Assembly: GCA_029204225.1 (NCBI GenBank)
Contig: CM055111.1
Location: forward strand, 26,321,540 to 26,385,539
Direction of reading: 5' to 3'
Source of the DNA: Diphasiastrum complanatum
Lineage: Eukaryota; Streptophyta; Lycopodiopsida; Lycopodiales; Lycopodiaceae
Length of the DNA stretch: 64,000 nt
The position numbers were made by a program, and so were the translations under genes. The notes under the pieces are model-generated. The model ran no database searches. It saw only the letters and a program-made list of their open reading frames with translations, and was not told the DNA's origin. Positions 1-64,000 of the stretch are shown in pieces (positions within the stretch are counted from its first letter, which is position 1; each line of letters begins with the position of its first letter).

Positions 1-381
1 GTTGCCTGATTATTTTGTCCCCTTTTGACAATTGATAAAAGATATTCAGCAATTGTTTGGATGATTGAAGTTCTTGTTTACATGCACTGGAAATTGAATA
101 TGCTGCTAGTGAATTATAGTCGTTGAAGGTTAGAGAAGTGGTGGATCTTTCTGCAACTTGACTTCCATATAAGATTCTAGACCCACTTCCCCCAAAAGTC
201 CAAACTATTACTACCTTCCATGTTGAAATGAGCAGTATCAAGGGGAATTCAAATGCAAGGTGTAGATATTTAGCTGCTTCTTTGAAGTTTGTCATCTCAG
301 TTGGCGTTCTGTGTATGACTAAGCAGTCAAATTCATTTCAGTGTCTACTACAAGAATAAGCAGTGAAACTTTTCTTCTCAG
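1..381 (+). other. Intronic or upstream sequence of the dCMP deaminase gene, no exon seen
   Basis: No coding stretch was recognised here. The next exon begins at 382 after an acceptor, and it opens in mid-codon within the conserved QVGAC region of dCMP deaminases, so this stretch should be intron. The 5' exons, with the N-terminus and the start codon, must lie left of the window. Confidence 0.6.
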
Positions 382-3300
382 ACCAGGTTGGAGCATGTCT
401 AGTGAGCCAGGATCGGGTAATTCTTGGTATGCTGAGGCTTGAACTTGTTACCATCTCTTTCCATCCTTGAAATGAACATGTCATTATGTAGTAGTTAGAT
501 TTCCTACTTACGATCAGAGTTATTGCAGGAGTTAGTTGTTATTTTTAGTAAGCTGCAAGTGTGCACATGCTTGTCCCAGCTGTTTTGAGAAGTAGAAATT
601 CTTATTTGTATTTTGCTATTTTTCTGCCTGTGTGATAGGAATTGGCTACAATGGTTTTCCTCGTGGTTGTTCTGATGATGACCTTCCTTGGTCTAAGGTT
701 GTATCAACTTCATGAGATTTTCTGGAAATGTCTCGCAACAGAGTTGTGATTAGATCAAGTAATCATGGTCCTCACCGTATGAAAGTATCTGAATGCTGGA
801 ACTGGAATGTGCAGATATCGGCTGACGGTGATCCACTGAAGACAAAATATCCGTAAGACTAGCCACTTTTTATTATTTCTGGCACATGCAATGATAGGAA
901 ACGTCATATTGAAATGGTTTTAGCAGCATTCGTTAAAAGTGCAAATTATTGTGTTTTCTTGGGAATCATTAATATTTAACTAAAATTGAATATGACTATC
1001 TCTAGTTTGCCAGCTCTAAGTATTTTTTTTTTCAATCTTGCATCCAGTTATGTTTGCCATGCGGAAGTGAATGCTATTTTAAACAAGAACCATGCTTCGG
1101 CAGCAGGGCAGGTTTTGGCTTGTCACTCATCTCTAATTTCAAACTGTCAGATTATTGCTAGTATTTGTGGTTTTCAGATATAGGACATTTGTGGCCATCT
1201 TTTATCTGCACATTCCTCTATCGTTAGATTTGTTGTGATATATGGTTTTAATGCAAAGCAAGTCCCATCTTTTTTGCATCCAGTTTCTCCACATTTTTTA
1301 TGGGCTTTTTGCTTCAACCTTGTAAGTCATATAGCTTCTGCTCTTTTCAACCCAGGACACGTTAGCTCCTGAAGTTAATCATGTATTGACTTTTCTTTGA
1401 AAATTTGCAGAGGCTTTATGTGACAATGTTTCCTTGCAATGAGTGTGCAAAAATCATCATCCAGGTATTTTGTACCTTTAACCAGCTGTTCATTGTTCAT
1501 TCCTTGCTTTTTTGAAATTGCTATGAGAATCCTGTATGTGTTGAACACCTAGATTTGTAGTCAAAGCTTTAACTCATATTCTTTTACAAATTTTTTAAGT
1601 AAAAAATTGTTTCTACCAGGCTGGAATTGCTGAAGTGATATATTATGTAGACAAAGGACATACAAACAAAGATGGTTCGTTGTCTCGAGATTCAGCATAT
1701 GCTGCATCTAAAAAGCTTCTAGCTATGGCAGGCATAAAGGTAAGTAGCAACATTGTTTTAGTTTTACGTTGCAGCACGTAAAAAACAATGTTTGACAGCA
1801 TTGTTTTGGTCTAGTAAATCCAAATCAGGTTCAATTGAAAATTGAAGTTAGGGCTTGTTGGCCAATAATTACTTTTGGATCTCTAAGATCCCGCCAGTTG
1901 ATTTGGGGTCCAACTTGCTCGTTGGAAGGAGTGTTGCTAGTGGACATTCCACCCACCCTAATGGGAGTCCTTATTTTATAGGAATACTGTTAAAGCGGTC
2001 CTCATTTGATAACTAATTGTCATCTTCAAGGGAGAATACAAAGAGTTTTTTTCCTTTTTTGTGAATTTCTTCGTCATTCATGTCGGTTTTGCCAAAATTT
2101 ATGCTCCGCAGGATATTACCTGTATCGTTATCGATATATCTTGTGATTCAACATAGTATTATATGTTATCAAAAATGTGCTATTTGGGTATGCTAAATTC
2201 TTTTTCATCACATATATGATTTGATCAAATATAAGTAAATAACATTTTGCTCTCACATAATATCCTTCTCTGAAGGTAAATCAAATCTTTGCTTTAATGG
2301 GAAGGTCAAATGTATCATGAGAATTGAGAACATCTATAAAAAGCATAGTATTGGTGAAACACCTTTCCCTGCCCTTTTGGCTGGGAAACACGTTTCCCAG
2401 CATATCGCGTTTCCCCGAACATGGGAAACCCCCCCTGGGAAACGGTCGTTTCCCAATCAGGGAAACGCGTTTCCCTGATGGGAAATGTTCATTTCCCAGA
2501 ACACCTTTTGTTGGGAAACGGTTTTTTTAAGCCTTAAAGAATGACCCAGAATGCTGCAAGGAATTATTTCTGCCTGAAAATGGATGGAATCTCACCTGAA
2601 GTAGTCGGAATCCTGCTGGGGGGTCTGCCACAAACTTTTTTTCAGACTCGAGCTGGAAACAATCATGATTTTGACTAGAAACGCTCTTTCTCAGAAAACA
2701 GGATCGCTGGACAGCAAGTTACGTTTTTTCTCATAACTTTTGCTACAAGAATCTTCTATAGTATCTAGATTCTAAATTATGTTTCTCAATAAGTCCCTTG
2801 TATGGCTACTTCTTGTTGGTTCTTATTTGGTTCTTATTGGCCCTCTTATTAGTATAGTTTATCTAAGTTAACAATTTCCTCTCTATTCTAAGATAAATAA
2901 GTGGGTACACCCATGATGCATGCTATTGTTGTGATTCGAAAGGTTGACTCTGTTCCTTTCTCACAACTATCGAGAGTGGCGCAATATGAGTATCAATTTC
3001 TTTGATGCGTGGGCAGCTGTGTGATAGAGATGTCTTGATTCTATTTGACATTGGGTTCTCACATAACGTTATTACTCTGCTTTGAATATGGTTAAGAGTG
3101 AGCACACATACGAGTACACAGTTGAAATGGCTCTGGGAAAGGTTGCGGAAGTTTGGGATGCCAGGGTTGTGGCTATATACCTCAAACCATTCAAAGCTAT
3201 GTTGAGGAGTTGGATTTTGAGATAACGTGTTTGGCTCGTTTCGATGTGTTGCTTGGAACCTATTGGCATGTGGCTAGGAAACCTTACCTTATATCACTTG

Positions 3301-5723
3301 TGATACTCAATTGTACAAGTTTCAGTATGTTGGTAGGATCCATTCTTGTGTGACGAGCTTGATATGCCTCCGAAACCTTTGATCGCAACGACGTAGTTTC
3401 GTAAGGTTCACTGTAAGTGTATGTATGTTTGTTTTTTGTTCAATATGCCAATTTTTGCTTGTAAAAATGATGTGTTTCAAGAACAAACTAATCTTACTAA
3501 GAACCTAGATCATTAGATTAAGGAGGAGTTTATAGATGTGTTCATTGATGAACTTCCATCTGCTTTACCCCCTAAGAGAAATGTGGAACATAAGATTGAG
3601 TTCATCCTTGGATCATTTCTTATGAATAGACCACCTTATAGAATGAGTCTTAATGAGGAGGAAGAGGTAATAAGCATGATCAAAGAATATCCCGCCAAGG
3701 GCAGGTAAGACCTAGCTTCTCTCCCTGGTCCTCTTTGATCATTCTTGTTAAGAAGAAGGATGGGTCTTGGAGGATGTGTGTCGATTATCGAGGCTTGAAC
3801 AAGATAACTCTTAAGCATCGATATTCTATGCCACATATAGACGATCTTTTAGATGCCGTTCATGGTGCTACAATGTTTAGCAAGATTGACAAAGAGTGGT
3901 TACCATCAAGTAAGAGTTTGTGAAGAGGGATGTACATAAGACTGCATTCCCAACTTTTTTTGGACACTATGAATTTTTAGTTAAGTAGAGCCCCTGCAAC
4001 ATTTATGATGTTGATGAACGATTTGTTCTCAAACCATTTATGAGCAAGTTTGTGGTTATTTTTGGTGATGACATACTTGTTTACAGTTGCAGTGATGTCG
4101 CACATGCGCTGTGAACTTTGAGAGAAAACATATTATTTGCTAATAATAAAAAGATAAATATCATATGTCGGTTTTATAGTGTTAGCAGATGGGATAGAAG
4201 TAGATCCTAAGAATGTAGTTGTTCTTCTTGCTTGGCCTATCTGTACCTACAAACTTGACAACAGTAAGAGGCTTTTTTGGATTAGCTGTGTTTTATCGTT
4301 AAAGTGTGAAAAATTATTCACATGTAACTGCACAAGTAAGTATAGCAGTAAAGTTTTGATGCTTTGAAACAAGCTATAGCTGACTTTGTCACATCAAAGA
4401 TTGTTCACTCTCAAAAAGCATTTGTCATAGAAACGGATGTGAGTAATATTGCCTTTGGAACAGTTCTGATGCAAGAGGGTACGCCTGTGGTCTTTGAGAG
4501 CAAACCTTGCACAGAAGAATTATCCAACTCACGAGGAGCTTTATGCTAGAGCTCACGCTTTAAAGGCATGGAGGCATTATTTGTATGGTGCACAATTTTA
4601 TGAGTACATCCACCATGACACTTTGAGATATTTCGGCAACCAGTCAAGACCTAAGAGGTCGTCAAGCCAGGTCACATGGAGATTTGGTTCAAGAAAAGTG
4701 CCAAAAATCATGTGATCAATGCATTATCTTGTATATTGTATTAGATGTCTTTTGTGGTCATTGAAAATGACTGAATTCTTGAGATCAAACAAGCTCAATA
4801 AGAAGATCCTCATCAGAGATGCATATGGAATTTACCCGGAACGCTGTTCAAGAACGTTTTTTTTTTTTTCATTATGGGTCTCAAGAGTAGGAAATTGTGG
4901 GGGATTTGATGGCAGTTTCTTGAAATTTTTTTGAACACTACAGGGATCCTATTTTTGAACACTACAGGGACCCTACTTTTGTTAGATAGTGTTAACTGTA
5001 TTAGTCTAATTTTTGCTTGAAATTGTGCAAATCCTTTCTGCTGGATGTCTGGCAAATTATTTTGAGACTTTGCTTTTTACAACAAAAAAACAGTATATAA
5101 AATTTAATATACTTTGTTTATAATATGTATAACACTCATACCTATTGTTAATGCACATAAAAAAAAAGAATTATAAATGCGTTCCAGACAGTGTTCCGCT
5201 GTCCGGCGTGCTACTGTTCTGGAACAGTATAGGCCCCGGAATGCGTTCCAGGGCAACTGAGATCCTCATTGTAAGGAAATTGTGAGAGAGGCAAATATAG
5301 TTTTTCTATTTCTACCATGTTTCCTGTTTTTACTAGTATTATATGATCTTCATTTTTTGGTCAAGTTCAAGTTTAATCTTTGGTAAACGGTCAACTTTAT
5401 CTCCAGGGAATGAATTTTACACGATGGTTCTTAATTTTTGTACTCGTCAGTTTTGTGTCATTGAAGTTCGACGTGTCATGACCGTTAGATCACTGTATAC
5501 ATTCACAATCTTGTTGTGGACTGCAATGGAGTTCTCAAATTTTTTAACTTGTGGGAACACTTTTGCATAAACAGTTACAGAGTGGGTGACAAGCTGGAAT
5601 GTGATTAGACGTGCCTGTAGAACTTAGCTTCTTCTATTCATATCTGTAACTTACCGAGAGTTTTGTCTGCAGGTATGGCGACATGAACCTGTAGCACAGT
5701 GCATAGTACTTGAATTCAAGTAA
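382..5723 (+). CDS. DCD: Deoxycytidylate (dCMP) deaminase, 3' seven exons (5' end outside window)
   Basis: dCMP deaminase converts dCMP to dUMP, feeding thymidylate synthesis; it is a zinc enzyme, normally hexameric and regulated by dCTP and dTTP. I read seven exons by codon and splice phase: 382-426, 639-697, 815-852, 1048-1111, 1411-1464, 1620-1739 and 5673-5723. All junctions are GT-AG and the phases join without a break. Visible motifs are [24 protein letters not shown], the zinc and catalytic motif HAEVNAIL (exon 4) and the zinc motif PCNEC (exon 5). The protein ends IVLEFK and then TAA. There is no internal stop or frameshift, so the gene looks functional. The N-terminal exons lie outside the window. 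The C-terminal exon is the most diverged part compared with what I know of the family. The last intron is very long and carries retroelement debris. Confidence 0.93.
2341..2530. repeat. Cluster of inverted GGGAAACG/CGTTTCCC repeats
   Basis: About eight copies of GGGAAAC or its complement GTTTCCC are packed into roughly 170 bases. They form successive foldbacks: 2381-2400 is an almost perfect 20-base palindrome, and 2456-2479 is a perfect 24-base palindrome centred on CGCG. I do not recognise the family. It could be the core of a foldback or MITE-type element inside the intron. Confidence 0.7.
3070..4715 (+). mobile_element. Ty3/Gypsy retrotransposon relic (protease, RT, RNase H), decayed
   Basis: The stretch reads as a broken Gypsy pol. 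At about 3180-3350 there is protease-like sequence (FDVLLG followed by WHVARKP). At 3530-3700 comes the pre-RT region [13 protein letters not shown] and NRPPYRMS. At 3735-3890 is the RT palm start, [20 protein letters not shown] with FSKID. Near 4060-4090 is a degraded form of the RT catalytic block (normally FxDDILVYS). At 4364-4700 is the RNase H region ([12 protein letters not shown], then THEELYA). Stops and frame changes interrupt every domain, and no LTRs or integrase were recognised. It lies in sense orientation in the last intron of the dCMP deaminase gene. Confidence 0.88.
4927..4978 (+). repeat. 24-base direct repeat, two units
   Basis: The phrase TTGAACACTACAGGGA starts at 4931 and again at 4955, with flanking bases also matching. 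It sits just 3' of the Gypsy relic. Confidence 0.75.
5187..5262. repeat. Inverted GTTCCAG/CTGGAAC motifs in the intron
   Basis: GCGTTCCAG occurs twice with an opposing CTGGAAC between the copies, giving potential for stem-loops. The stretch is GC-richer than the surrounding intron. No family was recognised. Confidence 0.45.
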
Positions 5724-5998
5724 AGGCATCAATTCAACTGCTAATCTTAAACAGTGCAACATGCAAGAAATCCTTCATCCTGGGCATGGCGTCCAGGAGA
5801 CTAAGTTGAAAGTTTTGAATGACTTTTGTCTCTGAATGTTCTGATTCTTCTTGCAAGGTCTCTTGGGAAGTGCAACGGATGCATGTAATACCATCAAATA
5901 AGTCAATTTTTTTGGATGTTCTTATTTATTAAATTGTTCATGGTCCATAGACCACAACACCCCCCGTCCCCCCCCCCCCAAACACACAAAAACACAGA

Positions 5999-6000
<2 letters not shown>
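5724..6000 (+). other. Probable 3' UTR and downstream sequence of the dCMP deaminase gene
   Basis: This follows the TAA stop at 5721-5723. No strong AATAAA is visible close to the stop; poly(A) signals in plants are often degenerate. A run of twelve C lies at 5968-5979, just before the first CT microsatellite. Confidence 0.45.

Positions 6001-6047
<47 letters not shown>
6001..6047 (+). repeat. (CT)n microsatellite
   Basis: A pure CT dinucleotide run of 47 bases. Any reading frame through it is an artefact of the repeat. Confidence 0.97.
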
Positions 6048-6050
<3 letters not shown>

Positions 6051-7236
6051 CACATGCCAAAAGGTGGGAGCCTGGAGGAAAAGACTTGGACAAATCATAG
6101 GGGGGCTTGTCCACCTGAATTCATTGACTTGGTTTTACTCAAAGCACTGTGGTCAACCTATTTGCCTATAAAGGTTGCACCTAAATTTTATACCATTTAC
6201 CTTATTGAACGGTTTAATACACTAAAAAAGTCCTTTTTTTTTCGTCTTTTCTTTCCAACTGTTTTTTGCTCTCTAATTATTTTTTCAATTTGGAATCGCA
6301 ATCTATTACTAATTTTTGCACAATCTAATATGACAAATGGCCCAATTAACATCCAGTTCTATCCACTAGAAAGTTTGATCTCGTTCGAACTCTTCGCAAT
6401 TGGCAAATGATTGCCCAAAAGTGCGGTTTTCAAAAACTACTAATCCTTCGTTGCTAATAGAATATATATATATATGTGATGAATTTGTAAGTGGCATTAT
6501 ATCTATTGATGTTGTAGGGGCTACTTTTATACTGAGAGGAGTGACACTAATTATTATCGAATACCCTTTGCCTACCAATAATAAGTGTTGTACCAATGAC
6601 TAAACATGATGACATTCCTGAGTCATTGTTGTTCAACCCAGGGTATCCCGACCAACCAAATGATACAAGATTTTTCACATCATAGATAATGAATTGTGAG
6701 CTTTTTGTAAATATTTAAATCACATCATATTTTGCATGGATGTAGATGCTACAATATCAATAAACATAGTATCAATTAATTTTGGACTTTTTAAAAAAAT
6801 TTTGGACTATTTTTAGGATGTGGCAGCTCCACCCACCATGGCGGGTGGAGACTCCCAAGAGAAAGGTAAAAAAAAAGAAAACGAATTTTTTCTTCTCTAA
6901 AAAATTCATTTTTTTTGTTCTTTTCGTTTTTATATTTATTTATTTATTTTATTATGGGAGGCTCTACTCATCACGGTGGGTGGACACCTCCCACACCTTT
7001 AACATATATATCATAATATATACAACAATTTTTGTGTACACCCATGCATATGCATGAGGTGAGAGGATGTATGGGACGTGCACATGGCATACATCCTCTT
7101 TTGACACACTTTGTAATTGTAAGTTTCTGTTTGTATGGGGAGGGTGCATTCTCCCATATATATGTACATTTAGCCTATAAAAAATTCTCTCCTTCCCTCA
7201 TAAAAGTTTTTGTTTTTGTTTTGTTTTTTTTTTTTT

Positions 7237-7237
<1 letters not shown>
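6048..7237. other. AT-rich intergenic sequence, no gene recognised
   Basis: No coding signal is visible. A short foldback, CTCCACCC with the matching GGGTGGAG, lies at 6827-6850. A related GTGGGTGGACACCTCCCAC phrase lies near 6977-6996, so a small inverted-repeat element may sit here. T-rich and A-rich tracts are frequent. Confidence 0.5.

Positions 7238-7270
<33 letters not shown>
7238..7270 (+). repeat. (CT)n then (CA)n microsatellite
   Basis: About 15 bases of CT are followed by about 18 bases of CA. This marks the left border of the telomere-like repeat block. Confidence 0.95.
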
Positions 7271-8448
7271 TAAGGGGCAACAACTAAGGACCAAAGATTA
7301 AGGATTAAGGGTAAAGGGCCAAGAGCCAAGGGTTAAGGGTTAAGGTCCAAGGGAAAGAGGTTTAGGGCCAACGGGCAATGGCTAAGGGCTAAGGGCCAAG
7401 GACCAAGGGCTAAAGGCCAAAAGTTAAGAGTTAAGAGCCGAAGGCCCCGGGCCAGGGGCCAAGGGTTAAGGCCCAAGGGCCAGGTGCTATGGGCCAATGG
7501 TGAAAGGCCAAGTGTCTAGGGCCAAGGCCAAGGGTTTAGGGTTTAGGGTCAGGAACCAAGGGTTAAGATCCAAGGGCCAAGGGTTAAAGACTAAGAGACA
7601 AGGGCTAAGGATGAAGGGTGAATGGCCAATGGTAAAGGACAAATGACAAGGGACAAGGGAGAATGATTTAGGGTTTAGGGTTTAGGGCTAGGGGTTTATG
7701 GTTTAGGGCTAAGGGTTTAGGGTTTAAGATTTAGAATTTAGAATTTAGAATTTAGGGGTAAGGGCTTAGATTAAGGGCCATGGGTTTAGGATTTAGGATT
7801 TAGGGCTTAAGGCTAAGTGCTAAGGACTTAGGGTTTAAGGCTAAGGGTGAAGGATTTATGATTTAGGAATTAGGATTTAGGGTTTAGAATTTAGGGCTAA
7901 GGGGGTTTAGGGTTTAGGGTTAAGGGCCAAGGGTTTAGGATTTAGATTTTAGGGTTTAGGGTTTAGGGCTTAGGGCTTACAATTTAGGGCTAAAGCCTTC
8001 GGGTTTAGGATTTAAGGTTTAGGGTTTAGGGTTTAGGGCTAAGAGTTAAGGGTTAAGGGTTAGGGCTAAGGATTTAGGGTTTAGGGTTCAGGGTAAAAGA
8101 CTAAAGGACAAGGATTAAGGACCAAGGGTTAAGGGTTAAGGGCCAAGGGCCAAGATAGAAGGACAAAGGGCCAAGGGTTAAGGACCAAGGGCTAGGCGCT
8201 AAGGGCCAAGAGAGAGAAAGGAGATAAGGACCAAGGGGTAAGAGCGAGGGGCCAAGAGATAAGGACCAAGGATTAAGGGTCATGGGCCAAGATAGAAGGA
8301 CCAAGGGCCAAGACAAAGGGGCAAGGATTAAGGACCAAGGGCCGAGATAAGGAGATAGGACTAAGGGTTAAGGGCCAAGGGCCAAGATACAAGGACCAAG
8401 AGCCAAGACGAAGGGCCAAGGGTTAAGGACGAAGGGCTAAGGGCTAAG
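7271..8448 (+). repeat. Interstitial telomere-like repeat block 1 (TTTAGGG and variants)
   Basis: The block is made of seven-base units ending in AGGG or AAGGG. The centre, about 7640-8095, is rich in exact TTTAGGG, the Arabidopsis-type plant telomere unit. The flanks (7271-7640 and 8096-8448) consist of variants such as CCAAGGG, CTAAGGG, TTAAGGG and ACAAGGG. The G-rich strand is the plus strand throughout. Specific strings recur in block 2, for example GAGAGAAAGGAGATAAGG. Open frames through it on the minus strand are artefacts of the periodicity. Confidence 0.93.
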
Positions 8449-8472
8449 AGAGAAAGAAAGAAAGAAAGAAAG
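8449..8472 (+). repeat. (GAAA)n tract at the 3' end of the LINE-like insertion
   Basis: Read on the minus strand, the LINE-like sequence ends AATAAAGC followed by repeated TTTC and then degenerate CCCTTAG units. A simple-repeat tail after a polyadenylation-like signal fits the 3' end of a non-LTR retrotransposon. Confidence 0.7.
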
Positions 8473-9948
8473 CTTTATTAATGTCTTTTCCATGCCAAAA
8501 GGCATATAAGACTGAAGAGGTAGTACAACCGAGTAAATGGAACTCGGATGGGACAGTGCTGTCAACAGAAAACTAGACTAAAACTAAAACGTAAAACATA
8601 AATCGCTATGTAAAGAAAGTTCATCTCTCACACAGGAGAGGAAATAAATGGCCGTTGTTCAAAACATCTCTCACATAGGAGAGAGAGAAGAATATGAAAT
8701 TTTAAGTTTTGCAATTTTAACCAAGACCGGGCGTCCATCTCGAAAGAGAGTCCGGAAACCATTGGCCTTAGCATCTGCGATGATTTTCTTTCTCTCAGTC
8801 CATTGAATGGGCGTCCAAGTCTTCATCCATAAAAATAGTAGACCCCTTTAGGCAGCCTCTTTTACGCAAAACCTTTTGACGAAGCAAAGCATCTTTGAAT
8901 CGCAGAAACACTGTAATGGGTTGGAGCTTACCCATCCAAGCAGCAGATATGACATCCTCTTTGAGACCAAAGAGGGAATGAATAAAAGCATTTGCCTCAG
9001 CCACGAGGTCCTTACCCACAAAAGAAGCTCTCCTAACCTTGACATTGAGGGCCTTGAGATCTCGTTTTTTATGTTTTTGAATAGATTCAGAAATAACCTG
9101 CTTAGAACCCTTGAGCACGTCGGCCTAAGAACTCTTCGATTGCTGAAGTTGCTGCTCCAAGGAGTGAACCCGTTCTTGCAGCTGCTTTGACTTGTCTTCT
9201 GAATTTGCATTGCTGCTTCCTTCTTCTTCCAGTTCATTCTTGAGGTAAGTAACATCAACCTCAAGAATGCCAACTTTGCCCTGTAGGGCTAAGATCGTAT
9301 TCTCCAGAGTGGAGATTTGGAATGCTTGTTTCTTGATGATCGCAAGCAAGGATGCATTGTCCTCATGAAGGGAATCAATGATACAGGGGAAACCAGATAA
9401 AAATTCAGCTGAAAGAGACGGACAATGGGGGGGATGAAGATAAAGGGGTGAAAGAGGGAGAGGAAGAAAGAGTAGAGGGGGGTAGTGGCGTAGGAGAAGA
9501 GGTGGAGCTTGCGAGAGTGGAGGGTAGGGGCGAGGGAGAGGAAGCAGGAGAGGGAGGGGGCAAGGTAAAGGGATTTGGAGCTGTAGTAGGGATGGCTGAG
9601 AAGACAAAGGGAGAAGGGGGAGAGGTTTTCTTCCCCTTCCGATTCACAGATTGCCAATCAGTCATAGTACCCCAGCTAGATACAAGATTAATGAGGGAAA
9701 AGGGGTAGAGGAAAGGCAAAAGGACAGACAATGGCAGGTAGCGATGACAGATGAGAGGGACAGGTATGGCAGGTCAGGTAGTGATGGGAGGGAAGCTATG
9801 TCAGGGTAGCGATGGAGGGCCAGCAATGGCAGGGTAGCGATGGAGGGCCAATGACAGTAGAGCAGCGAGCAGCAATAGCAAGGCATCAGCAGCAGGGCGC
9901 CATCGCAGGAGGGAGGAGGGAGGGAGGAGAAGGCGCGCTGCTGCCATC

Positions 9949-9950
<2 letters not shown>
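8473..9950 (-). mobile_element. LINE ORF1-type (gag-like) element inserted between telomere-like blocks
   Basis: The element reads on the minus strand. From its 5' side there is a GC-rich leader (9732-9950) with repeated GCGATGGAGGGCCA, then the ORF1-like frame (8700-9665), then an untranslated 3' part with AATAAA and a (TTTC)n tail. No endonuclease or reverse transcriptase (ORF2) is present; telomere-like repeats resume on both sides beyond the simple repeats. It may be a non-autonomous ORF1-only element or an internally deleted LINE. Confidence 0.65.
8700..9665 (-). pseudogene. LINE ORF1p-like protein with coiled coil and RNA-binding-like C-terminus, frameshifted
   Basis: The start ATG at 9665-9663 gives MTDWQSVNRKGKK, followed by a Ser/Pro-rich stretch. 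After a frame change comes a coiled coil of about 100 residues rich in Leu, Glu and Gln (ISTLENTILALQGKVGILEV, later LQERVHSLEQQLQQ). A stop codon lies just before a basic region (KHKKRDLKALNVKVRRASF), followed by FLRFKDALLRQKVLRKRG and FMDEDL. A second frame change near 8800 restores ERKKIIADAKANGFRTLFRD and GRPVLVK. The order coiled coil, RRM-like fold, then C-terminal basic domain matches L1-type ORF1 proteins, which coat LINE RNA and act as chaperones. The decay shows the copy is inactive. Confidence 0.7.

Positions 9951-10037
<87 letters not shown>
9951..10037 (+). repeat. (GA)n microsatellite
   Basis: A pure GA dinucleotide run of 87 bases between the 5' side of the LINE-like element and telomere-like block 2. 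Confidence 0.97.
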
Positions 10038-10039
<2 letters not shown>

Positions 10040-11759
10040 AAGTTCCAATGGCCAAGGGTCACAGGTTGAGGACTAAGGGACAAGAACTAAGGGCTAAGGA
10101 CCAAGGACTAAGGGCTAAGGACAACGGTTAAGGACCAAGGGTTAAGAGCGAAGGGCTAACAACTAAGGCTAAGGGCCAAGGGTTAAGGACTAAGAGCTAA
10201 GCGCTAAGGGATAAGAGCTAAGGGCCAATGGTCAAGGATCAAGGGCTAAGGGCCAAGCATTAAGGACCAAGGGTTAAGGGCCAAGGGCCAAGACGAAGGG
10301 CCAAGAGCTAAGGGCCAAGAGCGAAGGGCTAAGACTTAAGTTTCAATGGCCAAGGACCAAGCTGGGTTGAGGACTAAGGGACAAAAGCTAAGGACTAAGG
10401 ACTAAGGGCTAGGAGAGAGAGAGAGAGGAGATAAGGACTAAGAGTTAAGAGTGAAGGGCCAAGAGTTCAATTTTATTGGCCAAGGGCCAAGAGTTGAGGA
10501 CTAAGGGACTAGAGCTAGGGGCTAAGGGCCAAGAGTTAAGGACCAAGGGTTAAGAGCGAAGGGCTAAGAGTTAAGGTCCAAGGGTTTAGGGCCAAGGACC
10601 AAGAGTTAAGGACCGAGGGCTAAAGTTAAGGTCCAAGAACCAAGGATTTAAGGTTTATGGTTTAAAGTTTAGTATTTAGGGATTAGGTTTAAAGGCCAAG
10701 GGCTAAGAGTTAAGGTCCAAGGATCAATGATAAAGGGTTTATGGTTTAGGGTTTAGGATTTAGGGTTTAGGTTTAGAGCTAGGGGTTCAGGGTTTAGGAT
10801 TTAGGGCTAAGGGCTTAGGGTTAATTGTTTAGCGTTTAGGGCCAAGAGTTTAGAGTTTAGGGTTTAGGGCTTAGGGCTTAGGATTTAGGGCTAAGGGATT
10901 AGGGATTAGGGTTTAGGCTTTAGGCTTTAGGATTTATGGCTAAGGGCTTAGGTTTAAGATTTAGGGTTTAGGGTTTAGGGTTTAGGATTTAGGGCTAAGG
11001 GCTTAGGGTTTAGGATTTAGGGCTAAGGGCTTAGGGTTTAGGGCCAAGGGTTTAGGGTTTAGCGTTTAGGATTAGGGCTAAGCTTTTACGATTTAGGATT
11101 TAGGGTTTAGGGTTAAGGGCCAAGGGCTAAGAGTTTAGGTCCACCAAGGATCAACGGTTTAGGGCTAAGGGTTAAAGGCCAAGGGTTAAGGACCAACGAT
11201 TAAGGGTTAAGGGCCAAGGGCGAAGCACTAAGGGCCAATGGTGAAAGGCCAAGGGCTAGGACGAAGGACGAAAGGCCAAAGTTCAAGGACTAAGGGCAAA
11301 GGATTAAAGGACAAAGATTAAAGACCAAGGGTTAAGGGCCAAGATAGACGGACGAAGGGCTAAGGGCTAAGGGCCAAGAGAGAGAAAGGAGATAAGGACC
11401 AATGGGTAAGTGCAAGGGGCCATGAGTTAAGTTTCAGTGGCCAAGGCCCAAGGGAGAACGTAAGGGACAAGAGCTAAGGGCTAAGGGCCAAGGACCAAGG
11501 GATAAGGGCCAAAGATTAAGGACCAAGGGTTAAGTGCAAAGGGCTAAGCGTTAATGTCCAAGGACCAAGGTCTAAGGGCTAAGGGATAAGAGCTAAGGGC
11601 CAAGAGTCAAGGATAAATGGCTAAGGGCCAAGGATTAAAGGACAAGGGTTAAGGACCAAGGGTTAAGGGCCAAGGGAGAAGGACGAAGGGCCAAGAGCTA
11701 AGGGTCAAGGTTTAAGAGTTAAGGTCCAAGGGCCAAAGGTCTAAGGGTTAAGGGCCAAG

Positions 11760-11762
<3 letters not shown>
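10038..11762 (+). repeat. Interstitial telomere-like repeat block 2
   Basis: The composition matches block 1: a TTTAGGG-rich centre (about 10640-11130) flanked by CCAAGGG, CTAAGGG and TTAAGGG variants, with the G-rich strand again on plus. Strings such as GGGCCAATGGTGAAAGGCCA (near 7490 and near 11232) and AGAGAGAGAAAGGAGATAAG (8211 and 11371) occur in both blocks in similar relative places. This suggests that a larger unit was duplicated. Confidence 0.92.

Positions 11763-11838
<76 letters not shown>
11763..11838 (+). repeat. (AG)n microsatellite
   Basis: A pure AG run of 76 bases. It separates telomere-like block 2 from a Copia integrase fragment. Confidence 0.97.
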
Positions 11839-11839
<1 letters not shown>

Positions 11840-11859
11840 ATTGGGTCTCTGATTCTTCT

Positions 11860-12345
11860 GATGAAGTCCAAAAAGATTGAGGTGTATATCTCTTAGGAAT
11901 TGTTCGAGTCCGTGAGGATCTGCGAATATTTTGTTGACCAGAATGCGATGCTGTTGCTTCGTAAATTTGTCTAGATCTGCTCGACGAGCTAGCTTGGTCT
12001 GGTCTGGTGACAGGTACTGTCGGCTGCTCGGCTTCTGTAGCTGTTAGCTGTAGGATCTGTAGAAGAAGCATCACGATTGGAAGATTCTATGCTGCATAAT
12101 ATAGGATGAAATGACACAACATCATTTATCTATAGTTGTTTAAAGTTATAGAACATATCTTCTTTGAAGATAACGCCCCTAGAAACAAATGCTACATCGA
12201 TGGATGGATCATAAACTTTATAATCTTTATGTTCATCAGGATAGCCAATGAAAATGCATTTATTTGTCCTCTGATCCAGCTTCTTCCCTTAGTTGTTTAG
12301 GAACATGAACAGAACATAAACAATCAAAGATTTTTAAATGGTTGA
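11860..12345 (-). mobile_element. Ty1/Copia fragment: integrase C-terminus and linker to RT
   Basis: On the minus strand the sequence reads through several frames as HLKIFDCLCSVHVPKQLR, CIFIGYPDEHKDYKVYDP, then a vFvSRgViFkEd-like block. It continues into the linker RRSSRTRTIPKRYTPQSF at about 11890-11935. These are typical of the end of Copia integrase and the region before RT. Stops and shifts break it. The RT that should follow is absent, replaced by the AG array and telomere-like repeats. Confidence 0.82.
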
Positions 12346-12957
12346 CACTAGGCTCGGCCTCAATGCGTGCCACACTTGGAGATTCAGACTCGTCTGAAAT
12401 CAAAGCAACAAGATAAAAAACGAATCCCATACCCTCCTACACAAACCGACACGATCGATTATGCTGCTCAATCTATTTAAAATCATTCACAAGTTTTGTT
12501 GAGTCGTGTCTCTGCTTTGACTGTAATTGGGCGTGGACCAAATCAATGAAACAAATAAAGCGAAGTCCATCCATTAACATCATGGACTTTTTCAGACATT
12601 GATGAAACTAGAGGTCTATATAGAACATGGAAGTATGGACACATGTCAATCGCACACATGTGTGGAGTTTTTGCACTACAAAAGTCCGATTTTCATTCAT
12701 TTATGGGGTTTTTTTGGATCAGAATTCTATACACCTGCATATCGCCACGGCGCAGGACCAATCTTCTTATTCGTTAAACCTCTTTCCCCCTTGTGTCGCT
12801 ACGATATCCCGGGCTCATATTGCTACCACGCGTACGAGCTTATGACCTTGATCTCCAAGCCTTCCATTTTGTGTTGTTGCGACATCCTGTGACCATATCG
12901 CCATCACGCGTAGTAGGTTGTGTTTTTTATTTGAAAGGTTTCCATCTCGTCCTTCTA
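12346..12957. other. Unassigned sequence between the Copia fragment and the histone-like pseudogene
   Basis: Open frames of up to about 100 codons exist on the plus strand, but none shows a recognisable motif. No repeats stand out. Confidence 0.5.
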
Positions 12958-13350
12958 ATGGCCCATACTAAGCAGATGACAAGGCTAAATACATGTGTTC
13001 CTCCACCTCGTGGGCTTCCTTCTCTTCCTCCACCAAGGGCTAGAAGAACATGGATAACTCGGAGAGCGGAGAGACCGAGACATCCATGTCTATGGGATAT
13101 CTAATATCTACAAAGGCATACCAGACTTCTAACTCCCAAAGGTGCTTTCTACATAGCTGTGAGAGAGGTGACGCTGGAGCTTTCAAATAGTGTCAAATGA
13201 AATCTCACAACTTTGGAAGCCCTACATACTGCATACGAGGACTTCCAAATAAAAATGTTTGAGGATTTAGTGCTGGGCCGAGTGCATGCAAAGAGACTCA
13301 CATTCATGAACAAGGACATACACGTTGTAATGAAGCTTCAAAATACCTAC
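12958..13350 (+). pseudogene. Histone H3-like (possibly centromeric H3-like) intronless pseudogene
   Basis: One frame of 131 codons begins MAHTKQMTRL, like the MARTKQ start of histone H3, and runs without indels in the core. The tail is Pro- and Arg-rich. The core reads YLQRHTRLL, then FYIAVREVTLEL, LEALHTAYEDFQIKMFED and finally HAKRLTFMNKDIHVVMKL. These align with H3 YQKSTELL, FQRLVREI, ALQEAAEAYLVGLFED and HAKRVTIMPKDIQLARRI. Total length is close to the usual 136. Stop codons stand at 13102-13104 and 13198-13200, in the first of these aligned with an Arg. The histone fold is far from canonical H3, and the Pro/Arg tail could point to CENH3, but loop 1 lacks the extra residues usual there. 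Absence of introns fits a canonical H3 gene or a retrocopy. Confidence 0.75.
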
Positions 13351-13641
13351 AATCAGGTCTTCAAGTCCAGCTTCACTTCTACGCCAACACATGCTCAGAA
13401 GGGACCTGTACCCAGGCGAAAGAGGAATCACACAAATCCCAAGCGGGCGAAAATAGTCCCAGCCAATCACCTCCTCCGCATGTTGTTTCCACGTCAAGGG
13501 TTGCGGATGAGCCATGCAGCCCAACAAGCACCCCCTCAATATGAAAGCCAAATTCCTCCATCTCAGCATTCGACTAATTTGAATGTTGTTCTAGGGAAGA
13601 TTGTAGATAATGTAGATTTTTGTTCAGATATTAGAGAACTT

Positions 13642-14258
13642 TCGATTACAGGAAAAGCAGACCGTCGTTGGGTCAGGTTTGGAATCGAAGTTTGTTCTCC
13701 GTTCGTGTCATTGACAAGTAGAGATCCATTACAGCCCTGCAGTAAAGTATGAGCAGAAACAGTAGTAAGCCACGCACACTTACAACAAGCCACCAATACT
13801 ATGATCAGCACAATAATGCGCGTCGAGTTTCAAGCTATTTCATTCTGCCTTTAACTTCAGATATGAGAAACGTAAGCGAAGACTTGACCCCAACTGAAAT
13901 CCTCCCTGAACAAAGCAGTCATGGAAGAGTAGACGTATAACACCTGCTGCCTGTGATACATTTGAGCTTAGAAAGGATTGCATGCTTGTTTTAACAGTGC
14001 TCTCTGCGCTTGGACAAGGCCCTGACCTTGAATCAGTAGCACTTTTGTGACACAACTCACTGCTATCATGATACTTATGACCTTCATGAATCCGACCTGA
14101 TATTGAATATTGTAGTGTGAACACGGGGAAGGGTCCTGCTCCGCCCCAGGGCGCACAGTCTTTCGCGGGCGGAAGGCCCGAGGCTTCCCTTCCGTGAATT
14201 CTGTTTTTACATTTTTTTTTCCTTTTTTTTTTTGACATAATTTTTCTTTTACACGCAC
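13642..14258 (-). pseudogene. Truncated class III peroxidase pseudogene (inverted copy of the 44-kb gene)
   Basis: The minus strand matches the 5' half of the peroxidase gene at 44287: the signal-peptide region MKVISIMIAVSCVTKVL, then TVKTSMQSFLSSNVSQAAG and RLLFHDCFVQ, and after the intron GCNGSLLVNDTNGEQTSIPN. Similarity stops at about 13642 in mid exon 2. Damage includes a deletion between the signal-peptide region and PSAES, and the first-intron donor changed from GT to GG. This copy keeps the distal Arg of RLLFHDC, which the 44-kb copy has lost. Class III peroxidases are secreted haem enzymes of cell wall and stress metabolism; this fragment cannot make one. Confidence 0.88.
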
Positions 14259-14365
14259 CTTTCGGGCGTAAGGTGCATGTAAAAAAAAGTAAATTTTTTT
14301 ACGTGCACCTTCCGGTGTTCGGAAGGTGCCTGTAAAAAAATTTTGTCAAAAAAAAATTTGCCCCA
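14221..14365. mobile_element. Small element with two tandem hairpins, MITE-like
   Basis: Hairpin 1 spans 14247-14284: TTTTACA and GCACCTT pair with AAGGTGC and TGTAAAA. Hairpin 2 spans 14294-14340: TTTTTTTAC and GCACCTTCC pair with GGAAGGTGC and GTAAAAAAA. Outer A/T-rich flanks contain TTGACA on the left and TGTCAA on the right, suggesting terminal inverted repeats. It lies in the upstream flank of the truncated peroxidase, and no counterpart was seen at the other copy. GC-rich sequence at 14140-14200 adjoins it. Confidence 0.55.
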
Positions 14366-14460
14366 CGGATTACGTTCTATGAGGCATCACCATGTCCTTT
14401 GTAAAAATCTAAAACTTGATTTCACGACTGCATTAGCTTCTATTGTTTATAGTTTAAGTA

Positions 14461-14790
14461 ATTAATTGTCATTTCTATGGTCATTGTACAGAAAAAGTGA
14501 AGCCTCCTTAGCGGGCAGGTAACCACGGATTCACCTCATACACCTGCAAAATGTCAACTGTCAACTTCACCTTCGTAGAGCACGTCAAGGGGTTACAACT
14601 CATGACACTTCAGTTTTGAAGCCAAAGTTACAACGTATCTACAACATATATTCACTAAATCGTAGAACTATAAAAGTAAAATCGGGAAATTTTGAATGGT
14701 TTTCTCAAAGTACTTTATTATGATAATATTTTCAGTTTATGAAGGTTAACATGTCTCCTCAAGGTGAGTTCGAGTTAAAAAGTGTTTTTT
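14461..14790 (-). repeat. Inverted duplicate of the peroxidase upstream flank (partner 43605-43990)
   Basis: Read as the reverse complement, this stretch matches the sequence upstream of the peroxidase at 44 kb. Shared phrases include GAAAAAGTG and GCCTCCTTAGC, CACGGATTCACCTCATACAC, AAAATCGGGAAATTTTGAAT and GGTGAGTTCGAGTTAAAA. Gaps are small. With the truncated coding part it forms one inverted duplication of about 1.1 kb. Confidence 0.88.
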
Positions 14791-14821
14791 TAATTCCTTT
14801 AACTTGCAAGCCTTTTTTTTC

Positions 14822-15643
14822 CTACCTATCTGCCAAGTGTGACACTATGAAGCTACACCTCCAAAGCTCCACTGGTGACTCCATGCATGGTCTTCTAAGG
14901 CTTCTAGAAGGTCGCTTGACTCTGAGATGATCCAAACTCCTCTTGACCACACTTCCACAAGGAATAGATTCAAACTTGAAAAGATTCCCACATCTAGTCC
15001 CTTTCGCTACCACTTCACCATCCCTCTTAACCAAGCAAGCATCTTTTCCAAAGTCAACTTGGAAACCAACAGCTAGCATTTTGCCAATTCTAATGAGATT
15101 CGTAGTGAGATTAGGCACAAAAATCACATCAATAAGAGTCATAGTGGATTCATTACCATTTGGTACACTACCAATTCCTTCTATTTTGCATTTACCACCA
15201 ATAGGAATGAAAATAAACTTTCTAGATGTGCGCCTACTTGGACCAGCAAAAGTTTGTTTAATGGAATGAGTTGCAAGAATTTGTTTTAAAATTGTAATAG
15301 TTGATTTTTGAAGACGCCTAGTCCTTGTGAGCTTAAAATCATACACAAGAATATCCACTTCCGCGAGTTGCAACACACTTGTATGTGGGCTATTTTTTGA
15401 CTTCTGCTTCTTGGACGTGCCCTTTCCGGTACGCAACATCCATAATGAGTATTTCCCTCTATAAGCATCAGCATGCTCTGTTTGAAACCAATGTACAATA
15501 ATCAAAGTTATTAGATTTGATCTGACATCTCTAGACATAGACAACACCTTGGCAATCCAAAATGGATGTTGCAATGGATTGTCAGATGCAAAGTGTTGAA
15601 ATATAATGAACCTTCTTTCAAATCTTGGGGATTCCCATGCCAT
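14822..15643 (-). pseudogene. Chimeric 273-codon ORF: unknown domain joined to Copia protease/GAG-pre-integrase
   Basis: The frame is open for 273 codons. Residues 1 to about 125 are an unrecognised domain containing ESPRFERRFIIFQHF, HPFWIAKVL, IIVHWFQTE, YRGKYSLWM, a Lys/Ser-rich linker and DILVYDFKLTRTRRLQKS. From about residue 140 it turns into Copia pol: IGGKCKIEGIGSVP, TLIDVIFVPNLTTNLIRIGK and FGKDACLVKRDGEVVAKGTR, the protease C-terminal and GAG-pre-integrase region. The protease active site (DSGAT-type) is missing. The last 45 residues are unassigned. The fusion may be an insertion junction or a retroelement that captured a host sequence. Confidence 0.6.
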
Positions 15644-15729
15644 GTTTCCTCCATTTGATTTCTTCTTGTTGTAGATCTTCTTGAGCCAAGATATATTTTT
15701 CTACTCTCAGAAGGAGGAATGATATATTC

Positions 15730-16454
15730 TCAAGGCACATGAGGAATGATCGAGTTGTCAATATCTTTTGTAGCTGATACATTTGGCCATACAAACTCGG
15801 CAGACAAAAATTCTATCCAATCACTTGCATATTTCTTTGCTTTGTCAAGAAGAATTCTTTGCTCTCGTACACAAACCATATAATCTCTCGAATGGACCTC
15901 AATCTCTTTTTTCCCAACCGGAATAGACAATTCGATATACAACAACTACAATGCAATGTTTTATTTAGATGTTGATCGGAAATCAAAAAAGTTTTTCTCT
16001 CTCGGCCAAAAGCTCTTCTTCTACAATAGAAAGGGAATTACGAAGCAAATGAAAATTCAGGTGACCTTGATTCCAAATTCCTGTCAATATGATTATCTAA
16101 TGAAACTCTTGGACTTCGCACAAAATCCAGTTGTTTGAGATTCATTTTGTTTTTGAATTGTGTTCGCACTCTCGGATGGAGAAAAAATTCTATATGATGG
16201 AGAGGCAGACACAAAATCTCGAGAAATGGAATGACTGACCTCACAATTGTCAACATTTTTAGAGCATTGCTCATAAGAGAAAAATCTGAAATACCCTCAA
16301 CTGAAAGATGATTCTCACTAGACACATCAATCAAGCCTTCTATTGAAACATGGCTATCATTTTGAGAACTAGGCAAACCATCAATGGAGATATGGGTATC
16401 AGTAGACAAAGAAGATAATTTGCTGGACTGTGACAAAATGAGCCATTCCAACAT
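15730..16454 (-). pseudogene. Unrecognised coding-like sequence upstream of the chimeric ORF
   Basis: Two open minus-strand stretches lie in line with the chimeric ORF. The first, 16038-16454, has the repeated phrases THISIDGLPSSQ, SHVSIEGLIDVSS and HLSVEGISDFS, about 16 residues apart. The second, 15730-15945, contains KKYASDWIEFLSAEFVWPN. They could be exons or broken pieces of the same gene as the N-terminal domain of the chimera. I cannot assign a function. Confidence 0.35.
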
Positions 16455-17160
16455 AAAAAGAAATGCCTCTAACCTTGTTTACTAAGCCTAATAGAACATA
16501 CTGAGGACCCTTAACAAGATGTAGAATGACGTGCAACCCTTGTATAGAATGACGTGCACCCCTTTATAAGAAATGTAATGATTATGTTGTCTTAAAATTT
16601 TTAACAAAACTTTAAACATTGATGACCAAAAATACTTGGTCGTCAAAGATTTCTAGAATTTTACGACATCAATACGAAATATATTTATTACGGTTACTTT
16701 TAAAAAGTAATCATGAATTCAAAACCTATATATACATGTGTTAAACTCATTTGTCGTCCTCACTTTTTGAGGATTTGGATCGTGCGTAAGTTCTTGCTGA
16801 TTTATTTCTATTGCGATTGGGACGATTTTCACAGTGCTTGCACGACGACTCAAACTGATTTATGCTTTCCTTCAAAAAAGGTGCAATTTTTGAATGGAAT
16901 ATTTAGATGCTTTTTTTATTCTTTTTGAAAGATTGATAACATTTAGTAATAAATATTTACTAAATTACTTGGTAAAGATTTAATTTATATTCTTGTTTTA
17001 AAAAGTTTTCTTTAGTAATCTCTTTATCAAAAAATTTGATACGATGTATCGAGTTTACTGTTAAATAATCCAATTTTTATCTTATAAAAACTATCTTTAA
17101 CTTTATTTTAATTCGATGTTATTTATCTTATAAAAACTATCTTTAACTTTAACATAACAA
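16455..17160. other. AT-rich intergenic sequence with short direct repeats
   Basis: GAATGACGTGCA occurs twice near 16526 and 16548. The phrase ATCTTATAAAAACTATCTTT occurs twice near 17080 and 17125. No gene was recognised. Confidence 0.5.
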
Positions 17161-17310
17161 GATTTAACAGAAATTTCGATACGCTGTATCGAAATTTTCG
17201 TTAAGGCATGCCCTAAATTTCTGTTAAGGCATGCCCTAAACTTAACATAAAAGTTTTAACAGAAATTTCGATACGCCGTATCGAAGAAATTTCTGTAAGG
17301 CATGCAAGAA
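17161..17310. repeat. Repeated palindromes with core TTCGATAC-GTATCGAA
   Basis: At 17172-17196, AATTTCGATAC pairs with GTATCGAAATT around a three-base loop. A second copy lies at 17264-17290, and a weaker one near 17037-17052. GTTAAGGCATGCCCTAAA follows the first copy and is repeated. A degraded relative appears near 18325. No known element was recognised. Confidence 0.6.
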
Positions 17311-17329
17311 ATTGTCAAATAGCCGACGG

Positions 17330-17460
17330 ACGCTCTGCTCTCGATCGCTCTACTCACGATACGGACTTTCTGCTCCCGATTGCTCTTTGAATCCGATCGC
17401 TCTGCTCCTGATCGCTCTTTGAATCGCTCTGCTCCGTATTGCTCTTTGAATCCCGACACC
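17330..17460 (+). repeat. Imperfect minisatellite of CGCTCTGCTC and GCTCTTTGAAT phrases
   Basis: About four imperfect units of roughly 25-33 bases alternate CGCTCTGCTC with GATTGCTCTTTGAATC-like strings. Minus-strand frames through it (SGAERF-type repeats) reflect the repeat, not a recognised protein. Confidence 0.6.
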
Positions 17461-17999
17461 TGCTTGGCCTAACGATCCACGTTTTGCTTTGCCACATCTA
17501 CGACTTCTACTCACAAATAGAAGAAGAAGTTGAAGGTGATGAACCAAATGAATTATGAGAGATTGCGATAGAAGGTGACACAATCTGTGCAACGGCAGTC
17601 TTCGTATCTACACATCCGGCAGCCTGAACAGAGACATTATTCTCAGATGGGTTGAGAAATGATCTATTTGTGGCTGGACCAGCAGGCGCTTGAACAATAA
17701 CAGCCTTTCTGTGGGGCATCCCTGTACCATATAGAATACGGAAGTCAATTAGTACTTATAGAATCATATAATAAATCATGACTACTGCAGTTAGTAGTAT
17801 ACAAGGTGGGTAAAGGTTCAAAATTTTCAACACAATATGAAGAAATAGGAACATCTTGCTCATTCTTTTCTTCCTACTGGTGTAGACTCTTCAAGTATGC
17901 CTATGTTTGCGATCTTCCCAATTGCTCTATCTTGTTTATTTCCGTAATGTGAAACCGAACTGGTTGAGTCGGGTTGAGTCGGCAACCTGGCGAACCTAG
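17461..17999. other. Unassigned sequence, one short minus-strand open frame
   Basis: An open frame on the minus strand (17507-17719) starts MPHRKAVIVQAPAG and is rich in Ser, Ala and Asn; I do not recognise it. Otherwise nothing is seen. Confidence 0.35.
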
Positions 18000-18101
18000 C
18001 TGGGGGAGTCAATAGTATAAACCAATGGATTCTTCAACATGTGTGTAGGGCTGGGGGAGTCAATAGTATAAACCAATGGATTCTTCAACATGTGTGTAGG
18101 G
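18000..18101 (+). repeat. Perfect 51-base tandem duplication
   Basis: The unit 18000-18050, starting CTGGGGGAGTCAATAGTATA, is repeated exactly at 18051-18101. Identity over both units implies a recent event. Confidence 0.95.
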
Positions 18102-18544
18102 GTCTGTTGATGATGTGTCATGCAGCCATTAGTTCACATTAAACTTTCTAAGAATTTAGTCCCAGCAACTGAGGTGTTCTGCCTCATAGTCAGGTCCCAT
18201 TTATCAGAGATTAAGGATAGGTGAGAACGATGTATTAGAGATTTTGATAATCGTTCATTATGTTTTAAAAAGTTTTAACATAACACATTCCCTAAAAGGA
18301 CAATTAGCCCTTTGAGATATTACCTCTCGATACACAGTATTGAAAGTTATGATAAACATATGAACATTATGAAAATTATGAGTTATTAAGGATAGGTTAG
18401 AAAGATTGCTTCTCGTGTTAAAAGTACACATCTTTGAATCTATTTTTCGCATAGAGTAAGTCAGTATAACAATTTTCTATGTTTGATTAGGTGTTTTGCA
18501 CTCCATCTATGCTACTTTTTGAATATCAATGATGCATACAAGTA
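18102..18544. other. AT-rich sequence upstream of the methyltransferase-like relic
   Basis: No gene was recognised. A degraded copy of the TTCGATAC palindrome (CTCGATACACAGTATTGAAA) lies near 18326. Confidence 0.45.
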
Positions 18545-20715
18545 ACACCAAAAACGCATCCGATTCAAGTTTGGTGGCTCTGACGAGGATGACTCTCGGA
18601 CTCCTCCAAAGAAATCTCAATAAAAAAAACCTGCTGATCCTCCTAGAGTTTCTAAACCTGTGAACTCGAAGTGCCTTAATTATGAGTGGGCCGTCAAATA
18701 TAATCATGAGGATGGAATGAAGCTATACTTGTGCCGAAAGCCGAGCACAGAGTTAGATCTGAAGGAGTCTAAATGTTGTGGCCCTATCACATGGGTGGAT
18801 TATGAAGGAGAGGACAATCTGGATACTCTTATTTTGACAGTCGAGGATCCAAATAATCAGAAGCAATCAAACCTTTTGTTTGCAGTCAATGAGAAGCTTT
18901 GTCGTATTGATTTATGTTCTCCATCTATACTTTCACGACATTTATCCAACTCGAATAACATGATTGTTACCCTTGGTCCATTTGTGCAAAAAGAAGTACC
19001 AGTGGAGCCTCCTCCTACATATGATGGACAGATTACAAGGTTTTCGTAGGCTTAACGACCGAAGAAGGGAAATTGCTAGCCTGGGACCACAATAATGATA
19101 ATGATTATCGAGCAAAGATGTCTTTTATTGAAAAAATAAGATTTTTCAATCATGAATTTGAGGACCATCTTGTTAAGCACGAGAAGCTTGATATAAATCT
19201 CAGGCGCACATGTTTGCTTGAAGTCGGAGTTTTTATTGGTGAGTCTGAGAGGTCAGACGGATTAAGACGTTTTGATCTGTTATTTCAACTGGCCTTCCAC
19301 AGTGGAAAGATCTGGGAGCTTGAAGATGGAGAATAAGGAGCTAAAAGGCCAAAAGACTGGTAGAATAAAAGATGAAATTGCAGGTGGAAAAAAATCAAAA
19401 AATAAAATAAAAGATTGGCTTGTGGAGGAGCTGTCGGAGGATATGAAAGGGCATCTTTGGAGATCCTTGCAGGGAGTCAAAGACGAGGTGGTACTCACCT
19501 CTATTTTGACTTGAGTTATTGAGAAGATGCTATCTCTAGAAGAAATGGTCAAAGAATTTTCCAAGTACGTATATTGCTGATAAGTGTGCCTTAATTTAAT
19601 TTAAGTGTGCTTAGTTTTTCATTTAATCATGTGCCTTACATTTTTTTTTTGCAGTCATAAAATCTTCATGAGGATACAAGAAGTCACGGTGCGGAGGCTG
19701 GCTTGTAGAATTTGGGAGGAAGTCATAACAAACTATCCGCTTTTAAGCTGTCATGCTGCCCTTTCTGAATATTTCTTGTCGTTTAAAACTTTTAAGTTGA
19801 TACTTATTTTCATTTCCTTATTTGTTTTACTTGATGGTTTGATTTATAATCTAAAGCGATGATTTATGTTTTTTACAGCCAAAGCGAGTGAAGGGTGTGG
19901 ATACAGTTGATTGCCCACCCAATTTTTTAATGCATATAGAGAGAGCGAAACAAGAGCGCACAAGAATTGAAATCTGCAGCAACATGCCTTCTCTTTCGGA
20001 AGAATTTAAGACCTTTATGAATAATGATCCCACTATTAACCCCGTGTATTATAAAGTTTTTGTTGGGGATGTACAATAACTGATATCAATTTTTCCCCGA
20101 AAGGATTACAGCCTGGCCATTGCTGATATTCCGTATGGGTTTCGCTTGTTGAATTCTATTTATGATGAGAAAGCATTTACCTTCAAACAGATATCGCAGA
20201 TGATTGCAGATTTGAAAGCTTTGACCACAGCTCAAATGTGGAGATTTATTGTATTTCATAGTGCTGCACAAACAGCTTCGGTGCTTGCATCATTAAGAGA
20301 GCACACTCATGGAGCTGAAAATATGATGTGGTGAGATGTGGTTCATAAAATAAATATATTTGCTCACAAATATTTTATTAGTCTTATAGATTAAGAGAAA
20401 ATATTTGTTTATAAAAATTATTTTCTGCAGGCACAAAACGAATGTTAGCTTTGCTCCAAGGTCCAGATTATTAAGCTCTTTTGAAATGATTAGCATTGGG
20501 TATTTTGATAGCCTTGAGTTAAGACTCATTGCAATGACGACTGCAGCAATGTGTTCAGTTTTTCTGCCGTGACACGTAAGTTGAGGCATATTGAGGTGTC
20601 TCATGCCCTCGTCAACTTTTACCAAAAGCCTCAACGATTAAGAAACGAGCTGATTACATTGTTTTCAATTTAGGATAAATGGTTATTTGATCTGTTTGCT
20701 AGAACAAGTATTTAA
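18545..20715 (+). pseudogene. Decayed multi-exon gene with a beta-class DNA amino-methyltransferase-like domain
   Basis: The C-terminal part has the order of beta-class N6-adenine/N4-cytosine methyltransferases: YYKVFVGDV, then DYSLAIADIPYGF (motif IV, normally DPPYG-like; 20104-20140), MWRFIVFHSAAQT, the strand MMW-HKTNVSF across an intron, SSFEMISIGYF, then NFYQKPQRLRNELITLFS and the degraded motif I DKWLFDLFARTS (about 20672-20707; normally DLFxGTG). Introns 19565-19654 and 20331-20430 are GT-AG and keep codon phase; another acceptor lies at 19878. The N-terminal part (18545-19540) has a basic start, KRIRFKFGGSDEDDSR, and unrecognised sequence such as YKVFVGLTTEEGKLLAWDHN. Several stops and at least three frameshifts make it a relic. 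The enzyme family methylates DNA bases; any role here is unknown. It could derive from a host gene or from a transposon-borne methyltransferase. Confidence 0.72.
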
Positions 20716-20757
20716 AATTTCATTTGCTTTTTTTACATTCATTTATTTTTCGATTCC

Positions 20758-20940
20758 TCATCTTTTTGTCGAACACTTGATGTCTGCTTCATTTGGCGGC
20801 CTTCTCTCATCACCTGTGACGACTTCCCACACATCTTTCTCCATCAGTATGTTTTTCATTTTGAATTTCCACACTGCATAGTTGGAAATCCCGTCCAATT
20901 TGCTACTTTCACTCAAAATGGACTCTCCCATGTTTGTCAT
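20758..20940 (-). mobile_element. Copia element B: gag N-terminus fragment
   Basis: The minus strand reads MTNMGESILSESSKLDGISN and then YAVWKFKMKNIL and DVWEVVTGDE, the typical start of a Copia gag polyprotein. It ends after 60 codons next to the methyltransferase-like relic. The primer binding site and a probable LTR of the same orientation lie upstream at 22238 and beyond. Confidence 0.8.
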
Positions 20941-22237
20941 CGCAAAACTGCTTGAAAGTTCTGCCTTAAGGCTAAGAACAGTATGTCGAGGCCAACAGTG
21001 ATGTCAGAAGTTGAAAATAATGACCTGCACTTTTTTTCTTACCAGGCCACTCGCCGCTTTTCCACCAATTTGAAAGCCAAATCGGCGTCGCCTTCCGAAA
21101 TGCACTCAGTCGTCAACTCCCAACAATGTGCCCAATGGAATGGTGAAACTACTTCTGGCGTACTCCGAACACTTTCTCCACTGCAACCACTCTGTTTTGC
21201 TGTACCGTACTTGTAGGTACAGTCCGGGTGCCCTTCGTTTGGAGGTTATAGCCTTTCGTTTGGGTCAAAACGGGCAAAGGACCCAAAAATAGGGACTTTT
21301 CTAGCTTTTGAACTGTTTCTTCACTTTGAAGAAACTTCACTCTTCACTTGTGAAGGGACCCAACTCAACTTTCAATATGAAAATTTTTAATGAAGTTGAA
21401 GGCCAGAATGCACTTCAATTCTTTAGGGCCTTGTTCAAAGCTCATCCAATGGCTGAACCAGATCTTGTGGTTCAAATTTCTCTCCCATCACAGATTCTGG
21501 ACCGTTGATTCATTTGACACCTCATCTAAAGGTTCAAAGTACATCTGGGCATCGAACCAAACTCCTGTAGACGCTATGGTCTTCAATACACAAAGTTGTT
21601 CATTGGGCGCGCGAAAAACCCGCGACTTCCCTGCCTGCGGCTGCGCCTCCCTTCTCTGAAAACTATCAGATCAAGCTCTCCTGTGGTTCATTTTGAGCAC
21701 GATCTGAGGCCTGGAGCAGGGTCGCTCTACTGAATCCATGACTGTAGAGTGTTCAGTCAGGAAATTCTGTGGAGAAACGGTGATTTTAGCTCAACTTGAC
21801 AAAGTGGCTTTTTCACCTTTTTACCGCAAACCTGCTAGGTTAACTGTCTGGAGACAAATCTCTGACATAAACCTCAGAATCTCTCCATGGCTGATTGACA
21901 GTGTGATTAGCTTCCTTCTTGTCCTTACGGCATCCAAAACGGTGCACAAACAACAAAGAAATCACCAGTTATGTATAAAAAACCGTAACCCCAAGTCCGG
22001 TTTCAATTTTCAGCTGGCTTCGAAATTGTCAATTTTTCACCAAATTTTTCCCTGTCTGATGCTATGCACAGGCTAATAATCCCTCTGCTGAGCTTAGCAA
22101 GTCTCTATAAACTAGAAACCGTGCACCAGTGCTTCTCTTTCCGTGTTTAACCCGCCGTGAAACCTGGAACTCTCAGAATACAGTTCTCCCGAAGCTCTCT
22201 TCAACGACGACACTGTACTGTGTACACTCCCTGTACG
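20941..22237 (-). other. Copia element B leader between primer site and gag
   Basis: About 1.3 kb lies between the gag start and the primer binding site. It has open frames of up to 112 codons but no recognised domain. It is long for a Copia leader, so an insertion within it is possible. Confidence 0.45.
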
Positions 22238-22249
22238 GCTCTGATACCA
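22238..22249 (-). other. Primer binding site (initiator-Met tRNA) of Copia element B
   Basis: The minus strand reads TGGTATCAGAGC, complementary to the 3' end of plant initiator-Met tRNA, the usual primer of Copia elements. Confidence 0.8.
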
Positions 22250-22515
22250 ACTTAGAGTTTGCTTTGCACAGGAACACAGATCATGCGACATAGTAACACA
22301 GACAGAAAACACTCTCCTCAGCAAGCTCACATAGCAACTGTATTTCTCAAAATGAAATTACACTGTACATATAGTTGTTCACTCAGGCAACCCATGCATG
22401 ACCCAGGTTGCTGTTGGCGGGATGCGTGTCCTGTTGACTTGCCTCGTGGCGAGGCCAAATGATCCTTATCCACTGATAGGACCCACAGTATAGTAACACA
22501 GTGATTCTAACTTTA
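22250..22515 (-). mobile_element. Probable 5' LTR of Copia element B
   Basis: The sequence lies directly upstream of the primer site in the minus orientation and meets the broken integrase of element A near 22520. The far border is not sharp; a TGTTACTATACTG phrase near 22500 may be its start. This suggests B was inserted into, or recombined with, element A. Confidence 0.4.
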
Positions 22516-22519
22516 ATTC

Positions 22520-23268
22520 TAACTAAGATGACATCCTGGCTAACGAATATCTTCGATTGATAGGATCGAACAACTTGTAGGAGGCTTGATCTGGAGTAGT
22601 GTAGCTAATGGAAATACATTTGATACTTTGGAAGTTGAGCTTCTTCCTGAGATCATGAGGAATCTGCGCATAAGCAGTACATACAAAAACTTGTAAGTTT
22701 GATAAAGAATGTTTGGTGAAATAGCTTCAGCCCTGAAGAACTTCGGAAGTGACGCATGTGATATCATGCACTTTGCTGATTCGACTAAGGTTCTGTTCTT
22801 TCTCTCAGCAAGACCATTTGATTAAGGCGAATAAAAGGTAATGTATTGTTGTTCAATGTCATTGTTAAGGCAATACTCCTTGAATTTGGTGGAGATGTAT
22901 TCTCCCCTGTTGTCAGACTCAATGCTTTGATTCGTTTTCCAATTTGATTTTCTACATGCTCTTTGAATTGTCTGAACTTGATAAAAGCCTCCGATTTTTT
23001 GCTTAATGAAGTAAACATCTTTTCTTCGAGAGAATTTGTCAATAAAGGTAATAAAATACTTTCCATCTAGCAATGATGGAGTTTGCATAGGTCCACATAT
23101 ATCTGAATGAACAACATCTAATAGACCTTTTGTTGCATGCCTATGACTCAATCTAAAAGGAATCCTAGTCTGCTTTCCAAGAATGCAGCTATGGCAGACA
23201 GGGAGATCGATTGTCTGGACATGTTTGAAATAGATGCATAATTCAAGTGTCCTAAGCGATGATGTCAT
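22520..23268 (-). pseudogene. Copia element A integrase, core and C-terminal region
   Basis: The minus strand reads LPVCHSCILGKQTRIPFRLS, LLDVVHSDICGPMQTPS, KYFITFIDKFSRRKDVYF, IESDNRGEYISTKFKEY, then after a stop NGLAERKNRTL, FFRAEAISPNILYQ and a C-terminal region in a shifted frame. The catalytic D,D-35-E core is recognisable: VHSDICGPMQ, SDNRGEY, with the Glu expected near the YITFYSP region lost in the break. Several stops make it inactive. Confidence 0.85.
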
Positions 23269-23848
23269 AGTAATGCTTTATTGACAAGAACAGAGGTTTT
23301 CAAGTCTTGATTAGAACAAGAATAACATTGTGCCAATCCATATAAGTATCCATGCCTCTTGCTGAGTGCAAGGATCGTATTACTCCTATCAATAATTTTG
23401 CATTGATCAGATTCAAACTCCACCTTATGACCTAAATCTATAATTCTATTTAGTGATAACATATTTGTAGAGAGTTTAGGAACATACAAAACTTTTGACA
23501 ATAGTTTGAATTGATCATGCTAGAACCTTAATCTTACAATACCTTCACCTTCGATAGTGTGAGTGCTATCATCACCAAGATGAACATACTTCTTTGTGTT
23601 GTAAGGCGTATAGGAATAGAAAATCTCATGACGATTGGTCATATGTTGAGTAGCTCCAGAATCCAGAAACCACGAATCATCCGAATTCGCATTTTTTTTT
23701 CTTTGACCATCAAAGTGGCTTCGTCCATTTCGACTTCAAAAGTTGTAACTATATTTGCTTGTTGATCAGGTTGCTTGGCTGCATTATTCGCTTTGAGAAT
23801 TTGACAGTCCTGGATCTCATGGTTATTGCGCTTGCAATAACTGCAAAA
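23016..23848 (-). repeat. Tandem unit 1 of the Copia A internal triplication (833 bases)
   Basis: The unit carries zinc-knuckle, protease and GAG-pre-integrase to integrase N-terminus. The zinc knuckle reads CSYCKRNNHEIQDC (C-x2-C-x4-H-x4-C). Compared with the other units it lacks about 37 bases in the stretch encoding LALDLDYPSGKV. Its borders lie at a shared AACATCTT...TTCGA phrase. Confidence 0.88.
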
Positions 23849-24718
23849 CATCTTTTCTTCGAGAGAATTTGTCAACAAAGGTAATAAAATACTTTGCATC
23901 TAGCAATGATGGAGTTTGCATAGGTCCACATATATCTGAATGAACAACATCTAATAGACCTTTTGTTGCATGCCTATGACTCAATCTAAAAGGAATCCTA
24001 GTATGCTTTCCAAGAATGCAGCTATGGCAGACAAGGAGATCGACTTTGCCAGAAGGATAGTCGAGATCAAGTGCTAGGGATTGTTTGGACATGTTTGAAA
24101 TAGATGCATAATTCAAGTGTCCTGAACGATGAGGTCATAGTAATGCTTTATTGACAAGAACAGAGGTTTTCAAGTCTTGATTAGACAAGAATAACATTGT
24201 GCCAATCCATATAAGTATCCATGCCTCTTGCCGAGTGCAAGGATCGTATTACTCCTATCGATAATTTTGCATTGATCAGATTCAAACTCCACCTTATGAC
24301 CTAAATCTATAATTCTATTTACTGATAACATATTTGTAGAGAGTTTAGGAACATACAAAACTTTTGACAATAGTTTGAATTGATCATGCTAGCACCTTAA
24401 TCTTACATTACCTTCACCTTCGATAGTGTGAGTGCTATCGTCACCAAGATGAACATACTTCTTTGTGCTGTAAGGTGTATAGGAATAGAAAATCTCATGA
24501 TGACTGGTCATATGTTGAGTAGCTCTAGAATCCAGAAACCACGAATCATCCGAATTCACATTTTTTTTTTCTTTGACCATCAAAGTGGCTTCGTCCATTT
24601 CGACTTCAAAAGTTGTAACTATATTTGTTTGTTGATCAGGTTACTTGGCTGCATTATTCGCTTTGAGAATTTGACAGTCCTGGATCTCATGGTTATTGCG
24701 CTTGCAGTACCTGCAAAA
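23849..24718 (-). repeat. Tandem unit 2 of the Copia A internal triplication (870 bases)
   Basis: The content is the same as unit 1: WFLDSRATQHMTS (protease active-site region, DSG-type changed to DSR), KYVHLGDDSTHTIEGEG, LSKVLYVPKLSTNMLSVNRI, then VCHSCILGK and DKFSRRKDVLQ. At the border the integrase frame runs straight into the next zinc-knuckle segment. Confidence 0.88.
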
Positions 24719-25582
24719 CATCTTTTCTTCGAGAGAATTTGTCAACAAAGGTAATAAAATACTTTGCATCTAGCAATGATGGAGTTTGCATAGGTCCACA
24801 TGTATCTGAATGAACAACATCTAATAGACCTTTTGTTGCATGCTTATGACTCAATGTAAAAGGAATCATAGTCTGCTTTCCAAGAATGCAGCTATGGCAG
24901 ACAGAGAGATTGACTTTGCCAGAAGGATAGTCGAGATCAAGTGCTAGGGATTGTCTGGACATGTTTGAAATAGATGCATAATTCAAGTGTCCTAAGCGAT
25001 GATGTCATAGTAATGCTTTATTGACAAGAACAGAGATTTTCAAGTCTTGATTAGAACAAGAATAACATTGTGCCAATCCATATAAGTATCCATGCCTCTT
25101 GCCGAGTGCAAGGATCGTATTACTCCTATCGATAATTTTGCTTTGATCAGATTCAAACTCCACCTGACCTAAATCTGTAATTCAATTTACTGATAGCATA
25201 TTTGTAGAGAGTTTAGGAACATACAAAACTTTTGACAATAGTTTGAATTGATCATGTTGGAATCTTAATCTTACAATACCTTCACCTTCGATAGTGTGAG
25301 TGCTATCGTCACCAAGATGAACATACTTCTGTGCTGTAAGGCATATAGGAATAGAAAATCTCACGACAATTGGTCATATGTTGAGTAGCTCCAGAATCCA
25401 AAAACCATGAATCATCTGAATTTGCATTTTTTCTTCTTTGACCATCAAAGTGGCTTCGTCCATTTCGACTTCAAAAGTTGTAACTATATTTGCTTGTTGA
25501 TCAGGTTGCTTGGCTGCATTATTCGCTTTGAGAATTTGACAGTCTTGGATCTCATGGTTATTGTGTTTGCAATAACTGAAAA
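24719..25582 (-). repeat. Tandem unit 3 of the Copia A internal triplication (about 864 bases)
   Basis: The third copy lies nearest to gag. It has the same domain order; small differences include a shortened KKYVHLG region and DLGHK lost by a short deletion near 25165. The downstream zinc knuckle has lost its first Cys (FFSYCKHNNHEIQDC). Confidence 0.86.
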
Positions 25583-25599
25583 ACATCTTCTTCTTCGAT

Positions 25600-25745
25600 G
25601 AATGTAGATTCGATGCAAACTGCTTGGAGCCTTTCGGCTTCTATTGTGCTTGCAATAGCTGAAAAACATCTTCTTCTATAATGTTCTTGACTTTTAGTCT
25701 GTTTTTGATTCGATGCAAATTGCTTGGAGCCTTTCGGCTTCTATC
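25600..25745 (-). repeat. 100-base tandem duplication at the gag/zinc-knuckle boundary
   Basis: The phrase GATTCGATGCAAA with following TGCTTGGAGCCTTTCGGCTT begins at 25607 and again at 25707. It lies immediately beside the larger triplication. Confidence 0.85.
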
Positions 25746-26335
25746 GTGTTGAGCCCTTGTTGACATATAGAGCATGAGAAGAAGAGGTAGATGGAGCGTC
25801 TTGACTTCTTCGATTATCTTCTTGCAACATCATAGTAATAACTCTGGCAAGAGTTGAATCTGAGTGTGTCATGATGATCATCACCCAGTTCTCATTTGTA
25901 GAGGGCAAACTTGAAAGCAATGTCATAATTGCCTCTTGATCATCTATGACTGATCCAACAGCGGCCATCTGTTGCAAGAGATTCTTAAACTGGTTAATAT
26001 GATTATGAAGAGAATTCAACATCTTGAGTGTGAAGAATTTCCTTCGAAGATGTAACTTGGTAGTTACGTCTCTCACATCATATAGTGAGCTCAAGATGTC
26101 CCAAACTTTTTTCGAAGTTTTGGCTTCAGCTACGTGAGTATTTGATATATCGAGGATAATAAGCGCGAAAGCTTTACCATCCTTCAATTTCCACTTTGAG
26201 TCGTCTATGTCATCTTTAGGCTTCACTTCAATACCTGTAACAACATCCCACAACTCGTTAGCGACTAGCAAGGTCTTCATCTTAAATTTTCATAAATGAG
26301 AATTGGATCAATTCAGCTTGTCAGCGATGAGGCAA
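25741..26335 (-). pseudogene. Copia element A gag
   Basis: The minus strand is open for 179 codons from 26280: MKTLLVANELWDVVTG, AFALIILDISNTHVAEAKTS, KKVWDILSSLYDVRD and LRRKFFTLKMLNSLHNHINQ, a Copia gag (UBN2-type). The Met at 26280 is internal; a degraded NYSHWKFKM-like start with one stop lies upstream. Gag forms the virus-like particle of the retrotransposon. The downstream part reaches the zinc knuckle after the 100-base duplication. Confidence 0.85.
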
Positions 26336-26506
26336 CTTTACTTTGAGAATCTATCTGAAACTTTAGTCTGTTGACGTTAAGAGAGATACCGTGCTGTGGA
26401 AATCAATTCTCTGATAACGAAACAAATTGATTCGAACTGAAGAATAATTGATATTCCGAAAGATATCAAGTATAAGAACTTGCGCTCTGATATAGTATTA
26501 GGCCTT

Positions 26507-26518
26507 GCTCTGATACCA
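26507..26518 (-). other. Primer binding site (initiator-Met tRNA) of Copia element A
   Basis: The minus strand reads TGGTATCAGAGC, directly adjacent to the LTR end at 26519. Confidence 0.9.
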
Positions 26519-27589
<1,071 letters not shown>

Positions 27590-27839
27590 ATACCAAGGTC
27601 CCATGTGTTGTCCTATTGTAGTCAAGACAATAAAAGGCCTTGTCCTATTGTAACCTATCCTAGTTGTACCTTGTAGCTTACCTACTAGAGTTTACCCATA
27701 AAACCTACAAAAGTCTATGGAAATGGGTCCTACAACTAGCCTGAACTCAAGATCACTCTGTGTTAACCCAAGGTAAAGGTGCCACATAGGATTGATTAGC
27801 ACTAAACTAATCACAATTAAAAAACTTGTCTAGGCAAGG

Positions 27840-29565
27840 AAGAGGCCCTTTTTGAGTCCAGAAGCGGTCCTAATGACTTTCAAAGTCTAAAGACCATCCT
27901 GATCGGTTATACTTCTGCTGACAACACCTACAAGCTGTATAATCCCGATACCCAATAGATTTTATTAGTAGAGATACAGTCTTTATGGAGGATTGGTTCA
28001 TCGACTTCAAGGGCAAAGGTAAAGTTCCATGCGAATCTTTGACACCTGCCACTGTCATGACAATTCGAGCCTCGAGCTCCATCATGCCGATAGTCGACCA
28101 ACTACTTGACAACGAATCAGAGAAAAACATTGATGTTACTCAATGACAAAGGAATGGATCATCACCCAACGCGACCTCCAAGAAAATCGAACCGAGTGTG
28201 CACACAACCACTAAGTATATTCCTGAGTTAGCTTGTCTTTTAATTCAGGAACTTGACTACAATAGAAGAGGCACTTAGCCAATCAGACTTTGATCTCCAG
28301 AGAGAAGCATGGATAGAGAGTATCTCTGTCTGATCAAGAACCAAACATGGTCATTGGTCGAACTACCTGTCGGCGACAATCTTATCAATTGCAAATGGGT
28401 CTTCAAGATCAAGTATAAAGTTGACGGGAGTATTGACCAAAGGAAGGCCCAACTAGTAGCCAGAAGATTTTTTCAGATCCCAAACATTGACTACAATGAG
28501 ACTTTCAATCCAGCAGTCAACCATTTATTGATCCGAGTCCTCTTATCATTTATTGTTGAGGCCAATCTCGAAGTACATCAACTCGATGTACAAACAATTT
28601 ATCTGAATGGAGTTATAGAAGAAGATATTTACATGATACCACCTGAGGGATACGTTCTCGAAGGTATGAAAAATCATGTCCGTAAACTCCCCAAGGCATT
28701 TTATGGCTTGAAACAATCAACAAGAGCTTGGTTTCCAAGGATCAACACATTTCTCATCCAACATGGTTTCAAACTAAGCACTGCTGATTCTAATGTCTAT
28801 TTCAAGTTTGTGCAACATTCCTTCATTATTATCACTTTGTATGTCGATGATGCATTGCTTTTCAGCAACAGTACTGATCATGTGAAGGATGCTACTATTG
28901 TCATTTGAATTTGACATGACCGATCTGGGTGAGGCTCACTATTGTCTAGGAATTCAAATCCACGGAGATAGAGAGAGACAATTGATTTACCTTACTCAAC
29001 AAAGATATCTTCATAATACTCTTATTCGATATAATCTGATTAATTGAAAAGAAGCTCGCTCACCAATGGATCCAGGCTTGTGACTATCAAAGGACCAATG
29101 TCCTCAGACCAAGCATGAAAAGGAGCAAATGAGAGAGTATCTGTATCAGTCAATACTCGACTCTCTCATGTATGCAATAGTCTGTACAAGAGCTGGCATC
29201 ACTTTTGCAGTTAGCTCATTAAGCCAATTCATGGCTAATCCTGGCATCATACATTGGAAGGCTCTTATCAGAGTCATGAGATACATTCAAGCTAAAATGG
29301 ATCTGTGCATCTGCCATGGAGAAGTCGACAACGACAATCTTCATCAACTAAGTGGATATTCATATGTGAGTTGGGGAGGAGATGTAGATACTTGTAAGTT
29401 CACATCTGGAATTAGATTTTTCTTCAAAAACGGTCCTATGTCTTGGAACAGTTGTAAGCAGACCTCCATGCCCTCTCATCCACAGAAGCATAATACATTC
29501 ATGCTTCTCAAGTTATTAAGGAAGCAATTTGGTTGAGAAATTTACTATCAGATATTAGTCTAAAT
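27840..29565 (+). mobile_element. Ty1/Copia element C: integrase end, RT and RNase H relic
   Basis: The plus strand starts with the integrase C-terminus (KTILIGYTSADNTYKLYNP near 27886). RT follows at 28309-28908: QTWSLVELP, INCKWVFKIKYKVDGSIDQR, KAQLVARRF, VHQLDVQTIYLNG, FYGLKQSTRAWF and the catalytic TLYVDDALLF. After a frameshift near 28900 come TDLGEAHYCLGIQI and RNase H (YVSWGGDVDTCKFTSG, MSWNSCKQTS). In RNase H the expected SSTEAEY block is damaged. Gag, protease and most of integrase are missing on the left, where the LTR of element A ends. Confidence 0.92.
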
Positions 29566-29572
29566 TAGTACA

Positions 29573-30253
29573 CTCTGGGGGTGTTGGATTTATTTCCTCT
29601 ACTCTCCTAAATCCCATGTTAATCTAGTTCCATTCATATTGCTGTAGTTTTACATGCATTATCGCACAGTCTGCAAAAATACTCTATTATTGAAGACATG
29701 CAAAATAATGGTAGCCTGACTTGTCGGATTTGGATGACTTGTCGGGAAATCCCAAGTTGGTCGACTTATAGGGGAGTCCGACTTATCGACTCAACCAACT
29801 ATCGTCGAGAACCATCAAACAACTATTCTGACTCCATTGACTATCAGCAACGACACGCTCAACTCGGAATAGTTGAAGCCTTCTCACACCCACTTTATGT
29901 ATTGTGCAACTACTTGGACAATGACATCAACAGCCATGATCTATTCAAGATGACACAATGGCTCCATGCCATCTTTTTATACATATATCTGCACAAATGT
30001 AAAATATATATACACTTGGTCATTGTGATCAGTCAATAATGTTAATGCCAAATAAGATAGGCTGATTCCATATATGCTCGAGCGTTCATAGACGCCGAGA
30101 TGACAGTTTATCAAAGACAGACATAGTAGATGCTTTCACATGTTGATTCTTTCTTTTCAGACTGATTGTTAGAATAAGCTCATAGTTGTTACAGATCGTA
30201 GTTAGCTTTGTGAGCATGCGATTGCTTTCACTATTATTTTGTGCTCGCCAACA
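29573..30253 (+). mobile_element. Polypurine tract and 3' LTR of Copia element C
   Basis: A short CTCTGGGGG tract precedes TGTTGGAT at 29582. The LTR runs to CCAACA ending at 30253, about 672 bases. It contains TTTTTATACATATATC (possible TATA box) near 29974 and phrases shared with the element A LTR. The 5' LTR is not present. Confidence 0.65.
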
Positions 30254-31860
30254 TCATGTATATCTTTTATAAATTCAATCTGAATAGATTACTGTCTTGT
30301 TTTGCGTTCAGATTTTTTTCACTGTTGCATGCTTTTCGCTTTCTGTTCGACTTTATAATTGATTTGTCTGACTATCTACTCTTCCTCTTCTACATAAATG
30401 CAATTAAGCTTTGTTTTGTGTTTGCCCCTCATGGTATTTTTCTTTTGGCCTTTGGAACTGATAGTTGAACGTTTAGACTGTGTTTTTTTCTTTTTTTCTT
30501 TTTAAGATATGCCAAATTTCTCTTTCATTAGTTCTCATGACTATCATTGGTAGTTTTTTTTCCATCAAATTATTTATTTATGTCTTCTAACAAGTCTCAT
30601 TTTCTTTTTGGAGTAGGTTGTTTCAATCAAAGAATATGAGAGTGCTGGATTTCAAAGATCAAGTGGAAATCCACTTGTTAATATGTTTCCTATAAATGGA
30701 AAAACTTAGGAATTTCGAAAACTACAAATTTTGGATAGAAGATCAAACTAAAATCAGAAATCCATTTAGACCTTGAGAATCAAGATCTATTTTGATTCCT
30801 AGCTTGGATTGATGAGTCAACTTGAATCGAATTATATCTCAATCTAGATTGTTTTTTTTTACCCCTAAGATTCAAGGTGTCCATTTTGACCCAAAGAATT
30901 CACTATTATATTTTTCTTGACCCAAGTCTCGAACTCACTGCGATCCAAGGATGACATTGATAGTAATAATCTACTATGTACATAAGTGAGTAAGCTTAAA
31001 AACAATGATCATCTACTATACAACACACTAATAGCAATAATTGATTGTTTGTAATCATTTACCAATATTTAAAAGTAGTAGATCACTTCTCTAAAGTCAA
31101 GGCAAGTGCACATCAGTTCTCAAGGCCAATATAAGATATATCAATCTATGTAATTTGATCTTTTTCAAAAAGTAAGTCTCATATCAATGATTGTATTTTC
31201 ATTTCTATGCAATCGCAATCTCTGCTTCATATTTTCTTGCTTGCCATGCTACAAATCCTTGGATAGGTTTCTACTTTTGACCACTATCCATCCTCACTCT
31301 CTTTGTTTCATTTCAATTTTTTACATGGTATGAGAGCTAGTTCTCTAATTCAACTTAATATCAAAGTGAATAAGATACTACCTTATTTATGTTGAGACGT
31401 CACCTGGAAGTGCAGTACACATTCAAAAGGCATCACTTGGTCTCTAATTTCTATCGGAGATTGACCCTCCAAGATGGATTATCTTCAAGAAGAGATCAAA
31501 AGAAATGGATTATGCTCTAGTTTAAGCTCAGAATCTCAAGCTCTATAATCAAGGAGAAATCAACAAATTATAATCAAGCAGCATAATTGAAGAGCAAAGA
31601 GCAATGAAGATGAAATTCAAAACCAGGATCTTCTTAACCAAGACCACAATTTTTTTGCAAGTATTAGAAGAGGACAAGTCATGCCATCAAAGACTACAGA
31701 ACACAAAAATATAAATTTGAGAAGAAAAATCAATCTCAACCACAAGCCGACACTATTGATATTTGTAAATTGACCCAAATCTATTTCGATCATGGTCTGC
31801 AGTAAACCAACCCAAGTCCAAATATCAAATGAAGATGAGACATTTATAGCCAAATCAGAA
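30254..31860. other. Intergenic sequence, no gene recognised
   Basis: AT-rich. Near 31310 the phrase TTTTTTACATGGTATGAGAGC resembles a mutated LTR end plus Met primer site (TGGTATCAGAGC), so this may be the leader of Copia element D. No coding motif was seen before 31860. Confidence 0.45.
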
Positions 31861-33396
31861 GATTTCCAAGATGACAACTCTTTGCATTTGGATTCAAGAA
31901 CAATGACACACTAGTAAAATTTGCTTCATGATCTTAGAACCTTCACTCATTCCAAGGTTGTCCAATTGGGTGACACCTCATCTCACAACATAAAAGATGA
32001 AGGTATTGTCAAACAAAAATTTCAGAATGGTAATGTCAAGTTATTATAAAATGTTCTTTAAGTTCCAAATCTCACTAAAAACTACTCTCAATCAATAGGA
32101 TAGTCAATTTGGTTCATAGGGTCAAGTTCTATACTAAAGGTTGCACTATCTTTTATTGAATCAAGAAGATTTTAGCCTTGGTAAAAGGTGTAGCCACCTC
32201 TATAAATTAAGCCATTGTTTTTTTTTCTAATATTCAAGCTCTTCATACTTTGATTTATGTGAAATAGGATCTACTTTGGCATTTCAGACTAGGCCATGAA
32301 AATCATAGAAAAATATTCAGCAAATGTCAAATTTGAAAATTGATAGAAAATCGATTTCTCAGGTCTGTGAGAGTTGCTTTATAAGAAAACATTCTAGAAC
32401 TCCTTTTAAAATAGAACATACTCGTTTTCAAAAGATTTACTAGATCTCTTTCATAGTGACATTTGTGGGCCTATGCAAACCTCCTCCATAGGGAGAGCTA
32501 AATATCTTCTAACATCTGTTGTTGAATTTTCGTTGGATATGAACTCTCACCCTACATCCGTATGTAGAGCTTTGATTTTTCTTTAAGTCTTTCAAGAAAT
32601 CATGGTGAGGGGATAATACAGAACAAATCTAGAGACATTGGAAATGGGATGAGGTGCATTCTATCATGAACGCGAAGCAAGGGGCCTAATTATAGTGTGA
32701 ACAAAAAATTTGTCTAAACAAAGAATAGATATTAGTGATGTGATGCATTGAAAACAGGGTAAATGATGGTGTTATTGAGTTGAAAAGTTTCCATCAAAGT
32801 CCTACATTTCTTAAGCCATTCTCATAAACTTGAGAAGAGCTAGAGATTTTTGAGCTACTTGAGATTAAAAATATATAAGATTTTCATCCAAGTCCTACAT
32901 TTCATTAATCAATTTCATAGACTTCAGAAGAGATCGAGATTTTTTTTAAGATAAATAGAATAAAACTTTTTTATAGAGCAAGATGCCCACATCGTTGTTG
33001 ATGGAACATCAATTTGAGTGAAGTCCAACACAATTTAAGCCTACATTAAAAATGATGGGAGTGAGATATTGATGAGGTTCAGCATTCACAGACTCACTTC
33101 AAAAGATGGATTGATTCAAAATATTGAGAGCATGGCTAAAATATTCAAGAAAGATGCTTAGTATCTTGTCGAACCTCCTTCGAATGCAAAGATCATCTAC
33201 ACAAAGTGGATCTTCAAGTTGAAGCTTAACCTAGACGATTTGATATTCAGATGGAAAGCTCAACTAGTTGTGAATGGCTATGAACAAGTTTATGAGATAG
33301 ATTACACTGAGACCTTCGGTCCAGTGGTAAAACATCAATCTATTTGAGCATTACTAGTTATCGCAGCTACCAAAAATCTGGACGTTCATCAAATGG
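31860..33396 (+). mobile_element. Ty1/Copia element D, heavily decayed: protease to RT
   Basis: Traces in order are a protease active-site-like LDSRTMTH (31891), GDTSSHNIKDEG, VPNLTK, WHFRLGHENH (GAG-pre-integrase; 32277), HSDICGPMQTSSIGRAKYLL (integrase; 32455-32515), and RT PPSNAKIIYTKWIFKLKLNL, KAQLVVNGYEQVYEIDYTET (33180-33310) and ALLVIAATKNLDVHQM (33350-33396). Many stops interrupt it. Two deletions remove most of integrase and the RT end. It breaks abruptly into an unrelated spliced relic at about 33397. Confidence 0.85.
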
Positions 33397-33397
33397 T

Positions 33398-34239
33398 GCT
33401 AATTCCTTGATTGATATTATTCTTGGTCTGGCAACAGATGTGGCTAAAGTTGGCAATACTTCAAGAACTATCATAAGTTGTTTATCAAAACTTTTATGAG
33501 TGTTTTCACAGGAATTCATTTTTATCCACACAGGTTTCACCACCCCATCATCAATAGTGGCCATGGAGATTATATTTAAACTCCAATGTTGCCTGCAAAA
33601 CAAATATTGTTACCAAAGTAAAGCTTGCACTGCAATAAATAAAGCTCAATATAATACTTACTTGAATGCATAAGAAACCACAAATAGTTTTGCATTTGGA
33701 CTACATTGTACAAAAATCCTCTTCAAAAGATTGAATGCTTCATCAATTTGTGTGTGCTCTTGCTCTACAAAAAGATCAGTGACGATGAAAACTTCTTTCC
33801 TTGAATCTTGATTGATTACGTATTGCAGCAACACTAGCCCACCATCAATTATGACATTTGTTACATGTTCTCTTTTCTTCTTAATAAGTATGTGACAATC
33901 AAAGTCATGAAATCATATTATATAATCAATTTTTGGAATAATTAGATGATTGAGGACGTCAATCTTCTATTTAATAATTTTTTCACATTTATTATAGCAA
34001 TCGGATTCAGAAATTCTTGAGTTGCATCATAAGCATTGCATACTACAATATTCAAATTTATTTATAGTGTTCTCAGGCATTTTTGGTACATCATGATCAG
34101 AAATTAATGAAAATATAGTATCTACATCCCTATTCAAAACCTCTTCTGAAATGCATTCCTTGTATGTCAAAATTTTTGCATCAATACTTGTCAAGCTCTC
34201 ATATTCAAGGGTTTCATTTTTATTGCATTGTTTTTCTTT
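33398..34239 (-). pseudogene. Two-exon relic of an unrecognised plant gene
   Basis: Exon 1 (34239-33662) is one frame with only three stops: ETLEYESLTSIDAKIL, then a Cys-rich stretch FEYCSMQCL-CNSRISESD-CYNKC, and THVTNV-like to REHVTNVIIDGGLVLLQYVI, RKEVFIVTDLFVEQEHTQID and LLKRIFVQCSPNAKLFVVSY. A 69-base intron (33593-33661; GTAAGT...TTTTGCAG) joins in phase to exon 2 (33592-33398): QHWSLNIISMATIDDGVVKP, IKMNSCENTHKSFDKQ, LMIVLEVLPTLATSVARP. The Cys spacing might bind a metal. I cannot name the family; a transposase-like or host gene are both possible. The 3' end is cut off by Copia element D. Confidence 0.55.
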
Positions 34240-35386
34240 ACCCTCTTACTACGTATTCCCTTCTCTTTGAATGCCTCAGAGTGTTGGGATCACTTTGGTC
34301 TTGATTGCTTGCAAGTCGTCCATGTGGGAAAGTTTGTTATATCCATTGAAGGTGGATGAGTTGTAGAGGCCTCACCTAGAGTATGTGTCTCTTAATTTGT
34401 AAAAATTTAGAAATAATTGTGACATGCCTTGCATCGCTAGAAAGCAAGAAGGAATTCTCAAAAAATTGAGCTTGAAAATCTTCATAGACTTCTTGAAGGA
34501 CCATTATAGCTAAAACTGTAAAACGATTGTGTCTACTTAGATTCTGTCTGGTGATTCCATGTACCCAACAATAGAATGGAGTGAGCGAGGCCTGAGACTA
34601 GAAACTTCATGTTCCCCTACCAGTATTAGGAGGGAGGCCTGAGACTAGAAACTTCACCTTGAACGGGCATGCGAACCTGATCGGTCCTGAAATTTGCTTT
34701 GTTCTAGCTATAAGAAGAATCTAACTATGTCCTAAATGAACTAAAAGATGGTGATGAAGCTCAAAAATCTAAAATGTATGAAATGACTATTGGAATAACT
34801 AGCAAAATAGGTAACTTATGACAACTAGAGATGTGAACAAATCAGACATGTCAAAACTAACAAGAAAAGTGTCCAAATTGGGATCAATGAAATTTATATA
34901 GAGTTTATCCCACACGTGTGCAGTCAAATTTGAGATACACATATTGAATGTTTATTCGTTGAAATAACTGCATGGACAAGTGGCATGATAATATTCCTTG
35001 AATTCCAACATGTCAATGACCGCCATCATTAGGATTCTGACACGTGTCAAAAATTGACTAAAACATATCAGACTATTGAACACATGCCATTTTTCAGAAT
35101 ATTGGATTTGTGTGCATGCTTTTATTTTACGTGTCTCACTGGGACACAATGCGCATAATACCAATATTCAAAGGTAAGATTGTAGAACATTACATATCTT
35201 GAAAATGGTAATTTAAAATCGGGATAAATATTGTTAAAAAAAATTAGTACATATATGTGACACCATTGTCATTCTCACAACTCAACTTCTGCTTTTCTAT
35301 GTCCAAGAGCTTTTTGCATTAGTCGCTTGTTCATGAGAGTTGTTTTTTAACTAGTTTTAGACTACCTACGACTATTTCGTGTCATT
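34240..35386. other. Intergenic sequence with a 48-base spaced direct repeat
   Basis: GAGGCCTGAGACTAGAAACT occurs near 34587 and 34635. CCACACGTGTG occurs near 34911. No gene was recognised; upstream exons of the relic at 33.4-34.2 kb could lie here but are not evident. Confidence 0.45.
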
Positions 35387-36400
35387 GTGGAGAACGCTAG
35401 GGTCGAGATTTCAAGACTTTTAGCTGGCATAGAGTTTGAATGTCAGATTGATAGAATATTTTCCATCTTATGTGCCACAATAGATACACTAGCAACCTCC
35501 AGAGCTGATATAAAAAGTGTGTCCTTTGCCATAGATTATATGAATACAATACTACTTCCATATAGTGTAAAAGTTTTTGATTCTAATATTGCATGGATTC
35601 CATATAACTTACTAACATACATAAGGAAGGGTAATAGAGCATTTGCTAAATATATTTGTGAGCAATCTTTCCAGAAATCATGATAGAATTTTGACAGCTG
35701 AAAAACAGCACAAGGACAATCTGTTGTTGAACATAGGATCAAAGATCCTTTCAGGTGAGATGGTCTTTGTTTTTTTGCTTTTTGAACATACATTTGTTCC
35801 AACACCTACTGAATCACATGAGACCACTTTATGCTATGAAGTGAACGAGGCTGAGGATGAACAACCAATAAATGAAGAAGAAGAAAAGGCACTCTCCTTG
35901 CAGCAATCTTTAGAGGATGCTCAACAATCCAATGAGGCAAATGAAACATTGTTGTAGTCAAGAGCTTTTCTCCAATCATCTTCAATGGCAGAGAGTACTT
36001 TTTTTTCATGACCTTCAACATGTCATCCATCTGAGGAAGGACAAACTGCTAAGTGCACTCCTAGAATTGTAGAATGGAGCCAATACGTATGAACGCACAG
36101 TGACTGATGACATTTTTGAGAAGCTATGTCCAAAAGAGGACACCACATGCAAAATTTTGACAGAGCTCCAAAATGACGGCCCTTCCTCCCAGGGTGAGTT
36201 TCTCTAATCCAACAAAGTACTAATTCACTCAACTGGAGGGGCAACAATGAAGCATAAACCTTAGTGACACTACAAAAGTTGATGAGAGGACAAAATATGC
36301 TATTGAGATTGATGCTTATGCATCTAGAGCAAAAGGAGTGAATAAAAAAGCCAGGAATATGATTCCAAGAATGCTTCATTGGCTCACTACAACAAGATGT
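35387..36400 (+). pseudogene. Unrecognised coding-like sequence, frameshifted
   Basis: From 35387 a 98-codon frame reads MENARVEISRLLAGIEFECQ, ATIDTLATSRADIKSVSFAI and VFDSNIAWIPYNLLTYIRKG. After one frame change it continues RILTAEKQHKDNLLLNIGSK and LFEHTFVPTPTESHETT, then the acidic DEQPINEEEEKALSLQQSLE to 35957. Later pieces (KVDERTKYAIEIDAYASRAK near 36270) may belong to it. The gradual succession of plausible frames suggests a degraded protein gene. I recognise no domain. Confidence 0.35.
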
Positions 36401-38971
36401 ACGGTGTTTTGAGAAACACTACACACGTAGGGTGCCAATTCCCTAGCACTTATTCTATTTGATCTAGATCTATCAGATCTATATACATGCTATGGTGTAC
36501 CAGCAAGCCCCATGACAACTGCACATGTATTAGCTAAGATGTATAATCTATTGACTTTGCTCTATCACATATCCCCCTAATCGAGTTTCTGCTTATCAGA
36601 TACGACTATCATTGTATGAGGCTGGCCTACAATTCTAACTAGAAATAGATAACAAAAGATTTGGAAAAGGACTAGCCAATTACAAAAAACAAATTTGCAA
36701 TCTCTTCAACATTGTCAATGGGAAATGTATCAAATCATTCACATATAGAGACAATGAGACAAGACAATACTAGCATTATCCTTACTATTTTCATGTAACA
36801 AATAAAATGCTTCTAGAAAACAAAATATAAAGAATTGTCTAAGTATGAATAAATGAAAATCCAATATTATAGTAGCCTCCAAGACAATTTTTCTACACAT
36901 AAGCACCAAAAACTCCAAATTATTGAAAATATAAGGTTAGATTTGTCATGCATTTAAAAAAAAGGATGATGGAGCTATTTTGAATCTTACAAGATAGAAG
37001 GATTCTCTAATGTTGGTATGTCCATCAAAGAAAATCATCTTTGGAGATTGTAGGGTCCCTATGCACAAATTAACAACTCCAATAAACTATTGATAACCAT
37101 AAGGTTAGGTTTGGTGTCATTTTGTGCTAGAAAAAAAATGATTATAGGAGAAATTTATGATGCTAGTATGTGTAGCAAAGAATCATATCTTTGAAATGAT
37201 CGTACTTGAAATAGATGGAATAGATTCCAATGAGAAAATGGCTTCTCATCTCTCTTGCAGCCATATAAACATGTACTTCAAACTTAAGAAGTTACCTCGC
37301 TAATTGCTATGATCTCCTTAGAATAAAAATTGTGTATATCCTAGAAAAAGATATATCCAAACCACTCACTCTTGACCCCACCCTTGTACCTTTTAGATCA
37401 TAGCATATTGCAGGTCAAATTTTGTTGAGTTGATCCTCTCTCTCACATTCTATCTTGTCTCTTTGGACAAGCGCTTATTCTCTTCACTTAAATGTTGTCA
37501 TCCAAATCTAATGATTGTTTTATCTCCCTAACTTCAAACCCAAATCATCTCTTAGTAGATAGTAATCTCTAGTCGTATTATTGCTACACCTTTGCTATCA
37601 GTTGAGCTCATTCATGCACTTTGGAAAGGAAAAAAATAATGAAAGAAAGTGGTAGGTCTATATCTTTTGATAAGATTAAAAAAGGATATATAGCAAACAA
37701 TTTCTTAGGTCTACTTAATTCTATTTGAATATGTTTCTATTTCAAATAAAAAATGCAAGTAAGTTTTTTAGACTCTCATTTGAATGATATATTCATCTAC
37801 AATTCCTTTTCGAAGTACCAAAGTAACTTATCATTTTAAATATTTCTACACAGCAACATATAACCACTAGAAAAGAATGAACTAATCCAGTTTCTTTGTC
37901 ATTTAGATGATATTCTCAATTGTAATTTCTTTCATAAATTAAATATTGAAATAACTAACATTTTGAATGTGTTTATATCCTATCACTGCTAAAGAACTAG
38001 ATTGAAAATCTTATAATCATTGAACATAACAATCATTATGTGATATTCTAGCAAGATGATTACACCATCTAGAAGATTCAAGAAGGAATGATGACAAAAA
38101 AGTAATTTAATGGCTTGTTAGAACTTAGCAAGAGCTTACTAATTTTATATGATTTATTTTTCAAAGAAGTATATCTTAACTACTTTGCAACATAAATGAA
38201 AATTTTAGCAACAAATAAATGATACAAATATCATACAATAGTTATAGAAGACAAATTACCTATATAAGAATAAGACTTCGGGTGTCCTTCGTGTGCAACA
38301 AATTATGTGCTATAGATTTTATTTCATGCACATGTGTTGTCTTTTTCATGCCAAACTTCTTAAGCTAATTTCCAAACTTTCTTTGACTTTGAATTTGGTT
38401 CATAAGAAGTGTAGGTGGGGATGAAATTGCCTTAATTTAGACTATAAAGATAGAATATCAACTTAATCAAATCTTAGATGCCCATAAAGCTAGGGCTTTT
38501 ATCTTACAAAAAAACAATATGCAAAATATTACGAGGAGAGAACCACTTTGATGGAACTAAAGATATGGTAGATTATGCCCAAGACAATATTGGTACAAAG
38601 GTTCCAAATAATAGTTTTGTAGTTGAATTAGTAAAAAGTATCTGAATAATTTGTTTCAATCATTAAACAAAATACTCTTGAAATGAGGGGTGCATGTAGG
38701 AGTAAGCAAATGTACAACTCTAAATATGCTAAACGAGCATTCTCCATGAAACATGAAATCTTATGAAACAGAACAATATCCTAAAAACGGGTAACTGTTT
38801 TATGATTTTTAAATTTTAGTAAATTTTGAAAACGCTTAAAATAAATTATATGTTTTTTTTTTTACAATTCAAATTCCATAGAATTCTCACTAAGTCCTCT
38901 CAACTTAGTGCTTGAAATATTATCAAGACTTTCTTTCCTCTGTACTGTGTAACCAACTTGACAATGACAGT
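36401..38971. other. Long AT-rich intergenic stretch, no gene recognised
   Basis: I see no convincing coding motif, LTR border or tandem repeat in this 2.6-kb stretch. It may be very old retroelement sequence. Confidence 0.45.
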
Positions 38972-39813
38972 TGTTGGGAGTATTTCCAGCATGATGTAAA
39001 TAAATAATATTGGCTAATAAAATGTGTTGCGAGGGCATGGCATCCTGCGTATATAAGCCCATAGCCAATGAGCACGCAAGTCAAGTTGTAGATAGAATAA
39101 AGGACTTGGGCCTTTTTGTAAATAAAATAAAACTCGAAGACACAATGTCAAGTTTGTAAACTTGGAGAAAAACTTTTCTTGGGTCCAATTTGAGACTCAC
39201 ATGAATCATGTGAAATCCAATGTACCTTTTTAAGACCCTTGGATTAAGTTGGGTCCAAAATGAATGGACAACATTAGTGTACATATTTTTAAAAGTAGCC
39301 AATAGGATTTTGGGGCAAGGGCCTTCCCCATTGATAAAAAGGCACCTGTTGTACAATATTTCCATGCTTAATGAGAAAGAGAAAACTCTACCATTTTTGA
39401 AAGAGAAGCATCCTCATTTGCTATTCAATGTTTGTTATTGCTATTGTTGTTTTTCATGCTTTTTGGTTTCAATAGTTTATGTTTCTCCCTTAGCAAGTAC
39501 AATGAGCAAGTGAGCTAACCGCCCCTCTCACTCCCTCTCTCTCTCTCTATTCCTCTATTCCTCTACCTTCTATGCTCCTTCTATCCATCTAACTCTCTCT
39601 CTCTCTCTCCCTCTCTTTTTCAATACAAATCATGTTGAATGCTAGTTCAGTGGAGTAGAGTTAGTGGGGATAGTGTTAAAGGTGATAGTGTTAGTGTAAA
39701 AAGTAGAGATCAACTAAAAGTAGCATCTAAGCTAGGTTAGGATCCTATCCAAGTGTTCCAACAGTCTTTGACATGCGGAAGGGCTGCTCACCGACTCTCC
39801 TACACACCCTACA
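38972..39813 (+). mobile_element. Probable LTR of a Ty3/Gypsy-type element
   Basis: It begins TGTTGGGAGTATTTCC and ends CCCTACA, one base before a primer-site-like sequence. CGTATATAAGCCC near 39048 looks like a promoter TATA box. CT-rich tracts near 39525-39615 lie in the part expected to be the untranslated leader. No matching second LTR was found in the window. Confidence 0.6.
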
Positions 39814-39814
39814 G

Positions 39815-39832
39815 TGGCGTCGATGCCGAGGA
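39815..39832 (+). other. Primer binding site resembling the tRNA-Asp type of plant Gypsy elements
   Basis: The sequence TGGCGTCGATGCCGAGGA is close to the TGGCGCCGTTGCCGGGGA site found in Athila/Tat-type plant Gypsy elements (from memory of that family). Confidence 0.6.
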
Positions 39833-40967
39833 TAGGTTTTCACTAACTAGTTTAGTTGATTTTCAGTTGTTTTTGTTTTTTTAGAGTGTTTTTAGGTGGA
39901 TTTTGGGTAGAGTTAGTTTGTTTTCTGTATTTTCGTGTGCTTGGACTGTTCACAGCTAGCGGAGGAGGTGTGAGAGGGTAGAGGAGGCCCTAAACAGCCT
40001 CTAAGGGCTTGACATCCAGCCAAAAACCTTAAAAAAACCCAAAAAAACACACAAATCTACATTTTGGAGGGAAAAGAAAAAAAAAACTCTCATCAGAGTT
40101 TGTTTTTTCCAAAACCAGTGGGAACCAACCCTCACATGACTGGAAGTAGCTCCAAGGTATTGTCCTAGACCTGTATAGAAGCCTGCGAGAGTTAATTCCA
40201 AGCAGATCTTGAAAAATCAGAGAAAAATTATAAAAAATTTAAAAAACCCTTGTAAAAAACCAAAAAGAATTCATAACATCATATGAACTCTCACAAAGCC
40301 CTCTGAAGTTCTATCTCAGTGAGACCAGAACACAGCGAAGCTTGCGAGAGTTAGTTCCAAGTACGAGTGCCAGTGCAAAGGTTCCAAGTGAGGAAAAGAT
40401 GAGAAAATCCATCAAAACCCTCGTAGACATTGAAATTTTCAGTTCCAGTGGCCAAGAACCCTCATAGAGAATTCTGGAGTTCCATCTCATTGAGACAAGG
40501 ACACAGAAGAGCCTTTGAGAGTTAGTTTGATCCCAGTGAGCAAAAAATTGGATTTGAGTGCTGAAAAATCAACAAAATAAAAAAATCTAGAAAATCTTTC
40601 AAAAAGTAACTCTCGCAGACCACTCCATTGGCCTCAAAATGTCATTTTACATCAGTGATGAAGTCTGCGAGAGTTAGTATAAATTATTGGTGAAGATCAG
40701 AGCAAAATAATGATTCTGAACCCTCACAGACAGTGAAATTTTTTCTTCCTGTGAGAGTTAACCTTTGTAGACATTTTCAAAGCTAAATCCATACCATATA
40801 CTGTTGGAAAATCTCCTGGCCAATAAAGGGTGCAGTGGGTATCCAAACACGAATTGTTTCATCCTCTGATACCTACTGTTGAGATTCTCACAAAAACAAA
40901 CCCAGATGGTGTTCGATTCTGTTCTCAGGTCTACTGCCCTCTGTGACTGGATCTACTATCCTCCAAA
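39833..40967 (+). other. Leader region with recurring CTCGCAGA/GCGAGAGTTAGTTCC phrases
   Basis: The phrase GCGAGAGTTA (or CTCTCACA, CTCGCAGA on the same theme) recurs roughly every 100-170 bases (40186, 40343, 40666 and others), interspersed with A-rich tracts. No gag start was recognised after it. The repeated leader probably belongs to the element with the LTR at 38972-39813. Confidence 0.45.
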
Positions 40968-41381
40968 GTGACGATAGACACTGTTGACTTCCGTAGAATT
41001 TACTTATGCATTCGACAAGGTAAAACCAGTGTGCAGAATAAGATAGAAAAAAAATCAGCTGATTATAAACATATAACTATCAGACAATTAAGCATTCGAT
41101 CATGTTCAAGACAAGAAACTCTTTTGCATAAAACATCTACTGCATTATCAGAGAATTCCTTAAGCACGTCAGCACGAAAAAAAACTCTTTCTTCTGCGAA
41201 AATCAAAAACTTGTCACCCTTACTAGTGGACTTCTTGAACCTTAGCTTGCTAGCTACACAATGCTTAGCTTACATTGGTATATTGCCAATCTGCTATGAC
41301 TGCACAATTAATAATCAGGATCTACATGTATGTAGAGAGGAGGACAAGATTAGCAAATCAGGAGATTACAAGAACGGCTGA
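40968..41381 (+). CDS. Hypothetical ORF, 137 codons, unrecognised
   Basis: It starts MTIDTVDFRRIYLCIRQGKT and is Lys/Ser/Thr-rich in the middle (SIRSCSRQETLLHKTSTALS), with a hydrophobic stretch LSLLATQCLAYIGILPICYD near the end. I recognise no domain. Composition and isolation make it doubtful as a gene; it may be part of retroelement debris. Confidence 0.2.
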   Translation: MTIDTVDFRRIYLCIRQGKTSVQNKIEKKSADYKHITIRQLSIRSCSRQETLLHKTSTALSENSLSTSARKKTLSSAKIKNLSPLLVDFLNLSLLATQCLAYIGILPICYDCTINNQDLHVCREEDKISKSGDYKNG

Positions 41382-41581
41382 TTAGGCACATCCTAATGGT
41401 ATCCTGTCAGTCTTCGGAGGATGAAGTCCTACTGGTACTTTCGCGATCTCATCTGTCCTTTCACGTCTGGAGATCTACCGTTGTTTGGGTCTTCATGTCT
41501 TCTTGTGCCTTTGCCTTTGTCATTAGGTTGCCTTTTTATCTTCATGTTTGTGTGACCTTCAGTCAACGAACGTTTGACCGT

Positions 41582-41737
41582 CGTCTTCATGTCTTTGGTC
41601 CTTGAAGCTTTTTTGTTCGTCGTCTTCATGTCTTCAGACCTCAAAGCTTTTCTGTTCATCGTGTTCATGTCTTCGGATCTCGAAGCATTTCTGTTCGTCG
41701 TCTTCATGTCTTTGGACCTCGAAACGTTTCTGCTAGA
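41582..41737 (+). repeat. 39-base minisatellite, four units, frame-preserving
   Basis: CGTCTTCATG or its variant starts at 41582, 41621, 41660 and 41699. The 39-base period equals 13 codons, so frames stay open on both strands (plus: VVFMSSDLEAFLF-type; minus: RSEDMKTTN-type). Degenerate related phrases lie upstream from 41490. Confidence 0.85.
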
Positions 41738-43006
41738 GCTAGATACATCAAAGATCCAAGAGAACTGGAGTCACTACAGACCCAAATTAAAGATGCAATA
41801 TATGTGACAGAACTCAAAGCAGTCTTTTTAACAACTCATGGGCCAGAAGCCTACAATTCTATATGGAGAAGGCTCAAATTTTTATACAAAGCCTTATAAT
41901 ACATTTATCCTTTTTAATTAGGATTTCAATTAATTCAAACTTTGAGTCATGTTTGAAAAAGTTGGCAAGTATAGGAATGGATTTGACATCTTTTTCCAGA
42001 AGTCGACTTTGTAGGAAATTAAGTTTTAAAAAATTGGAAACTTTTTTGCCAATGCAAAAAAAAACTTTGTCAAAAAGTTTATGTGTAGTAAAGTAGGTAG
42101 ATTCATATAAAGCTTATGTTACATAGCTCAATAGAATTAGTTGTTAATGTAAAGTATGATTATGTATTTAAAAAGAGGTAAATTGGCATGCACTTTGTTA
42201 AAACTTTATTATGCGTCACTCAAGAATGTATCAAAGCCTAGACCCAAACTAGTTATTTTTAAAATATCTAAAAAAAAAAGGGAAACTTATAATTAAATAT
42301 TTGATAGCCTCATAACCTATGAAGGCTCAAACATGTAGGTTATGAGAACCTAAAAAATAATTCTTAGTAGGTGAATCAAATATATAGTAGGCTTTTTTCA
42401 AATGGATTATAGGTTTTAGGCAAGCACAGAACTTACTGAGTACATCACTAGTTGGTGCGTTGCTACCCTTAATAATTTGTTGCTTCCTAACATACTATAT
42501 AGTTACACATAATCTAAAAGCATGGTTTGGTGGTACAAAAAAGAACCCATTATATAGTGTACCTTTTGGTAGTACATTTCACTTTTTGGAGATTTGGGAA
42601 GGAGCTCGATAGATGCTACCCACGAGTTAATGCAATGAAGAGCCTAGTAATGAAGGGACTACCCTCTTGGAGTATTGGGGGGTAAGTGGTGGGCCTACTC
42701 TCTCTCCTCCAATAAAAAACATAAATGCATTTCTACCCAAAAAAGGTAATGTCCTTGACAATCCATGTTGTACCACCAAACCATGCTTTTAGCCAATATA
42801 CGTATTTTGATTACCAAGAATGTTTCATTGAATGCTATTAATTTTTTTGTTTATTGAAAAAAAAATTCACAAAAAGTTCCATAATCATGACTTATCAGCT
42901 TATATCTTATTTGAATTTTAAATTTTGAGTATGAAGTTCTATTTTTTATTGAATGTTCCTAGTATTTCAATCTACCAAGACATAAAATTGACACTTGTTA
43001 GTATTA
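41738..43006. other. AT-rich intergenic sequence, no gene recognised
   Basis: The phrase CCAAACCATGCTTTTAG near 42777 is the reverse complement of CTAAAAGCATGGTTTGG near 42515, with GGTGGTACAA/TTGTACCACC adjoining. A pair of inverted repeats therefore encloses about 0.27 kb, possibly a small MITE-like element at about 42480-42805. Otherwise nothing was recognised. Confidence 0.45.
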
Positions 43007-43120
43007 ATGACTTCCACTTATAGATGCTAGGTTCCTTGGCATTCATGACTTCCACTTATAGATGCTAGATTCCTTGGCATTCATGACTTGCACTTATAGA
43101 TACTCGGTTCCTTCTATGGT
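43007..43120 (+). repeat. 38-base tandem repeat, three units
   Basis: Units start ATGACTTCCACTTATAGATG at 43007 and 43045, and a diverged ATGACTTGCAC at 43083. Confidence 0.85.
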
Positions 43121-43604
43121 TCCTTTGTTGAGACTTGAGACTCCCTTTTTGCCATGATTAAGGCTGATGTGGTCATTGTGAGTGGTCAAGGACTTTAAGG
43201 ACATCTAGGAATGATATCTTTGCAAGGAGGCCATACTCCTAGAGCTCGAGAGCTCGAGTTTTGACCATGGTGCATTGAATTCCATAATTTTCCAATTAAG
43301 TGGTATGATTTGTATATTTGATGACACAGTGTTACAGTTTTCTTTTTTTTTGGTCGGAGGTGTAGCTGACAAATCAAGGCAAAAAGACATCAATAGATCT
43401 CATAAGGAAGAACAATACTTCAAACCAACTACATATAAATTGATGGTGAAGGATGTTTGTACCTTGTTATTAGTCTTTTCGGGGATCATCACACATACAT
43501 CACTGGTCAGGAGGCTTCAGGTGGGATCCAGGGACCAGCACCCAGCCCATCACGCTCAGTTTGGAACATGCTATCAACTCCAGAGTCAGCTGACCTTTTA
43601 GAAG
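43121..43604. other. Intergenic sequence left of the peroxidase duplication
   Basis: A plus-strand frame of 108 codons (43275-43601) shows no recognised motif. It contains two GAGCTCGAG phrases side by side at 43241-43258. Confidence 0.4.
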
Positions 43605-43990
43605 CCTTTTAACTCGAACTCACCTTAGCCTTCAGAAACTGAAAATATTATCATAACAAAGTACTTTGAGAAAACCATTCAAAATTTCCCGATTTTACTT
43701 TTATAGTTCTACGATTTATTGAATATGTTGTAGATATTTTGTAAAACCTTTTACTTTTAGATATGGACTCTTTGACAGCGTCATGAGTTGTAATCCCTTG
43801 ACTTGCTCTCCGAAGGTGAAGTTGACAGTTGACATTTTTGCAGGTGTATGAGGTGAATCCGTGCTCTTCTGGGACTCCATCAACAGCGCATCTTCTATCA
43901 CTGTACAAGGTTCCCTCCCTGCTAAGGAGGCATCACTTTTTCTGTACAATGACCATAGAAATGACAGTTAATTACTTAAACTATAAACAG
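43605..43990 (+). repeat. Peroxidase upstream flank, partner of the inverted copy at 14461-14790
   Basis: Its reverse complement matches 14461-14790 over nearly its whole length. It lies upstream of the peroxidase start at 44287, as expected if promoter and 5' coding part were duplicated together. Confidence 0.88.
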
Positions 43991-44286
43991 TAGAAGCTAA
44001 TGCAGTCGTGTTCCCAGTACTACGATATTCAATATAAGCCATAGCAAATCCTTCGGAAAGTCTGTGGTCTATTAGTTTCAGATCAAGAATTTGTAAGCTG
44101 GAAAGAAAGGAGGGACGAATCTTGTTCTCTTTAAGAACACGGAATCTCAGTCCAACGCAGTACAGCATTCAATTTCATACAGCGTACTCGGCTTAACGAC
44201 ATACATTGACATTAGATCGAATTGAGACTGCAATTCTGTCTTTCCCGCTACAAGTGAGCTGCCAGATCACAATTCTAATTTCTGAC
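43991..44286 (+). promoter_or_regulatory. Putative promoter and 5' region of the peroxidase gene
   Basis: No clear TATA box could be singled out. The frame upstream of the chosen start (from 44206) is open but lacks a signal-peptide-like beginning. Confidence 0.3.
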
Positions 44287-44924
44287 ATGGGTCATAATCA
44301 GTTCGGATTCATGACAGTCATAAGTATCATGATAGCAGTGAGTTGTGTCACAAAAGTGCTACCGATTCAAGGTCAGGGCCTTGTACCTCCTGTCCCTGGA
44401 TTGAAATATGGATTCTACAACTCCTCGTGTCCAAGCGCGGAGAACACTGTTAAAACAAGCATACAATCCTTTCTAAGGTCAAATGTATCACAGGCAGCAG
44501 GTGTTATACATCTGCTCTTCCATGACTGCTTTGTTCAGGTAGGATTTTAGTGGGGGGTCAAGTCTTCGCTTAAGTTTCTCATACCTGAAGTTAAAGGCAG
44601 AATGAAAGAGGTAGCTTGATCCTCGACGCGCATTATTGTGCTCATAGTATTCATGGTGGCAAATGCCTGCTTGTTGTAAGTGTGCGTGGTTTACTACTGT
44701 TTCTGCTCATAATATACTGCAGGGCTGTGATGGATCTGTACTTATAAATGACACGAACGGAGAACAAACTTCGATTCCAAACCTGACCCTACGACGGTCT
44801 GCTTTTGCTATAATCGATCTGATCAAGAGTCAATTGGAGTCGTCTCGTGTGCCGATATTCTTGCTCTAGCTGCCCGGGAATGTGTAAACCAGGTAAGTAA
44901 TTGCATTACACAAAAAAATAATTG

Positions 44925-44985
<61 letters not shown>

Positions 44986-45748
44986 ACCAATTTGTTTATG
45001 GGATCAGTCTGGAGGTCCGTTTTTCCAAATTCCAACCGGTAGGCGAGACAGTCTCAATTTTTCCAACAATGCCACGGTGTTAACAAACCTTCCAGCACCG
45101 ACATCCAATATATCACGGCTCATGGCCTTAATCAAACAGACCTTGCTGCTCTTTCAGGTACAACCAAACAATAATAATTTACGTACTAATACTTGTGGCT
45201 ACACCAGGACTCGACTCTCACTGCAGCACGGAGCTATCTTTTAAGCATAAATCGGACTGATGTCTGGGACTTTGATCTTGTATGCAGGAGCGCACACTGT
45301 TGGACTCTCACATTGTAGCTCCTTCAGCAATCGCCTTCGCCCAACTGTTGACCCAACGCTGAACTCAACATTGGCCACTAAGTTGCAGCAACTATGTCCC
45401 AACTCCTCCATCAATGCAATCACAAACTTGGACATCGTCACTCCCAACAGCTTTGACAATCAATACTTCACCAACAATCTGCAAGGCAACGTGCTCTTCA
45501 CATCAGATGCGGCTTTACTCAACGATACACAAACCAAATCAACGGTTCAATCACTCTCAAGCAGCAGTACCCAGTTTTCCAAACAATTTAGCATTTCTAT
45601 GATCAAAATGAGCATGATCAGTGTTCTGACTGGATCCGCAGGTAACATCCGCAAGGTCTGCTCTGTTCTGAATGCTACTGGCAGTAATGCAGCAACAACA
45701 ACGCTGGCAGAAATTATTGATGAATTTATGGAGATTGCCACTCTGTAG
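44287..45748 (+). pseudogene. Class III (secretory) peroxidase, four exons, two frameshift deletions
   Basis: Exons: 44287-44538, 44724-44892, 45008-45157 and 45288-45748; introns are GT-AG. The start at 44287 gives a hydrophobic signal peptide (FMTVISIMIAVSCVTKVL). Motifs: YNSSCPSAENTV, LLFHDCFVQ with the distal His, GCDGSVLINDTNG, SCADILALAARE, GGPFFQIPTGRRDS, proximal-His AHTVGLSHC, FDNQYFTNNLQG and GSAGNIRKVCS. The four-exon layout is the classic one of this family. Breaks: in exon 2, sequence before SCADILALA is deleted and the frame shifts, removing a conserved Cys; in exon 3 a second deletion shifts the frame before AHGLNQTDLAALSG. The distal catalytic Arg, four residues before the His, is His here. 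These enzymes oxidise phenolics with peroxide in the apoplast; this copy should not be active. Confidence 0.9.
44929..44984 (+). repeat. (CT)n microsatellite in peroxidase intron 2
   Basis: A CT run of about 56 bases close to the intron 2 acceptor at 45007, where it could serve as part of the pyrimidine tract. Confidence 0.96.
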
Positions 45749-45984
45749 AATACTTGATCCAAGTAATATCATAAAACACACAGCTAGTAACTAGCCTAAA
45801 TATATCGAGTATGAAATCTACAATGCTTTTCCACAACTAAGACATATACAACTACAATATATAGTTCTTATTGTATACGTGAGTTGTCTTTTTATGTTTT
45901 ATATATCACCTCGATGAATTTTGTGATGCTTAATCTTACAATGCCACTTATTAGAATTTACAGCTCTTGTTGAGTGACCTTGTG

Positions 45985-45986
<2 letters not shown>
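45749..45986 (+). other. Downstream region of the peroxidase gene
   Basis: AT-rich, probably 3' UTR. No clear AATAAA was seen. Confidence 0.4.

Positions 45987-46046
<60 letters not shown>
45987..46046 (+). repeat. (CT)n microsatellite
   Basis: A CT run of about 60 bases downstream of the peroxidase gene. Confidence 0.96.
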
Positions 46047-46049
<3 letters not shown>

Positions 46050-46518
46050 TACATGTACATGCACGTGAATCTTCGTGCCTTTAGACATGTACATTGTATA
46101 CACACATGGACACTTTACATATGGTGCACACAATGAAATTGCAAAATTATATGAAAGGACCTTGTGAAGGAAGTTCAAAAAATTAGATAAGAAGATAGCT
46201 TCAAATTTCACACTTGATAGTCTAGAACATCAAACAAAGGGATGCCTCATTTTCATGTCAAATTATATACATCACTAAGGAGGTAGCTAAAAAACATCAA
46301 TGTAGATATTAATGACGACACAATAAACATGAATAGGTCAATAATTTTGACAAGTGCATTATAACAAATGAACAAAAAGAGAAATTGAGAGAGGGAAGAC
46401 ATTGATAGAAATTGATAGGGATAATATGAGTTGAGCGATAATTGAGAGGGATAGTGAGAGAAATTGAGGAGACATAGTTTAAAGTGGAAGAGGGGGGGGT
46501 GGGAAGAGAGAGAGAGAG
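46047..46518. other. Intergenic sequence between peroxidase and LTR
   Basis: Purine-rich GAGAGG phrases accumulate towards 46450-46518, including GAGGGGGGGGTGGGAAGAGA just before the LTR start. Such a tract could be a polypurine tract, but a coding region before it is missing. Confidence 0.4.
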
Positions 46519-46991
46519 TGTTACGTCCATGTCCTGTATAAGGGAATCGGAATAATTCCTGACATGCATAGCCGGTCACTCCAAGTATATATGGTTATTG
46601 GTTATGCCTCGTCATTCCGGGTTTAGCATGTAAAGTATTAATAATCAGATGATGGCCCAAACCTATAATTGGACATAGGAGCACTTGCATGGTGTCTGAC
46701 TGCTATAATGCAAGAATAGGAGGTTAATTGCTAATATAGGCTGCATGCAGGGGATCTTAAGGGGAATATTCTCTCTTTGGAGAGAGAATACTTACCATGG
46801 AAACTTGCCCATCTCCCTATTGGAAATTCAGTTTCTTTAGCCAGGATTCCTCTGATCTCTTGCATTCATTCATGGCTTGTGGGCTAGGTCCAGGAGAGAT
46901 CTAGGATTGGATGGGTGGTTTTGCTCCACAAGTGTCCTTTTGGTTGTTTTGCAACAAGATCTAGTCAGATCTTCATAAGGCGATTTTTACA
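46519..46991 (+). mobile_element. Probable LTR preceding a Met-type primer site
   Basis: It starts TGTTACGTCC and ends TTTTTACA at 46991, with one base before the primer site. TATATATGG near 46588 may be a TATA box. Its partner LTR was not found within the window. Confidence 0.5.
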
Positions 46992-46992
46992 G

Positions 46993-47004
46993 TGGTATCA
47001 GAGC
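46993..47004 (+). other. Primer binding site (initiator-Met tRNA)
   Basis: The plus strand reads TGGTATCAGAGC, the canonical plant retrotransposon primer site, immediately 3' of the probable LTR. Confidence 0.85.
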
Positions 47005-48119
47005 TATGGATTTGCATTAATTGGAAGGTGGAGCTACTTCTTGTATTTTCTCAGTTTTTGTGGATTTCTCCTTGCATGTTACTTCCAGGTGGTGGAATTG
47101 ATCTCCAAGTAGGTGGCTTCTCTGAATTTGGTGTACTTTCAGCCTAAAGATCATAATTATGGATTTTCTCCATAGTTTTTGATGAAATCAAAGGATTTTT
47201 TTTGGTTTTAGTGAATTTTTCACCCTAAATTGAAGTTTTTTGCTTGGAATTGATCATAGGTACTGATGCAGTACATTTTCAAAATTGTACTTGCTGTTTT
47301 ACAGTCATTAATCCTAATGATTGCATGATGTTTGAATAGTCAAAAGGATGATTAGATAGTGATTTTGGACCAAAAACTGGGGTTTTTGGGCTAGAAATGG
47401 GCTATAGAATCCATATTTGACTGAAATTAGAACTTGTAGTGCTTGCATGTAATGGATTTATAGGGATTTGGATCTGATTGCACTTATTTGTGGATTTATC
47501 CCACAAATTTTGGTCAAAATTGGTCAAAAATCATGGTTTTTTGATGTTTTTTGGACTAATTTTGTGGTAGATCTCAAAATTCATAGCCAATATTTTGCAT
47601 GCACGTTTTTAAAGGTGAAATGAAGTTGTCCTAAGGCTGTCATGAAGTTTGGTTAGGATTGGACACCATTAGGGGGCTCAAAACATCAAAAAATAGTGTA
47701 TTTTTGGTGATTCTTGGGCATGAATACCTACCAAATGGGGGTTTGAACCTGTTGGTTCTCATTACAAGCTTAAAGATATGATTTAAAGACACCATCATGT
47801 TGAAGTTTTGCTTGTTGAAGGAGGCCAAAAATGCATTTTTTGCATAATCTGAGCTTATGATTGCTTGCTGGACCTGTTAGAAGCCTCTATGCCTCTCTAA
47901 TGAACCTTAGTAGAGTGCTTGTAACCTCTAATTGGATGCTTATTGGGCTAGAGTTGGATTTTTTATGATACCACCTACAAAAAGTGTGCCCTCCTACTTG
48001 ATTTTCTGTCATTTCTAGCTCGCACGTGTGAAGCCTAGGTGGCAGGGTGATGTGGCAAGTGCCTTGTAGACCCACTCTTCCTCCATACTGTTTTAACCAG
48101 AGATTTTAGGCTGAAAAGT
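47005..48119 (+). other. Non-coding interior of the 46.5-kb retroelement
   Basis: After the primer site there is no gag start or other coding motif for at least 1.1 kb. T- and G-rich phrases such as GGTTTTTGGG recur. This fits a non-autonomous element with a non-coding interior. Confidence 0.45.
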
Positions 48120-51100
48120 AGTACACAAGCATTCCTTGACTACAATCTATAAAGGGAAGCAAATTTCTCATAAGTAAACAATTACTTAATGAATAATGCC
48201 TGGAAGATTCACACAATTTTAGACATGTACACAAATTTAGAGTTCAAATAACAGATCTAAATGTTTGACTCAACCAATCGATCAAGAATTACTCACTATC
48301 TTAAGAATCATCATATTTCCATATAATCATCTACTGACTTTTAAGTATCAGTTTATGATCCGTCAATCATAAACATTTAGAATCTTATGATTCGTCAATC
48401 ATAATTTATCGGATTCCAAAACCATACTTAATCATTTAGAGATACTAGAGTATATGCACAACATACCACTTAGGAAATATAAGAAACATCCTGAAATTTT
48501 TTCCACAAGGAAAATTACTAGATTCCAAGAATATTCTTCCAACTCGATTTTTAACCAAATTATGAGTTCCAAATTCTACAATCAACCTAGTAATTAAAGG
48601 CCATTATAACATATGTCTTTAACAATATAAACTTTATACAATCACCTAGAACCACATCTAAAAACTACAAAGTTCTACTGAATTCAACTTGGACATTAGT
48701 TAGACTCTATCATCCAATATGAGCTCACTCGGATATAGTCAATAACTTAAGATATTCCTCCTTAAAAAATATTCTATGCACACAATTCTCATAGATGAAT
48801 CTAGATGACTCACAATCATGTGTCTTATAAGAAATATAGATCAAAATAAATAGTTCCTGGTGAATTCTCTTCACACTGCTTATTTATCCAATTAACTTCT
48901 AATCAGGAGTAATTCAATTACCCAAGTCAATTGCAAATGATTCAAAAATCTTAAATGTCTAGGTATCAAATTCATATATTCCGAAATAATACCACATTAA
49001 GATCCACATCCAGACCATCAATAAGTTAATGAATTATCTTTTCAATAGAAAGAGACATTAACCTGCAAGTAATTGTTCCTCACATTACTTGTTCACATGT
49101 TTATGCACACTGACTAGTTTAAGTATACAATATAAACTCAGTAAAAACAAATAGTAGATCCACAAGATTTAGGTGTACATAAGCAACATATCCAACTATG
49201 TTCCTATACATAAACATAGGCTATAAATATTTGGGTTTAGGAAACCTAAATTCCGAGCCATATTTAAAAATCTTATATGGAAGTACATTTTCATATAACT
49301 ATAACAGTCCTTCAGAATAGAGTTCTACACTCTAGAGGAAATTATATGAATTTCAATCCAATTGTCATGTATTAAGAAAGTTCTAAAGAGTAGAGGTCTA
49401 ATATAATAGAGAAATAGATTTAAGGGCTTCCATATTTTGTAATTAATGAGATACCATTTAGGATCAATATATATCTCATAATTCCCAAATTACCCTAAAC
49501 AAAAACCAATAAACTCTGTTAGTATTACCATTACAACAATCACTGACCATTGGTCTATAGATCATTCTACCCAAGAAATCCCCTTTAGAATCACTGATGT
49601 CCCATACCACCAGCTTATCCTCCAAGAATCCTCTACATTTAGATCTGTATGGCCCAAAAAGTCAAAAAGACTATTTGGATATCCTATACCCAGAATATAG
49701 GATCAAATTCACAACCAATTCCAGGAGATAATCCTAACAATTAAAATCCCTCATGCTCCTTTAGTGTTACTAAAAAAACACCATGTCACATTGTACCAAA
49801 CATGGACAAAATTGAATGTATCATTCAAGTAAGAATTGATATGCCATAATTGTATTCACTAACCCAAAAAAAAACATAGATTTTAACAAAACCGAATACC
49901 ATACTGACTTAGATATCCCATATCTATTTCAGAATCAGTAAAAAGAACTTAATTCTTTTATCAGGTTAGAACTCTCTTACAATTATTAAGAGAAATACTC
50001 AATAACAGGAAAGAATCCAAATTACTAGATTCATGTATGGAACACCTTCCATCTGCTTTACTTTGCAAGATCCAGATCAAATTGCAAAACAGAGATGGTT
50101 CCATAAATAAATTATCAATCTTGCCACTACTTTTCCTTTAGAATCATCGATTTCTCAAAATTTTAATTCACACTGGGGAAAAGGAATCCAAATTCCCAGA
50201 GGCAGTCTTCTTAAATAATTCCCAATTTTATTCTCACTTGCAATTAGTTGTACTTCAGGAATTGAATGTAAATCAAATAATTGGATCACTAAGACCACCA
50301 ATCATCTACATCTTAGACTTCCACTTTTTCCCCCCTTCCAAAAATGACCCCAAATTTGTACTAGGAAAATGTTCAATTTGGTATCAATAACTTTAACTAC
50401 TAATTAACCTGACAATTTAGATTGTTCAATCATTAAGTGCCGCACTTAAATCATGGCAAATCCCCTTATGGATCAGCATAGAAACTGTAACAACTAGATT
50501 TACATTATTCTTGGTCTTTATTGATCCCTAAAACAAGAAATGCTCCTTAATTGACAGATTCACAAAATTTTCAACTAAAAGTGAAGGATAGAATGACCTT
50601 ATAGAACAGACCAATTCCATCACATTAAGATCATTCACTTTATAATTCATTTTTGTTTGATTGATATCCAATGAATTTGAACAAATTGAAAACATCCATG
50701 GTTTCTTCAAATTTTACATAAACTGGGATTTTCAAATTCCATTCAATATGGACCTAAACTGTGAAAATTGATCAAACATCGACTTGACACTTTCACAATT
50801 ACCATCACATATTGGAACAATTTCGAAACATCCAGCATGCTTCAGACATGACATGCAGTGATTTCAATTAAAAAAATCAATTTTTACGTAAATTGCCAAG
50901 AAACTGGGAATATTAGCACTAGGATTTTCGAATCCTTTCGAAATGAACCAACTGTGAATATTGATTAAGAAGATCGATCTATCAAATTCACAAGCACTGT
51001 CACATATCGAAATTATTTCGAAACAATCTGCATGCAACAAACTCGACATGCATTGACTTTTTCGAAAAAAAAAAATGAGGCCTAATGGAAGAAGTTGAAA
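48120..51100 (+). repeat. Long non-coding dispersed repeat, copy 1
   Basis: This AT-rich stretch, almost without open frames, aligns with 59157 onward. Shared phrases include ATCAAGAATTACTCA, GATCCGTCAATCATAAACAT, TTTAACAATATAAACTTTAT, ACAGTCCTTCAGAA and GATGTCCCATACCACCAG. Alignment is clear to about 49.7 kb and uncertain beyond. Within it, about 50700-50875 and 50876-51065 look like a diverged tandem pair (ACTGTGAAAATTGAT near 50758 and ACTGTGAATATTGAT near 50950). It may be the interior of a large non-autonomous LTR element. Confidence 0.7.
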
Positions 51101-51229
51101 GAGGCCACTTAGGCCACATCGTCCTCACCACATCCACAAAATCCCATACTAGATGGCTCATCCTTTGGTGGACCCTTTTTCTAGAATGTTGGCACTAGAA
51201 GTCGTGTGAGGGAGGGTGGGAGGGAGACC

Positions 51230-51251
51230 GGGGGGGGGGGGGGGGGGGGGG
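51230..51251 (+). repeat. Poly-G run (22 G)
   Basis: Twenty-two consecutive G preceded by GGGAGGGTGGGAGGG, so the plus strand could form a G-quadruplex. It may be length-variable or affected by sequencing error. Confidence 0.9.
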
Positions 51252-51943
51252 TGTGAAAAATTGCCTACATTGGCAAATCTAGCCACGTAGAATATTGTAC
51301 ATTTTGTCAATATTGTTTGTTGGTTACTTGAATGGCCAAAGTGCCACTTGTACATACACACCTAAAGTATGGTTACCACGAGTCAAGAGGAGTGGTTGTG
51401 TCTATTTGGTAGTGATTCCTACTTTGTAGGATCTAGACCATGATTTATGATGAGATTTGTACCTACCATGCACCTACCAAGCATGACTCTTGGATCTAGA
51501 CTAGGGTTTTCACATTAGGGCAAGAAAGTGGAGTCTACTTCCTTATTACATGCTGGATTTTCACCTAACTTTGCAAAGGAAGTGTGTTTTACTATGTATT
51601 TCCATTCTCCATAGTGAGAAGATAGAAACTTTTTGGAGCCTCAAGGAGAAACTCGAGTTTCCTCTCATTGTATGGTGATTACTCTATTTTTCCAATGAAA
51701 CCCAGCTTTGGCACTTTGTAAACACTGTCTACAGGCCGTACTACAGCCTTATTTCCACACGTGTGGAGTTGGATTAGACTATTTGATCAATGCTTTGATT
51801 GTCTCTACTTATTTCCTATCAAGCTGCTAAACTAGATCTTGTTTTCTGATGACTAGTTTCTGATAGATTGTTTAACAAGCATACAATCACCTTGTGGATC
51901 ATTCAAAGATCCATTTATGGTCCTTAGTATTGTACTTTTCACA
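51252..51943. other. Intergenic or LTR-like sequence, no gene
   Basis: It contains CCACACGTGTGG at 51756-51767. The end TTGTACTTTTCACAG before the G-rich tract resembles an LTR end, but no primer site follows. Confidence 0.35.
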
Positions 51944-51973
51944 GGGGGGAGGGGTAGGGGTGGGGGGGGGGGG
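51944..51973 (+). repeat. G-rich tract with potential quadruplex
   Basis: Five G-runs in 30 bases, the last of 12 G (51962-51973). Confidence 0.9.
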
Positions 51974-51981
51974 TTACCCTC

Positions 51982-52320
51982 ATGATCTGGGAGAAGTACC
52001 CTTATGAGAGTACAATGTCATATGGCGGTAGAGGTAGAGGCAAAATTCTCAACCAACCTACTAAAGTAATCAGTCTGAGTGACTTGTTGAGCCCTCAGTC
52101 AATCCTGTTAGCTGATGCCACGCCCCGAGGTGTCGATGCAGTGCCTCACCACTCAAAAGGACTTCTAGAGACAATGTTGAGAGTCGAGTCTAAGAGAACG
52201 AGAACTACTAGTGCTAGGCTAAGTTGTACATTTTGTGAGCCCCATGGTAATTCCCAAAAGATGGAAAACCATGCGAGAGCTAGCAATTTGGGCCCTTTCA
52301 AACTTGAGATGTATTTCTAA
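51982..52320 (+). CDS. Hypothetical ORF, 112 codons, possibly retroelement gag debris
   Basis: It starts MIWEKYPYESTMSYGGRGRG and has one CTFCEPHGN phrase with two Cys and a His, which may be a broken zinc knuckle. There is no other recognisable feature. Downstream, 52320-52400 has near-repeated TTAATATGTGTAAGTTA phrases. Confidence 0.2.
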   Translation: MIWEKYPYESTMSYGGRGRGKILNQPTKVISLSDLLSPQSILLADATPRGVDAVPHHSKGLLETMLRVESKRTRTTSARLSCTFCEPHGNSQKMENHARASNLGPFKLEMYF

Positions 52321-53460
52321 TAAAGAGGCCTCTTAATAATGAGTAAGTTACGGGATGGCCTCCTTAATATGTGTAAGTTAAGAGGTGACTTTCTTAATAT
52401 GTGAAAATCAAGATGTAGAACCCAAGATGTTATAGAATGGGGTTCACCCACTCGTGAGTATATAGAGGAGTCTCCTCTAGGAGTTTCCAAAGCATATGAT
52501 TTGTAAGGAGATGTTGTTGCTTTGTTAATTGAAGATCCTACCATTTGCATTTTATTTTATGCTCCATCTTCATGCATTCAATTTGGGTACTTGTTTATCT
52601 TGTTGATTCTTCCTTCTTTCAGGTTTGGTTTTGTGATTAACATCAGATAGATGTGTAGGGCTTAGTGGCAGATCATAACCATTCAGATTTGATCTTACTT
52701 TGTGATTGACTCCCTGAGGAGTTTTTATTACAAATGTTGAGTGATATGTCAGAAATGGTGAACTCCTGGAACTTTGCAACAACACGAACACGAAGCAAAG
52801 GTCGAAGAGAACAATTTGTGAAAGTCAACGTGCCTTGACTCGAAGGACGAATGATTCATGAATCATTCGTGAATCGTAAACATACCTCCAGGACCGCAAC
52901 CGCAAAGGGATGCAAAACGAAAGGTTACGAAAGAAACGAAAAGAACGAAAGCAAACGAAAGAAACAAAACAAACGAAGGGAAATCTTTCGTGCTGCCAGC
53001 TGGCAACTCAACGGGCTTGGAGTCGTAGACTTCACGCCCAGCTGAAACGAGTGGCAACGATGGAGAGTAACTGATTAGTTGATTAGCCTTAACTAGTCTT
53101 GTGATTCTGCGTTTAGCTATCTTGTAAAATCCACACAGTGGAGATATAAACTATCATTTTTGGATCATAAATATAGAAGAGAATAGACAGAATTTCTGTA
53201 AGAGACAGAGAGAGACATAGCGAGTAGAGCAGAAAAGAAAAATACTAGAAACGAAAGAGTTGTGCATGAAAGTCTGCCAACAAGCAGAACACAGCGAAAG
53301 AGCAGAGTGTCATTCCGCCAACAAGCGAGACACTGACGATCTCACTCTAAACATTAAACTCATAATACAGTTGCTCTATTTTTGTGCATCTCCTTGTCTT
53401 GTGTCGTTTGTCTTGATTGCTAGAATAGAATGTGTTCTGTGATGTGCAGTTGCGTGTCTA
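52321..53460. other. Unassigned sequence with a perfect palindrome and CGAAA-rich stretch
   Basis: 52848-52869 is a perfect 22-base palindrome built on CGAATGATTCA and its complement. It is followed at 52915-52985 by recurring CGAAAG and CGAAAA. A TGTTGAGTG near 52736 might open an LTR, but no far end was found. No gene was recognised. Confidence 0.45.
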
Positions 53461-54066
53461 GGTTCCTGTGAAGCTTCCGCGCAATAGAAAATTGAAAGAC
53501 ACAAAATGATTCTCGAATACAAAAATGAAAATGAAATAAAAAAAGAAACAGTTTTGTGACATGATATTTATAATAAACACTTTGTAGGATTTTGCAGTTC
53601 TTAGTTAGATTTAGTTTTGCTGATCTGGTGATTTCAGTAGGATTAGATTCATTTTTATTCATTGTTTCTTGTTTAGATTGAATTAATAATAATCTACATT
53701 TTGTAAGAAACCAAAGAAGATCTGAAAAAGATTGTAGAACGTAGATATATGAGTCTTGATAGATCATAGATTTGAGTTGAGCTTCCATTATCAATAAAGG
53801 ATCGAGATGAGGCCATAGATGTGTCAAGCTGCTTGCATTCATCTTTTTCACAAGCACGCATTCCATCTTTTCTCTAAGATTGAAATTGCATCACACCACC
53901 ATCATCCGACATTCAAGCAAACAATAGCCCAACCACTATCTAACGTCTCTTGAAACCAATCTTCCAGTGACACATCCCTATCATACACCATTTTAGGAGG
54001 CAAAAGAATATTTTGAATTACATCCGATGACAGACATCTCCTTTGTATCTGCCATTCCACCACATT
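53461..54066. other. Unassigned AT-rich sequence
   Basis: The longest open frame (minus, 148 codons, 53420-53866) has no recognisable motif and looks like chance. Confidence 0.4.
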
Positions 54067-54200
54067 CAATCGCATTTGCCCTTGAATTGCTCTAGGCTGC
54101 ATTCCAACCGCAGTTGCATTGCATTCAATCGCAATCAACCGCATCTGCCCTTGCACTGCTCTAGACGACATTCCAACCGCACTTGCATCACAATACAACC
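54067..54200 (+). repeat. 69-base tandem repeat, two units
   Basis: TGCCCTTG starts at 54077 and 54146, with GCTCTAG and CATTCCAACCGCA at matching offsets. Shorter CATCCGACG phrases recur at 54300-54425. Confidence 0.75.
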
Positions 54201-54604
54201 ATAGTAGACCACACCTGCACCACAAGGGAGATGCAGCATGATCCTCTAAATTGTCATCGACGAACAGACTTAAAAAAAACTACATCCAATTTATAACTGA
54301 CGGTGCATCCAAATCCGAGAATTCAATGTTGCATCCGACGATCCGAACCGACAATTGCATCCGACAAGTTTAGGTCCGACGTTGCATCTGACGATTTTGT
54401 ATCCGACGTGCATCTGACGACTACTTCCGAGTTCTTGTTTCATAAGTCTAATTCTGATTTACACCTATGTCTGATGTCATTCGAGAAGAAGACTAGGAGT
54501 TCGATGATGAGGACCATAAAGAGAAAAGAGCTCACCGCATTTTTAATGAAAATCGTCCAAGTGAGATGAGAGATTTAGACCAAGTCTGAAAATCTCAATT
54601 CGAG

Positions 54605-54989
54605 TTGATGAATCAACAACATCAACAACAAATGGAAAAACTCAACAAAGAGTTTCAACAAGGCTTAAAGTCGATTCAAAGTCAGTTGGCAGGGCAATTG
54701 CCATCTGGTAACACTATCCATAGGCATGAAAACACCTGGTGCCCACAATGTGGTGGTGCACATACCAGTAATGAGTATCCATTACATAGACCATATGAAA
54801 CACAACATTGTATACTTTGTGACACCACAACCCACACCACATCAAGAGAACTTATTGCAAGATATTGATGTCACTTATCCGGAGTTGTGGGAGCTATATT
54901 CTGATTGGGAAGTTGGCTATCATGTGCACTACAAAAATGTTGCCCGCTCCTTCCATCCAATAGGAAAATTACAAATGTACATTTCCTAG
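54605..54989 (+). mobile_element. Retroelement gag-like fragment with zinc-binding Cys/His pairs
   Basis: The frame reads MMNQQHQQQMEKLNKEFQQG, then WCPQCGGAHTSNEYPLH and HCILCDTTTHTT, two CxxC...H pairs typical of retroelement gag nucleocapsid. A second frame continues with ELWELYSDWEVGYHV. It is followed by a Copia RT/RNase H relic that does not obviously belong to the same element. Confidence 0.55.
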
Positions 54990-55640
54990 GTGGCATCCTT
55001 GTCACACAGCTTTGTTCCAATGAGAAGCAAGCACGTGAAATGTTACAACATTGGCTTGAGGTGCAATAAATGAGTCTTCCGTACAATCACCCTTTATATA
55101 GGAGTCTTATTGGCTCCCTCATTTGGTTGACTATCACTAGGCTCGATTTGAGCTTTAGTGTGCATAAATTGAGCCAATTCATGCAAGATCCAAAGATATG
55201 TATTTTCCACACTTGATTATGGATTAATTTTACAAAAGTGAAGATCTATCAATGGTTGCCTACTCGGACTCGGATTTTGCAAGTGACAAGGTGGATAGAA
55301 AGTCCAATAGTGCATTCACTATTTTTATTGGAGGCAATCTTGTATCTTGGTTATCCAAGAAACAAGACACCATATCTTTGTCATCATGTGAGGCTGAGTA
55401 TAAGGCCTTTGTCATCATGTGAGGCCGAGTATAAGGCCTTACAACTACTACAAAAGAGGTTCTGTGGATCAAAAGATTGCTTATGGAGCTCAAGTGCATC
55501 AAGGATGGAGATCTAACTATCACCAAATGTGACAACATCTCGGCCCAAGCTCTTGCAAACAATCCTATTTTTCATGCAAGGAGCAAACATATTGAGATTG
55601 CACACCACTTTTATAAATTCTTAGATCTAATCTTGGCTTG
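54990..55640 (+). mobile_element. Ty1/Copia relic: RT end and RNase H
   Basis: The stretch reads YRSLIGSLIWLTITRLDLSF, HKLSQFMQDP, then in another frame YSDSDFASDKVDRKSNSAFT, LVSWLSKKQDTISLSSCEAE (with Tyr next, the RNase H SSCEAEY block at 55386-55406) and IFHARSKHIEIAHHFY. A 37-base local duplication at 55379-55440 repeats the SSCEAEYKA-encoding phrase and adds a frameshift. The rest of pol is absent. Confidence 0.85.
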
Positions 55641-55739
55641 ATTCCAAGATCCATGTTAAAGTAGATAGATTTCTTTTGAGTGTGAAATTGTAAAAGTCAT
55701 CTATCTTGAGGTTTGGGGGTCCTCGTTCAAAACCACTCA

Positions 55740-56340
55740 TTGTACACTTGTAAATAAATGATTAGGCCAATTTGGAAGTGTATTAGCTCCTGGTAGTGTA
55801 GGCTAGTGACACTTAGCATAATGCTAGAGGATGTGTGACATAGCACTCGTGATTCTATTTGTCAATTTGGGCCAATCATTGTAAGAGGTGTCATGTAGGA
55901 GGTCCAATCATTGTAAGAGGTGGTGATCTTAAGGGTCCAATCAAATTTCTTCATTACCACACTCTTGGATCTCGAGCTACTACTAGTGAGAGTGAGGGAG
56001 AATCCATACTTAGTTTTTTGTAGCAAGATCTTGATGTAGCAAGCTCCAACACTTAGTTTTTTTCTTACATTCTCTCTCTACTCGAGAGCTCTATGTTTTA
56101 TTCTCTCTCTACCTAAGAGCAAGCCAAATCTATACTTAGCCTTTTCATGGAAAGTGTCCTTTCATTATGTGTGATGAATGGTTGATGATTGATGCATGTA
56201 CAAAGTGCTCTTGCCTTAGATTTTGAGCTAGTATGCTTGTATCTCAATCTATATTGATCTATGTGCAATCACACACATCTTAGGAGATCATTCACATTGT
56301 TTGAGAAGCCCTCACATGAGTGAAAAGTACACAAATAGAG
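55740..56340 (+). mobile_element. Probable 3' LTR of the Copia relic (same family as the LTR at 58500)
   Basis: It follows a GAGGTTTGGGGG tract. It shares phrases with the reverse complement of 58500-59150: GTCCAATCA...TAAGAGGTG, TCTCTCTCTACC-AAGAGC, TGATTGATGCATGTA and ACACATCTTAGGAGATCA. Borders are approximate. Confidence 0.55.
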
Positions 56341-56826
56341 CCTAAATCAAAGCTAAAGCTAAAGCTAAACATACACCTGGACATAGATTTAAACCTAAAT
56401 TCATCCTAAAGCTAAACGTAGATCCAACCTAAATCCAAATCTGACTGATCTAAGCTTCGGTATGTCTCAACTTTAGCCTAACATCTTACATAGTCAACTT
56501 GTAAATCTTAGTAACACTTTTTGCCATAGGCAGCTCATATTGGAGTCTGAAATGAGTTTTCATTATGTTTGACAAAATTTGGAACACTATTTCTTGTGGG
56601 TCCCTAACCGGGCCGTAATATTTGATTTTAGTGTTGCTTAGTATAAGTAGCCACTAAGGCTATTCATTTTGTAACTTGTAATTTTGGAGATTTTCCTTGC
56701 TATTACTTAGTTGGGATTTTTGGCTTGGTTATCCATTCTCAAAAAGAGGACCTTCACGAACTTTTGCATCATATGATTTGAATGCTTCTATGTGATTTAA
56801 GACCTTAAGTATTAATGGAGAGAATA
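56341..56826. other. Spacer between two converging Copia relics
   Basis: No gene was recognised. CTAAAGCTAAA phrases recur near 56350-56420. Confidence 0.4.
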
Positions 56827-58499
56827 TCATAAGAGAAAATTATTGAGGAAGATCAATAATTGGTGATGCATCCATAGATTTCTTGATCTCGGCCTCTTCA
56901 AAAGATGAGTGTTGATCTTCATGAAAGACAACATCTCTACTTTCAATAACTTGAGAAGTAGAGAGTATAAAGACTCTATAGGCCTTCTTGGTGGATGATT
57001 ATCCAACCATGATCCCTTTGCATGCACTAGGATCTTCTTTCTTCCTTGTTTCCAAGGGAATATGGACAAAGCATAAGCATCCAAAAACTCTAAGGTGATC
57101 AACCTTAGGCTTCTTCAAATATATGATTTCATATGGTGACTTTCCTCCAAGAGCTATATGTGGGAGCCTATTGCAAAGATAATTTGCACAATTAATGGCT
57201 TCTCTCCAAAAATCTTTGGGCAAAGATGCCTCAATTCTCATAGATTGGATTGGACAAGGTTATCAAATTCACTTCTCAAGCCATTGAGAATGACTTCAAC
57301 TAGCTCATTTTGATTGATGGAGTCACCAATACAAGCAAGTTCTCTATGAATATCTTTTACTCTCAAAACATAACTAGATGCACTCTCATCGCTCTTTTGG
57401 CTACTTTGAAAGATTTGATTCCTAAGAGTGAGAAGCCTAGAGGTATTCTTAGCCTCATAGATAGTCTTGAGACAATCCCAAGCTTCTTTGGCTGTTGTAC
57501 AAGTATCTATCTCCCTCAATATCTCATTAGAGACATTCATCTTAATGTAGTGGAGAGCCATCCTAGCTCTCTTTTTGTATTTTTGAACCTCTTGAAGAAC
57601 TTGTGGTTCTTCTTCAAGGCCAAGAGCTATGTCCATCACGTCTTGAAGGATCAAGATGGACTCCATCCTCATTTTCCAAATTGAATAGTTTGAAGTGGAC
57701 AATCTTTCACTTGGTTCCAACAAGGATGAACCCATTGAAGACATTTGAAGTGAAGAAAACTCAAATAATGAACAAAAATGTTGCTACACACTCTCAATAG
57801 GATCCAATAATAGAGTACTATCTCCTCCTATGAAAGATCTTGCAACTATTTGTGAATTGATTCTCACTAGCTACACAAATCTCTCTAAAACAAGATCTAT
57901 TTCACATCAAATGATGGAGTATAGGCAAAGTTAGGATCAAACACTTTTAGCACGTGTGAAGTACACTAAGAAACCAAATTTGACTCAAATACAATGATAT
58001 TGCATGAAACAAAATGGCTAAGATCTCAAAACAGTGCCTAGATCACAAATAGATGAGATTGGTAAGCATATAACTGTGATTTTGGATCAACCAAGCAATA
58101 TCTTGACCAAACCAAATGTGTCCACCCAGGTCTAGGTGCCCTACCTAACCCTCTTCAAAAGCTTATAACTTCTGATTGGCTCAACCAAATGGAATGAAAC
58201 TGATTGCATCAGAAACTAGACAAAAATAAGTTCAAAACAAGCTATCAAGCAAGATAAATGGATCAAGCATCAGAGAGAACTTCCAAACTAAAATTGGATG
58301 TTCCTCACATGTGTCTAAGCACCTGATTCCGTACAGTACCAGGTCAGACCCAATCAATGTCCTATTGATCTCTTTTGATCCAAAATTGGACAACATAGCT
58401 AGGAAAATGGATCTTGACAATTTCTAGCTCAAGATTGATGAATAGTTTTCACTCAAATGGATCAAAATGCATGGTAACCTTAGGTAGGCTCTGATACCA
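56827..58499 (-). mobile_element. Copia element E: primer site, leader, gag and integrase fused by internal deletion
   Basis: On the minus strand the primer site TGGTATCAGAGC lies at 58499-58488, then a 740-base leader. Gag is open for 168 codons (57744-57238): SMGSSLLEPSERLSTSNYSI, KMRMESILILQDVMDIA, AKEAWDCLKTIYEAKNTSRL, SDESASSYVLRVKDIHRELA. At 57241 it switches directly into the integrase C-terminal half (SLPKDFWREAINCANYLCNR, YEIIYLKKPKVDHLRVFGCL, VHIPLETRKKEDPSACKGIM). Zinc knuckle, protease and most of integrase are deleted. The integrase runs to 56827, where it stops before RT. Gag itself is uninterrupted. Confidence 0.9.
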
Positions 58500-59156
58500 T
58501 GTTGAATTCACACGTGTGGATTGTCCACAACATGTACTTGTGATCTCCTAAGGTGTGTAGATGCACCAAGATTAAGATTAGATTGAGATTCAAGATCAAT
58601 CTTAGATCCTATGGCAAAAACACACTACTACATGCATTCAATCACTTCCAACTCTCACTCACACATGTGGGAAGTATTCAAAAATTATTCTAAGTAAAAA
58701 CAAGGTGCTCTCCTTGGGTAGAGAGAGAAAAACCATCATGAGCTCTTGGATAGAGGGAGAAAGCTACAAATCCAGTAACACTCAAAATCCATATAATCAC
58801 CAAATCAATTAGATCCAAAATGAGGAGTACAATGATACTAGTAGATCCACGAGCTACCACTATGCTTACTATGATGAGACCACACTTTGTCACCTCTTAA
58901 TCCTATTGGACCATTGATCCATGCACCTCTTAATTCTATTGGACTATATTCAAGCACACCTCAAATTCCTATTGGACCACACATGGTTCCACCTCTAAAT
59001 CCTATTGGACCTCTTAGAATTCATCAAACAAAGGCATTACACTTGTCTACACTCTAATTGGCACCAATTTAGCCTCTTACTCTATTTTGGATCAATAGTG
59101 GCATTACAAGTGGAAATGCATAATTTGCCATCTATGCCACATTTGCTCTAGACTGA
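58500..59156 (-). mobile_element. 5' LTR of Copia element E
   Basis: It begins at TGTTGAATTC (58500), directly adjacent to the primer site. The far end is uncertain, between about 59010 and 59156. It contains a decayed minisatellite at 58890-59000 in which CACCTCTTAATCCTATTGGA-like units of about 30-40 bases recur four times. It is related to the LTR at 55740-56340. Confidence 0.65.
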
Positions 59157-62100
59157 ACTTTGTACACAAGCACTTATAGACTACAATATGTAAGGTAAGC
59201 AAATTTCTCATAAGCAAGAAATCACTTAATGAAAATGCCTGTGAGATCCACTCAATCTCAAGTATGTGCTAGAGTAAAGAAATTTAGGATTCAACCAACA
59301 GATCTAAATCCTTGACTCACCCAATTGATCAAGAATTACTCATTATCTTAAGAATTTTCACATTTCCTTATAATTTTCAAATGACCTTTAAGTATCAATT
59401 TATGATCCGTCAATCATAAACATTTAGAATCTTATGAATCGTCAATCGTAATTCTTAGGATTCCAAAACCATACTTAATCATTGGAAAATACTGGAGTAT
59501 ATGCACAACATACCACTCAGGAAATATAAGAATCATTCTGAAATCTTTTCCACAAGGAAAATTACTGGATTCCAAGAATATTCTTCCATCTCGATTCTTA
59601 ACCAGATTATGAGTTCTAAACTCTACAATCGACCAAGTGATTAAAGACCATTATAACATTCGTCTTTAACAATATAAACTTTATACAGTCTCCTAGAACA
59701 GCATCTAGAGATTACAAAGTTCTACTGAATTTCCAAAATTCAGTTTACCATTTTTGGCACCATTAGGATCCGGTATCCAATTGAATATAATCACTAAATT
59801 TGCGTTAAGTCTATTCCTCAACTGAGAAATACTCATCCAAGAATTCAGTATCCTATGCACACAATTTTTCCAAATGAATCCAAATGACTCACAAATTATG
59901 TGTCTTACAAGCAATACACACATAACAAACAGTTTCTGGTGAATTCTCTTCACATTGTCCGTTTTACCAATTAACTTCCACAGGAGTAAATCAACTACTC
60001 AAGTTAATTGCCCATGACTTAGAAATCATAAATGTCTAGGTGCAGATCTTAATTGTACTGTACAACACCACATTTAGATCCATGTCCAAATCACATTTAA
60101 GCTAACCTATAGATCTATCAGAACAGATTTGTTAACTCTGCAAGTAATTGTCAAACACAATACTTGATCATATGCCTATGTTCAACAACTAGGTTAAATA
60201 CACCAAATAACCTTAGTAACCAGGAATACATAGTAGACCCACACAAGATTAATCGTGCACCTATGAGAAAAATCTCACTATGACCCAGTACATAAACACA
60301 TATGTCCTTATCTAGCAGATTCCTCCAAAATCCGCATATGTTACTCACATATCTCACTAAGAATCTTGCAACTCAGCTACAGAAGTTTCTATTTCTCTTG
60401 AGTAAATAACATATTCGGGAAATCTCTAAAGTGAATAATTCCACATCACAAGTTTTCCAACCATCATACTTTATAAACAAAATTCCTTCAACCAATCAAC
60501 CTACTTTAGATCTTAGTGCACAAACTAAGATTTGGCTGACTTATACCGACATCTTTGGATATAAGGTTAAGATTAAAGCTTCATTCCACTGATCCAATCC
60601 ATAACTAAATGGTACTTGGTAGCCAATCAGTGAACCTTAATTTAATCTTTACCACTACTTCCCATATTCATGAATATCTCACAGCTCAAAACTCCCAAAA
60701 TCACTCTAGTTGTCTTATCCCGAGTGGTAGAAACATTACTCTCAATAATCAACTATCAAATAGAGTTAATTAATTGGGTTCAGGAAGTCGAAATTCCACT
60801 CAATCAACTGATTTTAAGTTATATTCACAAACTTGAAATGGAAGCATGAATTTATATAACTTAAACAGTCCTTCAGAACCTAGTTCTACACTGGAAGGAA
60901 TTATATGAATCTCAATCCAATTTTCTCGTATATAAGAAATTTCCAAAAAGTAGAGGTTTAAAATTAAAAGAGAAATAGCTTTTAAGGGTTTCTGATTTGG
61001 AATTTATGAGATACCATTGAGGGATCCGGATCTATATCTCATAACCTCTCCAAAAATCCTTTTAGGCTTTACCAATGGTTTCAACTATTAGATTTACAAA
61101 TAATATAGATACTAACCATTGGCCTACAGATCATTCTCACACAAGAAATCACGGATGTCCCATACCACCAGTTTTCTCTCCAAGACAGCCCTTTGCTTTT
61201 AGATCCGACCATCAGAAAATCAAAAAGACTATATGACCATCCTATATCCAATATAGGGTCCAATCTTCAACCATTTTTTAGAAAGATACCTCCAACTATT
61301 GAATTCACCATTTCCTTAAGTTTTCACAGTAGACGACAATTCATCTAAGAATACCACTAGGCATTGACCTCAGTATGGACGAGAAACCTCGTTCATATAC
61401 AGTCGAAATGATCTGAGTTTATTCTTCAAAACCAAAAGGAAAAAATTCAATATAGCTGAAGTATACCAATAGATATCCAATATCTCAATCCGAAATGGTA
61501 CAAGAAATTCAATTCCTTCAAGAAGATCATTAAATTGATTTATCCGATAATCTAGAGATCTAAAACCTCTATCTGGATTTCCAATACCAAATATGCACAT
61601 ATCTATTCCACCAAATACCGGAGTACCCCAAAATTTGTTCCTAATGGATCGCAGTAATCCAGTTCAAAATTGTGATTTAACAAGAATCTGCACATGGCTT
61701 TACTGTCACATAAAACAACCCATCTGGTTGGTACTATACTCCCTAATTCCTACCATTTGAGAGTTACAACTCTTAGGAATAAGATGCTTTGCAGTACAAA
61801 TGTGAACCAAGTGTCATTCTCGTTCCATGCCACAATTTCCAATAACAAATAGGGTCAACTCATGGTCCTATAGATATTCAAAATAAATTCAACTTAATGA
61901 ATTCAAAAAAACCGATGCTATGCAATTTCCAGAAAGGGATTATTAACCAATCCAAATTACACAACATTGTCACATTTACCTACTCAGGTGTCTCATTTTC
62001 TTCCTCCCTTAGTTTTTTCGGTCACCCGAAAATTCTTTTAGTGAAGGCTCCCGAAAAGTACTTAGACACAAGTAAATGCTAGGCTACTTCCTTCTGACTA

Positions 62101-62700
62101 CCCCAGTTCCATTTTCATTACTTCGTTAAAGTTGCCTGAACTTAATGAAAAGTCTATAAAATTCGGTTTTCGGGTACTCTTTGACAATATTCGAAACCCA
62201 AATATAGAGCTACCTATCAAAAATTACGACCTTATTCCATTGTTCACTTTAACAAGTATCTGAAGAGCTTAAGTTGCCCAATCCTAAAGATCGAAATCAT
62301 TTAGGACAAGCCTATTGGTGCATCACCAAGTCCAAAAGGAAGAACAACAAAAATTACCATTTAACTGAGAATATTCTTATTCCAAAGTTAAACGGATAGA
62401 AAGCACAGTACCAGGAAATCAAATTTCCATTACCAGGCACTAGCCTGGAGAAAATTACTATGCAAAACATGAAAAACGATATTTTCTTACCAATCCTAAA
62501 TCCATGGATCCAATCACATAGACATAGCAGTTAGGATAATAATATTACTCTCCAAAGATTCTCCCAATTTAAAGTCAGAAGAATAGGTAAATCAGTTCTC
62601 AACTGTCGATTTAAGTAGATTTACAAAAAACCCCATCCAAAATCGACCAAAAACTTTGATTACTCAAAAATTTTGCAAAGGTCTTAAAAAAAATCGGGCT
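59157..62700 (+). repeat. Long non-coding dispersed repeat, copy 2
   Basis: Direct-orientation partner of 48120-51100, starting at GTACACAAGCA (59160) directly beside the Copia element E LTR. Matching phrases run in the same order to about 61.3 kb; copy 2 is about 0.5 kb longer over the aligned part. It is AT-rich with almost no open frames. It may be a large non-coding LTR element or a very old decayed one. Confidence 0.68.
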
Positions 62701-63110
62701 ATGTAACTACAAAATCATTGAATAGCCATGCATTCACACAAACGCAGTAACCCCATTTGCAAAAACTATGACATCAAAGCAACACATGCACAACTCAGTG
62801 AACTAACTGAGGCATGCAAACAAACATGCCCACCACACACCATGCACCCAGTTCACACTTGGGGAAAAAGAAGTTAAACAAACTCTTTGCATGGGTTAAC
62901 AAGGCTTTCCCACTTCTAAACCCTAACCTCGTTCACAAGGAACAAAGAAACAAGGTAATCTCCTTCCACCCAGCCGCCACAGACAGATCAGGTAGCCGCG
63001 CCTACCAAGAAACTAGATCAGACCACATGAAAAACACTCTCATGCCTCCCAGGCAGAAATTGATCAGTTTCTTGCCGCGCTCCATCACCAATCCTCCCCA
63101 ATGTGTTGTA
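62701..63110. other. Unassigned sequence
   Basis: One plus-strand frame of 129 codons (62814-63203) runs through it, with no recognisable motif. Confidence 0.35.
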
Positions 63111-63240
63111 AAGCTACCTTTACAAGCTTTACTTCTGGCGCCATCGGCGCCAGCTATGTCCTCGGCGCCAGCAGCGCCCCTGCTGCTCCCGGCGCCACTG
63201 TGACCAGAATCCAGCCGGCGCCAAGCTCCTATGGCTGAAA
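63111..63240. repeat. GC-rich cluster of GGCGCC palindromes
   Basis: Five GGCGCC sites occur in about 85 bases (63139-63222), in a window that is otherwise AT-rich. Confidence 0.8.
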
Positions 63241-64000
63241 ATCTTTGATCGGTTCTAGCGGAGTCCAGAGAGCTCAGATCGATGTGCAATCACCTCACAC
63301 GATCTAGGCATGATTAAAGGAAGCCTGGGGATCAATAAAATCTAGAGAGAGAAAATGACTTTCTAGAAAGAGAAAATCCTAGAGAGAGAAAAACGTGCTT
63401 TACTAGCTTGGGTAGAGTGCTTGGTATGAGGGGGGGTGCCGAATCACACCAATATTATAGGGGAGTGCGGGTTGCGACTCAGGGCGAGCTCCAACCAAGT
63501 CTCAGCCTCCCTTGTTGGAATGTTGTCATGGCTCTCGCCTTGGCATGCTAGCGCCCCGGAGACTAGGGTCGGTCACACACTTGAAATGTAACCTTCTCTG
63601 AATTTATCAATAAAGTGAGATTTTCCTCAAACTGACTCTGATTACCTTATGGGTTTCAGTGTTCGGTAAAAGCGCCAGTTGTAAGGCCGCTTTCAAAATT
63701 TTTAACTTGGCACATAGCTGAGGGTCGTATCTGGGGACGCCAGCGGTATGTCGTCGGGACCATTCGGTCCGTGGCGCCAGCGGTATGCTGTCGGGACCAT
63801 TTGGTCCAGGAACCGGTTGTTTCCATATCTATCATGGCTTGTGGTTCTGAGTGTTCCCTGCATGAACGTGAATGAGTTAAGCTCTTGGGGAACGGGCTCT
63901 AACCTGCCGGCTGAGTTGGATGGCTTGCTTGGGTGGATGTTACTTGTTTATGGCTGTCCAGTCTGGCGTGGCGCCAGGTTGGCTTCCAGTGCTCGTGACG
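63241..64000 (+). mobile_element. Possible LTR-like sequence at the right edge
   Basis: AATTTATCAATAAAGTGAGATT (AATAAA inside) at 63600-63621 followed by GTGTTCGGTAAAAGCGCCA resembles the R-U5 part of a plant LTR. A 37-base tandem pair (CGCCAGCGGTATG at 63738 and 63775, with CGGGACCATT and GGTCC) and TGGCGCCAG at 63970-63978 follow. The borders cannot be set because the window ends. Confidence 0.35.
63735..63810 (+). repeat. 37-base tandem repeat, two units
   Basis: CGCCAGCGGTATG starts at 63738 and 63775; each unit continues with TCGGGACCATT and GGTCC. Confidence 0.88.

Follow-up and report, generated by a model that had tools for sequence, protein, structure and literature searches.

The window, i.e. 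the whole stretch of 64,000 nucleotides of Diphasiastrum complanatum DNA that was analysed (GCA_029204225.1, contig CM055111.1, positions 26,321,540 to 26,385,539), contains the remains of two divergently oriented genes, named gene 1 and gene 2 in the following. Positions 18546-20710 represent a decayed gene 2 of five exons, the last of which is gone; its C-terminal half, as judged from the sequence, most resembles a beta-class methyltransferase of the CcrM type. On the opposite strand, two pieces of gene 1 are preserved. The features are (window positions):

15251..15723, minus strand: remnant of the C-terminal part of gene 1, corresponding to residues about 670-823 (four query copies, tblastn E 7.0e-27 to 6.8e-25)
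15843..16139, minus strand: remnant of the N-terminal part of gene 1 (four query copies, tblastn E 9.7e-5 to 4.7e-4)
16140..18545, no strand: spacer between the divergent relics; terminal inverted repeats like those of the Azolla-associated copies were not recognised in the window
18546..19031, plus strand: gene 2 exon 1, N-terminal domain; stop at 18621; residues 54-160 of the related gene 2 in L094 match 18678-19007 (tblastn E 4.9e-6)
19025..19333, plus strand: gene 2, middle of exon 1 after a change of frame, KVFVGLTTEEGKLLAWDHNNDNDYR; residues 361-462 of L094 are 56% identical
19329..19564, plus strand: gene 2, last part of exon 1 with a stop at 19512 (tblastn)
19565..19654, plus strand: gene 2 intron 1, GT..AG; position matched in six related copies
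19655..19793, plus strand: gene 2 exon 2, end approximate, following donor degenerate (tblastn and alignment to related copies)
19794..19878, plus strand: gene 2 intron 2; clear acceptor (AG, 19877-19878), degenerate donor, approximate start
19879..20330, plus strand: gene 2 exon 3 with motif IV, DIPYGF (20125-20142), and strand FIVFHS; stop at 20077 (local profile E 3.4e-4; PADLOC MTase_II E 7.1e-4)
20331..20430, plus strand: gene 2 intron 3, GT..AG (alignment to related copies)
20431..20710, plus strand: gene 2 exon 4 with HKTN, SSFEMIS, QKPQRLRNELI (about 20623-20655) and the motif I relic DLFARTS; stop at 20671
20711, plus strand: donor of gene 2 intron 4 (alignment to related copies)

This copy is dead. 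Gene 2 is interrupted by stops at 19512, 20077 and 20671 (and at 18621, if the preceding frame is part of the gene) and by frameshifts near 19025-19031, 19327-19333 and 20530-20580. About 200 residues are missing between 19007 and 19025, motif I is broken (DLFARTS instead of the DLFSGTG of its relatives), and no last exon was found in the window; six of nine related loci possess it. The gene 1 relic lacks residues about 125-637, which include its DUF7869 domain. All peptides quoted in the first-pass annotation of this region are present in the order it had given. The two introns which it had described, 19565-19654 and 20331-20430, begin with GT and end with AG, and six related copies have introns aligned to them; it overlooked a further intron (about 19794-19878) as well as the donor, at 20711, of another. 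Its repeated YKVFVG phrase is not a true repeat; three spliced relatives have KIYVGL at one of the places and [GA]VF[CS]GD at the other.

Elsewhere in the window, positions 7667-8448 and 10069-11762 consist of long degenerate arrays of 7-bp units (TTTAGGG, AGGGCTA), which we take to be close to the plant telomere repeat. We presume that the segments 13840-14298 (minus strand), 44197-44550 and 45251-45748 (both plus strand) are exons of class III peroxidases, as which they read, and that 22822-29536 and 57238-57783 contain several fragments of Ty1/copia-like gag, integrase and reverse transcriptase genes.

Searched on their own, the window peptides gave no methyltransferase match in Pfam, NCBIfam or PHROGs, and the methyltransferase half had no match in protein searches at E-values up to 10. 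The PADLOC model of type II methyltransferases (MTase_II) matched the window peptide with E 7.1e-4; among ten controls (one reversed and nine shuffled sequences), one shuffle got E 0.004 with a different family. Six local methyltransferase profiles were run against 3002 sequences, including 3000 shuffles; the window peptide came out on top with three of them (E 0.0094, 0.019, and 3.4e-4) and not with the remaining three. One of the top-ranking profiles was built from 18 beta-class enzymes of phages and bacteria; because of their long inserts, Cruim, Jour55 and Scavito did not enter the local profiles. None of ten single methyltransferases placed the window peptide above all shuffles; in hhalign with one sequence, each of three profiles scored one shuffle out of 200 higher. 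Due to the misses of the database profiles on the one hand, and the PADLOC match and the three top-ranking local profiles on the other, the signal of the window peptide alone is better than chance and not decisive.

The decisive evidence comes from relatives, a spliced example of which matches the window with E 3.3e-102 (tblastn). A protein search with the N-terminal half of the window gene found one relative, P0001 (E 6.9e-62), whose open frame stops exactly where the window has intron 1. Scanning GTDB contigs with the shared region yielded nine loci (L093 to L101), all in one metagenome-assembled genome (MAG) labelled uncultured Trichormus. Trichormus azollae is a named cyanobacterial species and the symbiont of Azolla ferns. 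At least nine contigs (CAKZGI01) of this cyanobacterial MAG, which belongs to the GTDB species set, carry the plant-type gene family with introns, and L093 additionally contains a Ty3/gypsy element. Because of the spliced genes and the gypsy element, these contigs are most likely contaminating DNA of the host fern; this assignment to Azolla is based on the MAG label, the introns and the gypsy element rather than on an Azolla assembly.

The pieces of the window gene recur in the same order in the related loci (tblastn). All five exons are present in six of the nine, with a shortened exon 1 in L100. In L093, L094 and L095, splicing gives about 960 residues without a stop, the expected ATG being ATA in L095; the gene is broken in L098, L099 and L100. 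The splicing set omitted L096, L097 and L101, as their later exons were unmatched or outside the DNA covered. Six related copies have introns at places equivalent to those of the window, which bears out the earlier conclusion that this was once a spliced eukaryotic gene; the GT-AG ends of the related copies are partly given by construction, because the splice-site patterns used contain GT or AG.

All three spliced relatives match PF01555, the Pfam family N6_N4_Mtase (best E 4.7e-17; 60.8 bits for L093 at a cut-off of 26.7), and the NCBIfam CcrM model (best E 7.6e-15, far under its equivalog cut-off). A profile of the three aligned with CcrM (PDB 6pbd) over positions 656-886 (E 6.3e-7), the two running in parallel from motif IV through to motif I. 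The profile search that the first-pass annotation had proposed is thus positive for the relatives and negative for the window peptides alone. Spliced relatives and window share the order motif IV, KP/LI region, motif I. The motifs whose conservation in paralogues the same annotation had named as critical are indeed retained: DIPYGF occurs in eight of nine related loci, the ninth (L101) having no match to that exon, and PY[QK]KPQRLI in six of nine. The usual catalytic tetrapeptide of beta-class methyltransferases is [DNS]PP[YFW]; in the window and these eight loci, motif IV reads DIPY and not the usual DPPY, i.e. the second position differs. In summary, sequence comparison supports the assignment of the C-terminal half of gene 2 to the beta-class N6/N4 amino-methyltransferases, as first proposed, with CcrM as the closest type. 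Gene 2 shares with CcrM and N6_N4_Mtase the motif order IV to I, the KP/LI helix and the motif I DLFSGTG; it differs from CcrM in the DIPY motif, about 650 additional N-terminal residues, eukaryotic introns and the location on a mobile element.

For the N-terminus of gene 2, there is a PCNA-like hint with E 0.15. Two structure predictions gave no confident model, with mean pLDDT values of 33 and 35. The middle part resembles ParB in one short stretch, VIGGSH. Its hits to Pfam DUF6551 (E 0.011), which we take to be related to ParB, and to NCBIfam TIGR00180 (E 0.16) stay under the respective cut-offs. A ParB-like domain is not supported: compared with 12 phage ParB-methylase sequences, the middle part did not score above shuffles (ParB-methylase loci had been thinned, 8 of 80 being retained). 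The ParB-methylase fusions described in the relevant passages of PMC5512222 are similar in that an N-terminal part is joined to an adenine methylase and in the VIGGSH stretch; membership in ParB is unsupported.

An all-against-all comparison of the loci revealed a second conserved block upstream of gene 2 in L093, L096, L097, L099 and L100. This is gene 1, which lies beside gene 2 in divergent orientation in these five of the nine Azolla-associated loci; the remaining four extend only a little beyond gene 2 on its upstream side. Gene 1 is a single open frame of about 860-880 residues, free of stops in four of the five loci and frameshifted in L100. Both copies of its product that were compared with profiles have a DUF7869 domain (E 1.7e-52 and 3.7e-51). 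Since no sequence relative of this protein was found in the PDB (best E 0.91), we can only infer that it acts as a transposase. Asp 350, 431, and 473 (P0003 numbering) are among the residues invariant in four aligned copies and may contribute to this role. Both genes are under purifying selection in the Azolla-associated copies: dN/dS is 0.068-0.120 for gene 1 (six pairs) and 0.056 for gene 2 (L093/L094; dS not computable in the other two of three pairs), with synonymous sites near or at saturation in these comparisons. Between the divergent genes, tandem and inverted repeats that are alike in the different copies occupy 4081-4332 in L093 (here of the GTCGATGC type), 4227-5010 in L096 and 3643-4144 in L097; similar repeats are found upstream of gene 2 in L094 (12-178). 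A regulatory region or a methylation target is possible.

The ends of the element became accessible in L093, where the end sequence was read from the junctions with the gypsy gene and then sought at other ends. Inverted repeats of about 33 bp were identified at 10 ends in seven of the nine loci. An end model derived from eight of these recovered the two ends outside the training set (L097, E 1.3e-8; L095, E 3e-8), and in all three elements compared, the left and right repeat outscored 1000 random pairs (places chosen by a 9-base anchor). In L093, L097, L099 and L100, homology between copies begins at the left repeat or at most about 11 bases from it. Both ends are seen in three copies, L093, L099 and L100, with 7.7, 7.8 and 6.0 kb between the inverted repeats. 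In L093, the element extends from 698 to 8421 within a Ty3/gypsy pol gene and has TGTT, a perfect 4-bp duplication, on either side; joining the flanks with one TGTT gave a continuous pol frame of 360 codons across the site. An uninterrupted copy of this gypsy site was absent among the 101 loci examined. L099 and L100 possess inverted repeats at both ends, yet no clear duplication, so that it is seen in one of three two-ended elements. The end model recognised no inverted repeat in the window (best E 0.49) and nothing convincing in eight loci of the same Diphasiastrum genome, L102 to L109, with flanks of about 1.5 kb (best E 0.39). The search for terminal repeats and target-site duplications suggested in the first-pass annotation was successful for the Azolla-associated copies, with the duplication seen in L093; the search for terminal repeats gave nothing convincing for those eight loci.

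The density of GANTC, the site of CcrM, gave no support for it as a target: the three complete elements contain 19, 29 and 13 sites, fewer than the shuffle means of 32.7, 34.9 and 25.4. Independently of density, all six right ends inspected (L093, L094, L095, L098, L099, L100) have a GANTC at a distance of 51-52 bases, as GAATC five times and GAGTC once; none of four left ends has one within 76 bases.

The linked divergent DUF7869 gene, the inverted repeats, the clean gypsy insertion with its 4-bp duplication and the selection on the genes lead us to conclude that the window preserves the remains of a DNA transposon, probably Sola-like, that encoded a DNA methyltransferase of its own. We are highly confident in this transposon reading and in the anatomy given above, according to which the window feature represents one half of a two-gene transposon that occurs dispersed and is dead in this copy. 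The complete element would consist of the single-exon DUF7869 gene (about 860-880 residues) and the divergent five-exon gene of about 960 residues with a CcrM-like end.

Copies are numerous in the 1.74-Gb D. complanatum genome: there are at least 69 matches for gene 1 (52 of 5843 candidates scored) and at least 79 exon-level matches for gene 2 (48 of 5021 candidates scored). Among the matches listed, 58 of the 69 and 63 of the 79, respectively, contain stops. From the gene 1 matches, 15 stretches of ten kilobases were hand-picked on the side expected for gene 2, some of which look near-duplicate (L111, L112). Seven contain pieces of gene 2 (E 1e-4 or better), in each case divergent to gene 1; in the other eight adjoining 10-kb stretches, gene 2 was not found. 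Two of the pairs, L115 (C17:893000-902999) and L119 (C17:195000-204999), have gene 1 frames of 616 and 614 residues without stops in the matched pieces; their methyltransferase parts show 36-40% identity to that of L094, and they are perhaps a second, diverged subfamily. The eight stretches without gene 2 would fit a methyltransferase that is a captured passenger with no role in transposition or upkeep of the element. This we regard as unlikely, because constraint is similar on both genes and the gene pair is found in the Azolla-associated contigs as well as in the genome of the window.

The earlier alternative to a transposon-borne enzyme was an anciently acquired host gene family. In this case, genes of bacterial origin would act in fern chromatin, and the window would contain a pseudogene with transposons merely nearby. 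In favour of such a family are purifying selection and the division into five exons by introns whose positions are conserved. However, the DUF7869 gene adjoins gene 2 in constant divergent orientation at several loci, inverted repeats enclose both genes, the insertion into the gypsy gene is clean and many copies are dispersed; of the two origins proposed at first, the transposon therefore stands, and the host gene family is very improbable. An insertion of a giant virus or phage is highly improbable: this class of methyltransferase is common in phages (1756 phage records match YhdJ of E. coli), but four scans of IMG/VR confirmed no relative, none of P0001 was confirmed in phage and plasmid records, the genes have introns, and two conserved blocks are seen between the repeats.

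For the transposon with its own methyltransferase, the following mechanism is conceivable. The DUF7869 protein would be a cut-and-paste transposase, probably of the Sola superfamily, and the methyltransferase would methylate the DNA of the element itself, at N6 of adenine (or N4 of cytosine). Such self-methylation may keep the element expressed despite host silencing, or may time its transposition. We put forward this purpose, marking of the element's own DNA against silencing or for timing, tentatively and with slightly less than even confidence. Sola is probably the superfamily to be considered first, judged from size, duplication and inverted repeats and not from transposase homology. The passages on Sola in PMC10741241 describe a DDD transposase, 4-bp target duplications, a size of mostly 2-9 kb and inverted repeats of 11-1124 bp, with moss among the hosts. 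The element agrees with this description in the inverted repeats of about 33 bp and the length of 6.0-7.8 kb, and one of the three two-ended copies also in the 4-bp duplication. In addition, according to the part of PMC6786969 dealing with them, SOLA elements are substantially more numerous in Azolla than in Salvinia, and these descriptions together are why Sola seems likeliest. Unlike the element presented here, Sola is not linked to a methyltransferase gene in those passages of PMC10741241.

The nearest precedent found for a transposon with a base-modifying enzyme are the fungal DNA transposons encoding TET/JBP dioxygenases that are described in passages of PMC12730594. In both cases, a transposase gene and a gene for a DNA-base-modifying enzyme occur together; in fungi it is an oxidase acting on methylated bases, whereas the plant element presumably encodes a methylating enzyme. 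Eukaryotic amino-methyltransferases to which gene 2 can be likened by description are the 4mC enzyme of Marchantia, called bacterial in origin, and N4CMT of bdelloids (both in PMC8885841). The corresponding passages of PMC8885841 depict the Marchantia enzyme as being without extra N- or C-terminal domains and do not call either enzyme transposon-borne. Among the matches listed from titles and abstract openings of the open-licence literature, no report of an element like the one described here was found.

The use of N6-methyladenine or N4-methylcytosine in plant DNA is disputed. A methyltransferase that is under selection and encoded by an element offers a concrete enzyme as well as concrete candidate target DNAs, and its location on the element is a reason why 6mA and 4mC marks could be patchy between plants. 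If our reading is true, a further kind of base-modifying gene on eukaryotic DNA transposons would stand beside the fungal TET/JBP genes, namely a transposon-encoded writer that mirrors the TET erasers on fungal transposons. Non-seed plants may then carry a lineage of DNA transposons which writes a bacterial-type mark on its own copies and in this way escapes or times silencing, a serious possibility that at present falls somewhat short of being probable.
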